A stretch of DNA of 64,000 nucleotides. Source: Photorhabdus heterorhabditis. GTDB taxonomy: Bacteria > Pseudomonadota > Gammaproteobacteria > Enterobacterales > Enterobacteriaceae. This document shows, one piece after another, positions 1-64,000 of the stretch (position 1 is its first letter; every line of letters begins with the position of its first letter). Position numbers and translations under genes: made by a program. Below the pieces are notes generated by a model, which was not told the DNA's origin, did no database searches, and saw nothing but the letters and a program-made list of their open reading frames with translations. Where the stretch lies: assembly GCF_018448905.1 (NCBI RefSeq), contig NZ_RCWA01000013.1:1-64000 (forward strand), given 5' to 3'.

Positions 1-2
1 TA

Positions 3-121
3 TGCCTGGCGGCGATAGCGCGGTGGTCCCACCTGACCCCATGCCGAACTCAGCAGTGAAACGCCGTAGCGCCGATGGTAGTGTGGGGTCTCCCCATGCG
101 AGAGTAGGACACTGCCAGGCT
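3..121 (+). rRNA. rrf: 5S ribosomal RNA
   Basis: Almost the whole stretch matches the enterobacterial 5S rRNA sequence, including the ends that pair with each other (GCCTGGC near position 4 and GCCAGGC at 114-120). It is the last gene of an rRNA operon whose 16S and 23S genes lie left of the window. The exact ends are placed by pairing and could be off by one or two bases. Confidence 0.95.
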
Positions 122-134
122 TTAAATCCGGTGA

Positions 135-165
135 ACCCCCTCAGCGTAAGCTGGGGGTGTTTGCG
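135..165 (+). terminator. Rho-independent terminator of the rRNA operon
   Basis: A GC-rich stem with C-run at 136-140 and G-run at 153-157 closes over a short GTAA loop, with a second stem portion CAGC/GCTG. It is followed by a T-rich stretch. It sits directly behind the 5S gene and would end the rRNA transcript. Confidence 0.75.
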
Positions 166-833
166 TTTGGGGGTCAGAGACGCGATGACATGTCGGCTCG
201 CCTGGGGTATCCTGCGCAGTTGAGCCGGTTTGAAGACACTCACGCGGTCAAACATTCGGATAATTGCCTGCACAATCGCTCATGGGACGGCTCACTGTAA
301 GGTAAAGCTTGAAGGCGGTTGTACAGAGAGAGTAAGAAGGTAAAGTTCGACATTGATATGGAATTAACTGATGTGGATGCAGAAGGCAGCTTAGCCGCTT
401 CAGAACTCTATTGGATGAGTAAATAACTTAAGCCGGTCACTTCAATTTATAGAAAATATATAATTAAATTATAAAGTTAATTCATTATTATGGTTTTCTT
501 TAAAAATATTATTTCGTGAAATAAGTAACATTGGATATTTCAGTGTTAAAAACAAATTTATAAGAATAATAATCTTAGTTATATCGTATGTGAAATTTTA
601 AAACAGTATATTGCCAGGGCAATATTCAACCAGTTAAAGTGGGTTTGTTAAATTGAATCGCAATTCGAGACTCAGTAGTCTGATAAATTTTTTGTGGGTG
701 ATAGCAGCAGGATTAATGACCACACTATTTAATCCTAAAGATGACTCTGAATGTACGTACCTCCAATGACATAAAATCCTCTGAAGTTATTCACTACAGA
801 GGATTTATAATATCATCGGCTTTATCGATTTAA
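166..833. other. Gene-poor stretch between rRNA operon and pssA
   Basis: No convincing gene is present. Two short reading frames on the plus strand were noted. One runs 358-426 (ATG, 22 codons; MELTDVDAEGS...) and is open upstream to 313, as if it were the tail of a decayed gene. The other runs 653-769 (TTG start, 38 codons) and has one hydrophobic segment (INFLWVIAAGLMTTLF). Neither has a good ribosome binding site. They may be relics or chance frames. Confidence 0.4.
774..806 (-). terminator. Terminator hairpin downstream of pssA
   Basis: A perfect 10-bp inverted repeat (AAATCCTCTG at 774-783, CAGAGGATTT at 797-806) lies just beyond the pssA stop. Read on the minus strand the stem ends in a short T-run. 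This fits an intrinsic terminator, possibly working in both directions. Confidence 0.6.
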
Positions 834-2189
834 TTATAAGATACGACTAATCAATTTGTCTACCCGGATGCGGCGTAAGCGACGAATAAGTTTACGTACT
901 TTGACTGGGTAAAGTTGGATACTATCTAATTCCTGATAATTGTTAATAATCGTAGTGTGAGTACGGATAAAATTCAGTTCTTTTGTACGCTGTTCTTGCA
1001 TTTCTTCATGAGGATCGTGGATAAGAATTGCATTTTCTAAATCTAGTCCCCAGGCGCGAGGATTAAGGTTATTTCCTGTAATCAACTGCCATTGATTATC
1101 CACCCACACACCTTTCAGATGATAGCTATTGTCACCATCTTTCCATAACCGTACAGTCAGTTGATCGCTGTCAACATAGAATTGTAGTCTGCTGATAAAA
1201 CGGCGCAGATTGATTTCATATAGATATGGCAATGCGCCGATAATTTTAAATGGTTCTTCTGGTGGAATATAAAAGTCATTGGCTGTTTTATCGCCAACAA
1301 TAATTTCCACTTGTTTACCCCGACGTAGCAGATGAATAATCAGTCGGACAATTACTGCTGGCAAGTTAAAATATGGAGTACAAATAATGAGTTTCTGTTC
1401 TGTACTGGCGATCAGATGGTTGATGGTTTTATTAAGAAGGTTTTTCTTCCCTAAACCAGCGATCGGAGTGACAGATAACTCATCGTTAGTTGCTTGGTTA
1501 TTAATCTGATAAGTGGTGTGTCGCAGAGAAAAACGAAGTTGACGGATCAGATTTTTAATTTCAGGGCTACGAGGGCGATTTTTACAATCCAGTTTCTGTA
1601 CAGCTTCTGCGGAGAGAATGTAATTATCAACAAACTGTTTCATTGCTTCTGCAAGTTTTGCATTGTGAAGTAGATGGTAGCGGTCATAGCGATATTTATC
1701 ATGTTGGTGGAGATAGACATCATTAATGCTCGCTCCGCTATAAACCACAGTATCGTCAAAGATAAAGCCTTTTAAATGTAAAACACCCAATGCCTCACGG
1801 GTATTTACGGGTACACCTAATACTGGAATTTTTATATCAGGATATGCTGCTGCCATAGAGCAATACCAGTCGGCATTCGTTGCCATTGCAGCAGCACCAA
1901 TTCGTCCACGTTGTGCCCGATGCCAGTCAACAAGGACTTTAATATCTAGTTCGGGGCGTTGTTGCTTAGCTGCATAAAGTGCATTAAGGATATCTTGCCC
2001 TGCGTTATCATTTTCCAGATAAAGGGAGATGATATAAATATGTTTTTCAGCGTTAGCAATTTTTTCCAGCAGGGTGCTGCGGAACACTTCGGGTTGATAA
2101 AGTGTTTTAACATCAGCAACTGACTGAGGTAGCTTAGGCAGTTGTGCAAGGTGCTGTTGGTGTTTAGCTTGTTTGAATTTAGACAACAT
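834..2189 (-). CDS. pssA: CDP-diacylglycerol--serine O-phosphatidyltransferase
   Basis: This enzyme condenses CDP-diacylglycerol with L-serine to give phosphatidylserine, the precursor of phosphatidylethanolamine. It is a peripheral membrane protein of the phospholipase D superfamily. Both HKD-type motifs are visible: HLKGFIFD near residue 138 and HLKGVWVD near residue 358. The 451-residue length equals that of E. coli PssA, and the C-terminal arginine-rich tail (RKLIRRLRRIR) is conserved. A GTG codon immediately precedes the ATG. I chose the ATG at 2189 because it gives the usual family length. The gene follows patZ on the same strand with 163 bp between them and ends at a hairpin. Confidence 0.97.
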   Translation of the reverse strand: MLSKFKQAKHQQHLAQLPKLPQSVADVKTLYQPEVFRSTLLEKIANAEKHIYIISLYLENDNAGQDILNALYAAKQQRPELDIKVLVDWHRAQRGRIGAAAMATNADWYCSMAAAYPDIKIPVLGVPVNTREALGVLHLKGFIFDDTVVYSGASINDVYLHQHDKYRYDRYHLLHNAKLAEAMKQFVDNYILSAEAVQKLDCKNRPRSPEIKNLIRQLRFSLRHTTYQINNQATNDELSVTPIAGLGKKNLLNKTINHLIASTEQKLIICTPYFNLPAVIVRLIIHLLRRGKQVEIIVGDKTANDFYIPPEEPFKIIGALPYLYEINLRRFISRLQFYVDSDQLTVRLWKDGDNSYHLKGVWVDNQWQLITGNNLNPRAWGLDLENAILIHDPHEEMQEQRTKELNFIRTHTTIINNYQELDSIQLYPVKVRKLIRRLRRIRVDKLISRIL

Positions 2190-2352
2190 CACAGTGCGCT
2201 TTTTCTCTTATGTTGGATGGCTGAAATACTACTATATAAAGCAATGAATCAAATGATCTGGCGATAATACCATTAGTCTGGCTAATTGTGAGCATGATTT
2301 GACGCTCTACTCTCTAATGATTCAAGTCTGTGCGATTCATCACGTAGTTGAT

Positions 2353-4995
2353 TTAAAGTTCAAGGGTTAAGTTTACAATACCATCTTCAAATTGAATATC
2401 TATGGTAAATCCCAGTTTCTTAGCGAGTTTTATCATAGTTCGATTTTCTGGCATGGTAATGGCGTTGAGGCGTCTTATGCCATGTTCTCGCGTATAATTA
2501 ATAAGTTTGGTCATAAGCTGATGCCCAAGGGTAATCCCTTTTAAATCAGAACGTACTAACACAGCAAATTCTGCTTCGACATTATCTGGGTCAGCTATGG
2601 CGCGAGTAACACCGATAATTTCTGGGTTGGTTTTAGGGTGATGCACGGCAACAAATGCCATTTCACGGTCGTAATCAATTTGGGTCATATTCGCTAGATC
2701 ATCGTGTGTGAATTCGCTAATTTCACTGAAATAGCGGTAATAGAGATCTTCTCTAGTGACCTGACCGATAAAATCTTTCAGCAATGGTTCATCTTCTGGC
2801 AAAATCGGACGCAGAAGGCATTCTGCACCACTTTTTAGTTTTATGGTTTCTTCTAGTTCGCTTGGATATGGGCGGATAGCCAATCTAGTTCTTGGGTCGC
2901 CTTCTATTGAAGACAATTCCATCGAAACATCCAATAGTGTGAATTCATCGCCAGAAGCTAGTAAAGGATGAATATCCAATCGTATGATCTGTGGGCAATC
3001 AAGTAATAGGTTGGATACTTGAACCAAAAGTCGGCTGAGTGCCAGCACATCTAGTGGTTGAAGAGAGCCTTTGAGCTTAATTTTTCTACTTTTAATGGCT
3101 TGAATAACTAAATATCGTGCTAATGCCATATTAAGAGGTGGCAATGCAACCGCTGCTTGTGTTTCCTGTAACCACTCTACACCACCTTCACCCAGCATAA
3201 TCAATGGGCCAAATACTTCATCTTGTTCTACTGCAATCCGCAATTCTTGCGCTCCAGCGCGGTTTGCCATGCTTTGAACTAACAATCCCTGAACTCTTGC
3301 TTGTGGAAAGTTTTGGTTGACTCGTTCGATAATTGCTTGAGCAGAAGCCCTGACTTCATCTGCATTTCGCAAATAGAGCATGACTCCCTGAACTTCTGAT
3401 TTATGTGGGATATCTGGTGATCGTAATTTCAGGGCGACAGGATAACCAATCTGTTGAGCAATACTGACTGCTTCATTACTGTCATGAGCAATCCATGTCG
3501 GAAGTGTATTGAGGCCATAGGCTTCCAGAATAGGTTGAACTTCATGGGTATCTAGACGAAAATTCTTTTGTTCTAGGGCTTGTTGTATGCACTGATGGGC
3601 GCGAGCTGTATTAGCGGTGATATTTGCTGGTAATGTTGGTGTCTCTGTTAATTGTTTCTGGTTGCGACGATATTCCACCATATGCATAAAAGCAGTCACA
3701 GCGCCTTCAGGGGTTCGGTAAGTTGGAATACCGGCTTCACTGAACAAACGGCGGGCTTCTTGTGACGAATATTCACCACACCAGTTGGTAAAGATAGTGA
3801 GCCATTTTCCCCGTGGATGTTGTCGGATTGTTTCAATCACTTTAGTTGCTGTATGAACGCCGGGAGCAATGGCGCTAGGTGAGTGAATAAGTAACAAGGC
3901 ATCATGGTCGTGGCTGTCCAACAACGGTTTTAGTGCTGTGATATAACGTTCCACGGTGGAGTCATCTCTTAAATCCAGCGGGTTATGTAAAGCGATAGTT
4001 TCTGGTAATTGTGTTTTCAATGCTTTCGTTGTTTCTTCTCCTAACGTCGCTAATTTACCGTTGCGGCGGAATAATTCATCCAGCGCCATTGCTGCTGGAG
4101 CTGCGCCATTACTGACGATAAACAATCGTTCTCCTCGTAAAGGTGACATATAACTTAATGTTTCTACAGCCGAAAACATTTCATGCGTGTCTTGTACCCG
4201 TAATAATCCAGCGCGCTGAATAGCAGCATCATAAGCAGCATCTAGATTTTGTTGCTCACCAAGTAATTTCTGTGCCCGCTTGGTACGACCACTTTTAACC
4301 ACAAGGATCGGTTTATTACGGGAAGCACTCCTGGATGCTGAAAGAAAACGACGGGCATCATGGATATGTTCAAGATAGAGCAAGATGGCGCTGGTTTTAT
4401 TGTCACGAGCCAGAAAATCAAGCAGATGATCAATATCAATATCGACACTATCGCCTAGCGCTATAAAGTAGGAAAATCCGACACCTCTGTGTTGTGCCCA
4501 GTCAAGAATGGTATTGGATACTGCTGCGGATTGAGAAATAAAGGCTAACTTCCCTTTGTGTATCGGAACCGGAGAAAAACTGGCGTTCAGTCCTTGCCAG
4601 GGTGCTAATAATCCCAAACTGTTTGGTCCGAGTAATCGGATACTATAGCGTTGGCAACACTGTCTTAGTTCGGCAAATTGGGATTTTGGTGAAGAAAGAA
4701 TAATAACTGTTTTACAACCTCGTTTCCCCAATTGCTCCAGACATTGCAAATTGCGGCTGTGATGAGTACAGATAACAGCCAAATCGGGTGTAATCGGTAA
4801 TTTATCTATTGAAGGATAGGCTAAAACCCCTTGAACGGAACTTTTATTTGGGGTTATCGGTAGTATTGGCCCGGCAAATCCTCCTGCGAGCAGGTTACGC
4901 ATCATAACTGAACCAGCTCGTTCTGGTTTTTCTGAAGCACCAATTACAGCAATGGATTTAGGGCGTAATAAAGCTTCAAGTCCTCGCTGGCTCAT
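2353..4995 (-). CDS. patZ: Protein lysine acetyltransferase, acyl-CoA synthetase-like plus GNAT (Pat/YfiQ)
   Basis: This is the large protein acetyltransferase that uses acetyl-CoA to acetylate lysines, for example on acetyl-CoA synthetase. The N-terminal two thirds are an NDP-forming acyl-CoA synthetase-like region: a CoA-binding fold from residue 10 (KSIAVIGAS), a ligase/CoA part, and an ATP-grasp-like part near residues 500-700. The C-terminal about 150 residues are a GNAT domain. The protein has 880 residues against 886 in E. coli. A TTG codon precedes the ATG. The ATG at 4995 is chosen because AAGGAG lies 7 nt upstream of it. It sits between tapT and pssA, as in E. coli. Confidence 0.95.
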   Translation of the reverse strand: MSQRGLEALLRPKSIAVIGASEKPERAGSVMMRNLLAGGFAGPILPITPNKSSVQGVLAYPSIDKLPITPDLAVICTHHSRNLQCLEQLGKRGCKTVIILSSPKSQFAELRQCCQRYSIRLLGPNSLGLLAPWQGLNASFSPVPIHKGKLAFISQSAAVSNTILDWAQHRGVGFSYFIALGDSVDIDIDHLLDFLARDNKTSAILLYLEHIHDARRFLSASRSASRNKPILVVKSGRTKRAQKLLGEQQNLDAAYDAAIQRAGLLRVQDTHEMFSAVETLSYMSPLRGERLFIVSNGAAPAAMALDELFRRNGKLATLGEETTKALKTQLPETIALHNPLDLRDDSTVERYITALKPLLDSHDHDALLLIHSPSAIAPGVHTATKVIETIRQHPRGKWLTIFTNWCGEYSSQEARRLFSEAGIPTYRTPEGAVTAFMHMVEYRRNQKQLTETPTLPANITANTARAHQCIQQALEQKNFRLDTHEVQPILEAYGLNTLPTWIAHDSNEAVSIAQQIGYPVALKLRSPDIPHKSEVQGVMLYLRNADEVRASAQAIIERVNQNFPQARVQGLLVQSMANRAGAQELRIAVEQDEVFGPLIMLGEGGVEWLQETQAAVALPPLNMALARYLVIQAIKSRKIKLKGSLQPLDVLALSRLLVQVSNLLLDCPQIIRLDIHPLLASGDEFTLLDVSMELSSIEGDPRTRLAIRPYPSELEETIKLKSGAECLLRPILPEDEPLLKDFIGQVTREDLYYRYFSEISEFTHDDLANMTQIDYDREMAFVAVHHPKTNPEIIGVTRAIADPDNVEAEFAVLVRSDLKGITLGHQLMTKLINYTREHGIRRLNAITMPENRTMIKLAKKLGFTIDIQFEDGIVNLTLEL

Positions 4996-5062
4996 CAAGA
5001 GGCTCCTTAATTAGCGATTAATGTTGACAACTGTAGCGGATTTTTCCGGCAATTGCTGTGAT

Positions 5063-5737
5063 TTACGCTCTTGGATGATGAGGTTTACCTGCCAGATATT
5101 GCTGATGGAAATAGCTAAAATGAGTGAGCAGTTGCTGAGAAGCTGTTATGTCTCCAGCTTGTTCCAGAATGATAGCTGCCACTTCTGCGGTACAGAGTTG
5201 TTCTTCTCTGGCTGACATCCGTAATAAATAATTTGTTTTTGCGGCGCTGTTAACGGATAACAATGGAATATTATCCAGATAAGGGCTTTTACGGAAAATT
5301 TTCCTAGCTTCCGGCCATGTACTATCTAACATAATAAATAACGGTGGCTTACTATCAATAGGAATATGCCGATAAACTTTACGCGGTGGTTGAGCATAGT
5401 TTTCCGGAAATATCAGATAGGGCTGACGAGAAGGATCGTGGATTACAGCCAGCATTTTTGGATCAGGTGTGGTTCTTGACCAAAGAAAAGCTTGCGTATC
5501 AGGAAGAATGTCAGCAATCAGTTTACCTGTGTTACTCGGTTTCATTGGCTCGGTATCAAACATGATAAGACAAAAGCGGCTGGTAGCATTTACCGGTTTG
5601 ATTGTATCGCACAAGCAGTTTTTTTGTGGCAGCAGGCAGTAAGAGCAACGTTCTATACGGCAACCACGGGCACGAAAGGGGCGAGTGGAACGAGCAAGGC
5701 GTTGTTGGCGCAGTTGGAAGACAGCATTATCATTCAT
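5063..5737 (-). CDS. tapT: tRNA-uridine aminocarboxypropyltransferase (DTW domain)
   Basis: This protein is homologous to E. coli YfiP/TapT, which makes acp3U at position 47 of tRNA variable loops from S-adenosylmethionine. The family-defining DxTW motif is present as LDSTWPEA near residue 139. An N-terminal cysteine cluster (CSYCLLPQKNCLCD) probably binds metal. Length is 224 residues, close to the E. coli protein. It lies 67 bp upstream of patZ on the same strand, the conserved enterobacterial order, so the two are probably cotranscribed. It is divergent from yfiF. Confidence 0.93.
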   Translation of the reverse strand: MNDNAVFQLRQQRLARSTRPFRARGCRIERCSYCLLPQKNCLCDTIKPVNATSRFCLIMFDTEPMKPSNTGKLIADILPDTQAFLWSRTTPDPKMLAVIHDPSRQPYLIFPENYAQPPRKVYRHIPIDSKPPLFIMLDSTWPEARKIFRKSPYLDNIPLLSVNSAAKTNYLLRMSAREEQLCTAEVAAIILEQAGDITASQQLLTHFSYFHQQYLAGKPHHPRA

Positions 5738-5874
5738 AAATCAGGAACCTGGGTCCTTCAGGCAATAAGGCGAGAAAAAATTGAGGGCACATTTTAATGG
5801 ATTGTGGTTGTCAGAGGTAGCTTACTATGCGCACATCAGGTAATCTTCGCGCCATAAAGTAGTTGGAGAAACGA

Positions 5875-6891
5875 ATGAACGATTCATATAGTGGTAAAAA
5901 TGGCAAAGTCAAAGTGATGTATGTCCGTAGTGAGGACAAGAATGACAGCCGCAGCAATAACAAACGTCCGTCAGGCAAAGGACGCGATCAAGGTCAGAGT
6001 CGTAGGAACAATGAGCGATCATCCCATTCTCCGCGTGTTACTGAGCGTGAAAGATCACCCTGGAAAACAGTTTCACGCCCTGAGAGTGATTCTTTAGCGC
6101 CAGAGCATAATGGTATCAGTGGGAAAAGTCAGATTGACCATGAGCAACTCCGCCGTCAGAGAATGGAAGAAACTCGGATTTATGGTGAAAATGCTTGTCA
6201 GGCGATGTTTAAAAACCGGTCTGAAGCGATAGTTCGAGCCTGGTTTGTTGAGTCAGTGACACCACGTTTCCGTAATGCTCTGAAATGGATGGCTGCTAAC
6301 CGCAAAGCTTATCATGTTGTGGATGAAGCTGAACTAACAAAAGTGTCAGGCACGGAACATCATGGTGGTGTTTGTTTTCTGATTAAAAAACGTAATGGTT
6401 TGGATGTAGAAACTTACCTGAAAGATGCTCCGGTAAAAGATTGTGTTTTAGCTCTTGAAGATGTGGGTAACCCTCATAATATTGGTGCCATTATGCGAAG
6501 CTGTGCACATTTTGGCGTGCGGGGAGTAATTTTGCAGGATGTAGCCTTGTTGGAGTCTGGTGCGGCTATCCGTACAGCGGAAGGTGGTGCAGAACATATT
6601 AAAGGCATTGATGCTGATAGCTTGACGACTACACTGAATAAATTTCGCAAAGCCGGTTACACTATTGTGACTACGTCTAGCCATAAGGGGAGTACCAATT
6701 TAGCTAAAGCTGAATTGCCTGAAAAAATGGTTTTAGTACTTGGTCAAGAACGTGATGGCCTGAGTGACAGTGCCTGGGAACATGGTGATATGAGCCTGTT
6801 CGTTGGTGGTACAGGTTTGGTTGAAAGCCTGAATGTTTCTGTTGCAACTGGCATTATGCTGGCTGAATGGTGGCGACAGAATAAAGCCTGA
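5875..6891 (+). CDS. yfiF: SpoU-family RNA 2'-O-methyltransferase homologue YfiF
   Basis: This is a TrmH/SpoU (SPOUT) methyltransferase-like protein of 338 residues. The first about 90 residues are polar and basic, probably disordered and RNA-binding. Next comes a substrate-binding domain (about 100-175). The C-terminal SPOUT domain has [22 protein letters not shown] and [11 protein letters not shown], the three SpoU motifs. The E. coli homologue has no firmly assigned target that I can recall. An upstream in-frame TTG at 5863 is rejected because GGAGAA lies 6 nt before the ATG at 5875. A terminator follows directly. Confidence 0.92.
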
Positions 6892-6900
6892 TCGTAAAAG

Positions 6901-6926
6901 CGGGAGCGATAGTGCTCCCGTTTCGT
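6901..6926 (+). terminator. Terminator after yfiF, shared with emrB
   Basis: CGGGAGC (6901-6907) pairs with GCTCCCG (6914-6920) and is followed by TTTCGTT. It is preceded by TAAAAG, so on the minus strand it also gives a short T-run. It lies between the convergent yfiF and emrB genes and may terminate both. Confidence 0.75.
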
Positions 6927-6936
6927 TATTTAAGAT

Positions 6937-8478
6937 TCAGTGAGCTCCGCTAATACCTTCTTTACTACCTTGTGTGAATGGCGGCTTAGCCAGCCAAACA
7001 AGCATGATCAAAATCAGGAATACGCCGGCGGAGAGCCAGAAAATTTCATTTGCTGAAATGATGAGTCCCTGATGGGTAATCTCTTTTGCCAGATAAGCAG
7101 AAATTTGCTGGTTATTCATTCCCAGTGCCGATAGTTGTTGATAGATTTGTTGAGTATCAAAGCCATAAGGATTGATGTATTCAGTAAAATGAGAGTGATG
7201 CATTGATTCGCGCTGAGTCCACATGGTTGTCGTTATTGATGTTCCTATTGACCCAGCCAATGTACGAATAAAATTCGATAGGCTAGATGCAGATGCCACT
7301 CGCTCTGGTGGTAAACCGGAAAGGGTAATGGTTGTTAATGGCATAAAAAAGCAGGCAATAGCAAAACCCTGAATAAATTGAGGCCATGCGGCGGCGGCAA
7401 AATCCATGCCTGGTTCGAATGTATATGCACGCCAGTAATAACAAATAGCGTAAACAACAAAGCTAAATGTCACTATGTAGCGCATATCTATTCTATTACT
7501 GAACTTACCGATTAGCGGAGATATTATCAATGGCAGCAACCCTACGGGTGCAGCGGCAAGACCTGCCCAAGTTGCGGTATAGCCAAACACTTCTTGTAAT
7601 AACTGAGGTAACAAAACAATTGTGCCAAAGTAGAGTAAATAGGCCAAACTTAAACAGAAGCAGCCAATGGTAAAGTTGCGCTCTTTAAATAGTGACAGGT
7701 CAATAATTGGGTTGTCATCGGTCAATTCCCATACCGTCAGGAATATCAATGTGATTACGGCTATCACAGCCAATACGATAATTTCTGTAGAATTAAACCA
7801 GTCCAGATCTTTTCCTTGATCCAACATGATTTGTAAACAACCCACGCCGATAACCAGCAATAGGAGTCCGATTGTATCGATAGGTTTGATTTCTGTTTGA
7901 GTTTCACGTCCTTTTAGGGTTTGCATAGCAATCAAAATAACTGCGATACCAATAGGAACGTTGATAAAGAAAATCCATCCCCAATGATAGTTATCACTGA
8001 TGTAACCACCCAATATAGGACCAAAAATCGGGGCGACAATAATAGTAATTGACCATAATGCCAGCGCCATATTTCCTTTGGCTGGTGGATAATTGTTCAG
8101 TAGTAGGCTTTGTGAAAGAGGAATAAGAGGACCTGCCACTAATCCTTGAATGACCCGGAAGAAGATTAGCATCTCAAGACTGTTGGAAATACCACATAGC
8201 CAAGAAGATATGGCAAATAAGGCTGTTGACCAGATGAATAGTTTAACTTCACCGATGCGTTTTGCCAGCCACCCAGTAATTGGAATTGAAATCGCGTTAG
8301 CAACACCAAAAGAGGTAATTACCCAAATCCCCTGAGAATTTGATGATCCCAGATTACCTGCGATAGTGGGTATTGCCACGTTAGCGATTGTAGAATCCAA
8401 AACTTGCATAAAAGTTGCTAGGGATAACGCAATAGTCATCCATGCAAGTTTAGCGCCTGTAAGTGGCGGTCTTGTCAC
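6937..8478 (-). CDS. emrB: Multidrug efflux MFS transporter, EmrB subunit
   Basis: This is a DHA2-family drug:H+ antiporter of the inner membrane. With EmrA and an outer-membrane channel of the TolC type it forms a tripartite pump that exports hydrophobic toxicants. The 513 residues hold about 14 hydrophobic segments. The N-terminal segment contains the family motif LDSTIANVAIPTI, and GWIFFINVPIGI is the typical motif C-like stretch. Length and sequence match E. coli EmrB. It follows emrA after 14 bp and is the last gene of emrRAB. Confidence 0.95.
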   Translation of the reverse strand: MTRPPLTGAKLAWMTIALSLATFMQVLDSTIANVAIPTIAGNLGSSNSQGIWVITSFGVANAISIPITGWLAKRIGEVKLFIWSTALFAISSWLCGISNSLEMLIFFRVIQGLVAGPLIPLSQSLLLNNYPPAKGNMALALWSITIIVAPIFGPILGGYISDNYHWGWIFFINVPIGIAVILIAMQTLKGRETQTEIKPIDTIGLLLLVIGVGCLQIMLDQGKDLDWFNSTEIIVLAVIAVITLIFLTVWELTDDNPIIDLSLFKERNFTIGCFCLSLAYLLYFGTIVLLPQLLQEVFGYTATWAGLAAAPVGLLPLIISPLIGKFSNRIDMRYIVTFSFVVYAICYYWRAYTFEPGMDFAAAAWPQFIQGFAIACFFMPLTTITLSGLPPERVASASSLSNFIRTLAGSIGTSITTTMWTQRESMHHSHFTEYINPYGFDTQQIYQQLSALGMNNQQISAYLAKEITHQGLIISANEIFWLSAGVFLILIMLVWLAKPPFTQGSKEGISGAH

Positions 8479-8492
8479 TTTGGCCTCCGGTA

Positions 8493-9671
8493 TTATTTTC
8501 CAGAATTGTTGTTAATTATGTCGGTGACTATTTTATTTGCCGGAGACATATCTATTTCCAGAGCCGTTGTGTGATAAGCCGATTTAGTGCGTGTTCTGTC
8601 TGATAGAACCTGTCCATCGGAATGAGTGGTATCTACCCTTACTTTAGTCGATAGACCGATGCGCAATGGATATTTCTCTAGTTGTTCAGGGTTCAGTTCA
8701 ATGCGAACAGGTAAGCGCTGAATAACCTTAATCCAATTGCCACTGGCATTTTGAGCTGGCAGCAAAGAGAAGGCGCTTCCGGTACCCATATCAAGCCCAG
8801 CGATTTTGCCATTAAATGTCTTGTCTTTACCGTAAAAATCACTGGTGATTTCTACGGGTTGACCAATACGCATGTCAGCGAGTTGAGTCTCTTTGAAGTT
8901 AGCTTCAATCCACATATCGTTTGCTGGGATTATTGCCATTAGGGGAGTATTTTTATTGATTTGTGCCCCAATTTGTACACTGCGACGTGAGACATAGCCA
9001 TCAATTGGGCTGACTATTTTGGTGCGTTGCAATGTCAACCAGGTATTGCGAACTTCCGTTGCAGCTTGTTCAACTGCGGGTTGTTTTTCTAAAGGGGTGT
9101 TCAGAATAATTGCCTGATTCGCGTTATATTGTTCGATAGCGACATCCAATGCAGATTGGGAGCTAGCAACCGCTTCTCGCGCATGTTGTAATTCTTCTTT
9201 ACCAATGACTTTCTGAGCACCAAGTACTTCACGGCGACTGAGATCACTTTGAGTTCGGGTCAACTCAGAGCGGCGCAGGGCAATATTAGCCTGATATTGT
9301 TTACTGTTAATCATCTGCTGATGAGTTTGGCGGACACTGCTGGCTAGTACTGTTTTCGCTTTTTCCAGTGCTAATTCTGCATCACGAGGATCGAGTTGTA
9401 CCAGCACACTACCGCTTTTCACAAAGTCAGTGTTATCGAAGTTAACGGTGATTACGCTGCCAGCAACTTGCGACATAATTTGAATTTGGTTGCCTGTAAC
9501 GTAGGCATTGTCTGTTTCTTGATGATGGCGTAAGGCGATAAGCCAATAAAAAAAGTAGGCAATGCCAAGTAAGGTAAAGACAAGAGTCAGTGACACTAAG
9601 GCGCGACTGCGCCGTCTTTTTTTGCTATGGATTGGGCTTTGTGGTGCTTGTACTTTCTCATTTGCACTCAT
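8493..9671 (-). CDS. emrA: Multidrug efflux periplasmic adaptor EmrA
   Basis: This is a membrane fusion protein of the HlyD/EmrA type with 392 residues. It has a basic N-terminus (KKRRRSR) and one membrane anchor at about residues 25-47. Next come a biotinyl-lipoyl-like half (TDNAYVTGNQIQIMSQVAG), a long coiled-coil hairpin (about 95-210), the second lipoyl half (IVSPIDGYVS) and a beta-barrel domain. It links EmrB to the outer-membrane channel. The start at 9671 lies 238 bp from emrR, an unusually roomy spacing that contains a large hairpin. Confidence 0.95.
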   Translation of the reverse strand: MSANEKVQAPQSPIHSKKRRRSRALVSLTLVFTLLGIAYFFYWLIALRHHQETDNAYVTGNQIQIMSQVAGSVITVNFDNTDFVKSGSVLVQLDPRDAELALEKAKTVLASSVRQTHQQMINSKQYQANIALRRSELTRTQSDLSRREVLGAQKVIGKEELQHAREAVASSQSALDVAIEQYNANQAIILNTPLEKQPAVEQAATEVRNTWLTLQRTKIVSPIDGYVSRRSVQIGAQINKNTPLMAIIPANDMWIEANFKETQLADMRIGQPVEITSDFYGKDKTFNGKIAGLDMGTGSAFSLLPAQNASGNWIKVIQRLPVRIELNPEQLEKYPLRIGLSTKVRVDTTHSDGQVLSDRTRTKSAYHTTALEIDMSPANKIVTDIINNNSGK

Positions 9672-9723
9672 AGTAAATCCCCGTGCTTGTTATTTTCTTC
9701 CGGTAACTACCATTTCTCAGGAT

Positions 9724-9764
9724 CACTTTTCCAGTAGCGCTATATCATCACTACTGGAAAGGTG
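9724..9764 (-). repeat. Long hairpin in the emrR-emrA intergenic region
   Basis: Fourteen bases (9724-9737) pair with 9751-9764 around a 13-nt loop with one G-T mismatch. The arms read CACTTTTCCAGTAG and CTACTGGAAAGGTG. No T-run follows on the minus strand, so it is not a typical terminator. It would lie in the transcript between emrR and emrA and could affect mRNA stability or the emrR:emrAB ratio. It could also be a protein-binding dyad. Confidence 0.55.
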
Positions 9765-9909
9765 AATTACACAAAGTCCAATGTTATCGAAGAATAAGAG
9801 TTAGCTTTTTGCAGAATAGATCATATTGGCTAACAAGAAAGTTTTTTCGAACAATTTAACCAGGAAAGTGTTGCTTGGATAAAAAATGTTCGATTAAACG
9901 ACAAGCTAT

Positions 9910-10434
9910 TTATTTGATACAATCGCCCATTGTATCAAGTTTGACCAGTAATTTTCTCATTAACTTCTCTAACTGTTTTTGTTCCTCTTGGTCAAGACAT
10001 GACCAAAGTTTTCTCAGGCAGTCATGTTGAGGTGGAAGCAAACTATTTAAGAATTTTGTACCTTGCTCTGTCAGGTGAAGATGAAGACAACGGCGGTCGT
10101 TATGGCTTTCTTTTCTTTCAATCCACTCCTGCTTTTCCAATTCATCAGCGATACGAGTGGCATTAGTACGGGAAGAACCTAAAGCGGCACTGAGTTCTGA
10201 TGGCTGAATACTGTGGCTTTCTTTAGTATCAAGGATCATCAGGGCCATGAACAAAGTTTCATTGATTCCTTGAGCTTTCAACATATTATTACGGTTTTCA
10301 AGCAACTTACTTTGGACGTGCATTGATAACCTAGTCAACAGGATCTCTTGATAAGGAATATCTTTATTTAATTTGGCTTGCTGTGCTGCACGAATATTCA
10401 GTAATTCTTCGGTAGGCGTAAACGAACTTTCCAT
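9910..10434 (-). CDS. emrR: MarR-family repressor of the emr efflux operon
   Basis: EmrR (MprA) is a dimeric winged-helix repressor that is released from DNA when it binds drugs or uncouplers. The 174-residue protein is almost the E. coli length (176). It has the MarR signature around residues 75-125: [18 protein letters not shown] as recognition helix region and [13 protein letters not shown] as wing. It is the first gene of emrRAB. A 16-bp palindrome 33 bp upstream of its start codon is a candidate autoregulatory operator. Confidence 0.94.
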
Positions 10435-10466
10435 TATTTAGATACCTTATTAGTTTCAACTGGTAA

Positions 10467-10482
10467 GATAACTTTTGTTATC
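10467..10482 (-). promoter_or_regulatory. Candidate EmrR operator palindrome
   Basis: GATAAC (10467-10472) and GTTATC (10477-10482) form a perfect inverted repeat around TTTT, 33 bp upstream of the emrR start. MarR-family regulators bind such AT-rich dyads in their own promoters. Assignment to EmrR is by position only. Confidence 0.4.
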
Positions 10483-10563
10483 AAACATCCAAATGGTATA
10501 TTAAAAGATAAATTTAGCAATTGTAGTTATTTATTATCATCATATTTCTTTTGATATTGATAC

Positions 10564-10902
10564 CTAATTCATAAATATTTTGAATGTTAGTCCGAAAAGT
10601 AGAGCTCCTAATAGAGTTGAGAGTATAATTTTCTTTGTTTTGTAGAAAACTAAGCAGATAGTTAGAAAGCCCATCAGGGTAGGAAATAGCTTTTGATTAT
10701 CTTTCATTACATCAGGTACACCGGAAACGATCAGTAAAGAGCAGATGGATGCGATGCCAATGCTATCAAGAATAATGTTTGCTTTTCCGCCTTGTCTGCC
10801 GGCAGACTGACGTGCTGTACCAAAACGCAGTGGCAGATAACGGAATAAAAAATTAGCTAATCCAACGAATAGCCCGATGAGCAGAATACTACTGTCAATC
10901 AT
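10564..10902 (-). CDS. ygaH: Branched-chain amino acid exporter, small subunit YgaH
   Basis: This is an AzlD-type membrane protein of 112 residues with about four hydrophobic segments. In E. coli YgaZ and YgaH together export L-valine, and this gene is expected to do the same. Its start overlaps the end of ygaZ by 4 bp (10899-10902), which suggests translational coupling. The neighbouring order ygaZ-ygaH-emrR-emrA-emrB is the same as in E. coli. Confidence 0.9.
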   Translation of the reverse strand: MIDSSILLIGLFVGLANFLFRYLPLRFGTARQSAGRQGGKANIILDSIGIASICSLLIVSGVPDVMKDNQKLFPTLMGFLTICLVFYKTKKIILSTLLGALLFGLTFKIFMN

Positions 10903-11657
10903 TGTGTTTCCTTTTGGTCAGAAATGCCATTGCAACGGTTTCTTGGTTGTAATAATGCAGCAGTACAACCACCAACAATACCGGCCAGAATGGCAATAGG
11001 GATTGAGAAAAATGTAATCCCTAATAGTGCCCCGGTCAGGGCTGCTACAACACAATAGCTATTTTGCTTTCTGCAAGATGCAAGAAGGAAACTCAAGAAT
11101 AGTGCCGGCAACATGAAAGTCATGGCCGCTTCTACAGCGGGATAGGATTCCAGATAACCGTTGCCAAGAAATGCACCAGCTGCTGTTCCTATGACCCAGG
11201 CAAGCCAGGAGCTGATCGCAATGGCAACCATCCAGTTTTCACTCCAACTGCGTTGGTTCTTAATAAGTTTTGCGGTGGTTGCGGCAAAAACTTCATCTGT
11301 CAGGCCAAAGGCCCAAATGAGGGTTTTTTTCTCGGTTAATTTATCTTTGATACGGCGTCTTAAAGATGGGCCATAAAGGATATGGCGAACATCCATTGCC
11401 ATTATGGTTAGAGCAGAAACCCATAATGATGTACCAGCACTCAGTAGGGCAGTGATAACAAACTGGCTTGCACCTGCATAGATGATGCATGAAAAGAAAA
11501 TGGCTTCTATTGGGTTAAAGCCAAGTTTGACCGCGTTGAGGCCAAAAGCAAAAGCTACAGGTATATAGCCGATAACGATAGGCAAACTGTCTATTATTCC
11601 TTCAGTAAAAGAAGATTTTTTATCGGGTAAAGGCGTTAATGTGTCAGGAATAGGCAT
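10899..11657 (-). CDS. ygaZ: Branched-chain amino acid exporter, large subunit YgaZ
   Basis: This AzlC-family inner-membrane protein has 252 residues. The family stretch IPVAFAFGLNAVKLGF appears near residue 32, and FGLTDEVFA near 116. Several hydrophobic segments are visible. It pairs with YgaH as the L-valine (and possibly methionine) exporter. The start is the ATG at 11657, and about 125 bp of AT-rich DNA separates it from the upstream MFS gene, leaving room for its own promoter. Confidence 0.92.
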   Translation of the reverse strand: MPIPDTLTPLPDKKSSFTEGIIDSLPIVIGYIPVAFAFGLNAVKLGFNPIEAIFFSCIIYAGASQFVITALLSAGTSLWVSALTIMAMDVRHILYGPSLRRRIKDKLTEKKTLIWAFGLTDEVFAATTAKLIKNQRSWSENWMVAIAISSWLAWVIGTAAGAFLGNGYLESYPAVEAAMTFMLPALFLSFLLASCRKQNSYCVVAALTGALLGITFFSIPIAILAGIVGGCTAALLQPRNRCNGISDQKETQ

Positions 11658-11782
11658 AGAATATACATTTGGTTATATGAGTGTTATGTAACATTAACAA
11701 AATGAAATGAAATAGAGAATATTGTCCCTGCTAAATGTTTCATAAATGTTTTTGTTTAAACATTCTTTGTCATGAGGGCTTC

Positions 11783-12973
11783 CTACAATGTCTTAGGTTC
11801 ATGTTTTTTGCCCAAAAACCATACGAGCAGGTTGATGACACAAATAGTCATTCCAGCGGCAGTAACGCCATACCAGCCTGAGTGTTTATAAGCATAACCT
11901 GCAACCAGAGAACCAAGAGCACCACCAATAAAATAGCTGGTCATATAAGCGGCGGTAAGTCGATTTCTGGCTTCTGGCATGATGTGGTATATCGTGCTTT
12001 GATTAGTGACGTGAACTCCCTGAATTGCAATGTCGAGGATCAAGATGCCAATTAAGAAGCTAATTAATGATTCTTTGGCAAGGCCAATTGGTATCCATGA
12101 AAGGAGCAATAGTATCAGAGCGATGCTGGTGGTCAGAGAACCTTTTCCTTTATCGACTAGTTGTCCTGTTCTGGTTGCCATTAGTGCTCCGGCGGCACCG
12201 ACTAAGCCAAATAAACCGATTACTCCTTCAGAATAATTAAAAGGAGGCGATGCAAGCAGGAATGCCATTGAGGTCCATAAAAGGCTGAAATTGGCAAATG
12301 TCAGTGCTCCCAATACGGCGCGAACCCTGAGAAGGGGGCTTGTAGCAACGAGTTGTACAATAGATCTAAGTAATTGGAAATAATTAAGGTCAGTCACTTG
12401 CTGGTAACGTGGCAGGTAGCGCCATAATGTCAGGGAAAGAATTACCAGTGATAAGCTAGCAACCCAAAAAATAGTTCGCCAGTCACCCAAGGTAGCCATT
12501 GCTCCTGAGATTGTTCTTGCCAGCAATATCCCAAGTAGCAAGCCACCCATAATTGTACCGACTGCTTTTCCGCGCTGATGGGGAAGAGCGAGTGTTGCAG
12601 CCAGAGGGACCAAAATTTGGGCAACTACCGAAAATAAGCTTGTCAAAGCTGTTCCTAGTAGCATTTGCCAAATATTCTGCGACGTAGCGGTAATCAGCAA
12701 GCCGATAGCGGCTAATATTGTCATCGAAACAATCAGACTGCGTCGTTCAAGCATATCCCCTAATGGCACTAGGAATATCAGGCCAATGGCATAGCTCAGT
12801 TGAGCTGAGGTGACAATAAAACTCGCTTCGCTGGTAGTTATGTTAAATTGTAAAGCGATGGTATCAAGTAGTGGTTGCACATAGTAGTTACTGGCAACAA
12901 CTAAGCCTGTAGAAATTGCCATCAGAGCAATTAAAGCCGGACTTAATGGGGCTCGGGAAATATTTTCTTCCAT
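11783..12973 (-). CDS. MFS transporter at the ygaY position
   Basis: This is an intact 396-residue major facilitator with about 12 hydrophobic segments. It has a DHA1-like loop motif (LGDMLERRSLI) after the second helix. It lies between proX and ygaZ, the place where E. coli K-12 has the disrupted gene ygaY, so it is probably the working orthologue. The family suggests drug or metabolite efflux with proton exchange, but the substrate cannot be told from sequence. The ATG at 12973 begins a plausible N-terminus (MEENISRAPLSPAL). Transcription is away from proVWX's ERIC-bearing tail in the same direction. Confidence 0.85.
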   Translation of the reverse strand: MEENISRAPLSPALIALMAISTGLVVASNYYVQPLLDTIALQFNITTSEASFIVTSAQLSYAIGLIFLVPLGDMLERRSLIVSMTILAAIGLLITATSQNIWQMLLGTALTSLFSVVAQILVPLAATLALPHQRGKAVGTIMGGLLLGILLARTISGAMATLGDWRTIFWVASLSLVILSLTLWRYLPRYQQVTDLNYFQLLRSIVQLVATSPLLRVRAVLGALTFANFSLLWTSMAFLLASPPFNYSEGVIGLFGLVGAAGALMATRTGQLVDKGKGSLTTSIALILLLLSWIPIGLAKESLISFLIGILILDIAIQGVHVTNQSTIYHIMPEARNRLTAAYMTSYFIGGALGSLVAGYAYKHSGWYGVTAAGMTICVINLLVWFLGKKHEPKTL

Positions 12974-13190
12974 AGTTGGGTTTTCTCATGTTTAAGCGGC
13001 AGATTAAGCGAGAGTAGGCACTTCATTAAAGATATCAGTAGTCACGTGCTAGATTTTTCGCATTGTAATGAGTTTTTATTATTAGATTCAATGCTAAAAC
13101 AGCGGGAATAGCGGGATGAATCCCAAAAACATTAATTGAGCTGACCAGTTTGGTATAAGAGAAAATAGAAGTGAGAAATAGTGAACTGGC

Positions 13191-13324
13191 ATATACCTGT
13201 TATCTTTCAAGTTGCCTCTTTGTTGGCTGCACTCACTCACCCCGGTCACAGAGTTATCTATGCTTATGCTCCCGGGGATTCGCTCCCTGCCGTCGCGATG
13301 CATCTTGAAATCCATAGGGTATAG
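13191..13324. repeat. ERIC-type palindromic repeat, copy 1
   Basis: This is an imperfect palindrome of about 130 bp bounded by ATATACC and GGGTATA, with core CTCCCGGGGATTCGCTCCC. It is nearly identical to the copy at 14378-14502 apart from a short insertion. Ends, length and core fit the Enterobacterial Repetitive Intergenic Consensus family. It lies just after proX and could form a long hairpin at the 3' end of the proVWX transcript. Confidence 0.85.
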
Positions 13325-13350
13325 ACCAATTCACTATGGTATCTAGAGTG

Positions 13351-14352
13351 TTAATTATTTCCGGTGACTTCAATGGCAGTTTTAACCCAATCATCAAATA
13401 ATTTTTGATGAGCTTTAATCCAACCATTGGCGTGGCGTTCGATATCCGCTTGTGATGCTTCACCATTATGCATTCGCAGGTTTTGGGCGTTAATATCAGC
13501 AAGCGGCATTTTCATAATAGAAAATAGCTTGGCTGCTGCCGGGTTATCTTCCGCCCATTTTTTATTGGCGGCAATATGCATAATACTTGGCGGGAAACCA
13601 TAATTTGCTCCATTTGGTAGCTTAGTATCTATTTTTTCACCGTTAGGCATCGCCGAGAAAGGAACTTGCAGCCAGATGACATCTTTACCCGGTTTTAGCA
13701 CATCACTGATCCAGTAAGGTGTCCAAGTGTAATAGAGGACAGGTTTACCTTCTTTATAGCGGGTAATCGTATCCGCCATCATAGCTGCATAGTTTCCCTG
13801 ATTATGCTCAACACTATTGTTCAGACCATAAGCTTTAAGGTGATAGTTGATTGCGGTTTCACAGCCCCATCCGGGGTTACAGCCGGTAAGATCAGCTTTA
13901 CCATTACCGTTGGTATCAAATAATTTGGCTATTTTCGGATCTTTCAATTGGGCAATATTCGTGATGTTGTATTTTTCCGCTGTTCTTTTGTCGATTAAGT
14001 ACCCTTGCGCGGCGTTTTCTACGTAGTGACCAACCCGGTAAAATTTGGCATCACCACCTGCGGCCTGATATTGGGCGTTATGTAGTGGTTCCCAACTTAC
14101 TGCCATAAAGGTTGCATCACCGGAAGCGATAGATGAATAAGCGACGTTGTAGTCTACCTCTTTGATTGGTTTGACATCATAGCCAAGTTTTTCCAGTGCC
14201 TTATTGACAATCAGTGTCTGGAATGTTTCTTCGGTGAGGGTGCTTTGTACTGGCTGTACGCTGATACCTTTACCCGGTAATTCGACAGCGGATATCTGTG
14301 GACTTACTAGTGATGATAAGGATACTACCGCCCAGATAACTATCTTATTCAT
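13351..14352 (-). CDS. proX: Glycine betaine/L-proline periplasmic binding protein
   Basis: ProX captures glycine betaine and related osmoprotectants in the periplasm and delivers them to ProW/ProV. The 333-residue protein starts with a signal peptide ([22 protein letters not shown]). It has the OpuAC-type fold signs [18 protein letters not shown] and [13 protein letters not shown], the last with binding-site tryptophans. The frame is open 15 codons further upstream. The ATG at 14352 is chosen because AGGAGA precedes it by 7 nt and the signal peptide starts there. An ERIC element separates it from proW inside the operon. Confidence 0.94.
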
Positions 14353-14377
14353 AGTCTTATCTCCTGTTGTAATAACT

Positions 14378-14502
14378 ATATACCCGTTATCTTTCAAGTT
14401 GCCTCTTTGTTGGCTGCACTTACTCCAGTCACAGAGCTATCTATGCTCCCGGGGATTCGCTCCCTTGCCGTCGCGATCCATCCTGAAATCCATTGGGTAT
14501 AT
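14378..14502. repeat. ERIC-type palindromic repeat, copy 2 (inside proVWX)
   Basis: This second copy of the ERIC-type palindrome sits in the 162-bp gap between proW and proX. It will be transcribed within the proVWX mRNA and should fold into a long hairpin just upstream of the proX ribosome binding site. It shares ends and core with copy 1. Confidence 0.88.
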
Positions 14503-14514
14503 GTTTATTAAAAA

Positions 14515-15600
14515 TTACGCTTTTTTGCTCAACAAACGGATAATTAATCCAGTGGGTCCAGTGGCGTACCAGCGATTTGTCCCCTTGGTGCGGCTGTCAA
14601 GACCGAGAGACTGGGTTAGACGGTCGAGGAGAATCGCAAGAATAACGATCCCGACACCACCTACGGCGGCAAGTCCCATATCAAGACGACCAATACCCCG
14701 CAGAACCATCTGGCCTAAACCACCGACAGCAATCATTGATGCGATAACAACCATTGACAGTGCCAACATCAGGGTTTGGTTTACACCGGCCATAATGGTT
14801 GGCATAGCCAGTGGTAACTGCACTTTAAACAGCATTTGTCGAGGACTGGCGCCGAAAGATTCCGCTGCTTCTATCAGGTCTGCCGGAACCTGTTTGATAC
14901 CCAAAATTGTTAGACGGACAATTGGAGGCAGAGCAAAGATAATAGTGACGATAACTCCAGGTACGTTGCCGATACCAAATAGCATAACAATAGGAACCAA
15001 ATAGACGAATGCGGGGGTAGTTTGCATTGCATCAAGTAGAGGCCGGATAATTTTTGCTGCTCTTTCGCTGCGTGACAGCCAGATACCAAGTGGTAACCCG
15101 ATGATGATGCAGAACAGCAGAGATGTCAGAGCCAGTGCTAGAGTAACCATAGCTTCAGACCATGCCCCAATTGCGCCAATCACTATCAGCGCAACCAGTG
15201 AGGCAATTCCCATACCAATGCCTGATAGCTGCCAGGCAATCAAGGCAAACAACATGATAGCAATCGGTGCGGGCATTGATGTTAAAAATTGTTCAAAACC
15301 ACTGAGAACAAAATCTATTGGGACACGTATTCCCTGAAATGCTGGACGAAAATTTAGCACGATCCAGTCAATAGCATGAGTTACCCATGAGTCTAGAGGG
15401 ATAAGTGTATGCTGGAAAGGGTCCATGATATTAAAATGTTCAGTTTGTGCCGTTGTTGCTGGTGCATCCAGCCAGTCAGAGCCGGCTGAATTGTTAACAT
15501 TGGCTTCGCTACCCCAAGGGTCTGTGCTATCAGCGGAAGAGGAATTGGTATCCCATGCGTCCTGTGTCGGCTGGGTTTGATGTTCGTTTTGATTACTCAA
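14515..15600 (-). CDS. proW: Glycine betaine/proline ABC transporter permease
   Basis: ProW is the inner-membrane permease of the ProU osmoprotectant importer. It has 361 residues. The first about 100 are polar and lead into a hydrophobic part with about seven membrane spans. The permease signature [20 protein letters not shown] near residue 240 is the EAA loop that contacts the ATPase. The start overlaps the end of proV by 8 bp, so translation is probably coupled. The C-terminus ends 12 bp before an ERIC element. Confidence 0.95.
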
Positions 15601-16792
15601 TTGGTGTCTCCTTGTCTAAAGCCTGCAACAACATCCCCTTGGAAATAACACCAATGTATTTGTCGTTATCTCCCACAACCGGAACGGCACAAGGCGATTG
15701 TGCTACAACAGAAATTAATTCATTAAGAGACGTATCTGCGGCAACAGCAGTCGATTCCGCCAATATGGCATGTTCGATAGATTTTCCTTCCTGTAATGCT
15801 TTTTCCAGTGAATTTACTGAAACCACACCCGCAAATTTTTGTCCACGTTCAATCAGGTAACCGTAGTTTCTGTCTTCATCACCAAGAACTTTCAATGCAG
15901 AACGAGGACCAAAACCCGGCGCAATGTGAAGAAGAGAGTCTGGGCGGCGGCGGGCAACATCTTTAGCGCTGAATACATGGCTGATATCTACGCCACGGAA
16001 AAAGGTCCTCACATAGTCATTGGCTGGATTGTTCAGGATTTCATCGGGTGTCCCGACCTGTACAACCACACCGCCTTGCATAATGGCGATCCGGTCGCCA
16101 ATACGCATTGCCTCATCTAAATCATGGGAGATAAAAACGATGGTTCGTGGTTGAGTACCTTGTAGACTTAGCAGCTCGTCTTGCATTTCTGTACGAATTA
16201 ATGGGTCAAGGGCAGAAAACGCCTCATCCATCAGCAAAATGTCTGGGTTATTGGCCAAAGCTCTGGCAAGCCCAATCCGTTGGCGCATTCCGCCTGAAAG
16301 TTCATCTGGATAGGATTGTGCATAATTTTCCAGATTTACCTGTTTCAGTGCATCCAACGCTTTTTTGTGACGTTCTTGTTTGGCAATACCGGCAAGTTCC
16401 ATACCAAAAGCACTGTTTTCCAGTACGTTTAAATGCGGCATCAGCGCGAATGATTGGAAAACCATACTGATTTTGTTACGGCGAACCTCTCTCAAGGCTG
16501 TTTCTGAAATCTCAGAAATATCTTCACCATCAATTAATACCTGACCGCGACTCGGTTTTATCAGACGATTGAGAAGGCGTACCATGGTGGATTTACCTGA
16601 GCCTGATAATCCCATGATGACAAATATTTCGCCTTCTTCAATGGCCAGATTGGCATTCTGTATACCAACAGTTAGACCTGTCTTTTCAAATATCTGATCT
16701 TTATTCAAACCAGAATTCAGTAATTTGAATGCATATTCTGGATGATCGCCAAATATTTTATAGAGATTTTTAACTTCGAGTTTAATTGCCAT
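15593..16792 (-). CDS. proV: Glycine betaine/proline ABC transporter ATP-binding protein
   Basis: ProV is the ATPase of the ProU importer. In its 399 residues the ATPase core comes first: Walker [10 protein letters not shown] near residue 58, signature [15 protein letters not shown] near 164, Walker [13 protein letters not shown] near 184. Two C-terminal CBS domains follow (about 280-395), which in this family sense ionic strength. It is the first gene of proVWX. Long AT-rich DNA upstream probably holds the osmotic control region. Confidence 0.96.
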
Positions 16793-17249
16793 GAAATAGT
16801 TAATTTCCTTTCGATGGTTATCTAATAATTTTATGCATTATTTATCTCTGCATGATTACTTGAAGATATATACCCTAACATACTGAGAGGGCCTGACAAC
16901 CCTATGTTAATGTTAATTAATCAAAAAAATGATGATAATAAATTATTAGAAGTAAATATATTTGCAATAATTTCATAATCATTAGGTCATTGTTATTGGT
17001 AATTTATTTCTATTGTTAAAATCATAATTATTCTCTATGTTAATGTTATTAAAGGGTTTTTTATCTTAATTGGCAGTGAGTTATCAATCATATTGTTAAT
17101 AGAGTTTATTATTAATTAATGGAGTTTATTATGTGTGTTCGGAATGAAATTTAATTTAATAAGCATTAGATTTACTAATGTTTTTTCTGTTTGAAATGAT
17201 GTGGATGGCTATTTTTGGAAAAAATATTCGTAGGAATAGCTGAAAATTT
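16793..17249. other. AT-rich regulatory stretch upstream of proV
   Basis: No gene is seen. The sequence is strikingly rich in A/T runs (many TAATTAAT-type blocks) between the nrdF terminator and proV. In E. coli the same place carries the osmotically controlled proU promoter with H-NS binding sites. By position this stretch probably does the same. No exact promoter could be fixed. Confidence 0.45.
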
Positions 17250-17250
17250 G

Positions 17251-17288
17251 AAAAATGCCATAGAAAAGATAAGGATTTTATGGCATTC
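17251..17288 (-). terminator. Terminator of the nrdHIEF operon
   Basis: ATGCCATA (17255-17262) pairs with TATGGCAT (17279-17286). Read on the minus strand the stem is followed by a run of T residues. It lies about 100 bp downstream of nrdF and before the proV promoter region. Confidence 0.7.
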
Positions 17289-17388
17289 CATAGTTTAAAA
17301 AATAGGCTTGATGATGTTCTCTTTAAATATTATCGTATTATGGCTATTTGCCGTTTGAAATATTCTATATAAAATAAAGTTATTTTCT

Positions 17389-18363
<975 letters not shown>

Positions 18364-18369
18364 TTAATT

Positions 18370-20499
18370 TTACAATGAGCATGAAATACAGCCTTGTACT
18401 TCTGTACCTTCCAGAGCAATTTGTCTTAAACGAATGTAATAAAGCGTTTTGATCCCTTTACGCCAGGCATAAATTTGCGCTTTGTTAATGTCGCGGGTCG
18501 TGGCGTCATCTTTGAAGAAAAGTGTCAGTGATAACCCCTGATCGACATGTTGAGTCGCTGCGGCGTAAGTATCAATAATTTTTTCTGGTCCGATTTCGTA
18601 GGCATCTTTGTAATATTCAAGATTGTCGTTAGTCATAAATGGGGCAGGGTAATATACCCGTCCTACTTTACCATCTTTACGGATTTCGATACGGGAGACA
18701 ATCGGGTGAATACTTGATGTTGAATTGTTTATATATGAAATAGAACCTGTGGGAGGAATAGCCTGAATATTCTGATTGTAAATACCATGAGCCATAACCG
18801 AAATTTTCAGTTCAAGCCAGTCTTGTTGATTAGGAATCACGATTCCTGCTTGTTCAAATAACTGACAGACTTTTTGGGTCTGAGGTTGCCAGGATCTTTC
18901 CGTATATTTATTGAAAAATTCACCACTGGCGTAACGAGAGTCTTTAAAACCTTTAAAGTAACTATTACGCTCAATTGAGATCTGATTTGAAGTACGCAGA
19001 GCATGATAAGTAACGATATAGAAATAGATATTTGTGAAATCTATTCCCTCTTCAGAACCATAATAAATTCTTTCCCTTGCCAGATAACCGTGCAGATTCA
19101 TTTGGCCTAAACCAATTGCATGGGAATCCAGATTTCCTTTTTCAATAGAAGGTACTGAACGGATATTGCTCATATCTGATACGGCGGTTAAAGCGCGGAT
19201 AGCGGTTTCAATTGAAAGCGCAAAATCAGGTGAATCCATTGTATGAGCGATATTCATTGATCCCAAATTACAACTAATGTCTTTGCCAATATGGCGGTAA
19301 CTTAAATCATCTTCATATTCACTGGCACTGTTAACTTGCAAAATTTCGGAACATAAATTACTCATATTAATTCTGCCCTTAATTGGGCTAGCACGATTCA
19401 CCGTGTCCTCATACATAATATAGGGATAACCGGATTCAAATTGGATCTCAGCTAATGTTAGGAAAAATTCACGAGCATTGATTTTTAATTTACGAATGTG
19501 TTTGTTATTCACCATTTCAGTATATTTTTCTGTAATGCTAATTTCAGACATTGGTACACCATAAACTCTTTGAATATCATAAGGTGAGAACAGATACATA
19601 TCTTCGCTGTTTTTAGCCAATTCAAAAGTAATATCAGGAATGACAACGCCAAGAGAGAGTGTTTTTATACGGATCTTTTCGTCAGCATTTTCCCGTTTTG
19701 TATCCAGGAAACTAAGAATATCAGGGTGATGAGCATTGAGATAGACAGCACCTGCACCTTGGCGTGCACCAAGTTGATTGGCATACGAAAATGCATCTTC
19801 TAGCATTTTCATTACAGGAACAACACCTGATGACTGATTTTCAATCATTTTTATTGGTGCGCCCACTTCTCGTAGATTACTGAGTAAGCATGCAACACCG
19901 CCGCCACGTTTTGAAAGTTGTAATGCTGAATTGATTGAACGCCCAATGGATTCCATGTTGTCCTCAATGCGAAGCAGGAAACAAGAAACCAACTCTCCCC
20001 GCTGTTTTTTTCCGCAATTAAGGAAAGTTGGCGTCGCGGGTTGAAAACGGCCACTGATAATTTCATCGACCAGACGACAAGCCAGGGTCTGGCTGCCTTG
20101 GGCTAGAGTCAGCGCTACCATACATACCCGATCTTCATAACGTTCTAAGTAGCGTTTATTATCGAAGGTTTTCAGGGTATAGCTGGTGTAGTATTTGAAT
20201 GCGCCCAGAAAGGTTTGAAAGCGGAATTTTTTGCTATAGGCTTGCCGAAAGAGTTTTTTAATAAAAGCAAAATCGTACTGCTCCAATACCTTTGTTTCGT
20301 AATACCCCTCTTGCTGGAGGAAATCCAGTTTCTCTTTTAGATCATGGAAATGGATCGTATTTTGATTTACATGCTGGCGGAAATAATGATAAACAGCCAG
20401 TTTATCTTTATCAAACTGAATCTTTCCTTCACTGTCGTATAAATTGAGCATAGCATTTAGAGCGTGGTAATCTTGCTGTTTGTTAATTTGGGAAGTCAT
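18370..20499 (-). CDS. nrdE: Class Ib ribonucleotide reductase alpha subunit
   Basis: NrdE reduces ribonucleoside diphosphates to deoxyribonucleotides. The protein has [20 protein letters not shown] with the redox cysteine region, NLCSEI with the active-site cysteine, [10 protein letters not shown], and a C-terminal CISCSL shuttle pair. I chose ATG 20499 (709 residues) because it overlaps the nrdI stop codon as ATGA. A TTG at 20532 would add 11 residues and gives an N-terminus (MATLL...) resembling E. coli MATTT, so it cannot be excluded. It is the third gene of nrdHIEF. Confidence 0.95.
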
Positions 20500-20924
20500 G
20501 ATTGCATATTCTCTGGTGAGTAGTGTTGCCAAAATCTTTGAATACCCTTGCGTACCCGTTGTACATCTTCTTCGGTGCCCATTAACTCAAAACGATACAG
20601 AAGTGGTATCTGACATTTTTCTGAAATTATCCGTCCGGCAATGCCATAAGCTTCGCCAAAGTTTGTATTTCCGGCGGCTATAACTCCCCGAATTAGAGTT
20701 CGGTTTTCGGCAATATTCAGAAATCGGATCACTTGTGGTGGAACAGCGCCTTTAGTACCGCCGCCGCCATAACTTGGTATCAGCAAAATGTAAGGAAAGG
20801 TTACGTTTAGTGGGATAACTGATTTGTCTACTGGAATGCGAAGAGCTGGCATTTTCAGTTTCTGGACAAATCTATGGCTATTACCTGATGAACTAGAGAA
20901 GTAGATCAGCGGATTTATGTTCAT
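20496..20924 (-). CDS. nrdI: Flavodoxin-like NrdI, class Ib RNR activator
   Basis: NrdI is an FMN protein that supplies oxidant for assembling the NrdF manganese-tyrosyl cofactor. The 142-residue protein has [13 protein letters not shown] (FMN phosphate loop), SYGGGG and [10 protein letters not shown] motifs. The frame also has an ATG at 20939. The one at 20924 is preferred because MNINPLIYF aligns with the E. coli start and AGG lies 6 nt upstream. Its end overlaps the nrdE start by 4 bp. Confidence 0.93.
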
Positions 20925-20931
20925 AATAAAC

Positions 20932-21162
20932 CTACACATTCTCGGCTAACATATTGATTTTATCAGGGCGGAATCCTGACCAGTGCTGTGTGCCTGCAAT
21001 GACCACTGGAACTTGCTGGTAGCCCATAGCGCGGATAATAGCTAAAGCCTGAGGGTCTTTGGTTAAGTCAACAATCTGATAAGGAATGTTTCTTCGGCTT
21101 AGAGCTTGGTAGGTTGCACTGCATTGTACGCAGTCAGGTTTGCTATAAATAGTAATGCACAT
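20932..21162 (-). CDS. nrdH: Glutaredoxin-like NrdH, electron donor of class Ib RNR
   Basis: NrdH is a small thioredoxin-reductase-dependent glutaredoxin that reduces NrdE. The 76-residue protein has the redox motif CVQC at residues 11-14, the cis-proline QVPVV and the typical WSGFRPDKI. The reading frame is open 20 codons upstream, but AAGGAG lies 7 nt before the ATG at 21162 and this matches the E. coli start. It is the first gene of the operon and lies behind an NrdR-boxed promoter. Confidence 0.95.
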
Positions 21163-21248
21163 TAAGCACTCCTTTTCCAGTTTGTGGGTATGTAGTGACA
21201 AAGTTTGGTTCATTAGTAACAATTTCTTAAAAGGGACTAATTAGACTT

Positions 21249-21264
21249 ATACTATATATAGTGA
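21249..21264 (-). promoter_or_regulatory. NrdR box 1 on the nrdHIEF promoter
   Basis: ATACTATATATAGTGA fits the NrdR box consensus (ACACTATATATAGTGT type) with two end mismatches. It covers the predicted -10 element. Its centre is 31 bp from box 2, three helical turns, as in other enterobacterial nrd promoters. Confidence 0.85.
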
Positions 21265-21277
21265 AATTTTATTTCAA
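21249..21277 (-). promoter_or_regulatory. Predicted sigma-70 promoter of nrdHIEF
   Basis: On the minus strand TTGAAA (21277-21272) is followed after 17 bp by TAGTAT (21254-21249). The -10 is inside NrdR box 1 and box 2 lies just upstream of the -35. This geometry explains repression by NrdR when nucleotides are plentiful. It lies about 90 bp upstream of nrdH. Confidence 0.6.
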
Positions 21278-21279
21278 CC

Positions 21280-21295
21280 ACACTATATATGGTGT
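21280..21295 (-). promoter_or_regulatory. NrdR box 2 on the nrdHIEF promoter
   Basis: ACACTATATATGGTGT matches the NrdR box consensus at all but one position. It starts exactly 31 bp from box 1, so two NrdR units would sit on the same face of the helix. Confidence 0.88.
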
Positions 21296-21494
21296 CAATT
21301 CTATGCTGAATGACTATTGTCAAAATTACAGTGTTAGTTATTCCTTGTGGTTAGAGGGTTTTTCTCCTCTTTAGGAAAGCTTAAGTTTTCTAGTCAGTGG
21401 TAAGGGAGCAACTGAATTCATCATTGCAATTTATTGAAAAGACGATTTACTCTAATCTCAATAATGATTGATATTTTTTTCAAGAGAGGTGGTT

Positions 21495-21956
21495 ATGTAT
21501 CATCAGTATTTTGAGACACCTAAAGGATTTCCTAAACCGTATGTTCATATCACTGCGGATGATAAAGGAGTGACCAGTCTATATTTTGTTGATGAAAAAA
21601 CAGCGCCTGAAGTGAAAAATGATATCACTAAACAGTGCGTGAAAGAGCTACGGGGATATTTTGCGGGTAAACGTACTGAGTTTTCTGTTCCACTCAATCC
21701 AGAGGGAACTGAATTCCAACAGCGTGTATGGTTGCAGTTATGTAAAATCCCATTTGGAGAAGTGTGGAGTTATAAGCAATTATCATTAGCATTGGGTTCA
21801 GCGAATTATTGTCGCGCAGTAGGAATGGCTAATTCTCGTAATCCGATCTCATTAATTGTACCTTGCCACCGTGTTATTGGACATGATGGTAAATTAGTTG
21901 GATATACCGGGGGTTTAAATATTAAAAGTTGGTTGTTGGAACACGAAAGAGCATAA
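21495..21956 (+). CDS. ogt: Methylated-DNA--protein-cysteine S-methyltransferase
   Basis: This is a suicide DNA repair protein that removes alkyl groups from O6-alkylguanine onto its own cysteine. The 153-residue sequence has the active-site motif IVPCHRVIG and the helix-turn-helix part FGEVWSYKQLSLALG. The wing region CRAVGMANSRNP and the GYTGGLNIKSWLLEHE C-terminal stretch are also present. It is shorter than E. coli Ogt (171), so the symbol is tentative. The frame is open upstream to a TTG at 21468, but AGAGG lies 5 nt before the ATG at 21495. It is divergent from nrdHIEF. Confidence 0.88.
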   Translation: MYHQYFETPKGFPKPYVHITADDKGVTSLYFVDEKTAPEVKNDITKQCVKELRGYFAGKRTEFSVPLNPEGTEFQQRVWLQLCKIPFGEVWSYKQLSLALGSANYCRAVGMANSRNPISLIVPCHRVIGHDGKLVGYTGGLNIKSWLLEHERA

Positions 21957-22174
21957 CAGTTTGTTTGTTTGATAAATTGCCTGATAAAAGACCAGGGACG
22001 GTTATAGAATATCTATATATGTGCATTATTTAGCAGCAGAACTAAATAAAGATAACATCCATCGAATTTTATTATGCTTTTCGTGATCTTGGTTGTAGAC
22101 AGTGAACCAATTTATTTGCTGTACTGTATATGACACAGGTTTTGTGTCTTATTTTCACATTAAAGGTATGTTTG

Positions 22175-22384
22175 ATGTCAAAAATTAAAGGTAACGTTAA
22201 GTGGTTTAATGAATCTAAAGGATTCGGGTTTATCACTCCAGAAGATGGTAGCAAAGACGTATTCGTACATTTCTCTGCTATTCAGAGTAACGGATTTAAA
22301 ACTCTGGCAGAAGGTCAAAAGGTAGAGTTTGAAATCACTGACGGCGCTAAAGGCCCATCTGCTGTAAACGTTGTCGCTATCTGA
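22175..22384 (+). CDS. cspE: Cold-shock-like RNA chaperone CspE
   Basis: This is a 69-residue single-stranded nucleic-acid binding protein of the cold-shock domain family. It has RNP1 KGFGFITP and RNP2 VFVHFSAI. It is nearly identical to E. coli CspE, a constitutively made antiterminator and RNA chaperone. The frame extends upstream to 22130, but the ATG at 22175 is the family start and has AAGG upstream. It is followed by a strong terminator and faces crcB, as in E. coli. Confidence 0.96.
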
Positions 22385-22403
22385 TTTTAACTCCGTATTG
22401 CGA

Positions 22404-22432
22404 AAACCCGTTGTTTCAACGGGTTTTTTTTA
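22404..22432 (+). terminator. Terminator of cspE
   Basis: AAACCCGTTG and CAACGGGTTT form a perfect stem around a TTT loop and run into a long T tract. It ends 22 bp before the stop codon of the convergent crcB. Confidence 0.92.
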
Positions 22433-22457
22433 GTTTTTGCTAGATGTGTGATGAAAT

Positions 22458-22838
22458 TTAAAGCTCGTTCATCAATGAGAAAGCTAAAATTGTCATCAGC
22501 AATGATCCAAAAAGATTAAGCAAAACAGTTCCCAAAGCCCATCCCAGTTTTCCATCTAGTAAGAGATAAACAACTTCGACAGAAAAAGTAGAAAATGTGG
22601 TTAGACCACCACAAAAACCGGTGGTCAGCATTAATTTCCAGGCCGGATTAAGATATGTGGATTTATTAAAATATGCCAACCCCAGTCCGATGATGAATGC
22701 ACCAATACAATTAACTGTGAGGGTGCCAACTCCAATTGCGATATTAGTAGAAATATTATTAAGGCGGAGGCTTATAAACCAACGTAATACACTGCCTAAG
22801 CCGCCGCCGATAAATACGGCCAGAATAATATTAAGCAT
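22458..22838 (-). CDS. crcB: Fluoride ion channel CrcB/Fluc
   Basis: CrcB is a small dual-topology inner-membrane channel that lets fluoride leave the cell. The 126-residue protein has four hydrophobic segments. The family motifs [24 protein letters not shown] and the central [15 protein letters not shown] are present; the last holds the pore phenylalanines and the Na+ site region. No fluoride riboswitch was recognised upstream. It starts 14 bp after the lipA stop codon on the same strand. Confidence 0.95.
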
Positions 22839-22852
22839 AACTGGGCTTATGA

Positions 22853-23818
22853 TTATTTAACTTCTTCACCCTTGGCTTGCAAATCAGCATGATAAGAAGA
22901 ACGGACAAATGGCCCACAAGCAGCATGGGTGAATCCCATTGCCAGAGCTTCTTCTTTCATTTCATCAAATTCTTGTGGGCTGACGTAGCGCTGTACCGGC
23001 AAATGGTGGCGGCTGGGTTGCAGATATTGGCCTAGAGTTAGCATGGTGACTCCGTGGCGGCGCAGATCACGCATGACATCAAGAATTTCTTCGTTAGTTT
23101 CACCGAGACCTACCATCAGACCCGATTTTGTTGGGATATGAGGATGGGCTTCTTTGAACTTTTCAAGTAATTTTAGTGACCACTCATAGTTCGCGCCGGG
23201 GCGTACTTGACGGTAAACCCGTGGTACGTTTTCCAGATTATGATTAAAAACGTCTGGTGGTGTCGCTGTCAGTATTTCAAGTGCACGATCCATACGCCCA
23301 CGGAAATCAGGAACCAGAGTTTCAATTTTAATGGATGGATTTTTTTCACGGATAGCAGAAATACAGTCAGCAAAGTGTTGAGCACCGCCATCACGCAGAT
23401 CATCACGGTCAACAGAGGTGATGACCACATAGCGCAGGGCCATATCTTTAATGGTTTGTGCCAGTTTTACCGGTTCGTTGGCATCAGGAGCTGTTGGACG
23501 GCCATGGGCAACATCACAGAAAGGGCAACGACGGGTACAAATTGCGCCAAGGATCATAAAAGTCGCTGTTCCGTGATTGAAACATTCAGCCAGGTTAGGG
23601 CAGGAAGCTTCTTCACAAACGGAATGCAGGCCATTCTTGCGCATAGCAGATTTGATACCCTGAATGCGGCTGGAATCCGCAGGAAGTTTGATTTTCATCC
23701 ACTCAGGTTTACGCAAGATTTCTGTGCGTTCGGTAATCACTGTTTTGACAGGGATCAGCGCCATTTTGTCTGCGTCGCGGTACTTAATTCCGCGTTCCAT
23801 CTGAATTGGTTTACTCAT
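22853..23818 (-). CDS. lipA: Lipoyl synthase
   Basis: LipA is a radical SAM enzyme that inserts two sulfurs into octanoylated carrier domains to give lipoate. The 321-residue length is that of E. coli. The radical SAM cluster motif [13 protein letters not shown] is near residue 94. The auxiliary (sacrificial) cluster cysteines are in [12 protein letters not shown] near 68, with the C-terminal RSSYHA serine. It follows lipB on the same strand with 109 bp between. Confidence 0.97.
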
Positions 23819-23927
23819 AGTCGTGCTGGTTCCAGTGTTAAATTCATCAGGTTGAGATTTATCTTCAGCCCACTGTGTGATAAATCCATTAAAAAATTTT
23901 GAAAAATATTAAAAAATTATAGCATCT

Positions 23928-24569
23928 TTAACTATTCAGTTTAAATCCTAACTGTTGGCAGAAGGTTTCTACCAAGATAGGTTGTACTTGCTCAATAGTA
24001 ATTCCAGGGACTAATTCACTGAGTTGAGTCATTTTCATGCCAGCATAGCCACAAGGATTAATTCGTAGAAATGGTTCTAAATCCATTGCAATATTGAGTG
24101 CCAGACCGTGGAAAGAACAGCCTTGGCGTATTCGTAATCCGAGGGAGCAAATTTTGGCTTCATTGACATAAACACCAGGAGCATCTGGTCGGGCATAGGA
24201 TTCCACACCAAAGTGAGCAAGTGTTTTAACGACAGTATCTTCTATCGCTGTAACCAATTGCCGTACACCAATTTTGGCGCGCTTGATGTCAATCATGACA
24301 TACATAACCTGTTGACCAGGACCATGATAGGTGACTTGTCCACCACGATCGGATTGGATAATCGGAATATCACCGAGAGATAACACATGCTCTGCTTTAC
24401 CTGCTTGTCCCTGAGTAAATACTTTTGGGTGCTGTACCAGCCAGATTTCATCGGGTGTACTAATATCTCGCTGCTCAGTAAACAAGTGCATTGCATCAGA
24501 AATCGGCTCGTAGGGTTGTATTCCTAATTGGCGTAAGAAAATCGTTTTATGTTGCAATTGAAACTTCAT
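23928..24569 (-). CDS. lipB: Octanoyl-[ACP]:protein N-octanoyltransferase
   Basis: LipB moves octanoate from acyl carrier protein to the lipoyl domains of 2-oxoacid dehydrogenases and the glycine cleavage H protein. The 213 residues equal the E. coli length. The motifs [15 protein letters not shown], with the conserved RGG and HGP, and the catalytic Lys region AKICSLG are visible. The acyl-transfer cysteine is expected in INPCGYAGM near residue 168. It lies between ybeD and lipA, the usual order. Confidence 0.96.
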
Positions 24570-24656
24570 TTGGTAGCTATAAGATTTAGCCAGTATAACC
24601 CTCAGAAGAGATTCTCACCAGTTTAGTACACTTGAAATGGTGCTGTTTCTGATAGA

Positions 24657-24692
24657 TAAACAATCCCCCTGAGAAATTACAGGGGATTGTTT
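24657..24692 (-). terminator. Terminator hairpin downstream of ybeD
   Basis: CAATCCCC (24661-24668) pairs with GGGGATTG (24682-24689), extended by A/T pairs on both sides. It begins 9 bp after the ybeD stop codon. T runs flank both sides, better on the plus strand. Confidence 0.65.
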
Positions 24693-24701
24693 TAGTTCAT
24701 G

Positions 24702-24965
24702 TTACAACACCACTCGTACCAGTTTAAGGTTACCTAACTCTTCATACAGAGTTTCTATTTGTTCAATGTGAGTAGCATTGATAGTAATGGATACTGAGTG
24801 GTAGTTGCCTTTGCTGCTTGGCTTCACTTGTGGAGAGTAATCGCCCGGCGCATGGCGTTGAACCACTTCAACGACCTGATTGACTAACTCAGGCTCAGCT
24901 AAACCCATTACTTTGTAGGTAAATGAGCAAGGGAACTCAAGCAGTTCATTTAATTTTGTTTTCAT
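24702..24965 (-). CDS. ybeD: DUF493 family protein YbeD
   Basis: This is a small cytosolic protein of 87 residues with an ACT-like fold in the E. coli homologue, which has the same length. Conserved parts are [14 protein letters not shown] and the C-terminal LVRVVL. The precise role is not established. Its constant place between dacA and lipB suggests a link to lipoate or envelope metabolism. A good terminator hairpin follows it. Confidence 0.93.
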
Positions 24966-25107
24966 GGGCGCTCCTGTTTTACTTTCCGCAATACGTCTGG
25001 TCAGTCTTTTCTATAAAATTTGATATTTTCCCCGTTTACATCAACGGGGGTACTTATTACGGTCAGGCTGTAGCTTGACTCGTTTCGGTAGGTTCCTGCT
25101 TTAACTA

Positions 25108-26319
25108 TTAACCAAACCAGTGATGGAACAGCAGTTTGATATAGTCGATAAAACGGCTGAAAATACCGCCTTCTTTCACTTCATTCATAACAACTAAAGG
25201 ACGCTGTTCGACAGTCTTGCCATCAAGTTGAAAGTTGATTGTACCGACGACCTGATTTTTCGCTAGCGGGGCATGTAATTCAGTATCATTCATGACATAG
25301 CTGGCTTTCAGATCTTTCAAACGGCCTCTGGGAATAGTCAGATAAACATCTTTATCAACGCCTAGCTGAACCCTATCATTATCTCCAAACCAGACAGGTT
25401 CAGAGGCAAATTCTGTGTCAGATTTCAGTGGCGAGACGGTTTCAAAGAAACGGAAACCCCAGGTCAGCAGTTTCTTACTTTCTGTCTCTCGGCCTTTATA
25501 AGTGTGACCGCCGAGTACCGCAGAAATCAGACGCATATCGCCTTCAGTTGCAGAAGCAACTAGGTTATAACCCGCTGCATTAGTGTGACCGGTTTTGATA
25601 CCATCTACATTCAGACTTTTATCCCATAACAAACCGTTGCGGTTTATCTGACGGATATTGTTGTAGGTAAATTCTTTCTCTTTATAGATAGTATATTCTT
25701 CAGGAACATCGCGGATTAGTGCTTGACCAATCAGTGCCATATCACGGGCAGAGCTGTATTGGCCTTCTGCATCCAGGCCATGAACAGTTTTGAAATATGT
25801 ATTCTGTAAGCCAAGCGATTTTACATAGCCATTCATCAGATTAACGAACGACTCTTGGCTGCCAGCAACGTAATCCGCCATTGCAACACAAGCATCATTA
25901 CCGGATTGTAAGTTTATACCGCGGGATAGCATAGAAACTGAAACCTGATCTCCGGGTTTGAGGAACATCAGGGAAGAGCCTTTAAATACCGGATTACCTG
26001 TTGCCCATGCATCAGTACCAACCGTGACCATATCATTTGGCCCGATTTTGCCTGATTTGATTGTCTGACCAATAACATAACTGGTCATCATTTTTGTCAG
26101 GCTGGCAGGGTCACGGCGAGAGTCTGCATTCATTTCAGCCAGAACTTTGCCTGAGTTGTAGTCGATAAGAATATAAGCTTCAGCATCGATCTGAGGCACA
26201 CCTGGGATCATCGTTTTCAGGTTTATATCATTCCCATTGGCAAAGGCAGAAACGTTCATTGCCAGCGCAATACTCAAGGTGGCGCTTTTTATAAAACGAG
26301 AAGTGGTTGTGTATTTCAT
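25108..26319 (-). CDS. dacA: D-alanyl-D-alanine carboxypeptidase PBP5
   Basis: PBP5 trims the terminal D-alanine from peptidoglycan pentapeptides in the periplasm. It has a signal peptide at about 1-27 and the serine-DD-peptidase triad SLTK, SGN (QSGNDACVA) and KTG ([11 protein letters not shown]). A C-terminal amphipathic membrane anchor ([17 protein letters not shown]) follows. Starting at the ATG 26319 the protein has 403 residues, the E. coli length. The frame is open 17 codons upstream, but that would bury the signal peptide. Confidence 0.96.
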
Positions 26320-26482
26320 GGTCGGTTGGACAACATCCGTGAGAATAAGGTTGATATCGGGCCATATCATAGCAAATGAAGAAAAATACTAACATTGGCA
26401 AATTTTGACAGGCCGCCAGTTTACGTTTTTTTACCTTGCTTGCTGATATCTAAGCAAAACCCAGATATCAGCGAGAGGAAAG

Positions 26483-27493
26483 CTAAGGACTGACGATAAA
26501 AGAAGATTGCTGTATCTGGTCAGCCAGTTTCTGTTGTAAATCGGTAGCGTGCTGGCGATTGCTAAATGGCCCCAATTGTACACGATAAACATTACTATAT
26601 TGAGTTACGCGTCCTTGAACATTAAAGCGCTGTTCTAACGTTCGTTGCCACTCTTTTGCCCGTTGCTCACTGCTAACGGCACCAACCTGGACCATAAAAC
26701 CATTTGCAGAGGAGCTTGTTGATACTGTTGCTGTTGAAGCACTGTCGGCAACTGGTTTAGGTGGTTGTAGCTTCATTGCGGGTAGTTGCTCAGTAGCTTC
26801 TGGTTGTATAGCCAATGGTTGCGTTTGTTCCTCAGGCTGATTAGTCAGAGGGCGGCTGACAGTCTGATCTGGAACATTTCCCATTGTGGGTGTTCCTAGC
26901 TGGTTTGTTGTCAGCGTTGGTCTGCCTGGCAGGGCATAACTCTGTTTAACTATCTGGCTGCCAACAGTACCGGGGCCAGATACAGAGCCATCCTGAGCGA
27001 CCTGAATAAAATCAATCTTAACTTTGGTACTTTGGGTTAGATTCAGGCGTTCAGCAGAAGCCTTTGATAGATCGATAATTCTCCCTGGTTTATAAGGACC
27101 GCGGTCATTGACTCTGACTATCATCATACGGCCATTGCTTAAGTTGGTCACGCGAACATAACTCGGGATTGGTAGTGTTGGGTGGGCGGCTGTTAGTGCA
27201 TAAGGGTTAAAACGTTCACCAATTGCTGTCATTTTGCCACTGTATTCTGCACCATACCAACTGGCATAACCTGTTTCACTAAATTGAGATGGGTCTTGCA
27301 CAATATGATAAATATGCCCGTTCATCTGATAATCATTATTGGCGCCAGGATGATAAGGCTCATAGCGAGGTTCTGCACCCAGAATATCCTGCGTTGGTAC
27401 CGCAGGTAATGGGGAAGATTTTTGCTCGTTAGGAGCAGTACAGCCGGATAACAGAGCTGCAATCATGCCGAGTATAAGCCAGTGTTGACGCAT
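26483..27493 (-). CDS. rlpA: Septal ring lytic transglycosylase lipoprotein RlpA
   Basis: RlpA is an outer-membrane lipoprotein that binds denuded glycan strands at the septum; in some bacteria it cleaves them. The lipobox LLSGC puts the lipidated cysteine at residue 18. A double-psi beta-barrel domain (about 75-165) has ASWYGAEYSGKMTA and VNDRGPYKPGRIIDLS. After a proline- and glutamine-rich linker, a C-terminal SPOR domain (about 265-336) begins FMVQVGAVSSEQRA. The gene follows rodA by 13 bp in the mrdA-rodA-rlpA order. Confidence 0.94.
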   Translation of the reverse strand: MRQHWLILGMIAALLSGCTAPNEQKSSPLPAVPTQDILGAEPRYEPYHPGANNDYQMNGHIYHIVQDPSQFSETGYASWYGAEYSGKMTAIGERFNPYALTAAHPTLPIPSYVRVTNLSNGRMMIVRVNDRGPYKPGRIIDLSKASAERLNLTQSTKVKIDFIQVAQDGSVSGPGTVGSQIVKQSYALPGRPTLTTNQLGTPTMGNVPDQTVSRPLTNQPEEQTQPLAIQPEATEQLPAMKLQPPKPVADSASTATVSTSSSANGFMVQVGAVSSEQRAKEWQRTLEQRFNVQGRVTQYSNVYRVQLGPFSNRQHATDLQQKLADQIQQSSFIVSP

Positions 27494-27506
27494 TGAAACC
27501 TCTTCT

Positions 27507-28619
27507 CTATAAACTTTTAGACAATAATTTTCGGTGTGTATGAATCGACATTATAATCCCGAAACCAGCCATTAAGACGATCAAGGCTGAGCCGCCATAA
27601 CTGACAAATGGTAAAGGAACGCCTACCACAGGTAGAATGCCGCTCACCATGCCGATATTGACGAAGATATAAACAAACAGGATTAACATCAGGCTGCCAA
27701 CCATGACTCGGCCAAAAGTGTTCTGTGCCCTGGTTGCGATAGCCAGCCCGCGCATAATTAATAACAAATATAATGTTAGTAACAGTAACACGCCGATTAA
27801 ACCAAGTTCTTCCGAGAGTACGGCGAATATGAAGTCTGTATGGCGTTCTGGAAGAAATTCCAACTGAGATTGAGTGCCGAGTAACCAACCTTTACCTGAT
27901 AGGCCACCGGAGCCTATAGCGATTTTTGATTGAATGATATGGTAACCTTTACCCAATGGATCAGTTTCTGGATCAAGTAACATCATTACCCGATCGCGTT
28001 GATATCCATGCATCAGAAAGAACCATAAGATCGGGATAAAACAGGCTAATAACAAGGCTGCAATACCGATCAGCCGCCAGCTCATCCCAGCAAGGAATAG
28101 GACAAACAGGCCGGAAAATGCGACCAGAATTGAAGTACCGAGGTCTGGTTGGGCGGCGACGAGTAAAGTTGGCAGGAAAATCAGCATTAGAGCGATAGTT
28201 GTATTTTTTAGCGATGGTGGACACAAATCGCGGTTCATAAAACGGGCAATCATCAGTGGTACAGCGATCTTGGCAATCTCAGAAGGCTGGAAACGGATGA
28301 TCCCTAGATCGAGCCAGCGCTGCGCCCCTTTACTGATCTGTCCGAACGCATCGACAAAAATCAGTAAAACGACACAAACGATATATAGATAAGGTGCCCA
28401 GCCTTCATAAACTCTTGGGGGGATTTGCGCCATAATTATCATGACAACCAGTCCGGCACCAATTTGGCTGATTCTGCGCTCCATCATCCCCATATCTTGA
28501 CCACTGGCACTCCACATAACAAAAGCGCTGTATACTAGCAGTGCTAGAATGCACAGCAACAGCGGTAAGTCGATATGTAGTTTGGTCCAGAGGGGAACCT
28601 TTTTTGGGTTTTCTGTCAT
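27507..28619 (-). CDS. mrdB: Peptidoglycan glycosyltransferase RodA
   Basis: RodA is the SEDS-family polymerase of the elongasome and works with PBP2 (MrdA). The 370 residues equal the E. coli length and hold about ten hydrophobic segments. The SEDS motif [18 protein letters not shown] includes the catalytic aspartate, and [14 protein letters not shown] is at the C-terminal end. It begins 8 bp after mrdA. Confidence 0.97.
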
Positions 28620-28627
28620 GGTGTTAT

Positions 28628-30523
28628 TCAGCCATTTTCTGTTCCGGGTGGTGTTGGAGCCGCATCCGGTAATGTTGTGTTGTTATCCCCTAACAATACA
28701 TGGTCGAGGATTTGGCGAACAAGGGTTCCTACTGCCGGACCTGCACCACCATTTTCTAAAATGATAGAAAGGGCTATCGTCGGGTTTTCATAAGGGGCGA
28801 AGGCAATCATTAGCTTGTGATCCCGTAAATGCTCAGCAATTTTACTGGCATTGTAAGTTTCATAGCTATAGACCTGTGCTGTTCCTGATTTGGCAGCTGC
28901 TTTATACGGCGTTCTAGTAAAACTCTTGTGACCAGTACCGTTTGGCAGGTTAGCAACACCATACATACCGCTTTTTGCCAGTTCCCAGTATCCTGAATGG
29001 ATATCACCTATTTGAATATTTTCTGTTTGTTGATAAGGGATCATCTCACCTTTCAGTTTTTTACCCAGCAGCAGATGCGGTGTTTTTACGTTACCGTCAT
29101 TAATTAAGGTTGTTAGCGCTTTTACCATTTGAATTGGCGTTGCTGTCCAGTATCCCTGGCCGATCCCAACAGGAATAGTGTCTCCCTGATACCAAGGTTT
29201 TTTATATTTTCTTTGTTTCCATTCACGGGTAGGCATGATACCTGTGCGTTCTTCAGACAGGTCAATGCCCGTGTATTCACCATAACCAAACTTAGTCATC
29301 CATTCAGATAGGCGGTCAATTCCCATATCATAGGCAACCTGATAGAAGAAAGTATCCGCAGATTCCACGATGGATCTATATGCATTGAGACTGCCATGTC
29401 CCCAGCGTTTCCAGTCACGGTAGCGTTTTTCTGAACCCGGTAATTGCCACCAGCCCGGATCAAAAATGGTGGTATTTTTATTGATAACGCCGGTGCTTAG
29501 TGCTGCAACGGTAATAAAAGGTTTTACCGTTGACGCAGGAGGATAGATCCCTTGAGTTGCACGATTAATAAGCGGTCGGTCAGGATTATTTAATAATTCC
29601 TGATAGTTCTTGTTGGAGATACCGTTTACGAATAGATTTGGATCATAGCTTGGATTAGATACCAGTGCTAGAATTTCCCCATTATGTGGATTACTGACAA
29701 CGACGGCAGCGCGGCTGGTTGTGAGTAGTTTCTCAATATAGATCTGCAACTCAAGATCGATAGTCAGATAAATATCTTGCCCGGCTTGTGGCGGTTGTTC
29801 ATGTAATTGACGTATCACACGGCCACGATTATTGACTTCGACTTCTTCATAACCGGTTTTGCCATGTAAAACAGATTCATAATAGCGTTCAATACCTAGT
29901 TTGCCGATATCATGGGTGGCGGCGTAATTGGGTAAAATACCTTCCTTGTCCAGCCGTTCTACATCTTTATCATTAATTTTAGCGACATAGCCAATGATAT
30001 GAGTCAGTGCTGAACCGTAAGGGTAGAAGCGGCGTTGATAGCCTTTTATTTCGAGGCCGGGGAAACGGTACTGGTTAACAGCAAAGCGTGCTACTTGGAT
30101 ATGATCCAGTGAAGTTTTCAGTGGAATGGAGGTAAAGCGGCGCGATCGCTTACGTTCTTTTTCAAAGTTAGCAATATCTTCATCAGTCAGATCGATAATA
30201 TTCCGTAAATCACTCAGCGTTTGCTGAAGGTTCTCGACCTTTTCAGGTATGACTTCCAACTGGTAGATTGTTCGGTTAAGCGCCAATGGTGTGCCTTTAC
30301 GGTCATAAATAATACCTCGGCTTGGAGCGATTGGAACCAGTTTGATACGGTTTTCGTTTGAACGGGTTTGGTAGTCTTCGTGGCGAGTGATCTGTAAATG
30401 GTAAAGATTGGCAATCAGGATACCAGCCAGTACTAGGATGATGATAAACGCCACCAATGCGCGGCGGGCAAATAGGGCTGATTCAGCCGTATAATCACGA
30501 AAAGGGGTACGTTTATTCTTCAT
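28628..30523 (-). CDS. mrdA: Peptidoglycan D,D-transpeptidase PBP2
   Basis: PBP2 is the class B penicillin-binding protein that cross-links peptidoglycan during rod elongation, in complex with RodA and MreCD. The 631-residue protein has one N-terminal membrane span (about 20-43), a pedestal domain ([10 protein letters not shown]) and the transpeptidase triad. The triad motifs are STVK near residue 330, SAD (ESADTFFYQ) and KSGTAQ near 545. The gene begins 40 bp after the stop of rlmH and heads mrdA-mrdB-rlpA. Confidence 0.97.
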
Positions 30524-30562
30524 CCCATTGCCAGAATTCGCTTTTATCCGTTGGTAACCAAA

Positions 30563-31033
30563 TTATTCCCGGTGATAGGGATGATTGGTGGTAATGCTCC
30601 ATGCCCGGTACAGGCTTTCTGCAACTAAAACTCGTACCAAAGGATGGGGTAAGGTTAAAGGTGATAATGACCAGCTTTGTTCCGCAGCAGCTTTACATGC
30701 CGGAGCAAGACCTTCTGGCCCGCCTATCAGCAAGCTTACATCTCTACCATCTTGTTTCCAATGTTCAAGCTGTTGCGCTAGTTGAGGCGTTTCCCAACGA
30801 GAACCCGGAATGTCTAGGGTGACAATGCGGTTGCTTTTACCGACAGCGGCCAGCATTTGTTCACCTTCTTTCTCCAGAATGCGTTTAATATCCGCATTTT
30901 TACCCCGTTTCCCAGCAGGAATTTCTACCAGATCAAATGGCATATCTTTTGGGAAACGGCGTAAATAATCCGTAAAGCCGGCCTGTATCCAGTCCGGCAT
31001 TTTTGTACCTACAGCGACTAATTGCAGCTTCAA
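30563..31033 (-). CDS. rlmH: 23S rRNA pseudouridine-1915 N3-methyltransferase
   Basis: RlmH is a SPOUT methyltransferase that acts on assembled 70S ribosomes at position 1915 of helix 69. The 156 residues start [15 protein letters not shown] and have the SAM-binding knot LLIGGPEGL and the C-terminal [15 protein letters not shown]. The start is a TTG at 31033, because GGAG lies 6 nt upstream and this gives the E. coli N-terminus. A second TTG at 31045 overlaps rsfS. The gene starts 2 bp after the rsfS stop. Confidence 0.94.
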
Positions 31034-31035
31034 AC

Positions 31036-31353
31036 TCAGCTCCAAAGTTTTTCAAGTTCATACATACGGCGACTCTCTTCCTGCATGACATGTACGATAA
31101 CTTCACCGAGGTCTACGACAATCCAATCGGATACGCCCTGTCCCTCAACGCCAAGTGGAGTCAGACCACTCGCACGACAGTCATCAACTAGATGATCTGC
31201 GACAGACATCAGATGGCGACTGGAGGTTCCGGTGCAGATAATCATGCAATCGGTAATACTGGATTTCCCATGAACATCCAGAGAAACAATATCTTGTGCT
31301 TTGGAGTCTTCAAGTTTATCAATAACAAATTGTTGGAGTTCTCTACCTTGCAA
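31036..31353 (-). CDS. rsfS: Ribosomal silencing factor
   Basis: RsfS binds ribosomal protein L14 (uL14) and blocks subunit joining in stationary phase. The sequence [19 protein letters not shown] and [22 protein letters not shown] are family hallmarks. An ATG at 31362 would give 108 residues. I prefer the TTG at 31353 (105 residues, equal to E. coli) because AAGGA lies 8 nt before it and would overlap the ATG start itself. It is followed at once by rlmH. Confidence 0.9.
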
Positions 31354-31459
31354 AAGGTTCATCCTTATTTTTTATCAAATTGATCAAATAGTGCCGAATA
31401 ATAGCATGCCGGGCCACTTGAGAGTAAGCCAACTAAATGACTAATCGGGCCAGATTTCG

Positions 31460-32137
31460 CTATTGGCGATATAACCCCTGTGAATCTATATATTTTTGTA
31501 CTAAAGGGGTGAGCAAATCATCACAATTTAGCCCTTGCTGGAGACGCTGGCGGATATCTGTTGCTGAGATACGCAATAGTGGTGTATCTGCCAGATAGAT
31601 ATAACCGTTAGGCTTGCTGTTAAGTAGGGCTGGGTCGTAGATTTGGTGTTGTGTAAGCCATTGCTGCATTTCAGCTATTGAAAGTTGGGGCTGATAACCG
31701 GGGCGGGCACAAACCAGTAAATGACAGATATTTAGTAGTTCTGGCCAACGATGCCAGGTATGTAGTGATAACAAAGAGTCCAGACCGATTATAAATGCCA
31801 GTGATTGTTTTTCACCAAGCTCCTGACGGAACGATTCCAATGTATCGATTGTGTAAGAAGGAGTGGTGCGTTCCAGTTCACGGGTATCGATTGTAAACAG
31901 TGGATGGTCCTGTGTTGCTAGTCGTACCATTGTAAGCCGCTGTTGTGCGGTGGCTTCTGGTTGTGGGCGGTGGGGGGGAACATGGTTTGGCAGCAAAATC
32001 ACTCGTTTCAGGCCAATTTGATGTGCCAGTGTTTCGATGGGATGCAGATGCCCATAATGGATTGGGTCAAATGTTCCACCAAATAATGCTTGAATAACGG
32101 GTTGTACTGGACAAGTAGTATTAATGGTATGAGGCAT
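31460..32137 (-). CDS. nadD: Nicotinate-nucleotide adenylyltransferase
   Basis: NadD makes deamido-NAD from nicotinate mononucleotide and ATP. The nucleotidyltransferase motif [12 protein letters not shown] appears near residue 20 and the C-terminal [10 protein letters not shown] is the second ATP motif. From the ATG at 32137 the protein has 225 residues (E. coli 213, with an N-terminal extension of about 12 here). GAGAG lies 8 nt upstream. The start lies 17 bp inside holA, suggesting coupling. A TTG further up at 32167 is less likely. Confidence 0.94.
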
Positions 32138-33161
32138 TAAAAAAGCTCTCAGGTAATGTTTTTCCACATAACAACATGGAAAGTGTTTCTAAATCTGGCC
32201 ACACAGACTGACCATAATCCTGTTTAACCCGAAGCTCCATTTGTACAAGTAGATGAATTGCTAGTTGCAAATCATGTCGAGTTAGACGTTGCAGCGCACT
32301 TGTCAATAATGGGCGGCGGTTCTGCCATACTCGATGTTGATCTAACAGAGTTTTAATGGGAGTTGTGGTGCTTTGGCGTTTTAGTGTAAGTAGCAGCTGT
32401 AGTTCACGTTGTATGGTACGCATCAGAATAACAGTTTCACAACCTTCCTGTTTTAACTGTTTCAGGATATGCCAGGCTCGTTTTGCCTTTCCTGATAATA
32501 ATGAGTCTACCCAGTGATAAGGTGTGAAGTGAGCCGCGTCATTTACGGCATTTTCAACACGGTGTAGGGTCAGTTTACCATCTGGATATAGCAGGAAGAG
32601 CCGCTCAAGAGCTTGGGCCAGTGCCAGTAAGTTTCCTTCATAACAGTAGCATAATAGTTGATTGGCTGGTTCTTCCAGAGTCAGTTTCATGACCCTGGCC
32701 CGTTGTGCGATCCATTGAGGTAGACGGCTCAGTTCAGGTGTCTGACAACTGATGTAAACTCCATTTTTTCCTAATACTTTAAACCAGTTACTGTTTTCTT
32801 GGGCTTTGGTCAATTTTAAACCGCGTAGTATCAGCAGTATATCTGGGTGAAGCAATTCTGCCAGTTTTACCAGTTGTTCAGCTATTACTGTGTTAGGGCC
32901 ATTTTCTGGCAGCAGTAAAGTGAGTGTTTGACGGCTGGCAAATAGGCTTAGTGACTGGCAAATACTGAATATCTCATTCCATTCGGTATGATTATCCAGG
33001 GCATAAGTGAAGTGTTCTGTGAAAGAGTGCTGTTCAGCGGCCCTGCGGATATGATCTTGGCTTTCCTGTAATAGCAGGGGGTCATTGCCCCATATCAGAT
33101 AACAGTTTCGCAGCCCTTCATTGAGCTGCGAAATCAGTTGTTCGGGATAAAGTTTGATCAT
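32121..33161 (-). CDS. holA: DNA polymerase III delta subunit
   Basis: HolA opens the beta clamp within the clamp-loader complex. The 346-residue protein (E. coli 343) begins [34 protein letters not shown], the clamp-binding end, and continues through the three-domain clamp-loader fold. The start overlaps lptE by 4 bp and the end overlaps nadD by 17 bp, so leuS-lptE-holA-nadD read as one tightly packed operon. Confidence 0.95.
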
Positions 33162-33706
33162 TGTGCTTGTGCAGTTTGTTGTCCAGCCTGTTTTTCCTTG
33201 GCTTTTTGTTCTTCTGCACTATGAACAGTCAGTAACTGGCGAACTAACTGGCGAGCAGCCTGTTCACGCATTTCCTGATTGATCATCTCGTTTTCAGCAT
33301 CTTTCGCCAGTGCTTCTAACGGATTGTCGAAAAAAGAACGATCAACCCTAGATTGGAGCGGATAGACGCTACCGTCTGGCATAATAACCTGTGCATTGAC
33401 ATATAGGGTCAGTTGGCGCTCAGCTGCCTTACCATCCTGAAAAACAGAGACGGTGTCTTTATTTTCAGAAGAACCTATTAGTTTCAGAATAGGAACTTCG
33501 GTGCTGCCATTTTCAAGGATTGTGACGTTATTCAGACGAAGTTGCTGGCGCACAGAACGAGTCAGTGGCCCGTATGGGTCGCTGCTTGCTAATTGCAGCT
33601 TTTTGAGTTCTAGGGGTACCTGAGTGGTACCACGTAGATGAAAACCGCAGCCAGCGGTGACCAGCACCGCTAACCCCAGCAACAACGTTAAAATACGATG
33701 CCGCAC
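33158..33706 (-). CDS. lptE: LPS assembly lipoprotein LptE
   Basis: LptE is the outer-membrane lipoprotein plug of the LptD lipopolysaccharide translocon. The lipobox LVTAGC gives a lipidated Cys at residue 20, then [19 protein letters not shown]. The 182 residues are slightly fewer than in E. coli (193), with a glutamine- and lysine-rich C-terminal tail. It starts 13 bp after leuS and ends overlapping holA by 4 bp. Confidence 0.95.
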
Positions 33707-33719
33707 ATTGCCTCCTTTA

Positions 33720-36302
33720 TTAGCCGACGACCAGATTCAGTAATTTGCCTGGTACGTAGATGACTTTACGAATAGTGACGTCTTCAAGGTATTTCGCCAC
33801 ACCATATTCTTTTGCAGCCATATCATGAACATATTCTTTCGTCGCATCCGCTGGCACAGTAACACGACCACGCACTTTACCGTTAACTTGAATAACGACC
33901 AATTTGGTGTCGTCAACCATGGCCTGTTCATCAGCCTGTGGCCAATTAGCAGTATCAATGTCACCTTTACCACCCAGAGCTTGCCACATAATAAAACAAG
34001 CATGAGGAGTCATTGGTGACAACATGCGGACAACTGCCAGTAAAGCTTCCTGCATCAGAGCGCGATCCTGCTCGGTTTCTTGTGGTGCGCGGGTCAGTTT
34101 ATTCATCAATTCCATTACGGCAGCAATGGCGGTATTGAATGCCTGGCGGCGACCTACATCATCTGTGACTTTAGCAATGGTTTTGTGCAGATCACGGAAC
34201 AGATCTTTCTGTTCTACTGTTAAGCTTGTGATATCCAGCGGTTGAGTTGCCCCTTTGCTGCTATGTTCATAAACTAGGCGCCATACACGTTTCAGGAAGC
34301 GGTTTGCCCCTTCAACACTGGATTCTTGCCATTCCAGAGTCAATTCTGGTGGCGCTGCGAACATCATAAACAGGCGAACGGTATCAGCACCATATTTTTC
34401 TACCATCAATTGTGGGTCAATGCCGTTGTTTTTGGATTTAGACATTTTGCTCATGCCGGTATAAACCAGTTCATGACCCTCTTTGTCTGTTGCCTTAATG
34501 ATACGACCTTTATCATCACGTTCAGCAATGGTATCAACTGGGGATATCCAGATTTTTTCACCGTTTTTACCCGTGTAATAAAAAGCATCTGCCAGAACCA
34601 TTCCCTGACATAACAGACGTTTAGCGGGTTCATTGGAATTGACCATGCCTGCATCACGCATCAGTTTGTGGAAGAAACGGAAATACATCAGGTGCATGAT
34701 GGCATGTTCGATACCACCGATGTATTGGTCAACAGGTAGCCAATAATTAGCTGCTGCTGGATCGAGTAGGCCCTTATCATAATCTGGACAAGTGTAGCGA
34801 GCATAGTACCAAGAAGATTCCATAAAGGTATCGAAGGTATCTGTTTCACGCAATGCTGGTTGGCCATTGATAGTGGTTTTTGCCCATTCAGGGTCAGCTT
34901 TAATTGGGCTGGTGATGCCATTCATGGTGACATCTTCCGGCAGAATAACTGGCAGTTGATCTTCTGGAACCGGAACAACCGTGCCATCTTCCAACGTTGC
35001 CATTGGAATTGGTGCGCCCCAGTAACGTTGACGGGAGACACCCCAATCACGTAGACGATAGTTGACCTTACGCTTGCCGGCTCCCATTTCTACTAGTTTA
35101 TTAGCAATAGCATTGAAACCATCTTCATGATTCAGGTCGCTAAATTCACCCGAATTAAACAGGACATTCTTATCTGTCACCGGGGCTTCATGAACATTTG
35201 GTTCATTACCTTCACTGTCCAGAATAACGGCTTTCATTGGCAGGTTATATTTTGTCGCGAATTCCCAGTCGCGTTGGTCGTGGCCAGGAACTGCCATGAC
35301 AGCACCGGTGCCGTATTCCATTAAGACGAAGTTTGCAACCCAGATTGCTACTTTCTCTTTGGTTAATGGATGAATGACAAACATACCGGTTGCCATGCCC
35401 TTTTTCTCCATTGTTGCCATATCTGCTTCTGCAACTTTGGTATTACGGCATTCATTAATAAAAGCAACCAGTTCAGGGTTATTTTCTGCTGCTTGTTTTG
35501 CCAGAGGATGACCTGCGGCAACTGCAACATAGGTGGCACCCAGGAATGTATCAGGACGAGTGGTGTAGACAGTCAATTTCTCCTGACTATCTGCTACTTC
35601 AAAGGTGATTTCTACACCTTCAGAGCGCCCAATCCAGTTGCGCTGCATGGTTTTGACTTGTTCAGGCCACTCTTCCAGCGTATCCAGATCGTTTAACAAC
35701 TCTTCGGCATAATCAGTGATTTTGATAAACCATTGCGGGATTTCTTTACGTTCAACTTTGGTGTCGCAACGCCAGCAACAGCCATCGACCACTTGTTCAT
35801 TAGCCAGAACGGTCAGATCGTGGGGGCACCAGTTAACTGCGGAGGTTTTTTTATAAACCAGACCTTTTTCATACAATTTGGTGAAGAACCATTGTTCCCA
35901 ACGATAATATTCAGGGGTACAGGTAGTGACTTCACGATCCCAATCGTAGCCGAAACCCAGTGTTTTCAGCTGACTTTTCATATATTCGATGTTGGCATAG
36001 GTCCACGGGGCTGGTGCAGTGTTGTTTTTTACTGCTGCGCCTTCTGCGGGCAGGCCAAATGCATCCCAACCGATAGGTTGCAGGACATTTTTGCCAAGCA
36101 TACGCTGGTAACGAGAGATAACATCGCCAATAGTGTAGTTACGTACATGGCCCATGTGTAGTCGGCCAGAAGGGTAAGGTAGCATGGACAGGCAGTAATA
36201 TTTTTCTTTGCTGTTATCTTCTGTCACTTTGAAAGTTTGCTTCTCTTGCCAGTGAAGCTGAACTTGCGGCTCTATATCTTCTGGACGGTATTGTTCTTGC
36301 AT
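33720..36302 (-). CDS. leuS: Leucyl-tRNA synthetase
   Basis: LeuRS charges tRNA-Leu. The 860 residues match E. coli. The class I signatures are HMGHVRNY (HIGH) near residue 49 and KMSKS near 619. The CP1 editing domain (about 225-415) contains [14 protein letters not shown] and [12 protein letters not shown], the editing-site residues. A C-terminal tRNA-binding region ends with [12 protein letters not shown]. It is the first gene of leuS-lptE-holA-nadD. Confidence 0.98.
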
Positions 36303-36420
36303 GGCACCGATGATCCTATGGTGAGTAAAAAGCTACGTTTGTAGCAATCATTTAGTTGGTAAAATATGAGGTTGGCATAGCATATCTGATTTGATACATA
36401 AGCAACAGAGGGTTATTAGG

Positions 36421-36452
36421 GAAAATCCGGTGGCGACGGGCGCCACCACCGG
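36421..36452 (-). terminator. Terminator of the gltIJKL operon
   Basis: GGTGGCG (36429-36435) pairs with CGCCACC (36441-36447) and a short outer stem. On the minus strand it runs into ATTTTCC. It lies 13 bp beyond the gltL stop codon. Confidence 0.7.
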
Positions 36453-36464
36453 GAATAATATATT

Positions 36465-37190
36465 TTAGTGAAGAATTTTAGCCAGAAATTCTTTGGCGCG
36501 ATCTGATTTTGGATTCGCAAAGAAATCTTCTTTCTTGCTGTCTTCAACAATTTTGCCTTCATCCATAAAGATTACCCGATTGGCTACCTTACGGGCGAAG
36601 CCCATTTCGTGAGTAACAACCATCATGGTCATTCCTTCGTCTGCCAGTTTAACCATGACATCAAGCACTTCATTGATCATTTCAGGATCGAGGGCGGAAG
36701 TGGGTTCGTCGAACAGCATGGCAATCGGGTCCATACACAGTGCACGGGCGATTGCCACGCGTTGTTGCTGACCACCGGAAAGTTGTGACGGGAATTTATT
36801 AGCCTGATTGGTCAGCCCAACGCGTTCAAGTAATTTCAACCCTTTTTCTTCTGCCGCTTTCTTATCGCGGTTAAGCACTTTGATTTGAGCCAGCGTTAAA
36901 TTTTCAATGATGGATAAATGCGGGAACAGCTCAAAATGCTGGAACACCATGCCGACTTTGGAGCGTAATTGCGCCAAATTGGTATTTTTATCATTGACTT
37001 TAATGTCATTAACCAGAATTTCACCCTGTTGGATGGATTCCAGACCATTAACCGTTTTTATCAGGGTGGATTTGCCGGAGCCAGATGGGCCACAGACTAC
37101 AACTACTTCACCTTTTTTAACTTCAGTTGAGCAGTCAGTGAGAACCTGAAATGGGCCATACCACTTGGATACATTTTTCAGGGAGATCAT
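36465..37190 (-). CDS. gltL: Glutamate/aspartate ABC transporter ATP-binding protein
   Basis: GltL powers import of glutamate and aspartate. The 241 residues hold Walker [10 protein letters not shown] near 36, signature [15 protein letters not shown] near 136 and Walker [12 protein letters not shown] near 158, with the H-loop VVTHEMGFA. The ATG at 37190 overlaps the gltK stop (TGATG), with AAAGGA upstream. A TTG one codon further up is not needed. It is the last gene of gltIJKL. Confidence 0.97.
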
Positions 37191-37864
37191 CAAACAGTCC
37201 TTTTCTTCAAATAGTTAACCAGCATGGATGCGGCAAAACTAATAATAAAATAAATAACACCAGCAAACAGGATCATTTCAACCTGTGTACCATCACGCTC
37301 ACCGATATTTGCCGCAGTACGGAAAAAATCCGCCAGACTGAGTACATACACCAATGAAGTGTCTTGAAATAGTACGATACCCTGCGTCAATAGTAGTGGG
37401 GTCATTGCACGGAATGCTTGAGGCAGGATAACCAGCCTCATACTTTGCATCGGCGTCATACCCAATGCCAATGCTGCCGAAGATTGCCCGCGGGAAATAC
37501 TTTGAATGCCCGCACGAATAATTTCTGAATAGTAAGCGGCTTCGAAAAATGCAAACGCGACCATGGCTGAAATTAAACGAATATCTGTTTTGGGAGAAAT
37601 CCCCAGAACATTCTGCAGTAGACTGGGCACAATCAGATAGAACCATAACAGTACCATAACCAATGGCACAGAACGGAACAGATTGACATATAAAGTAGCA
37701 AACCAGCTCAGTGCTTTTACAGAAGAGAGCCGCATAACGGCCAGTACGGTTCCCCAGAGAATACCGACAACAATAGCAACAATCGTGATTTTTGCTGTAA
37801 TAACTAAGCCTTCTAGTAGAAACGGGATACTGGGGATAATCGAACTCCAGTCAAACTCGTACAT
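37190..37864 (-). CDS. gltK: Glutamate/aspartate ABC transporter permease GltK
   Basis: GltK is one of two permeases of the GltIJKL importer. The 224 residues have about five hydrophobic segments and the amino-acid permease EAA loop [21 protein letters not shown]. It begins one base before the gltJ stop region ends (adjacent at 37865) and overlaps gltL by one base, so the three inner-membrane components are tightly coupled. Confidence 0.96.
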
Positions 37865-38605
37865 TTATTGACCTCCAATATTACCCGGTAAACGCATTTT
37901 TTTCTCAAGCAAGTGCATGGCAAGCATAATTACCAGATTGATTCCGATATAGGCCAATGTAATTGCCGTAAATGTTTCATAAGCATGTGCTGAGTAATCA
38001 AGTAACTTACCTGCCTGTGCTGCCATATCCACCAGACCAATAGTAGAGGCAATAGCGGAGTTTTTTACCAGATTCATCATTTCTGAAGTCATTGGTGGAA
38101 TGATCACTCGGTAAGCATTTGGTAATAGGACATAGCGATAGGTTTGTGGCAGAGTTAACCCCATTGCCAGCCCTGCTGCTTTTTGACCACGTGGTAGTGA
38201 TTGTATGGCGGCGCGGACCTGCTCACACATCCGTGCAGCGGTGAAAAGACCTAAACAGACAGTGGATGAGATGAAAAACTGGATATTAGGGTCCAGTTTG
38301 GTTTTAAACCACAGACTGAATTTTTCTGGCAGTAGTTCAGGTACAACCAGATACCAGATAAAAAATTGAACTATCAGTGGTACGTTACGAAAGAGCTCAA
38401 CATAACAGGTACCTATCCCAGATAATATTTTATTGGGAACAGTACGTAAAATGCCGAACAGTGAACCGACAATGAAAGCGATAATCCAGGCGCAGATAGA
38501 CAAGGCAATTGTCACTTGAAATCCAGCTATCAACCAGCCTAGATAAGTCGTATTGCCGAAAGGGGCAGCTTGCAAAAAGACGCCCCAATTCCAATCGATT
38601 GACAT
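37865..38605 (-). CDS. gltJ: Glutamate/aspartate ABC transporter permease GltJ
   Basis: GltJ is the partner permease. From the ATG at 38605 it has 246 residues, the E. coli length, with the EAA loop KAAGLAMGLTLPQTYRYVLLP. The frame stays open 35 codons upstream, but GGGAG lies 7 nt before 38605 and the upstream part would read through the gltI-gltJ hairpin. It starts 133 bp after gltI, behind a terminator-like stem. Confidence 0.95.
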   Translation of the reverse strand: MSIDWNWGVFLQAAPFGNTTYLGWLIAGFQVTIALSICAWIIAFIVGSLFGILRTVPNKILSGIGTCYVELFRNVPLIVQFFIWYLVVPELLPEKFSLWFKTKLDPNIQFFISSTVCLGLFTAARMCEQVRAAIQSLPRGQKAAGLAMGLTLPQTYRYVLLPNAYRVIIPPMTSEMMNLVKNSAIASTIGLVDMAAQAGKLLDYSAHAYETFTAITLAYIGINLVIMLAMHLLEKKMRLPGNIGGQ

Positions 38606-38662
38606 AATAATACTCCCTGTGAGGATGTAGCTTGATCCCCTGAAAACGATTGATTGGCTGAG

Positions 38663-38695
38663 AAAAAAAAGCGAGGTAGGGAACGGCCACCTCGC
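38663..38695 (-). terminator. Internal terminator/attenuator between gltI and gltJ
   Basis: On the minus strand GCGAGGT and ACCTCGC form a 7-bp stem (arms at 38671-38677 and 38689-38695) followed by eight T residues. This is a textbook intrinsic terminator placed inside the operon. It would let gltI be made in excess of gltJKL and would produce a separate gltI 3' end. Confidence 0.85.
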
Positions 38696-38738
38696 ACCCT
38701 GTGATGCCAATCAAATAGTCATTTTTCTAATTATATTT
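38663..38738 (-). ncRNA. Candidate SroC-like sRNA from the gltI 3' end
   Basis: In E. coli and Salmonella the Hfq-binding RNA SroC is cut from gltI mRNA and ends at the terminator between gltI and gltJ, where it sponges GcvB. Here the same arrangement exists: a 3' untranslated stretch and a terminator with a long U tail suitable for Hfq. I see no sequence proof of homology and the 5' end is unknown; it may lie inside gltI. Confidence 0.4.
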
Positions 38739-39632
38739 CTAGTTAAGTGCCTTATCATTTGGCGATTTAAATAGTGTTTTCATTTCATCAGACAACGAGA
38801 AGTTCAGGTTCAGATTCTTAGGCGGAATGGGTTGTGTGAACCAGCGCTCAAATGATTTCTCTGCCACTCCGGAAGTTTGTGCCTGAACAATGGTCTCATT
38901 GATCAGCTTCTTGAATTGAAGATCATCTTTGCGTGATATGCAACCATAGGCTTCTCTAGACTGCGGTGTACCAACGATTTCCCATTGATCAGGTTTTTTC
39001 GCTTTGGCGCGTTCACCGGCTAGCAGAGCATCATCTACCATAAAGGCGATTGCACGGCCGGATTCCAGCGTGCGGAATGAGTCACCATGATCTTTTGCAC
39101 TGATGATGCGCATTTTCATGTTTTTCTCATCGTTGAGTTTATTTAGCAATATTTCAGAAGTCGTACCAGCGGAAACAACGACATTTTTACCAGCCAAATC
39201 TGGAAAATCTTTTATACCGGAACCTTTTTTAGTCAGCAACCGCGTATTAATGATGAAGATAGTGTTAGAGAAAGCGACTTGTTTCTGGCGTTCAAGGTTA
39301 TTGGAAGTAGAACCGCATTCGAAATCATAAGTCCCATTTTGTAGCAGTGGAATACGATTTTGAGAAGTCACCGGTATCAATTTTACTTGCAAATTTGGCA
39401 TGTCCAGTTTCTTCTTAACGGCTTCAACAATCAGATTAGAGTAATCTTGCGAATAGCCGACGACATTTTGTTTATTATCGTAATAAGCAAAAGGTACGGA
39501 GGATTCACGATGCCCCACAATGATTACACCATCATCTTTAATTTTTTTCAGTGTTCCCGTCAATTCTTCAGCCTGAACAGCACCTGCTGCGCCAAGTAAC
39601 ATCATGGTTAATACTAGGTTACGCATTCGCAT
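38739..39632 (-). CDS. gltI: Glutamate/aspartate periplasmic binding protein
   Basis: GltI binds glutamate and aspartate in the periplasm. The 297-residue precursor has a signal peptide ending around AVQAEE (residue about 21). The family stretches VGHRESSVPFAYYDN, GYSQDYSNLIVEAVKKKL and SAKDHGDSFRTLESGRA follow, closely matching E. coli GltI. The frame starts with a TTG at 39638, but AAAGGAG lies 6 nt before the ATG at 39632. It heads gltIJKL and is followed by an internal terminator. Confidence 0.95.
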   Translation of the reverse strand: MRMRNLVLTMMLLGAAGAVQAEELTGTLKKIKDDGVIIVGHRESSVPFAYYDNKQNVVGYSQDYSNLIVEAVKKKLDMPNLQVKLIPVTSQNRIPLLQNGTYDFECGSTSNNLERQKQVAFSNTIFIINTRLLTKKGSGIKDFPDLAGKNVVVSAGTTSEILLNKLNDEKNMKMRIISAKDHGDSFRTLESGRAIAFMVDDALLAGERAKAKKPDQWEIVGTPQSREAYGCISRKDDLQFKKLINETIVQAQTSGVAEKSFERWFTQPIPPKNLNLNFSLSDEMKTLFKSPNDKALN

Positions 39633-39665
39633 ATACAACTCCTTTAATGTGGTTATCGTTTGCGA

Positions 39666-39676
39666 TGTTGTGTTTG
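39666..39676 (-). promoter_or_regulatory. Candidate GcvB sRNA target site in the gltI leader
   Basis: The minus strand reads CAAACACAACA 34 nt upstream of the gltI start codon. GcvB represses amino-acid transport genes by pairing its GU-rich R1 region with C/A-rich CACAACA sites, and gltI is a known GcvB target in Salmonella. Whether GcvB is encoded here is not visible in the window. Confidence 0.5.
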
Positions 39677-40011
39677 CAAAAGTCTCTCTGTGATTTGTTT
39701 TTAATCAAGGATCATTTGCTGTTATATGTATATATGGTGTTAAAAAATAGTACAAAAGGGTTAGGTAATGAAAATGAATTGTTTCTATTTCGGGAGCTGT
39801 CTCGCACTATAAATGAACAATGTTGCTTATCTTGCACAATAAAAGTGCGTGACTATCATTTTTATGGTGCATTTTCCCGTTTTCTATTAATGAAACAGCT
39901 ATTTTCCTTTTCATTCATGGAGATAACAGCAATTAACGTGCCAAAATAGTAAAGAGGGGTAAAATTAATACTTAAGTAGGTTATTTTATAACATAGAGTG
40001 ATATCAGTAAC
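39677..40011. other. Intergenic stretch between gltI and lnt
   Basis: No gene is supported. The part nearest gltI should hold the gltIJKL promoter, with several AT-rich -10-like blocks (ATATATACATATAAC on the minus strand) that I could not pair confidently with a -35. A plus-strand frame across 39551-39949 is chance overlap with gltI and is not supported. Confidence 0.4.
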
Positions 40012-40035
40012 TAAGGGAGCAATTTCGCTCCCTTA
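40012..40035 (-). terminator. Hairpin downstream of lnt
   Basis: TAAGGGAGC (40012-40020) and GCTCCCTTA (40027-40035) form a perfect 9-bp stem with a 6-nt loop, 19 bp beyond the lnt stop codon. No long T run follows, so termination may be weak. Confidence 0.55.
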
Positions 40036-40054
40036 TGATGTATGGATATCGGAG

Positions 40055-41584
40055 TTAAAATTTACGGCGGTGATATATCAGCGCAAACAGGGCAAACAAT
40101 ACGGTAATTATCCATACCGGCCAATTCCCCCAACGTGCATAGGGTGTTATCCCGGTTGCGGGTGTCACTTTAGCTTCCAAAACATTGCGGGTAAATTGTG
40201 GGAGTGCTGCCTGCACTTTCCCATCAGGGGAAATAACAGCTGTAATACCATTATTAGTACCACGTAGTAATGGGCGCCCTAATTCGAGGGAACGCATACG
40301 TGCCATTTGGAAATGTTGCCAGGGACCGATGGAACTACCAAACCAGGCATCATTAGAAACAGTGAGTAAGAATTCAGTATCCGGTTTGAAATTATCACGA
40401 ACTTGCTCACCTAATATAATTTCATAACAAATGGCGGCGGTCAGGTTATATCCTGCAACAGAAAGCTGTGGTTGAATGTAATTGCCTCGGCTGAATGAAG
40501 ACATTGGTAAATTGAAGAATGGAGCCAGAGGTCGGAGTAGAGATTCCAGTGGGACAAATTCACCAAAGGGGACCAGATGATGCTTATCGTAGCGAGTAGT
40601 TGATGGATATTGATAAGGAATTTTATCACCCAGAACAATCAAGCTATTATAGGTCTTATAGCTGTTACCAACCGTTCTTTCATCAATGATACCGGTAATC
40701 AGGCTGGTGTGCTGATTACGTAACAGCATATCCAGTTTTGCCAGAAAACCGCGTTGATAACTTTCCAGTGATGGAATTGCAGATTCGGGCCAGATGATAA
40801 TAGGTGTTTTACCAATGTATGGGCGGCTGTTATTTAAATAGATGTCCAGAGTTTCACTGAGCATATTGGGGTCCCATTTCAGGGATTGTGGGATATTTCC
40901 CTGAACCAGTGCCACATCAACCGCTTTTTCAGGTTGTAGGTTATACCACTGGTAATGACGTATTGACCACGGTAATAGCAGAAGTGCGATAGCGGTAATG
41001 CCAGCGGTGATGTTTCTGTGTATAACCGCCAGAACTAATAATCCACTCAGAGCCATTAACAGGAATGTAATTGCCTCAACACCGAAAATGGGTGCAATGG
41101 CTTTCATTGGGCTATCTAGTTGGCTGTAGCCGAATTGTAGCCAGGGAAAGCCAGTCAAAATCCAGCCACGCAGGAATTCAGTGACTTGCCACAATGCAGG
41201 TGCGGCCACTGCTAGCCTTAACCCGCTCGTTTTTACGAAAAAACGGTTGAGTAAGCTGGAGAATAAAGCAGGGTAGAGCGAGAGATAAGCGGCAAGTAAT
41301 ATGACCAGCAAAATATTGACCGCAGTTGGCATTCCACCAAAATTGGCAATGCTGACATATACCCAGTTTATACCACTGCCAAATAAGCCGAATCCCCAGC
41401 AAAAAGCAATAAATGCCGCTTGTCCGGGTGTTCTGTTTAAAGTCAGAAGTTGTAGTCCAAACAGGGAGATAATAGCAGCAGGCCAGAAGTCAAAAGGTGA
41501 AAAAGCCAGTGTTCCACTGGCTCCGAAAAATAGTGCCAGCAAAGCACGAAGCCGCTGGCAATGTAATAATGAAGCTTTGTTCAT
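40055..41584 (-). CDS. lnt: Apolipoprotein N-acyltransferase
   Basis: Lnt adds the third acyl chain to the N-terminus of lipoproteins at the periplasmic side of the inner membrane. The 509 residues begin with about six hydrophobic spans, then a nitrilase-like domain. The catalytic triad is visible: Glu in IIWPESAIP (near 264), Lys in [13 protein letters not shown] (near 333) and Cys in TAAICYEI (near 385). It starts 7 bp after corC, so the two are one unit. Confidence 0.97.
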
Positions 41585-41591
41585 TCAGACC

Positions 41592-42473
41592 CTATTCTTG
41601 TTCAAGGTTAGGCATTGGCGCATCGTCCGGTATCGTAACATGAACCTGAATAATTCTCCGACTATCGGCCATGGCAACTTTAAAGAGATAACCGTTAATA
41701 TCAACAGATTCCCCTCTGGCTGGTAAATGGCCGAATGCCTGCATAACCAAACCGCCAATAGTATCCACTTCTTCATCGCTGAATTGGGTACCAAAGGCTT
41801 CATTAAAGTCTTCAATCTGAGTCAGTGCTCGTACCGTATAGGTATGACGGCTCAGGGCACGAATATCGACATCTTCTTCTTCATCATACTCGTCTTCGAT
41901 TTCACCGACGATTAGTTCAAGAATATCTTCGATAGTAACCAGACCCGATACACCACCGAACTCATCAATGACGATGGCCATATGATAACGTTGAGAACGG
42001 AATTCTTTCAGCATGCGGTCAACCCGCTTACTTTCAGGTACAACGACAGCCTGACGCAGAACCTTATCTATGCTGAATGGTGGGGCATCGGTGCGCATAA
42101 ATGGCAATAGGTCTTTTGCCATTAAAATCCCTTCAATGTGATCTTTATCTTCACTGATCACAGGGAAACGTGAGTGAGCCGAATCGATAATCACATCCAG
42201 ACATTCGTCCAGGGTTTGATTACGTTTTAAGGTAACGATTTGGGAACGGGGGATCATGATATCACGGACACGTTGATCGGAAATATCCATTACCCCTTCG
42301 AGCATATCGCGGGTATCAGGATCAATCAGATCGTTTTGTTCTGAGTCACGGATCAATTCCACCAGTTCATCACGGCTTTTTGGCTCACCGTGAAAAAGTT
42401 GGTTAAGAAGAAGAGTAAAAAACCCTTTCTTAGGGCCCGGGTTATCGTTACTTGAAGGATGGTCGTCGCTCAT
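41592..42473 (-). CDS. corC: CBS-domain protein CorC (magnesium/cobalt efflux)
   Basis: This is a cytosolic CorC/YbeX protein of 293 residues linked to magnesium and cobalt efflux and, in E. coli, to ribosome metabolism. It has two CBS domains (about 70-195; IMIPRSQIV and [14 protein letters not shown]). A C-terminal CorC/HlyC domain follows ([17 protein letters not shown]). It lies between ybeY and lnt in the conserved miaB-ybeZ-ybeY-corC-lnt run. Confidence 0.95.
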
Positions 42474-42545
42474 GGAGTTTTAATGAAAATTTCCCATTAA
42501 ATAAGTTGTTGTTGATATTTTTTAGCATAAAAATGGTGTAGGTGG

Positions 42546-43013
42546 TTACTCTTTTTCTGCAAGATAGGGATCAGAGTAACCTAACTTTTGCATAATTTCT
42601 GTTTCCAGAGATTCCATTTCTTCCGCTTCATCATCTTCGATATGGTCATAACCTAGCAGGTGTAGGCATCCGTGTACAACCATATGTGCCCAATGTTCTT
42701 CTACTGTTTTTTGTTGCTCCTCGGCTTCTTTTTCAACTACCTGTCGACAGATAATTAAATCACCAAGTAGAGGTAAATCAACCGTTGGTGGTGATTCAAA
42801 TGGAAAAGATAGCACATTTGTTGGTTTGTCTTTGCCACGATAAGTCAGGTTTAAATCGTGACTTTCTGCTTCATCAACAATACGGATTGTTACCTCACTT
42901 TCAGATTGAAACTGAGGTAAAACCCCGTCCAGCCAGCGCTGGAATAGGGTTTCTTCAGGAAGACCTTGTAAATTCTCACAGGCAATTTGTAAATCAAGTA
43001 TTACTGAACTCAT
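42546..43013 (-). CDS. ybeY: Endoribonuclease YbeY
   Basis: YbeY is a zinc metalloprotein needed for 16S rRNA 3' maturation and ribosome quality control. The 155 residues have the family motif [11 protein letters not shown] near residue 114 with the three metal-binding histidines. Length equals E. coli. The start overlaps the ybeZ stop by 4 bp (ATGA-type), which supports translational coupling. Confidence 0.96.
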
Positions 43014-44059
43014 TGTGCTTCCTGTTTGCGTTGCTCACTGATTGTCTGTTTGCGTTTTTGCTCAGTTGCTTCCCATTCTTCATAAGCAATGACAATTTTG
43101 GCAACAACCGGATGGCGGACAACATCATCACTGTGGAAGAAGTTAAAGCTCAGCCCATTGACCCCTGACAATACTTCAATTGCATGGCGCAGACCAGATT
43201 TCTGTCCACGCGGCAGGTCAATTTGGGTGACGTCCCCAGTGACAACTGCTTTGGAATTGAAACCGATACGAGTCAGGAACATCTTCATCTGTTCGATGGT
43301 AGTATTCTGGCTCTCATCCAGAATAATAAAAGCATCATTCAGGGTTCGTCCACGCATATAAGCCAATGGCGCAACTTCAATAACATTACGTTCGATCAGC
43401 TTCTCAACTTTTTCAAAACCTAGCATTTCAAATAAGGCGTCGTAGAGCGGGCGCAGGTATGGATCAACTTTCTGGCTCAGGTCACCAGGCAGGAATCCCA
43501 GTTTTTCGCCTGCTTCTACTGCCGGGCGGGTTAACAAGATGCGACGAATTTCTTGACGTTCCAGTGCATCGACCGCAGCAGCAACAGCCAGATAAGTTTT
43601 ACCTGTGCCTGCTGGACCAACCCCGAACGTAATATCATGGCTGAGAATATTAGCAATATATTGCGTTTGATTGGGAGTTCGTGGTTTTACCATACCGCGT
43701 TTGGTACGAATATTAACGGACTTACCGTAGTCAGGTATGCTTTCAGCGGTTTGTTCTAGAACCCGGCTCTCTGTAATTGCTAAGTGAATCTGTTCTGGCT
43801 TGATATCAGGGATTACCCCACGAACAGGGGCGGTTTCCACATATAAATGGCGGAGAATATTGGTGGCGGCACTAACGCACCGCGGTTTGCCCATCAGTTT
43901 AAAACGGTTATCTCGTCGGCTGATTTCAATACCCAGCCGGAGTTCAAGCTGTTTCAAATTATCATCAAACGGACCACACAGGTTCATTAGGCGCTGATTA
44001 TCGGCTGGTTCGAGGAAAATTTCCTGAGTTGCTATTTGTGAATGAGTTTGTTGAATCAC
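43010..44059 (-). CDS. ybeZ: PhoH-like ATPase YbeZ
   Basis: YbeZ is a PhoH-family NTPase that interacts with YbeY in rRNA processing. It has 349 residues. Walker [12 protein letters not shown] is near residue 145 and Walker [12 protein letters not shown] near 244, with a KH-like N-terminal part. It follows miaB by 15 bp and overlaps ybeY, so the three genes form one run. Confidence 0.95.
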
Positions 44060-44074
44060 TGATTATCTCTATGT

Positions 44075-45505
44075 TTAAGGCTGATAAGTGCCGACCCCGA
44101 TTTCATCTTCTTTACGGGTACGGGCTATTACGGACTCAGGTGATTCGTGTATACGAAGATCCATCTGATCTTCGGTACGGATAACTTTACCGCGCAGTGA
44201 GTTGGCGTAGACATCAACAATTTCAACATCAACGAATTTGCCAATCATGTCAGGCTGGCCTTCGAAGTTGACAACTCGATTGTTTTCAGTACGCCCGGAA
44301 AGTTCCATCACATTTTTACGGGAAGTTCCTTCAACCAGAATACGTTGTACACTGCCCAACATAGCACGGCTGTAGTTCATAGCCTGTTGGTTAATGCGCT
44401 GTTGTAACAAGTAAAGGCGTTGTTTTTTCTCTTCTTCGCTGACATCATCAGGCAGATCAGCTGCCGGCGTCCCCGGGCGAGCAGAGTAGATAAAGCTATA
44501 GCTCATATCGAAATTGACATCAGCGATCAACTTCATAGTTTTCTCGAAGTCATCTTGGGTTTCTCCTGGGAAGCCGATGATAAAGTCAGAGCTTATCAGG
44601 ATATCAGGACGTGCTTTACGTAATTTGCGAATAATGCTCTTATATTCAAGAGCTGTGTGCGCACGTTTCATCAGCGTCAAAATACGGTCAGAGCCACTTT
44701 GTACTGGTAGGTGCAGGAAGCTAACCAATTCAGGTGTATCTTCATAAACAGCGATAATATCATCAGTGAACTCAATGGGATGGCTGGTGGTAAAACGGAT
44801 GCGGTCAATACCATCTATAGCTGCGACTAGACGGATTAACTCAGCGAAAGAACAGATGTCACCATCATAAGTTGCACCACGATAAGCATTCACGTTCTGA
44901 CCGAGAAGGTTAACTTCACGTACACCTTGTGCAGCAAGTTGGGCGATTTCAAACAAAATATCGTCACATGGGCGGCTGACTTCTTCACCACGGGTATAAG
45001 GTACGACACAGAAAGTACAATATTTGTTGCAGCCTTCCATAATAGAAACAAATGCAGATGGACCGTCAGCACGTGGTTCAGGTAAGCGGTCAAATTTCTC
45101 GATTTCCGGGAAGCTGATATCAACAATCGGGCTGCGGGTGCCTTTCACTTGATTGATCATCTCAGGTAAACGATGCAGTGTTTGCGGCCCGAAAATAATA
45201 TCTACGCACTGGGCGCGCTGACGGATGAAATCCCCTTCCTGGGAGGCCACGCAACCACCTACGCCAATAATAATATCTGGATTGGTGTCTTTCAGGTTTT
45301 TCCAGCGGCCTAATTGATGGAAAACTTTTTCTTGGGCTTTTTCACGGATTGAACAGGTATTCAATAGTAAAATGTCTGCTTCTTCGGCGACACCGGTTAA
45401 CTGATAACCGTGAGTACTTTCCAGCAGGTCGGCCATTTTAGATGAATCATATTCATTCATCTGACAGCCCCAAGTTTTAATATACAGTTTTTTTATCGTC
45501 GACAT
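44075..45505 (-). CDS. miaB: tRNA-2-methylthio-N6-isopentenyladenosine-37 synthase
   Basis: MiaB is a radical SAM methylthiotransferase that turns i6A37 of tRNA into ms2i6A37. The N-terminal auxiliary cluster domain begins with [15 protein letters not shown]. The radical SAM motif is [12 protein letters not shown] near residue 157, and a TRAM domain ends the protein. I use the ATG at 45505 (476 residues; E. coli 474). The ATG at 45517 adds MHKK and has a poorer context. It is divergent from ubiF. Confidence 0.95.
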
Positions 45506-45696
45506 TTTCTTATGCATCCGGGCTTTCTACAGTGCTGAAAGATATTACTGCACTGCAAAAGCAGTTGTGTATTAGGCATTTAAAGTTGTCGGATATTGTA
45601 TTCATTTGAAGGAGCAGTGACCAGACTGTTAAACAGGATATTCTCTACCGAAGGATCAAAAATCCGGTACACTGTGCCAATCAATGAGTTAATAGC

Positions 45697-46887
45697 ATGA
45701 CTGATATGAATAATTCACAACAGACTTTTGATGTAGTGGTAGTAGGGGCAGGGATGATCGGTGCTGCAACAGCGCTTGGATTGGCTCAAGAAGGTTGGAC
45801 AGTCGCTTTGTTGGATCATCAGATACCACAACCTTATGATGCACTGAGTTATCCTGATGTGCGCGTGTCGGCGATTAGTTGTGCTTCTGTGGATTTGCTC
45901 AAACAGTTTGGTGCATGGGATACGGTATTACAGATGCGCGGTGTACCGTACCGTAAATTGGAAACTTGGGAACAGCATGATTCCAATTTAGTGTTTGATG
46001 CAAAAAGCCTAGGGTTGCCTGAGTTGGGTTATATGGTTGAAAACCGTATTTTGCAGTTGGCTCTTTGGCAACAGTTTGAAAAACATCCTGCTCTGACTTT
46101 GCGGTGCCCGGCAGTCTTACAATCTATGCAACGTCAGAAAGAAGGTTGGTTAGTTACTTTGTCTGACGGAACTAAAATTAATACCCGTTTGATTGTTGGT
46201 GCTGATGGTGCCCGTTCTCAGGTTCGCAAAATGGCTGGAATTGGCAGCCATGGCTGGCAGTACAGACAGTCTTGTATGTTGATTACGGTAAAAACAGAGC
46301 AGCCACAACAGGATATTACCTGGCAGCAGTTTTTTCCTTCAGGTCCAAGAGCATTTCTCCCACTATTTGATCAATGGGCTTCATTGGTATGGTATGACAA
46401 ACCGGCGCGTATACGGCAGTTACAGACAATGTCAATGGTTCAACTTGCGCAGGAGATTTTTCAGGCATTTCCTGTACGGTTAGGTAAAGTGACTCCGGTT
46501 GCAGCTGGCTCATTTCCCTTAACTCGTCATCATGCTAACAGCTATGTGCGTGAAGGATTGGTGTTGTTGGGTGATGCTGCTCATACAATTAATCCGCTGG
46601 CTGGGCAAGGGGTAAATCTTGGTTATCGTGATGTGAATACTTTGATTAATATTTTGGTGAAGGCCAGAGAATTAACAGAGCAATGGGATTCATTGGAAGT
46701 TCTGATGCGTTACCAACGTTGCAGAATGCCGGATAACCTGATGATGCAATCTGGAATGGATCTATTTTACACCGTGTTCAGTAGTGAATTACCAGGGCTG
46801 AAAGTAGCACGTAATCTGGCACTGATGGCAGCTCAACGAGCTGGCGTAATGAAAAAATCGGTGCTTAAGTATGCGTTAGGGTTATAA
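45697..46887 (+). CDS. ubiF: 3-demethoxyubiquinol 3-hydroxylase
   Basis: UbiF is an FAD-dependent monooxygenase that carries out the last hydroxylation (C6) in ubiquinone synthesis. The 396 residues hold the FAD fold motif VVGAGMIGAATALGLA at the N-terminus, GADGARSQVRKM (DG motif) near residue 168, and GDAAHTINPLAGQGVNLG near 290. In E. coli it likewise faces miaB across an intergenic region and borders the metT tRNA cluster. Confidence 0.95.
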   Translation: MTDMNNSQQTFDVVVVGAGMIGAATALGLAQEGWTVALLDHQIPQPYDALSYPDVRVSAISCASVDLLKQFGAWDTVLQMRGVPYRKLETWEQHDSNLVFDAKSLGLPELGYMVENRILQLALWQQFEKHPALTLRCPAVLQSMQRQKEGWLVTLSDGTKINTRLIVGADGARSQVRKMAGIGSHGWQYRQSCMLITVKTEQPQQDITWQQFFPSGPRAFLPLFDQWASLVWYDKPARIRQLQTMSMVQLAQEIFQAFPVRLGKVTPVAAGSFPLTRHHANSYVREGLVLLGDAAHTINPLAGQGVNLGYRDVNTLINILVKARELTEQWDSLEVLMRYQRCRMPDNLMMQSGMDLFYTVFSSELPGLKVARNLALMAAQRAGVMKKSVLKYALGL

Positions 46888-47010
46888 CGTATAGATTGGT
46901 AGTGAAAATCACAAGCACGTCGTAAATCTATTTATGGCGTGAAAGGTTCACTTTTCTTTAGATAAAGCTAATTGGCAAGTTAAGAAAGAAGAGATAGGGC
47001 GGACTAAAAA

Positions 47011-47038
47011 GCAGAAAAACAAAACCACCTCTCGGTGG
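47011..47038 (-). terminator. Terminator of the tRNA operon
   Basis: CCACC (47025-47029) pairs with GGTGG (47034-47038) around a TCTC loop. On the minus strand the stem leads into TTTTGTTTTTC. It lies about 80 bp beyond the last tRNA gene. Confidence 0.75.
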
Positions 47039-47116
47039 GTGGCATTCTGCATCAAAGAACATTCTTACTATATATTCTTTTTCAACGCATCACTTCACGT
47101 AACACATTGATAAATA

Positions 47117-47191
47117 TGGCTGGGGTACCAGGATTTGAACCTGGGAATGCCGGAATCAGAATCCGGTGCCTTACCGCTTGGCGATACCCCA
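47117..47191 (-). tRNA. glnV: tRNA-Gln (anticodon CTG)
   Basis: This 75-nt gene starts TGGGGTATCGCC on the minus strand and ends with an encoded CCA. The anticodon loop reads TTCTGAT, so the anticodon is CTG. It is the last gene of the cluster. E. coli carries two copies of this species at the same place, and only one is present here. Confidence 0.96.
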
Positions 47192-47197
47192 ATTGAA

Positions 47198-47274
47198 TGG
47201 TGGCTACGACGGGAATCGAACCTGTGACCCCAGCATTATGAGTGCTGTGCTCTAACCAGCTGAGCTACGTAGCC
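47198..47274 (-). tRNA. metU: tRNA-Met (elongator, anticodon CAT)
   Basis: This 77-nt gene (GGCTACGTAGCTC... on the minus strand) has an encoded CCA. The anticodon loop is CTCATAA. It is the same in sequence as the Met gene at 47608-47684 and matches elongator tRNA-Met (metT/metU). Confidence 0.96.
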
Positions 47275-47298
47275 TTTTAGTGAACGGCATTCAGTTAA

Positions 47299-47373
47299 TG
47301 GCTGGGGTACCAGGATTCGAACCTGGGTATGCCAGGATCAAAACCTGGTGCCTTACCGCTTGGCGATACCCCA
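47299..47373 (-). tRNA. glnW: tRNA-Gln (anticodon TTG)
   Basis: This 75-nt gene with encoded CCA has the anticodon loop TTTTGAT, anticodon TTG. It is identical over its whole length to the next gene at 47412-47486. Confidence 0.96.
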
Positions 47374-47411
47374 ACTGAAATTAGTTACTACACAACATGT
47401 CATCAGAACTA

Positions 47412-47486
47412 TGGCTGGGGTACCAGGATTCGAACCTGGGTATGCCAGGATCAAAACCTGGTGCCTTACCGCTTGGCGATACCCCA
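47412..47486 (-). tRNA. glnU: tRNA-Gln (anticodon TTG)
   Basis: This is the second, identical copy of the Gln(TTG) gene, with encoded CCA, 38 bp upstream of its twin. It corresponds to glnU of the E. coli cluster. Confidence 0.96.
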
Positions 47487-47516
47487 ACTGAATAATTGAC
47501 AACTTGATGAATGGAA

Positions 47517-47601
47517 TGGTGCGGGAGGCGAGACTTGAACTCGCACACCTTGCGGCGCCAGAACCTAAATCTGGTGCGTCTACCAATTTCGCCACTCCCG
47601 C
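47517..47601 (-). tRNA. leuW: tRNA-Leu (anticodon TAG)
   Basis: This 85-nt class II tRNA (GCGGGAGTGGCG on the minus strand) has a long variable arm, anticodon loop TTTAGGT (TAG) and encoded CCA. It matches E. coli leuW. Confidence 0.96.
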
Positions 47602-47607
47602 AAAAGA

Positions 47608-47684
47608 TGGTGGCTACGACGGGAATCGAACCTGTGACCCCAGCATTATGAGTGCTGTGCTCTAACCAGCTGAGCTACGTAGCC
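47608..47684 (-). tRNA. metT: tRNA-Met (elongator, anticodon CAT)
   Basis: This is the first gene of the tRNA operon. It has 77 nt with encoded CCA, anticodon loop CTCATAA, and the same sequence as the gene at 47198-47274. It begins 39 bp downstream of the predicted -10 element. Confidence 0.96.
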
Positions 47685-47723
47685 ATCTTTTTTTGCATTA
47701 CCTTCATCGGCGTTGCGGGGCGC

Positions 47724-47752
47724 ATTATGCGTATATCAGCTAAATGCGTCAA
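47724..47752 (-). promoter_or_regulatory. Sigma-70 promoter of the tRNA operon
   Basis: On the minus strand TTGACG (47752-47747) and CATAAT (47729-47724) are 17 bp apart. CGCCCCGC follows at once, a GC-rich discriminator typical of stable-RNA promoters under stringent (ppGpp/DksA) control. It lies just after the nagC stop codon. Confidence 0.9.
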
Positions 47753-47834
47753 CTGCTTTTTTCTTGAAATCTGCTTAAGGTCGCTTGTTTGTTTGGCATA
47801 TAAGCATTTTGCTGACAAAATCAACAAAAAATGA

Positions 47835-49061
47835 CTATGATCCTTCGAGTAAGTGTTGTAATAGAATACCATTAAGCATAGCACGCTTAGTCAGAGCAAA
47901 GGCACCAATAGCAGAACAGTGAACTAATTCAGAAACAACAATCGGCAAATTTTCACGAAATTCTTTTAAAACTTGGGTGTTAATACAACTTTGAATTGCG
48001 GGTATGAGTATTTTCTGAGCTTCAGTAATTTCCCCTGCCAAGACAACCTTCTGAGGGTTAAATAAATTAATCGCGATAGAGATGGCTTTGCCAAGATAGT
48101 GACCGACATTTTTTATCACTTCAGAGGCTAATGGGTCATTTTGATTAGCGGCCTGGCAAATGGCTCTGATATTGCAGTTATTCAATGTTAGCTGGCTTGG
48201 GAAACCTTGTTTTAGTTGATGCTGAACCCGTGCTTCAATTGCTGAGTTAGATGCAATAGTTTCCAGACAACCAAAATTGCCACAGTGACAACGCTCACCG
48301 AGAGGATCAATTTGAATATGGCCAATTTCCCCTAAATTCCCTCTATTATTAAGTAATATCTGACTGTTTATAATTACCCCAGCACCAGTACCTCGATGGA
48401 TACGTACCAGTAAAGAGTCTTCACAATCACGAGTAGCGCCGAAATAGCGTTCAGCCAGTGCTAAACTGCGGATGTCATGACCGATAAAGCAGGTGATATT
48501 GAAATGTTTTTTTAGAGTATCGACCAGAGTCCAGTTCGTCACTTTAATATGAGGCATATAACGAACGATACCTCTATTTGGGTCAACTAGTCCTGGCAGG
48601 ATAACTGAAATAGCGATTAATTCGCGGACTTTGCGTTGGTTTTGTTGAATAAAATTTTCTATTGCGCTGATAAGCAGATTTTCGACTTTCTGCTGAGTGG
48701 TTTCAGGTAGTGGATAATGCTCTTCAACCAGCGTTTTGCCACTCATATCATAAAGAGCAAGAGTGGCATCGTGACGGCCAAGGCGTACACCAATAGTATG
48801 GAAATTGCGATTTTCTGTAACGATTGAAATTGCGCGGCGGCCTCCGGTAGAAGCTTGCTGCTCGACTTCTTTGATTAGGCCACGCTCAAGTAACTGACGG
48901 GTAATTTTAGTCACACTGGCTGGGGCAAGTTGACTTTGTTCTGCAATCTGAATACGAGATATTGGCCCTTGCTGATCAATCAACCGGTATACCACTGCGC
49001 CGTTGAGTTGCTTTACAAGGTCAATATTACCAATTTGTTTTTGTGTGCTGCTATGACTCAT
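47835..49061 (-). CDS. nagC: N-acetylglucosamine-responsive repressor NagC
   Basis: NagC is a ROK-family repressor of the nag genes, released by GlcNAc-6-phosphate. The 408 residues begin with a winged HTH (ISRIQIAEQSQLAPASVTKIT). The ROK sugar-binding fold follows, with the zinc-site cysteines CHCGNFGCLE near 264. It is the last gene of nagBAC, starts 15 bp after nagA, and probably controls both nagB and nagE across their shared promoter region. Confidence 0.96.
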   Translation of the reverse strand: MSHSSTQKQIGNIDLVKQLNGAVVYRLIDQQGPISRIQIAEQSQLAPASVTKITRQLLERGLIKEVEQQASTGGRRAISIVTENRNFHTIGVRLGRHDATLALYDMSGKTLVEEHYPLPETTQQKVENLLISAIENFIQQNQRKVRELIAISVILPGLVDPNRGIVRYMPHIKVTNWTLVDTLKKHFNITCFIGHDIRSLALAERYFGATRDCEDSLLVRIHRGTGAGVIINSQILLNNRGNLGEIGHIQIDPLGERCHCGNFGCLETIASNSAIEARVQHQLKQGFPSQLTLNNCNIRAICQAANQNDPLASEVIKNVGHYLGKAISIAINLFNPQKVVLAGEITEAQKILIPAIQSCINTQVLKEFRENLPIVVSELVHCSAIGAFALTKRAMLNGILLQHLLEGS

Positions 49062-49076
49062 CGGTTATTTTGTCCA

Positions 49077-50237
49077 TTAAAGATCAGTTTCTTTTCCGTT
49101 AACAATGGTTTTGCAGATTTTAAAGTCATGACTGAAAACAGTGAGGTTAGCAATCTTACCGGTTTCAATGGTACCAATATATTTATCAACACCAATTGCG
49201 CGGGCAGGGTAGAGTGTTGCCATCCTCAGAGCTTCATCCAGAGCAATACCAACGTGTTCAACACTATTTTTAACGGCGTCTATCATAGTAATAGATGAAC
49301 CGCTTAAAGTGCCGTTTTCATCGACACATAATCCGTCCCGATAATATATGGTTTTACCGGCAAAGGTGAAGTGCCCCATTTTATTGGTGGAAACATTCAG
49401 CCCGGCAGGAAGTATGGCATCTGTGACCAGAATTAATTTATCTTTTTTTAGATGCTTGGCATTACGGATGTTTGGCCATAAGACATGCAAACCATCGGGA
49501 ATAATACTTGCGTAAATTTCTGGTGTATCAAAGATAGCACCAATCAGGCCAGGTTGGCGGCCAGAAATATAGGGCATTGCGTTATAGAGATGGGTTGAGA
49601 TGGTAATTCCATTCTGGAATCCTTGCCGGGCCTCTTCATAACTGGCATTTGAATGACCAGCAGAAATCACAATACCTGCTTCTACTAATTGCTGAATATA
49701 TTTTTGCTCAACCATTTCTGGTGCGAGGGTCAATTTAGTGATGACATCAGCGTTATCGCACAAGAAATTTATCATTTCAGGTGTAGGCTTACGAATGAGT
49801 TCTGGATTGTGAGTCCCTTTTTTTATCGGATTAAGGTAAGGGCCTTCCAGATGCAGCCCCAATGCTTGATACTGATGTTTAGCCAGATAAGAGCGCATGG
49901 CTTCGACAGCGGCGATCATCAGTTCATCGGTGCTTGTAATGAGTGTTGGTAAGTAGCTGGTGCAGCCTGAGCGTTCATTGGCTTTTTGCATGATATCCAA
50001 TGTTTTTTCTGAAATATCTTCTAGCCAGTCATTGAACTGAACACCCCCGCAACCATTAACTTGCAGGTCAATAAAACCGGGGGAAAGGATTGCGCCATGC
50101 AGATCGCATTTTTCAATATTTTCGGGTAACACTTCTGTTGGGCAAACTTGTTTAATTAAGTCGCCTGTAATTATAACTGCATGATTATCCAGTCTATTAT
50201 GACCAGTATATATAATGCAGTTGGTTAAAGCATACAT
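49077..50237 (-). CDS. nagA: N-acetylglucosamine-6-phosphate deacetylase
   Basis: NagA removes acetate from GlcNAc-6-phosphate to give glucosamine-6-phosphate for NagB and for wall synthesis. It is an amidohydrolase-fold protein of 386 residues. It has [15 protein letters not shown] near residue 57, HLEGPYLNP near 128, and the metal and catalytic motifs [15 protein letters not shown] and [10 protein letters not shown]. It lies between nagB and nagC. Confidence 0.96.
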
Positions 50238-50336
50238 TTTAGCCTCCTATGGAATCGGGAGATGATTAATGATTGAGAATGTAAATTGAGATTGCTATGT
50301 AATCAGCCTAAATGGGTTTTAGGCTGATGTAGATTC

Positions 50337-51149
50337 TTATTTTTTGCTGGCAAATTTGCCGATAATATCTGCTTCTAATTGATGGAAATATTTGACTGTT
50401 TTTACTTTCAATTCCATGGTCGCGGGTTCATCACAGACAATGATGGATTTAGGATGCATTTGCAGGCAGCTTACCGTCCACATATGGTTGATATTACCTT
50501 CAATTGCAGCCTGAATTGCCTGTGCTTTATTTAGACCCGTTGCCAGGATCATAATTTCTTTTGCATCCATTAGTGTACCTACTCCTACCGTCAGGGCATA
50601 TTTAGGTACCTGATTAATATCATTACCAAAGAAACGGGAGTTGGCAGTGCGGGTTTCTACTGTGAGTGTTTTAATGCGAGTACGTGAAGTTAAGGATGAT
50701 GCGGGTTCATTGAAAGCAATATGACCGTCATTACCGACGCCTCCCATAAACAGATGAATTTGACCATAAGACTTAATTTTGTCTTCATAACGTTGGCATT
50801 CTGCATCAACATCAGGTGCATTGCCGTTGAGTAAATTTATATTTTCTTTTTGTATATCAATGTGATCAAAGAAATTTTGATGCATAAAACTGTAATAGCT
50901 TTGCGGGTGATCTTCAGCAATACCTACATATTCATCCATATTGAATGTGACGACATATTTAAAACTGACCTCTCCTGCTTTGTGCAGAGCAATCAATTCC
51001 TTATAAGTTGCCAGGGGAGTGCTGCCAGTTGGCAGGCCCAAGATAAAAGGATGTTCTGCGGTTGGGTTAAATGCATTGATTTTGCTAACGATATAGTGTG
51101 CAGCCCATTTACCAACATCACTTGCATTCGTTAGGGGGATTAGTCTCAT
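50337..51149 (-). CDS. nagB: Glucosamine-6-phosphate deaminase
   Basis: NagB converts glucosamine-6-phosphate to fructose-6-phosphate and ammonia. The 270-residue protein has [17 protein letters not shown] near residue 39, FNMDEYVGI near 68 with the catalytic aspartate, and [17 protein letters not shown] near 136 with the ring-opening histidine. It heads nagBAC and is divergent from nagE across a control region with CRP and NagC-like sites. Confidence 0.97.
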
Positions 51150-51335
51150 AAATACCTCTTAGAAATCATCGTGATTAAATATTTAGCGTTATACATTATT
51201 CAGTTAGTTAATCTTCTATATACAAGATATTAAACCATTTTCAGTAACAGAGACACTATGCGGAGTAAGATATTTTTCATAATAAAATAAGATTTGTGTG
51301 TTAGCGAGCATTTTGACCATATTTATGGATAATAT

Positions 51336-51351
51336 AGTGACTATCATCACA
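51336..51351. promoter_or_regulatory. CRP-cAMP site between nagB and nagE
   Basis: AGTGA-CTATCA-TCACA differs from the TGTGA-N6-TCACA consensus at one base. It is placed between the divergent nagB and nagE starts, where E. coli also has a CRP site. Confidence 0.65.
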
Positions 51352-51362
51352 TTTTGTTATTA

Positions 51363-51385
51363 ATTAATTTGCGACGAAAAATAAA
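51363..51385. promoter_or_regulatory. Candidate NagC operator upstream of nagE
   Basis: ATTAATTTGCGACGAAAAAT is an AT-rich dyad with central CG steps (TTTGCG/CGAAA), the general form of NagC/Mlc operators. It lies about 100 bp upstream of nagE. NagC would be expected to loop between this site and one near nagB, which I could not pin down. Confidence 0.4.
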
Positions 51386-51482
51386 TCTCCTACACTGAAA
51401 ATTGTAGAATAAATATTCTTATTGATTAATTTTATAAGCGGTAAAAAAACTCCAATAATTGAAGATAATAAGGGGGAGTAAT

Positions 51483-53510
51483 GTGAACATTCTGAATTAT
51501 TTGCAAAGGGTGGGCCGGGCATTGATGGTGCCAGTTGCTACATTACCTGCTGCTGCAATACTAATGGGGATAGGTTACTGGATCGACCCGCTAGGGTGGG
51601 GAGCTGATAATGCATTGGCGGCTTTGCTGATTAAATCGGGTGAAGCCATTATTAAGAATATGCCATCGTTGTTTGCTATTGGTGTCGCTTATGGTATGTC
51701 CAAAGACAAGGATGGTGCGGCAGCCCTGACAGGTTTTGTCGGTTTTTTAGTGTTAACTACGCTTTGTTCTCCGGCAGCGGTATCTCTGATCTTGGGTATT
51801 CCGATTGACGATGTACCAAAAGCCTTTAGTAAAATTGATAACCAATTTGTTGGCATTTTGGTTGGTGTGATATCTGCTGAGTTGTATAACCGCTTTAGTA
51901 GTGTTGAACTGCCGAAAGCGTTGTCATTCTTCAGTGGCCGCCGTTTGGTCCCGATCCTTACCTCTTTCCTAATGATTTTGGTTGCTTTTATCCTGATGTA
52001 TGTATGGCCGGTGGTTTATAATGCATTGGTAACTTTTGGCGAAAGTATTAAAGATCTCGGTGCTACAGGTGCTGGTATCTATGCCTTCTTCAACCGTTTG
52101 CTTATTCCTGTTGGCCTGCATCATGCACTGAACTCTGTATTCTGGTTTGATGTTGCTGGTATTAACGATATTCCTAACTTCCTTGGTGGTCAGAAATCCA
52201 TTGTAGATGGCACTGCAATTGTGGGTATTACTGGTCGTTATCAGGCTGGTTTCTTCCCCGTTATGATGTTTGGTTTGCCTGGTGCTGCATTAGCGATGTA
52301 TCACTGTGCACGTCCTGAAAATAGAGTCAAAGTTGCTGGTATTATGATAGCGGGTTCATTTGCTGCGTTTTTCACGGGTATTACTGAACCTTTGGAATTC
52401 GCTTTCATGTTTGTTGCCCCGGTGCTTTATGTGTTGCATGCGATCTTGACAGGTATTTCTGTGTTTATCGCAGCGACGATGCAGTGGATTGCTGGTTTTG
52501 GTTTCAGTGCTGGTTTAGTGGATATGGTGCTATCTTCCCGTAACCCACTAGCGACACATTGGTACATGCTGATCCCGCAAGGTTTGGTTTTCTTCTTCCT
52601 GTACTATTCTGTATTTAGATTTACTATTAAGAAATTCAACCTGATGACTCCAGGTCGTGAACTGGCCGCCGATGGTGAAACAGATGGCTATGATGTTGAT
52701 GTGAACGAAAATGGTAAAGTAGCAGCGGGTGATATCCATAAAGAAGCTCATCAATATGTTGCAGCAATTGGTGGTTCAGATAATTTGGTGGGTATCGATG
52801 CTTGTATTACTCGTTTACGTCTATCTGTAAAAAATGCTGATCAAGTCAATGACAGTTTGGTCAAACACCTTGGTGCTTCCGGTATTATTCGTCTGAATAA
52901 ACAAAGTGTACAAATTATTGTTGGTACTCGAGCAGAATTGATTGCTAGTGCCATGCGTGATGTTTTGGCAAAGGGGCCGATAGCGGCTGTGACTGAAAAT
53001 CATCAACCTGAGGCAATATTAAAAAAGAAGAAAGTTGAAAATAAAGGTGAGGTTTTCCTAACTCTGGTTGCGCCAGTCAGTGGTCAGCTAATTGATTTGA
53101 AAGAAGTTCCTGATGAAGCTTTTTCTAGCAAAATTGTCGGTGATGGAATTGCTATCAAGCCAACATCGAATATTGTGCTTGCACCAGTGTCTGGCACGAT
53201 TGTGAAAATTTTCGATACCAATCATGCTTTCTGTATTGAAACTGAGGAAGGTGTGGAATTGATTGTCCATTTGGGTATTGATACGATTTCTCTAAATGGT
53301 AAAGGTTTTAAACGATTGGTGAATGAAGGCGCAATCGTGAAAGTTGGGGAGCCTGTACTGAATTTGGATCTTGATTATCTGAATGCTAATGCTAACTCTA
53401 TGATTAGTCCGGTTATTGTCAGTAATATTGGTGATTATATCGGTGTTAATATTCTGGCAAAAGGTCCGGTAGAAGCTGGAAAGACAAAGTTGTTTGATAT
53501 ACTGAGATAA
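51483..53510 (+). CDS. nagE: PTS N-acetylglucosamine transporter, EIICBA
   Basis: NagE imports and phosphorylates GlcNAc through the phosphotransferase system. The domains are EIIC (about 1-395, about ten membrane spans, with GITEPLEFAFMFVAP), EIIB (about 430-505, phosphocysteine in IDACITRLRL) and EIIA (about 535-675, phosphohistidine in IVHLGIDT). The start is a GTG at 51483 with AGGGGGAG just before it, giving VNILNYLQRVGRAL like E. coli MNILGFFQRLGRAL. A TTG at 51459 lies upstream of this SD and is rejected. At 675 residues it is longer than the E. coli protein (648). Confidence 0.95.
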   Translation: MNILNYLQRVGRALMVPVATLPAAAILMGIGYWIDPLGWGADNALAALLIKSGEAIIKNMPSLFAIGVAYGMSKDKDGAAALTGFVGFLVLTTLCSPAAVSLILGIPIDDVPKAFSKIDNQFVGILVGVISAELYNRFSSVELPKALSFFSGRRLVPILTSFLMILVAFILMYVWPVVYNALVTFGESIKDLGATGAGIYAFFNRLLIPVGLHHALNSVFWFDVAGINDIPNFLGGQKSIVDGTAIVGITGRYQAGFFPVMMFGLPGAALAMYHCARPENRVKVAGIMIAGSFAAFFTGITEPLEFAFMFVAPVLYVLHAILTGISVFIAATMQWIAGFGFSAGLVDMVLSSRNPLATHWYMLIPQGLVFFFLYYSVFRFTIKKFNLMTPGRELAADGETDGYDVDVNENGKVAAGDIHKEAHQYVAAIGGSDNLVGIDACITRLRLSVKNADQVNDSLVKHLGASGIIRLNKQSVQIIVGTRAELIASAMRDVLAKGPIAAVTENHQPEAILKKKKVENKGEVFLTLVAPVSGQLIDLKEVPDEAFSSKIVGDGIAIKPTSNIVLAPVSGTIVKIFDTNHAFCIETEEGVELIVHLGIDTISLNGKGFKRLVNEGAIVKVGEPVLNLDLDYLNANANSMISPVIVSNIGDYIGVNILAKGPVEAGKTKLFDILR

Positions 53511-53548
53511 ACAACAAATAGATTTTTAACAGCTATACAAAATAAGTG

Positions 53549-53573
53549 ATGGGAAGAGGATTTCTCTTCCCAT
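53549..53573 (+). terminator. Hairpin downstream of nagE
   Basis: ATGGGAAGAG and CTCTTCCCAT form a 10-bp perfect stem with a 5-nt loop, 38 bp after the nagE stop. There is no strong T tract, so it may be a partial terminator. Confidence 0.6.
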
Positions 53574-53889
53574 TGAGATTGGCATAGCCCCGCTTGTGTT
53601 CCTCTCGGATTTTCCAACAAAGCGAAACGTAGATATAGTAAATAAGATCGAATGTTGCAGTTTAATCACTAAATACCAAACTGATATTAACCCTTGAAGC
53701 AACAATTAAATTCGGTAAATAAAAAGTGGTATGCGGTATATTGAAGAAGTACTTAACAAAAGATTTAACCATTAGGTTGAGTTTACACTGGTTGATAGTA
53801 CTTTTTTCGAATCTCTCTGAAACTGAAAAATCTCACTTCAGTTCAATCTCTAAAAATTGCGTTTTCGAAAACCTGGATTGTCCTGTTGG
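53574..53889. other. Gene-free stretch after nagE
   Basis: No gene is supported. A plus-strand frame starting at the ATG near 53730 (MRYIEEVLNKRFNH) is closed by a stop and then continues in frame (VEFTLVDSTFFESL), which looks like a decayed gene fragment. I could not assign it to a family. Confidence 0.3.
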
Positions 53890-54649
53890 TTAGAGAGCAT
53901 AAAAAACCTTGGGGCATTTATGTGGTAAAGCAGCTAAAGAAGCCACTTTAACGTATACCTTTATGGATACCGATCATCCTACCCACTACAGCCCTATGAC
54001 GATGGGTTCCATTTCCGGTGCATCAAGGTTAAGCCGGCTTAATTGGCGATTAACCTTTCGGCGGTTGAATCGGACAGTATCCAGTTCATCTATCAATGGG
54101 CGGATTTTTCTGACGTGTGTTGTGTCATCAGCATGAATAATTGCATTGAGTAATGCCAGTGTTTTCGTCGCTTCATCCTCTGACGTGGCACCGGGCATTC
54201 TGTTTCCGACCAGACAAAAAGGGGACTTCAGGCGAGAGTTTTCGAGAACCGTTTCAATATGGATATCGTGAAGCTAGGGCTCGAAAAAGTTGTACTCGTA
54301 GGTAAAGTGGTCACCGGCATCAAATTCAAAATCATCCAGTGTAATTTTGTAGGGATTATCTGAAAACCCGATCCCACCCTCGTAGGAAATACCGTAATTT
54401 TTGCCATAAATACGGAATTGATGCAGATGGTCATCCTGCCATCCTTGCGCGATCTGAATGATATAGTGCAAAGCCGCTAAAGACGTTTCGCCTGACAATC
54501 TGAATCGGCGCCAGACCATTGGACTGATACCTCGAAGGGCGATTTTCACAATATAAGTTTTCATGGTGAGGTGTTTGATAGAATGATGTTCCTTTGCTCA
54601 TTCTATCGCCGATTTAACACTGTGCCCCACAAATTTTTATGCTCTCTTA
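53890..54649. mobile_element. Candidate non-autonomous element with 27-bp inverted repeats
   Basis: 53890-53916 and 54623-54649 are inverted copies with 22 of 27 positions equal. Each begins with (A/T)AGAGAGCATAAAAA and ends GGGGCA, reading inward. Between them lies only the broken pRiA4b ORF-3-like gene. No transposase is present, so this would be a passenger or MITE-like remnant. The target duplication, if any, is not clear. It sits where synteny with E. coli ends. Confidence 0.5.
53986..54564 (-). pseudogene. Plasmid pRiA4b ORF-3 family protein, interrupted by an amber codon
   Basis: The N-terminal half (54274-54564) reads MKTYIVKIALRGISPMVWRR and continues through DDHLHQFRIYG and DHFTYEYNFFEP, the conserved pattern of the pRiA4b ORF-3/IS1096 TnpR-like family. 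A TAG at 54274-54276 stops it. The same frame then continues without a shift (LHDIHIETVLEN...CLVGNRMPGATSEDEA) to a stop at 53986, 193 codons in all. In intact relatives a tryptophan is common at such a place, so a single TGG to TAG change explains the break. No good ribosome binding site is seen. Function of the family is unknown. Confidence 0.75.
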
Positions 54650-54748
54650 GCTTGCCGGTCACTGTCTCTATCTCTGTCACTGCATGTTTTCTTGCTTATG
54701 AAAATCCAGTTTATTATAACAGGTCATCATTAATATTGTTCATTAATC

Positions 54749-55408
54749 TCAATTGGTTGGATCAACCTGAATTTCATCAATAAAAGAATCGAGGAACTTC
54801 TTCATACTCGCAACCCTCTCATGGGCCATCTGTTTACCTGATTGAGTCTGAAATCCAGACTCAATCTTAAATAGTTTGGTATAGAAATGATCGACAGCAT
54901 AGGTCTTATCATCATATTCACGCTGTTTTGCCAGAGGATCATGAAAATCATACAATGAAGAACCCATGCGGCCAGAGGTATAAAAACAGCGGATAACACC
55001 AATCAAACCAATAGAATCCAACCGATCAGCATCTTGTACTATTTGAGCTTCTAATGTTCTGGGGGTTAGTGCCGCAGAAAAACTATGTGCTTCAATGGCA
55101 TGGCAAACGGCGGTAATATCTTCCTCACTCCACTTTAACTCTTTCAATATTAATGCTGCTTTTTCTGCCGCCATACGAGAAGCCAGATGACGGTTTGGCG
55201 AGTTTTTTTCAACACTTACACAGTCATGCAGCAACACTGCGGTGAATACGAGCCGCAAGTTACCAGATTCTGCTTCACAAATTTTTTGTGCGTTTCTCCA
55301 TACTCGATAGAGATGAGCAATATCATGAGCACCGTCATCGCTTTCTATAGCTATAGGTAACAATTGTTGAGCTAAATTTTCAAAAGGTGAAAAAGATAAT
55401 ATAGTCAA
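54749..55408 (-). CDS. HD-domain phosphohydrolase, YedJ-like
   Basis: This is a metal-dependent HD superfamily protein, similar in length and pattern to E. coli YedJ. Motifs in order are AHDIAHLYRVW (first metal histidine pair), LLHDCV (HD), AIEAHSFSA and QDADRLDSIG. Substrate is unknown; nucleotides or phosphate esters are likely. The reading frame begins at a TTG at 55471, but a TTG at 55408 has GGAGAG 5 nt upstream, so I use it (219 residues). Both starts are non-ATG, so the N-terminus is uncertain. It stands between the repeat-bounded pseudogene and the biosynthetic cluster. Confidence 0.75.
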   Translation of the reverse strand: MTILSFSPFENLAQQLLPIAIESDDGAHDIAHLYRVWRNAQKICEAESGNLRLVFTAVLLHDCVSVEKNSPNRHLASRMAAEKAALILKELKWSEEDITAVCHAIEAHSFSAALTPRTLEAQIVQDADRLDSIGLIGVIRCFYTSGRMGSSLYDFHDPLAKQREYDDKTYAVDHFYTKLFKIESGFQTQSGKQMAHERVASMKKFLDSFIDEIQVDPTN

Positions 55409-55551
55409 AATCTCTCCAATGAATGAAAAAAGTCTCTTACCCAACTCTGTCTGAGTTTGTAACGACCACAATAACAGGATTAATCAACAGTAACATAACG
55501 GTTATTACTAAAGAAATTTAGCATTAGTTCTCGAGGTCAGGTCAAGATGTA

Positions 55552-55592
55552 CCTACCAACTTTATTCTAACAGAACTGATAATGTTGGTAGG
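55552..55592. repeat. Perfect inverted repeat between HD gene and NDK-like gene
   Basis: CCTACCAAC (55552-55560) and GTTGGTAGG (55584-55592) are perfectly complementary around a 23-nt loop. It sits just downstream of the last gene of the biosynthetic cluster. It may help terminate the cluster transcript or bind a regulator; there is no T run. Confidence 0.45.
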
Positions 55593-55645
55593 ATAACTTC
55601 ATTTGAGCTCTCACTTCATTGAACTAAGGGACAGAACCAGCTATT

Positions 55646-56116
55646 TTAGACGTTAGGCTCCCAATACTCTTTAGCCATAAAAGCTTCATTATTATGTCTA
55701 TACTCGCAAACTTCATCAAAGAAATAGGCAATTTGCTTCACCGCTTCGTTGGAATCAGCTGCTCTATGGATTACATCTGCACCTGTCCAGACACTATATT
55801 TTTGTCTTATTGAACGTGTAGTGTCTTCTTCTGGGTTTGAGTAAGCTCCGGCGAAGTTAAATATACTTCCTAAAGCATTATGTCCACTCAGAACCAGCAA
55901 AGTTGATGGAGCTGACTGCATTACCGTTTTGAACTGCTTATGAAAGGGTTTACCCAAAATTTTGGGATATAAGAAGTAGAAGTCTTCGTCATTTAGCACC
56001 AAAGAACGGATATTATGTATTTTGAATCCTTTTTCTTCGAACTCAGTGATAATTTTCCCTACAAGCCCTCGATGAACAGCATCCGGCTTGATTAAAATAA
56101 AGCTTTTTTCTAGCAT
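55646..56116 (-). CDS. Divergent nucleoside-diphosphate-kinase homologue in the biosynthetic cluster
   Basis: The 156-residue protein has an NDK fold: FILIKPDAVHRGLVGKII at the N-terminus with the ATP-phosphate lysine K10, GKPF near 55, the helix around HNALG, and the catalytic histidine H117. The usual N-x-x-H-G-S-D-S active-site string is changed to DVIHRAADS, and SGP to SAP. It is therefore not the housekeeping enzyme, though the phosphohistidine is kept. It starts 7 bp inside the DegT gene end, with GGAG 8 nt upstream. It could phosphorylate a pathway nucleotide or sugar phosphate, or have a new role. Confidence 0.8.
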   Translation of the reverse strand: MLEKSFILIKPDAVHRGLVGKIITEFEEKGFKIHNIRSLVLNDEDFYFLYPKILGKPFHKQFKTVMQSAPSTLLVLSGHNALGSIFNFAGAYSNPEEDTTRSIRQKYSVWTGADVIHRAADSNEAVKQIAYFFDEVCEYRHNNEAFMAKEYWEPNV

Positions 56117-57195
56117 GAAACCTTCTCCAGAATTTCAATTATATAGTCGATTCCTTCCTGAGAAAGATCTGGATGGGTAGGAATGGTTATCAGGTTTTTG
56201 AGGACAGTATCTCCTTTCTCAATACTGCCATCATAAAATTTATTGAGGATACCAAACTTATACTTAGCCTCCCCATATTTTACAAAGTCCGTTTCAAATC
56301 CCATATCTTTTAGTACCTCATGAACATTGCCAAGGTCTCTATGATCTTTATCTTTAAGTACTAGGTTGTAGTAGTTAGGTTGTCCCAGGCAATCAATTTC
56401 TTCAAATCTCGTGCTCACTATGCCCTCCTTGATTTTCTCGGCGTTTTCTCTACGAATAGTAAGTTCATCATACACTCGTGTACATCTTGAGATACCTAAA
56501 GCCGCTTGGAGTGAACCTAGCTTGAAATTCAAGCCAAATGACAAGCCATTAAGGTTCCCAAGGTTGACTATTTCTCGCAAACGCTTAGTTCTTTGAGGAG
56601 ACGAAGGAATGATAAAGCCACCTTCTCCAGTAGAAAGGATTTTCTTATCATGAAGCGAGAAGCAACCATAATCAGAGAAAGTTCCAACCAGACGACCAGT
56701 CTTAAATGTACTGAAGTGAGCTTGCGCAGCGTCATCAATAACAATGATGCCTCGACTCTTACAAACTTCAGCAATCTCATCATAATTGACTGGATATCCC
56801 CATAGAGGGACAGCTATTATAGCCTTAGTTTTATCATTTATTTTACTTAGTAAATCGTCAATCGATAGTTCAGTTGTATGTGACGTTTTGGTATCAATAA
56901 ATACAGGCTTAGCTCCAACTGATAGGATCGGGAACGTTGTAGGTATCGTCGTATAACACGGAACTAAAACTTCATCATCAGCAGAAATGTCTTCAGCCAT
57001 TAGGCTAGCAATAAGTGCGCTCGTTCCACTAGAACAACACACTACATCATCAACTTCGAACAACTCTGCTATTTTTTTCTCAAATTGCTCAACAGTATCA
57101 CTTTTCCCTGAAAGCTTACCGAGATCCAATACTTTTTCCAGCTCAATCAGATCGTTGCTATGAGGTTTCTTTTTATAACTGTCATTAATTTTCAT
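56110..57195 (-). CDS. DegT/DnrJ/EryC1/StrS-family PLP aminotransferase
   Basis: Members of this family aminate keto-sugars, mostly nucleotide-linked, and some cyclitols. The 361 residues show CCSSGTSALIASLMA (phosphate-site), IVIDDAAQAHF with the PLP-contacting aspartate near 155, and SLHDKKILSTGEGGF with the PLP lysine (K184). All key residues are kept, so activity is likely. The start overlaps the oxygenase stop as ATGA, and the end overlaps the NDK-like gene, so translation is coupled. The amino sugar or amino acceptor is not known. Confidence 0.88.
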   Translation of the reverse strand: MKINDSYKKKPHSNDLIELEKVLDLGKLSGKSDTVEQFEKKIAELFEVDDVVCCSSGTSALIASLMAEDISADDEVLVPCYTTIPTTFPILSVGAKPVFIDTKTSHTTELSIDDLLSKINDKTKAIIAVPLWGYPVNYDEIAEVCKSRGIIVIDDAAQAHFSTFKTGRLVGTFSDYGCFSLHDKKILSTGEGGFIIPSSPQRTKRLREIVNLGNLNGLSFGLNFKLGSLQAALGISRCTRVYDELTIRRENAEKIKEGIVSTRFEEIDCLGQPNYYNLVLKDKDHRDLGNVHEVLKDMGFETDFVKYGEAKYKFGILNKFYDGSIEKGDTVLKNLITIPTHPDLSQEGIDYIIEILEKVSC

Positions 57196-57956
57196 GGTAA
57201 TACAATCCCCTTAATATCCGTTTTAACCACTAGGTCCTCTTTTTCATAGAGGTAATATCGATGCAACTTTCTACTAAAGCTTTCCTCAGAAATAAACTCT
57301 CGACCATGAATGCACCTTCTGTTGTTTACGATGAGTAACTGGTCGGTTTTCAACGCAATCTTCTGGCACAAGCGTTGATATAATGAAGAAAGCTTTATCG
57401 CACATTTTTTTGCTTTCTCTGTTTTATAAGTCTTTATTGAGTTAGAGAATCGAACTTGAAAAAAACCATCAGAAAAATGAAGGATAGGCTTCCAAGAACT
57501 ATCTAACTCGTTGGACTCCATAACAAATGATTTTTGCCACTCAAATACATAATTTGGTGAACTAAGCTCGCAAATTTCATCATCATTCATGTGATATAAG
57601 ATTTCTTCGATATGACAGACTGTGGTTCCCACATCACTGCCACAAATAGAAAGAAGTGCTACATAGTTTGGGATTATCGACAGACCTCTAACTTTCTTCC
57701 ACTCGGTATCGAATGGAAGAAAGCTTGCATCAGTGTGACCTCTTAACTTTTTTCTAGATTGAACAATACCTTCTTTAGGGGATAGGATAGACGCGACATC
57801 CCCTAAAATCTCAGACCGAAAGCCGAAGGTATGCATGCCTATAGTGTCTCGAATATAATTAGTGAACATATCATCACTGTGGCCAAGGCATGAAGGTGTA
57901 TCAACACACACCCAACCTTTAGCACTTAATTCTAAGAGTATTTTGGTGTTATTCAT
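57192..57956 (-). CDS. Clavaminate-synthase-like Fe(II)/2-oxoglutarate oxygenase
   Basis: This is a TauD/TfdA-superfamily oxygenase of about 254 residues. The iron ligands are H74 and D76 in LRGHTDASFLP. The distal histidine and 2-oxoglutarate arginine lie in IVNNRRCIHGREF and FSRKLHRYYL (from about residue 220), a pattern typical of clavaminate-synthase-like enzymes that hydroxylate or desaturate free or carrier-bound amino acids. The ATG at 57956 is used; TTG codons at 57965 and 57962 are nearer the AGGAG and may be the true start. It overlaps both neighbours by a few bases. Confidence 0.78.
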   Translation of the reverse strand: MNNTKILLELSAKGWVCVDTPSCLGHSDDMFTNYIRDTIGMHTFGFRSEILGDVASILSPKEGIVQSRKKLRGHTDASFLPFDTEWKKVRGLSIIPNYVALLSICGSDVGTTVCHIEEILYHMNDDEICELSSPNYVFEWQKSFVMESNELDSSWKPILHFSDGFFQVRFSNSIKTYKTEKAKKCAIKLSSLYQRLCQKIALKTDQLLIVNNRRCIHGREFISEESFSRKLHRYYLYEKEDLVVKTDIKGIVLP

Positions 57957-59019
57957 AGACAACAAAATCTCCTGTTACTTGCCCGTAAAAACAACCAATA
58001 TTTGTTTCCATTTTGAAGCTATTACTTTCGTCTACCTTCTCATTTTTAAACAAACGGTAGAATCTTGTAGGAGTGCCCCTATCAAACAGTTCTCGTGATT
58101 TGGCGGTTGGATCGTCTGATATTAATGCAACGCACTTTTTATCAAATTGAGAAACGTCCGGAGTACTAAGTTCCCATGAAACCATTTTGACTATGTCCGC
58201 ACCACTTGGATACTTGCTAACATCAATTTCATTAGCTTCAATATATTTACGAAGCTTTGCAATAGCAGGACCTAATCCATGCGAACTAATTAGTGTTCTC
58301 ACTATGTGCTCACATGCTTTAAAATCGCTATTTTCAAGCAGAATGAGAAGATCCACAAAGTCCCTAATTGTTAAATAATCTTTGTTGTAAATTTGAATAA
58401 GTATTATCAATATAGAATTAAGATCACTAACTACATTGACATATGTCCCTCTCAAAATAGTGTTGTAGCAGCCAGAATATAACGACTGTAGTAATATTCT
58501 CGAACCATTATCATCGATTGGGTAGTGATCAACATGGATTTCAAATCCACGATCATCATCTTTCCCTTTCGTATATCGGAATGATTTATAAACTTTTTCT
58601 GTAACAACATCTTTTATCCAAATAGTACTGAAATATATATCGTACCCATGCTTAATCAACAAAGCATCAAGCAATGGTAAGTGATCTTCTAATACTACCA
58701 AATCTGCGTCAAAAGCGAATCGCGAGGCACTTTCATGGTAAAAGCGCTCTACAGATAACCCCTTCAAAACTAGAACAGAATTTTTTAGTTCTGAGGATTT
58801 AGCGATATCGTTAAGTACGATCGATTTTTCTCTCTTTTCATTTTCAATATGACAATACTCTTCGCTACTCTGGCCGGTTGCATATACAAACATTGATAGA
58901 ATCTTCTCTTGGAAGGCAGACTCTTTGTTTAAGACCGATATGTACTTCTTAATTGCTTCAGGCAACCAACCATTTAGACAATAATTATAGTATGAATCAA
59001 TTACTTTAGATTTTTTCAT
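57949..59019 (-). CDS. Putative nucleotidyltransferase (NTP_transf_5 type)
   Basis: The 356-residue protein resembles the uncharacterised nucleotidyltransferase family NTP_transf_5: VLKGLSVERFY, with K86-G87, then SRFAFDADLVV, with aspartates 104 and 106 in place of the usual D-x-D metal pair, then a helix ending KHGYDI. The remainder is helical and unassigned. Relatives occur in natural-product and polysaccharide loci. It starts behind the best ribosome binding site of the cluster (AGGAG, 8 nt). It opens the second block of four overlapping genes after a 300-bp gap. Confidence 0.6.
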   Translation of the reverse strand: MKKSKVIDSYYNYCLNGWLPEAIKKYISVLNKESAFQEKILSMFVYATGQSSEEYCHIENEKREKSIVLNDIAKSSELKNSVLVLKGLSVERFYHESASRFAFDADLVVLEDHLPLLDALLIKHGYDIYFSTIWIKDVVTEKVYKSFRYTKGKDDDRGFEIHVDHYPIDDNGSRILLQSLYSGCYNTILRGTYVNVVSDLNSILIILIQIYNKDYLTIRDFVDLLILLENSDFKACEHIVRTLISSHGLGPAIAKLRKYIEANEIDVSKYPSGADIVKMVSWELSTPDVSQFDKKCVALISDDPTAKSRELFDRGTPTRFYRLFKNEKVDESNSFKMETNIGCFYGQVTGDFVVYE

Positions 59020-59319
59020 TGTTTCTTCTCCTCGAAGAAAAAGCCAAATAGAATGGAATAAAAACTAATGCAAATTGATACTTTGTTCACCTTCTCTTGT
59101 TACATATATTCTATTTCATAGAACCATTGAAATAAACAATATTATTAATGGATGTAATTATTACAATAATTTCATTGCACAATCTAAGCTTATTTACACC
59201 TGTTTATGAATTATAAAATCACATAAAAAAACATTAACCTCATGCCCATTATATAGAGCTTTCCTTTATCATTAACCTTATCAATTCCTAACCAATTTAT
59301 GATAAGTTGATAAAACACA
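59020..59319. other. Intergenic stretch between the two cluster blocks
   Basis: This is 300 bp of AT-rich DNA with no gene. It separates the carrier-protein block (59320-62948) from the nucleotidyltransferase-to-NDK block (55646-59019). It leaves room for a separate promoter, described in the next entry, and a long leader of about 220 nt. Confidence 0.5.
59248..59275 (-). promoter_or_regulatory. Possible promoter of the second cluster block
   Basis: On the minus strand TATAAT (59253-59248) is a perfect -10. TTAATG (59275-59270) is a weak -35 at 16 bp spacing. It points to the nucleotidyltransferase gene. AT-rich DNA makes chance matches likely. Confidence 0.3.
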
Positions 59320-59541
59320 TTAAATAAGACATTTATTTACTAAGACAATAATTGAATTCATATCAGAAAAATCATCAAACGTAAGATCTTCATCTAGTAG
59401 GTTGATATCAAGCTCATTTTCCAAATTAATAATCAAAGAAACAATTTGAAATGAATCCAAGTCATCAAGTGATTTTATTTCAGATTTCTTCATAAACTCA
59501 ATTACTATTATTTCAATATCTAAATTTGATTTTTTGCCCAT
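59320..59541 (-). CDS. Acyl/peptidyl carrier protein
   Basis: This is a 73-residue acidic helical protein with the carrier signature DDLDSFQIVSLIINLENEL. Ser30 is the expected 4'-phosphopantetheine site. It is not fatty-acid AcpP, whose DSL motif and length differ. It starts 22 bp inside the end of the adenylating enzyme, so the two should be made together. It would be loaded by that enzyme and carry an amino acid for modification or transfer. Confidence 0.85.
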   Translation of the reverse strand: MGKKSNLDIEIIVIEFMKKSEIKSLDDLDSFQIVSLIINLENELDINLLDEDLTFDDFSDMNSIIVLVNKCLI

Positions 59542-60905
59542 AATTCCAACTTTTTATAATTTACTTTTCCACTTATTAATGTAGGTACAGATTCGATACA
59601 AAAAATTCCTTTCACTTTAACATTCTTAATGAATCCGCAATCAAATATTTCGCCTTCGTTTTTAGGTTGATAAAAAATTGTAATTCCAGTATTGCAATCT
59701 ATATTTTTGTCATAATAAAGAACAACAAAAACCAAAGGATTATTGTTCTTTACTCTTAATTGTTCTTCAAGACCTTGAAGATCAACTCTATGCCCCATAA
59801 TCTTAGTCTGCCGATCTATTCTTCCCTCAAAATATACCTCACCATCTAATATAGTTACTAAATCTCCTGTATCGTAATACACTTTACCATCGACTTTCAC
59901 AAAGCTATTCTTTGAAGTACCTATATATCCATTAAAAATTTGAGGTCCTGACAATAATAATTTATATAGATTGCCAGATAAATGCTCAGTTTTGTATGAC
60001 ATATCCCCTAAAGCTCGGCCAAGACTAGGTGGGCCTTCAATACCCACATCACTTATCATACATGCGATTGTTGTTTCAGTTGGTCCATATAAATTAAATA
60101 TCTTCTGGCAATTAGATATTTGTGCCCAAGAGGTTACGACGTGTTTTCTTAATAATTCTCCGCAAAACAAAGAAACTTTTAAACTAGACAGTTGATGTGA
60201 TTTTGGTTTGAGAGAAATCAGCATCTGAGCGAGTGTAGGAACAGAAAACCAATAAGTGAGTTTATTATTTTCCACCTTATTTAGTAATTGTCCAATTTTT
60301 TTGGTTTCTACAGGAGTTATGGAGCTTGCACTCTTCCAACTTAGAAATAGATCATGATAAAAAAGATCAAAAGCTGGAGAAAATGTATTAGTTAATCGTT
60401 CGATGCCTTTTTCAATTTCCAATTCTTCATAGATATTATCAATATAATGTTTTAAGGCTAAATGTGTAATCGGAACTCCTTTAGGTAAACCAGTAGATCC
60501 TGATGTGAACAATATGTATGCAGTTTTTGCTGGCATAATAACTGAATCGTTTCTATCTGCTTTATGTTTTATATGATATACACTAAGATCTTGATTGAGC
60601 CTGATATCAGCTTTAACTGCATTAATTATTCGCTCTTTATATTCATCATCCCAATCTGAAATCAAAGGAACTATCGTATTCTTGTTTTTCCACATTGCCG
60701 AAAAAACAGAATACATATTTATATCCTTTCTTTCAATATCAATAGCAACTACTTTCTCTATCACTTCAGAGAAGTAATCTGAAAAATAAACAACTTTGGA
60801 AAGGAACTCACCATATGTAATTTCAATGGGATGGTCTCTATAAAAAATAGACTGAGAAAAATTATTTGATGAATAGTACAAATATTCAATTACATTGAAT
60901 GACAT
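59520..60905 (-). CDS. Free-standing adenylation enzyme (amino acid:carrier protein ligase)
   Basis: This ANL-superfamily protein of 461 residues has all core motifs: A3 LFTSGSTGLPKGV near 132, A4 AFDLFYHDLF near 183 with the aspartate that holds an alpha-amino group, A5 NLYGPTETT near 285, A7 YYDTGD, A8 GRIDRQTKIMGHRVDLQGLEE and a C-terminal lysine in SGKVNYKKL. It should adenylate an amino acid and load the adjoining carrier protein. GGAGG lies just before the ATG. It overlaps the upstream gene by 16 bp. Substrate cannot be read reliably from the sequence. Confidence 0.88.
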   Translation of the reverse strand: MSFNVIEYLYYSSNNFSQSIFYRDHPIEITYGEFLSKVVYFSDYFSEVIEKVVAIDIERKDINMYSVFSAMWKNKNTIVPLISDWDDEYKERIINAVKADIRLNQDLSVYHIKHKADRNDSVIMPAKTAYILFTSGSTGLPKGVPITHLALKHYIDNIYEELEIEKGIERLTNTFSPAFDLFYHDLFLSWKSASSITPVETKKIGQLLNKVENNKLTYWFSVPTLAQMLISLKPKSHQLSSLKVSLFCGELLRKHVVTSWAQISNCQKIFNLYGPTETTIACMISDVGIEGPPSLGRALGDMSYKTEHLSGNLYKLLLSGPQIFNGYIGTSKNSFVKVDGKVYYDTGDLVTILDGEVYFEGRIDRQTKIMGHRVDLQGLEEQLRVKNNNPLVFVVLYYDKNIDCNTGITIFYQPKNEGEIFDCGFIKNVKVKGIFCIESVPTLISGKVNYKKLELWAKNQI

Positions 60906-61762
60906 AGTTCCTCCATTACATGATTGAACATGGGATCAATCTCCAAGAATGAAAATCCCTCAATATAGGAGAAAGCACTTGTTCCTATTTCGTCAGTTAT
61001 AAAGCCACCATTACCTATTACTTCAAATAATTTATATGGGCCAACTAAATGAATAGCTGCGAGAATACCACTTTCGGACACTTCAAAAGGAAACTTCTTT
61101 TCATTGTTTATATATTTCACTAAGTGAACCAAGTCAAAATTCATACCTATAAGGTTACATAATTTATTAATCCCGCTAGCCCATATGGCATAAATAATAG
61201 TGGTCTGTTTATTTGGTTCATATAGATCTTGCAAATTATTAACCCCAAATTTTCCTGTAAAATCACCTTGCCATGTATTATATGATGTACATATGAATGA
61301 TTCACCTTTAGGATAGTCAAATAGTTCGAATTTATTATTTCCTTTCCATATATATTCAGGGTGAACGAAATCATAGTAAACCTTATAATTTCTACCATTT
61401 ATTTCCATATCTTTAGGGTTGTATACTCCTAAAGAGAACAAAGCAGACTCACCAATCTGTATGCCTACAAATCCCCAAGGATTAATCACTCTAAAACAAT
61501 TCTTTTCTAGAGAATAATGACTCAAATCATCATAAGTAATATTAACTCCTAAACTATTAAAGTATTGCTCATATGACATGAATGTTAAAACAGGAGCTCC
61601 ATTAATTGGATTTCTTATTAGTTCTCCGGGCTTCTTAACCAAGAAATACTTGACAGCATCTCTAGAATTAAAGCCTTTTTTATATATATCCAAATAATCA
61701 GGGTTTATCCCAGATTCTTTGTAAAGAATATTCTTTAATATATCGTATTTAGCGTTTATCAT
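60890..61762 (-). CDS. Unassigned protein resembling lysozyme-like glycan hydrolases
   Basis: I do not recognise a named family. Three stretches resemble, from memory, a group of phage and bacterial lysozyme-like proteins: NPWGFVGIQIGESALFSLG near residue 94 (their G-x-x-Q-x-GE-x-AL block), WQGDFTGKFGVNNLQDL near 165 (W-x-GK-x-G block), and SESGILAAIHLVG near 232 (SG-LAA-HL block). The 290-residue protein has no signal peptide, so it would stay in the cytosol. It starts one base after the condensation-like gene and overlaps the adenylation gene by 16 bp. Role in the pathway is unknown. Confidence 0.4.
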   Translation of the reverse strand: MINAKYDILKNILYKESGINPDYLDIYKKGFNSRDAVKYFLVKKPGELIRNPINGAPVLTFMSYEQYFNSLGVNITYDDLSHYSLEKNCFRVINPWGFVGIQIGESALFSLGVYNPKDMEINGRNYKVYYDFVHPEYIWKGNNKFELFDYPKGESFICTSYNTWQGDFTGKFGVNNLQDLYEPNKQTTIIYAIWASGINKLCNLIGMNFDLVHLVKYINNEKKFPFEVSESGILAAIHLVGPYKLFEVIGNGGFITDEIGTSAFSYIEGFSFLEIDPMFNHVMEELCHSM

Positions 61763-61763
61763 A

Positions 61764-62948
61764 TTATTTAAAATTTAGATTATGTGAATTATTAAAATTT
61801 TCAATTAACAAATAAAATAACCCTCTAATATAATACTCTTCGTAATCAAGAGAAGAGAAGTCTAGAATTAAATCACAATATTCAGAATCAATAATAAGTC
61901 CAATACCTATATGCATAATTCGACATGCTCCACGATCATTGACTAAAATTTTATGTTTGTACTGTGTGTTAATTTTTCCTATAAACCATTTTTTATTTAT
62001 TACATTTAGGCAAATTGATGGGAATTGTATACCAACCTCTCCATATTCAGTTTTACTAGCAAGCAGAGTATTAGTATCGCCACCATATAGAGTATTCATT
62101 AGCACTCTGGATCTGATATCATTGACACAGTAACCATTTTCGCTCTTTTTTATTATCAACGGCCGTATCTCATTCAACCATCCTAATGTATATCTAGGAT
62201 CTATCGAATAAGTAGGTTCTCTTCCATGTTGATTTAACCCTATATATAAGTGTTCTCCTCCAAAAAACTCATCAAATGACGATGCAATGGCTTTAATTAA
62301 ATGGGCTGTAATCATATTGTCTGATGTAGATCTTAAAACTTTATGACGAAGAACTGAGGTACTGGACTCTAATTTCATATCTCTAATTGGAAATCTTGAT
62401 TTCTCAGAGTTATGAATTTTTAACTCACAATATTCTTTTATGAAACCTAAATTATATTTGTTATTTCTTGATTTCTTACCCAGTTTAGAAGATACAAAGT
62501 TTTTAATATGGTTCTTCTCATATAAATCCCAGTTAGTATCCTCTCCAGATAACAGATTTGAAATCATTCCATTGGAAAGTGCATCAGATAAGAAATGATT
62601 TACGGCAAAGAAAAAACTTAAGCCATTAGTGGTTTCTTTTAAAAATAAAGTAAGTGGTTTTATCAAATTATAATCAGATAACATTTCATGTTCATAATCT
62701 TCATAAGCCATTATCTTTATTTTTACTTCACCTACAGGTTTAACACGCAAGTCAGTTGTTATCGTGTAGTGAACAAATAACTCAGGGCATATTTTCGACA
62801 GCCTAGATAAGTTAGAATTGAGTTTTTCTTTTGCATCATCACCATATATATGAAATTCTGGTGTTGTTGATAGCCATTTGTAAAACTCAGAATTACGGCG
62901 ATCTATAAAAGTAACTCGATTTGATAGTATATTTAAGTAGTAATCCAT
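61764..62948 (-). CDS. Free-standing condensation-domain-like acyltransferase
   Basis: The 394-residue protein looks like a distant member of the NRPS condensation/acyltransferase superfamily. The central motif is FFFAVNHFLSDALS, with H118 and D122 in place of the usual HHxxxDG (first His to Asn, Gly to Ala). DPRYTLGWLNEIRPLII near 262 resembles the conserved G-x-F/L-N-x-x-P block. It would join the carrier-bound amino acid to an amine or alcohol. The GTG one codon upstream is not used; GGAG lies 6 nt before the ATG at 62948. It is the first gene of its block after the glycosyltransferase. Confidence 0.65.
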   Translation of the reverse strand: MDYYLNILSNRVTFIDRRNSEFYKWLSTTPEFHIYGDDAKEKLNSNLSRLSKICPELFVHYTITTDLRVKPVGEVKIKIMAYEDYEHEMLSDYNLIKPLTLFLKETTNGLSFFFAVNHFLSDALSNGMISNLLSGEDTNWDLYEKNHIKNFVSSKLGKKSRNNKYNLGFIKEYCELKIHNSEKSRFPIRDMKLESSTSVLRHKVLRSTSDNMITAHLIKAIASSFDEFFGGEHLYIGLNQHGREPTYSIDPRYTLGWLNEIRPLIIKKSENGYCVNDIRSRVLMNTLYGGDTNTLLASKTEYGEVGIQFPSICLNVINKKWFIGKINTQYKHKILVNDRGACRIMHIGIGLIIDSEYCDLILDFSSLDYEEYYIRGLFYLLIENFNNSHNLNFK

Positions 62949-63059
62949 CACTCACTCCAAACGGGTTTATCATTAATAAATTATTACACTAGAGTGCAAG
63001 TTGGTAATTAATTCTTAATTAACTACCGTCAGTAGATAGAATACAACTCATTTGTAAAT

Positions 63060-63830
63060 TCACATCACTTCATTTTCCAACCTTAATATTTGTCTATTTA
63101 GCTGTGCCTTTGCTGTCGGAAATTTATCGAAAAAATCAGACTGTTCACAAAGTAATTTGTGACATTCTTTAATTCTTTTTTCATTGAATTTACTTGATGT
63201 TAACTGATTAATAGAATGCTTGTTGACCTCAATGTAAATCTGATTTATAGGTACCGGATGAATATTGTTCTTTAGCAAGCGAATAACTAGTTCTGTATCT
63301 TCTATATATCTGTATTTTGGATTAAAGTATCCGATATCCTTAAGTGCTTCTCTTGCGCAAGTAAGTCCATATCCAGTTCCAATCCTTAAAGCTGTCACTA
63401 CCAAATCTGAAAAACTATCATATTCAATAGGAAATTTTATATCGAATTGACTTACACAAGATTCGGATACTCGATCTAAAACTTTCACGCTTGACCAATA
63501 AAAACAAGATTTATCAACGCTATTTAAAATTTCATTATGTAATCTTTCCAAATAATTAGGTAACATTATGTCATCATCATCTAGGAAAGTTATATAATCT
63601 CCACTTGCATGTTTACATCCAATACTTCGACAAAAACCTGGACCTTTACCTAAGTTACTTTCAATAACTGTCACATTAGGTATATGTAAAAAAATGTTAC
63701 CAATAGATTTTTCTGCATCATTAACTATGATAATTTCTTTATTCAAGAATTTCTGTGAATTAACGCTGTTAACTGCATTCAGTAGCATTGATGGCCTATT
63801 AATTGTTGGAATTATTACTGAAATTTTCAT
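63060..63830 (-). CDS. Family 2 glycosyltransferase
   Basis: This GT-A fold protein of 256 residues starts MKISVIIPTINRPSMLLNAV. It has the nucleotide-sugar region GKGPGFCRSIGCKHASGDYITF, the metal-binding run FLDDDDI near 84, and an acceptor-side YIEDTELVIRLLKN near 185. It lacks membrane spans, so it acts in the cytosol. GAGGG lies 7 nt upstream of the ATG. It leads the visible part of the cluster, 111 bp ahead of the condensation-like gene. Donor and acceptor are unknown. Confidence 0.85.
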   Translation of the reverse strand: MKISVIIPTINRPSMLLNAVNSVNSQKFLNKEIIIVNDAEKSIGNIFLHIPNVTVIESNLGKGPGFCRSIGCKHASGDYITFLDDDDIMLPNYLERLHNEILNSVDKSCFYWSSVKVLDRVSESCVSQFDIKFPIEYDSFSDLVVTALRIGTGYGLTCAREALKDIGYFNPKYRYIEDTELVIRLLKNNIHPVPINQIYIEVNKHSINQLTSSKFNEKRIKECHKLLCEQSDFFDKFPTAKAQLNRQILRLENEVM

Positions 63831-64000
63831 AATTTTTCCCTCATATAATTAAATTGGGGACACATATATGATACTAACTACCATTATATTTTTTACATTT
63901 CACTATCAATGCAGAAACACGATTCACAAAGTATGGAAAGTTATAGATCATAGTTATCTAACAATATTAATAACTAGAGATATCGTTAACCTTATAAATT
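63831..64000. other. AT-rich end of the window
   Basis: These 170 bp hold no recognisable gene. They may be the promoter region of the glycosyltransferase gene or the gap to another cluster gene beyond the edge. Confidence 0.3.

Follow-up and report, generated by a model that had tools for sequence, protein, structure and literature searches.

A transposon-borne set of free-standing biosynthetic genes in Photorhabdus heterorhabditis that probably makes and exports a small molecule

Genes at the locus and their protein families

The window analysed was a stretch of 64,000 nt from Photorhabdus heterorhabditis (contig NZ_RCWA01000013.1). Nine same-strand genes had been proposed there, and all were confirmed: between 55646 and 63830 the minus strand carries nine open frames, none of them broken by a stop. 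From GT2 to NDK, they are spaced by 108, 1, -16, -22, 300, -17, -4 and -7 nt and form two tightly coupled runs divided by the 300-nt gap. The first run encodes a GT2 glycosyltransferase (63060..63830, 256 aa; PF00535, 80.7 bits; DDDD motif), a putative condensation-type (C-type) acyltransferase (61764..62951, 395 aa; His119-x3-Asp123), a lysozyme-like protein named u290 (60890..61762, 290 aa; conserved Glu16), a free-standing adenylation (A) enzyme of the amino acid adenylation/DltA-like type (59520..60905, 461 aa; PF00501, 120.8 bits) and a carrier protein (59320..59541, 73 aa), the start of which overlaps the adenylation gene. The second run encodes NTP1, a nucleotidyltransferase-like protein (57949..59019, 356 aa; DAD motif), a clavaminate synthase/TauD-like Fe(II)/2-oxoglutarate oxygenase (2OG; 57192..57965, 257 aa), a DegT/DnrJ/EryC1/StrS aminotransferase (56110..57195, 361 aa; PF01041, 200.8 bits) and an NDK homologue (55646..56116, 156 aa; PF00334, 123.7 bits), which has KPD and His117 of the IH motif. 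Two more genes, on the plus strand past the window edge, were missed in the original prediction. They encode a second PF14907 nucleotidyltransferase (NTP2) and a MATE-type exporter, at 14645-15712 and 15747-17072 of locus L009 (window coordinates are those of L009 plus 49999).

NTP1 matched NTP_transf_5 (PF14907) with 44.1 bits (cut-off 31.2). The 2OG enzyme scored 22 bits against TauD (PF02668), under the cut-off of 27. Its HTD at 77-79, His220 and the Arg in RKLHRYYL occur in the order of an HxD...H facial triad plus Arg and presumably bind the metal and 2OG. In the aminotransferase, DKKILSTG aligns with the PLP-lysine region of 7b0m, and we take the lysine within it to be the PLP lysine. 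The core motifs TSGSTGLPKG, YGPTE, YDTGD and SGKVNYK are present in the A enzyme, as is a DSF serine in the carrier; judged by sequence criteria, this free-standing pair would suit NRPS-type amino acid activation. The A enzyme scored 125 bits against its Acinetobacter counterpart, little more than the 114 bits obtained with an A domain from an NRPS of the Photorhabdus genome itself. An A-domain specificity code, read by eye at the presumed positions, fitted no known substrate and was discarded. The carrier had no match in Pfam and only sub-threshold matches in NCBIfam (DltC, AmcB). It also escapes PF00550: none of the 62 PF00550 places in the genome lies at this carrier.

The C-type protein matched neither a Pfam nor an NCBIfam family. 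Its similarity to condensation domains was not significant: hhalign gave a probability of 3.2% against PF00668, and a condensation HMM gave E=0.054, above 500 shuffles and level with an unrelated ORF (0.065). In its motif NHFLSDALS, the second His and the Asp are kept and the first His and the Gly are missing; at the equivalent position, HHxxxD is found in the C-type proteins of Vibrio and Acinetobacter. The label 'condensation-like', based on motif and gene position, is putative. An AlphaFold2 model of this protein (two-sequence input) had a pLDDT of 33 and was dropped. A PHROGs search returned nothing useful.

The transposon and its copies in Photorhabdus

The cluster lies inside a 14-kb transposon bounded by two inverted elements of about 756 nt. 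The left arm (53892..54647; L009 3893-4648) has AGAGAGCATAAAAA ends and carries a PRiA4_ORF3 gene (54274-54564, minus strand). The right arm, beyond the window (L009 17111-18050), is split by a 175-nt repeat. The inverted arm stretches, of 472 and 294 nt, are 99% identical. GTTGGTT is found immediately outside both arms, giving a target duplication of 7-9 bp, depending on the arm end chosen. The insertion point is between nagE and glnS. A relative (G150) has an empty site at the identical point, and in two other genomes (G138 and G159) no more than about 45 bp separate nagE from the glnS side. Two flanking element copies, a target duplication and an empty site characterize an IS-bounded transposon of composite type. 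No transposase was found in the arms, where PRiA4_ORF3 was the only gene scanned with Pfam and the other ORFs have 75 aa at most; mobility would therefore need a transposase from elsewhere, hence the wording 'composite-type'. The original prediction had the gene set right and missed this enclosing element. An HD-domain phosphohydrolase gene (54749..55471, minus strand), also within the transposon, is present in the P. australis copy and absent from the block common to G154, and may be a passenger.

In a second Photorhabdus species (G154), the block is collinear and 97-99% identical at another site, versus only 89% identity for the glnS-side DNA. The genes are under selection, with a pooled dN/dS of 0.20 for the ten genes common to this species. 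The set goes beyond chance because of this collinear block at another site and this dN/dS. The original prediction had named a lack of co-occurrence outside this strain, together with decay, as evidence against it. The outcome is mixed: core genes do co-occur elsewhere and the copy in the window is intact; the P. australis copy is decayed, with several genes lost, and in G154 the MATE gene is broken by an insertion.

Related clusters and the lysozyme-like protein

The GT2 and u290 genes are the core of a cassette that recurs beyond this strain. It is found on Vibrio and Acinetobacter plasmids in the company of A enzyme, carrier, C-type, nucleotidyltransferase, aminotransferase and kinase genes, and in a third lineage (L030) u290 and GT2 are fused into one protein. 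The clusters of the Vibrio plasmids (V. lentus p1 and V. nigripulchritudo) and of Acinetobacter sp. SAAs474 p12 share with the present block a GT2, a lysozyme-like protein, a C-type protein, an A enzyme, a carrier, a nucleotidyltransferase, an aminotransferase and a nucleotide kinase; the Vibrio clusters also share the MATE protein (24% identity, E=4e-8). GT2 and u290 are respectively 36% and 30% identical to the V. lentus homologues, and 35% and 30% identical to those of Acinetobacter. When the Acinetobacter GT2 was searched against 72,556 plasmids at E≤1e-25, five records were obtained, its own included, and all five had a u290 homologue. The Vibrio clusters have their own class-V aminotransferase, two OMP-decarboxylase-family genes and TMK, and p12 has a split transketolase, two Ddl-type ligases, an amino acid kinase and an acyl-CoA dehydrogenase; neither showed a 2OG enzyme. 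The Acinetobacter genes are strewn over about 20 kb with intervening transposase genes, and the C-type gene is in two ORFs. The nucleotidyltransferase families differ, PF14907 here versus NTP_transf_2, under its cut-off, in Vibrio and Acinetobacter. DegT-NDK was considered as an inherited pair; this idea was weakened, as the NDK here did not match that of Acinetobacter at E≤0.05 and the DegT proteins are merely 25% identical. The Vibrio and p12 clusters are annotated merely as separate genes. Enzymes that handle nucleotides are a repeated feature of these related clusters, which touches on the idea of a nucleoside-like product.

The u290 protein matched neither a Pfam nor an NCBIfam family. 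Its Glu16 is invariant in the seven aligned sequences. In the predicted model, residue 6 is the counterpart of residue 1 of T4 lysozyme; Glu16 would fall near Glu11, which we take to be the catalytic Glu of that enzyme. Foldseek gave no significant match to the model among the folds listed, and folds outside the listing could still match; the fold weakly supports a lysozyme-like identity. By eye, the start of u290 is devoid of the N-terminal signal regions of its secreted-type relatives. Relatives elsewhere look secreted, and the two scanned for domains both carry a chitin-binding CBM5/12. The family is present in 22 of 247 Vibrionaceae genomes. Among the 20 hits with loci (eight inspected as sequence, two long proteins domain-scanned), the short cluster type was found in G545 and G792, 16 hits were in frames of 501-818 aa and two in frames of 327-329 aa. 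The remaining two genomes, G649 and G568, gave nothing beyond fragmentary matches. The relatives of Rhizobium, Ruegeria, Enterobacter, Serratia, Pluralibacter and Lumbricidophila lay away from such clusters in the stretches examined. No relative was found in viral contigs scanned with the u290 alignment.

The other genes were searched singly. Among 398 Pseudomonadota genomes, the C-type protein was found in its own genome only; nothing was obtained from plasmids at E≤0.01, and one phage record matched (E=0.07). The 2OG enzyme matched two of the 398 genomes, its own (plus a second weak match) and G310 (E=1.7e-6), as well as two Vibrio plasmids (E=2e-3). NTP1 had no match in plasmids and no relative in viral contigs, and NTP2 matched 27 plasmid records. 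The A enzyme had no relative among the genome contigs, a weak null, the G154 copy being unlisted as well (near records may be omitted). Neighbourhoods of the A enzyme in V. tubiashii p251 and Pseudochrobactrum and of the oxygenase in V. coralliilyticus had no cassette gene in common by annotation and were set aside.

Proposed pathway, known systems and alternatives

The set of about eleven genes probably makes and exports a small molecule. From the gene content we infer chemistry, substrates and product alike: the product would be an aminoacylated amino-sugar or nucleoside-type compound. The 2OG enzyme would oxidize a sugar or nucleoside (phosphate), which the DegT aminotransferase would then aminate. 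Nucleotide kinase and nucleotidyltransferase steps could activate the aminated unit, and the GT2, with its lysozyme-like partner, could build or edit a glycosidic bond. The A enzyme would load an amino acid onto the carrier, from which the putative C-type protein would pass it on to the amine group. Export of the product would fall to the MATE protein, and NTP2, encoded beside it, may confer self-protection by nucleotidylation.

The claim that no described pathway has this set still holds, none being found in the open literature searched. In A-90289/caprazamycin-type nucleoside antibiotics, LipL, LipO, LipM and LipN are a 2OG oxygenase, an aminotransferase, a nucleotidyltransferase and a glycosyltransferase; the present cluster has the same order of reaction types, the two being likened by description only. 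We know of no lysozyme-like protein in clusters of that type. In the Dlt D-alanylation system, which includes DltB and DltD, the counterparts of the present A enzyme and carrier, DltA and DltC, are free-standing too; no DltB- or DltD-type gene was seen in the present block. By Pfam content, the block also contains no dehydrogenase, NUDIX or inositol-phosphatase-like gene, presumably the families of Pur10, Pur7 and Pur3, respectively. The adgA-E cluster of Photorhabdus luminescens makes 3'-amino-3'-deoxyguanosine and resembles the present one in its low GC, clear borders, Photorhabdus host, amination (AdgC, a Pur4 homologue) and exporter (PMC9239236). It differs in that adgB-E are pur10, pur4, pur7 and pur3 homologues, accompanied by an MFS exporter, and its description, as far as consulted, names neither an A enzyme nor a carrier, a GT2 or a lysozyme-like protein (PMC9239236). 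The thmA-C cluster of P. asymbiotica (4'-thiothymidine) is likewise a Photorhabdus nucleoside antibiotic cluster with phosphate-handling enzymes; as partly described, it has a radical SAM enzyme, a nucleoside kinase homologue and a triphosphatase (PMC12691670), and the present block has no radical SAM enzyme.

The pathway could consist of the AT-rich part only (GT2, C-type, lysozyme-like, A, carrier, NTP2 and MATE), with NTP1-2OG-DegT-NDK as a separate, co-travelling operon. GC content is 35-39% in this operon and 24-31% on the GT2 side; the original prediction, sound as to a cluster of free-standing parts, missed this contrast. The oxygenase/aminotransferase/kinase operon is less securely a member of the cluster. 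The 300-nt gap, the other accessory genes of the Vibrio core and the lack of any relative of 2OG and NTP1 in the Vibrio and Acinetobacter clusters at E≤0.05 point the same way. We consider a separate operon unlikely, however, as G000 and G154 both have the two runs side by side with unchanged gene order, as does P. australis apart from deletions, Acinetobacter also pairs NDK with an adjoining DegT-type aminotransferase, and Vibrio has an aminotransferase and TMK. The damaged copies in two other genomes and the restriction of the block to 3 of the 13 genomes of the genus, decayed copy included, would fit a mobile remnant that is decaying or silent and serves no function in this strain today; this is quite improbable, since every gene is open here, the dN/dS is low and the same core exists in Vibrio and Acinetobacter. 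About as improbable is a Dlt-like system aminoacylating a cell-surface glycan or peptidoglycan (A and carrier charging, C-type transferring, GT2 and lysozyme-like protein acting on the glycan), which would suit the similarity of A and carrier to DltA/DltC, with scores far under curated cut-offs, and the secreted look of u290 relatives, but u290, read by eye, starts without their signal regions, no additional long ORF in the block is fit for a DltB-type partner, and the transporter scores 113 bits against MatE (PF01554, cut-off 24.9) and a mere 10.3 bits against Polysacc_synt.

The chances seem about even that the genes form an IS-mobilized biosynthetic cluster whose small-molecule product is exported and which represents, in Photorhabdus, a new family of clusters. 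A bolder version, possible but doubtful, is that a cytosolic lysozyme-fold enzyme, its fold recruited from secreted chitin-binding enzymes, is the obligate partner of GT2 in a new class of IS/plasmid-moved clusters that build an aminoacylated antibiotic of the amino-nucleoside or amino-sugar type. A mobilized cluster of this kind would mean that a compact mobile gene set supplies an undescribed exported compound, in a genus from which nucleoside antibiotics are already known. Standard NRPS/PKS rules may overlook such a set, its carrier escaping PF00550, and the low rank in common cluster detectors suggested by the original prediction is plausible. The GT2/lysozyme-like pair would then be a searchable signature of a cluster family spanning Photorhabdus, Vibrio and Acinetobacter; the pair, fused in one lineage, would also point to an unexplored enzyme partnership. 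The pairing of a sugar-transferring with a lysozyme-like enzyme occurs also in marine and lake bacteria.

Gene content of the cluster

Nine genes had been predicted on a single strand at 55646–63830. All were found there on the minus strand, with every frame open. They form two closely packed runs separated by 300 nt. The first run consists of a GT2 glycosyltransferase, a 395-aa condensation-like protein, a 290-aa lysozyme-like protein, an adenylation enzyme and, at its end, a carrier protein. The second starts at NTP1, a PF14907 nucleotidyltransferase-like protein, and continues with an Fe(II)/2-oxoglutarate oxygenase, a DegT aminotransferase and a nucleoside diphosphate kinase (NDK) homologue. 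The family assignments held above Pfam cut-offs for GT2, the adenylation enzyme, DegT, NDK and NTP1, but the oxygenase and the carrier scored under theirs. The 290-aa and 395-aa proteins matched no family in Pfam or NCBIfam. Motifs of active-site type were seen in the proteins wherever readable; the roles given to them are presumed.

The contig extends past the window end. Beyond the GT2 gene, on the plus strand, lie NTP2, a second PF14907 protein (163.8 bits), and a transporter of the MATE family, which passes the cut-off for PF01554 (113 bits) but scores 117 bits for TIGR00797, where the cut-off is 147. NTP1 and NTP2 showed no significant similarity when compared directly, and NTP2 bears a trace of similarity to Lnu(C), at 17.7 bits where the cut-off is 300. 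GC content is 35–39% in the second run and 24–31% in the first run and the two genes past the window edge. A 9-nt tandem repeat, ATCTAAGTA, present in 6.8 copies, lies between GT2 and NTP2 (14164–14224 of locus L009, where window position = L009 + 49999); P. australis has fewer copies, judged from its ORF.

Insertion site and copies in Photorhabdus

The cluster is real, intact in the window genome and mobile. It is flanked by nagE and glnS and its edges are two inverted copies, 99% identical, of an element of about 756 nt, both with AGAGAGCATAAAAA-type ends. GTTGGTT stands immediately outside both arms, and the direct repeat that it forms measures 7 to 9 bp, according to where each arm is judged to end. 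The nagE/glnS site was retrieved from five of the 13 genus genomes, those of G154 and G155 being without a clean junction. G150 has an empty site at the same point, where the repeat sequence is single-copy with one base different, and in G138 and G159 no more than about 45 bp separates nagE from the glnS side. Neither arm encodes a transposase, which for movement would have to come from elsewhere. The right arm is broken by a 175-nt repeat (L009, about 17583–17757). Since four copies, 99–100% identical, occur elsewhere in the same genome, this repeat is probably a small, recently active element.

A second Photorhabdus species (G154) carries the same block, matching in three pieces of 96.9–98.7% identity. 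The glnS-side flanking DNA of the two genomes is only 89% identical, so the block was transferred between the species after their split. Pooled over ten genes, dN/dS between these copies is 0.20 (75.5 synonymous changes over 1830 sites, 59.5 nonsynonymous over 7044 sites). This set omits the MATE gene (split) and an HD-domain phosphohydrolase gene (not in both), and GT2 was limited to 762 nt, its ends differing. NDK and the carrier have zero synonymous changes, hence undefined ratios; across the remaining eight genes the values lie between 0.10 and 0.40. The G154 MATE gene is interrupted by an insertion that carries an IS630-type transposase ORF (L018, about 3243–4389); export may thus have been lost in this copy. 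The block there adjoins a gene set (L017, 9329–12283) that looks like an extracellular injection system, with two effector-like genes (MLD/PMT_C2/ChaN-like and peptidase C58 in Pfam).

The P. australis block (L028) has the same inner borders and different end sequences. Two deletions have taken out GT2 entirely and most of the adenylation gene, and have cut the 290-aa gene short at its end and the condensation-like gene at its start; the condensation-like and NTP2 frames are broken, NTP2 being spread over two ORFs. Counting the window genome, the adenylation protein occurs in two of 13 genus genomes and the block in three, if this decayed copy is equated with G151, as its identical contig coordinates imply.

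Related clusters and predicted product

The 290-aa family profile found seven loci in the genome contigs searched, the P. australis copy included. In V. ouci (L029) the homologue adjoins a condensation-like protein (PF00668, E=2.8e-4, under the curated cut-off), GT2, a nucleotidyltransferase, a carrier identified by reading translated frames, and an adenylation enzyme. Ahead of these lie TMK, two OMP-decarboxylase-family genes and a class-V aminotransferase. The same set recurs on a V. lentus plasmid, where MATE, acyl carrier protein and phosphopantetheinyl transferase are annotated. The V. ouci adenylation ORF (13875–15293) has a shorter end (472 aa, against 505 aa in V. lentus); because it stops earlier, this copy may be damaged.

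Among 72,556 plasmid records, seven carry the 290-aa family. Five lie in such clusters (V. lentus, two V. nigripulchritudo, two Acinetobacter), three by inspected annotation and two judged by an adjacent GT2; those of Rhizobium and Ruegeria lie outside. The Acinetobacter genes occupy about 20 kb, interspersed with transposase genes: an adenylation enzyme, a nucleotidyltransferase (weak match), a carrier, a split transketolase, a DegT-type aminotransferase, an NDK that carries a long extension at its C-terminus, two Ddl-type ligases, an amino acid kinase, a TMK-like protein, GT2, an acyl-CoA dehydrogenase, the 290-aa homologue and a condensation-like protein split over two ORFs (3.7e-9 and 0.0024). 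A MAG labelled Akkermansia represents a third lineage, in which the 290-aa domain and GT2 form one fused protein.

Only GT2 and the 290-aa protein are strongly and specifically similar across clusters; adenylation enzyme similarity is not specific, and that of the window condensation-like protein to its counterparts is not significant. The core recurs elsewhere and the window copy is intact, although the P. australis copy is decayed and the G154 MATE gene is split; this recurrence lifts the cluster above a local oddity. As far as searched, it is undescribed. Excerpts of the respective papers give the adg (PMC9239236) and thm (PMC12691670) clusters of Photorhabdus different gene sets, excerpts of a global survey of Xenorhabdus and Photorhabdus clusters (PMC9177418) do not name it, and the open papers searched yielded no report of its genes by locus tag or term.

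What recurs is a set for amino acid activation, a glycosyltransferase paired with the lysozyme-like protein and, besides these, a nucleotidyltransferase, nucleotide kinase and PLP aminotransferase. Such a combination fits a MATE-exported, aminoacylated amino-sugar or nucleoside-type product. As a guess, NTP2 beside the exporter would form a self-protection pair. The clusters share logic but not every enzyme, so their products likely differ.

The 290-aa family occurs in 4/149 genomes of the bacterial family and 5/398 of Pseudomonadota (window genome counted in both), in 22/247 of Vibrionaceae and in 1/288 of the phylum of the fusion, namely the fusion genome itself. In Vibrionaceae loci L047–L062 the lysozyme-like domain lies toward the N-terminal side of long, secreted-looking proteins. 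Domain scans of two of them showed chitin-binding CBM5/12 modules in both, and the N-terminal domain of these two is covered by no Pfam family. Two further plasmid gene sets, in V. tubiashii p251 (L022) and V. coralliilyticus p319 (L024), look like other small-molecule clusters. Both contain ATP-grasp enzymes, accompanied in one set by citrate synthase and aconitase and in the other by a PLP enzyme and a TauD-type oxygenase.
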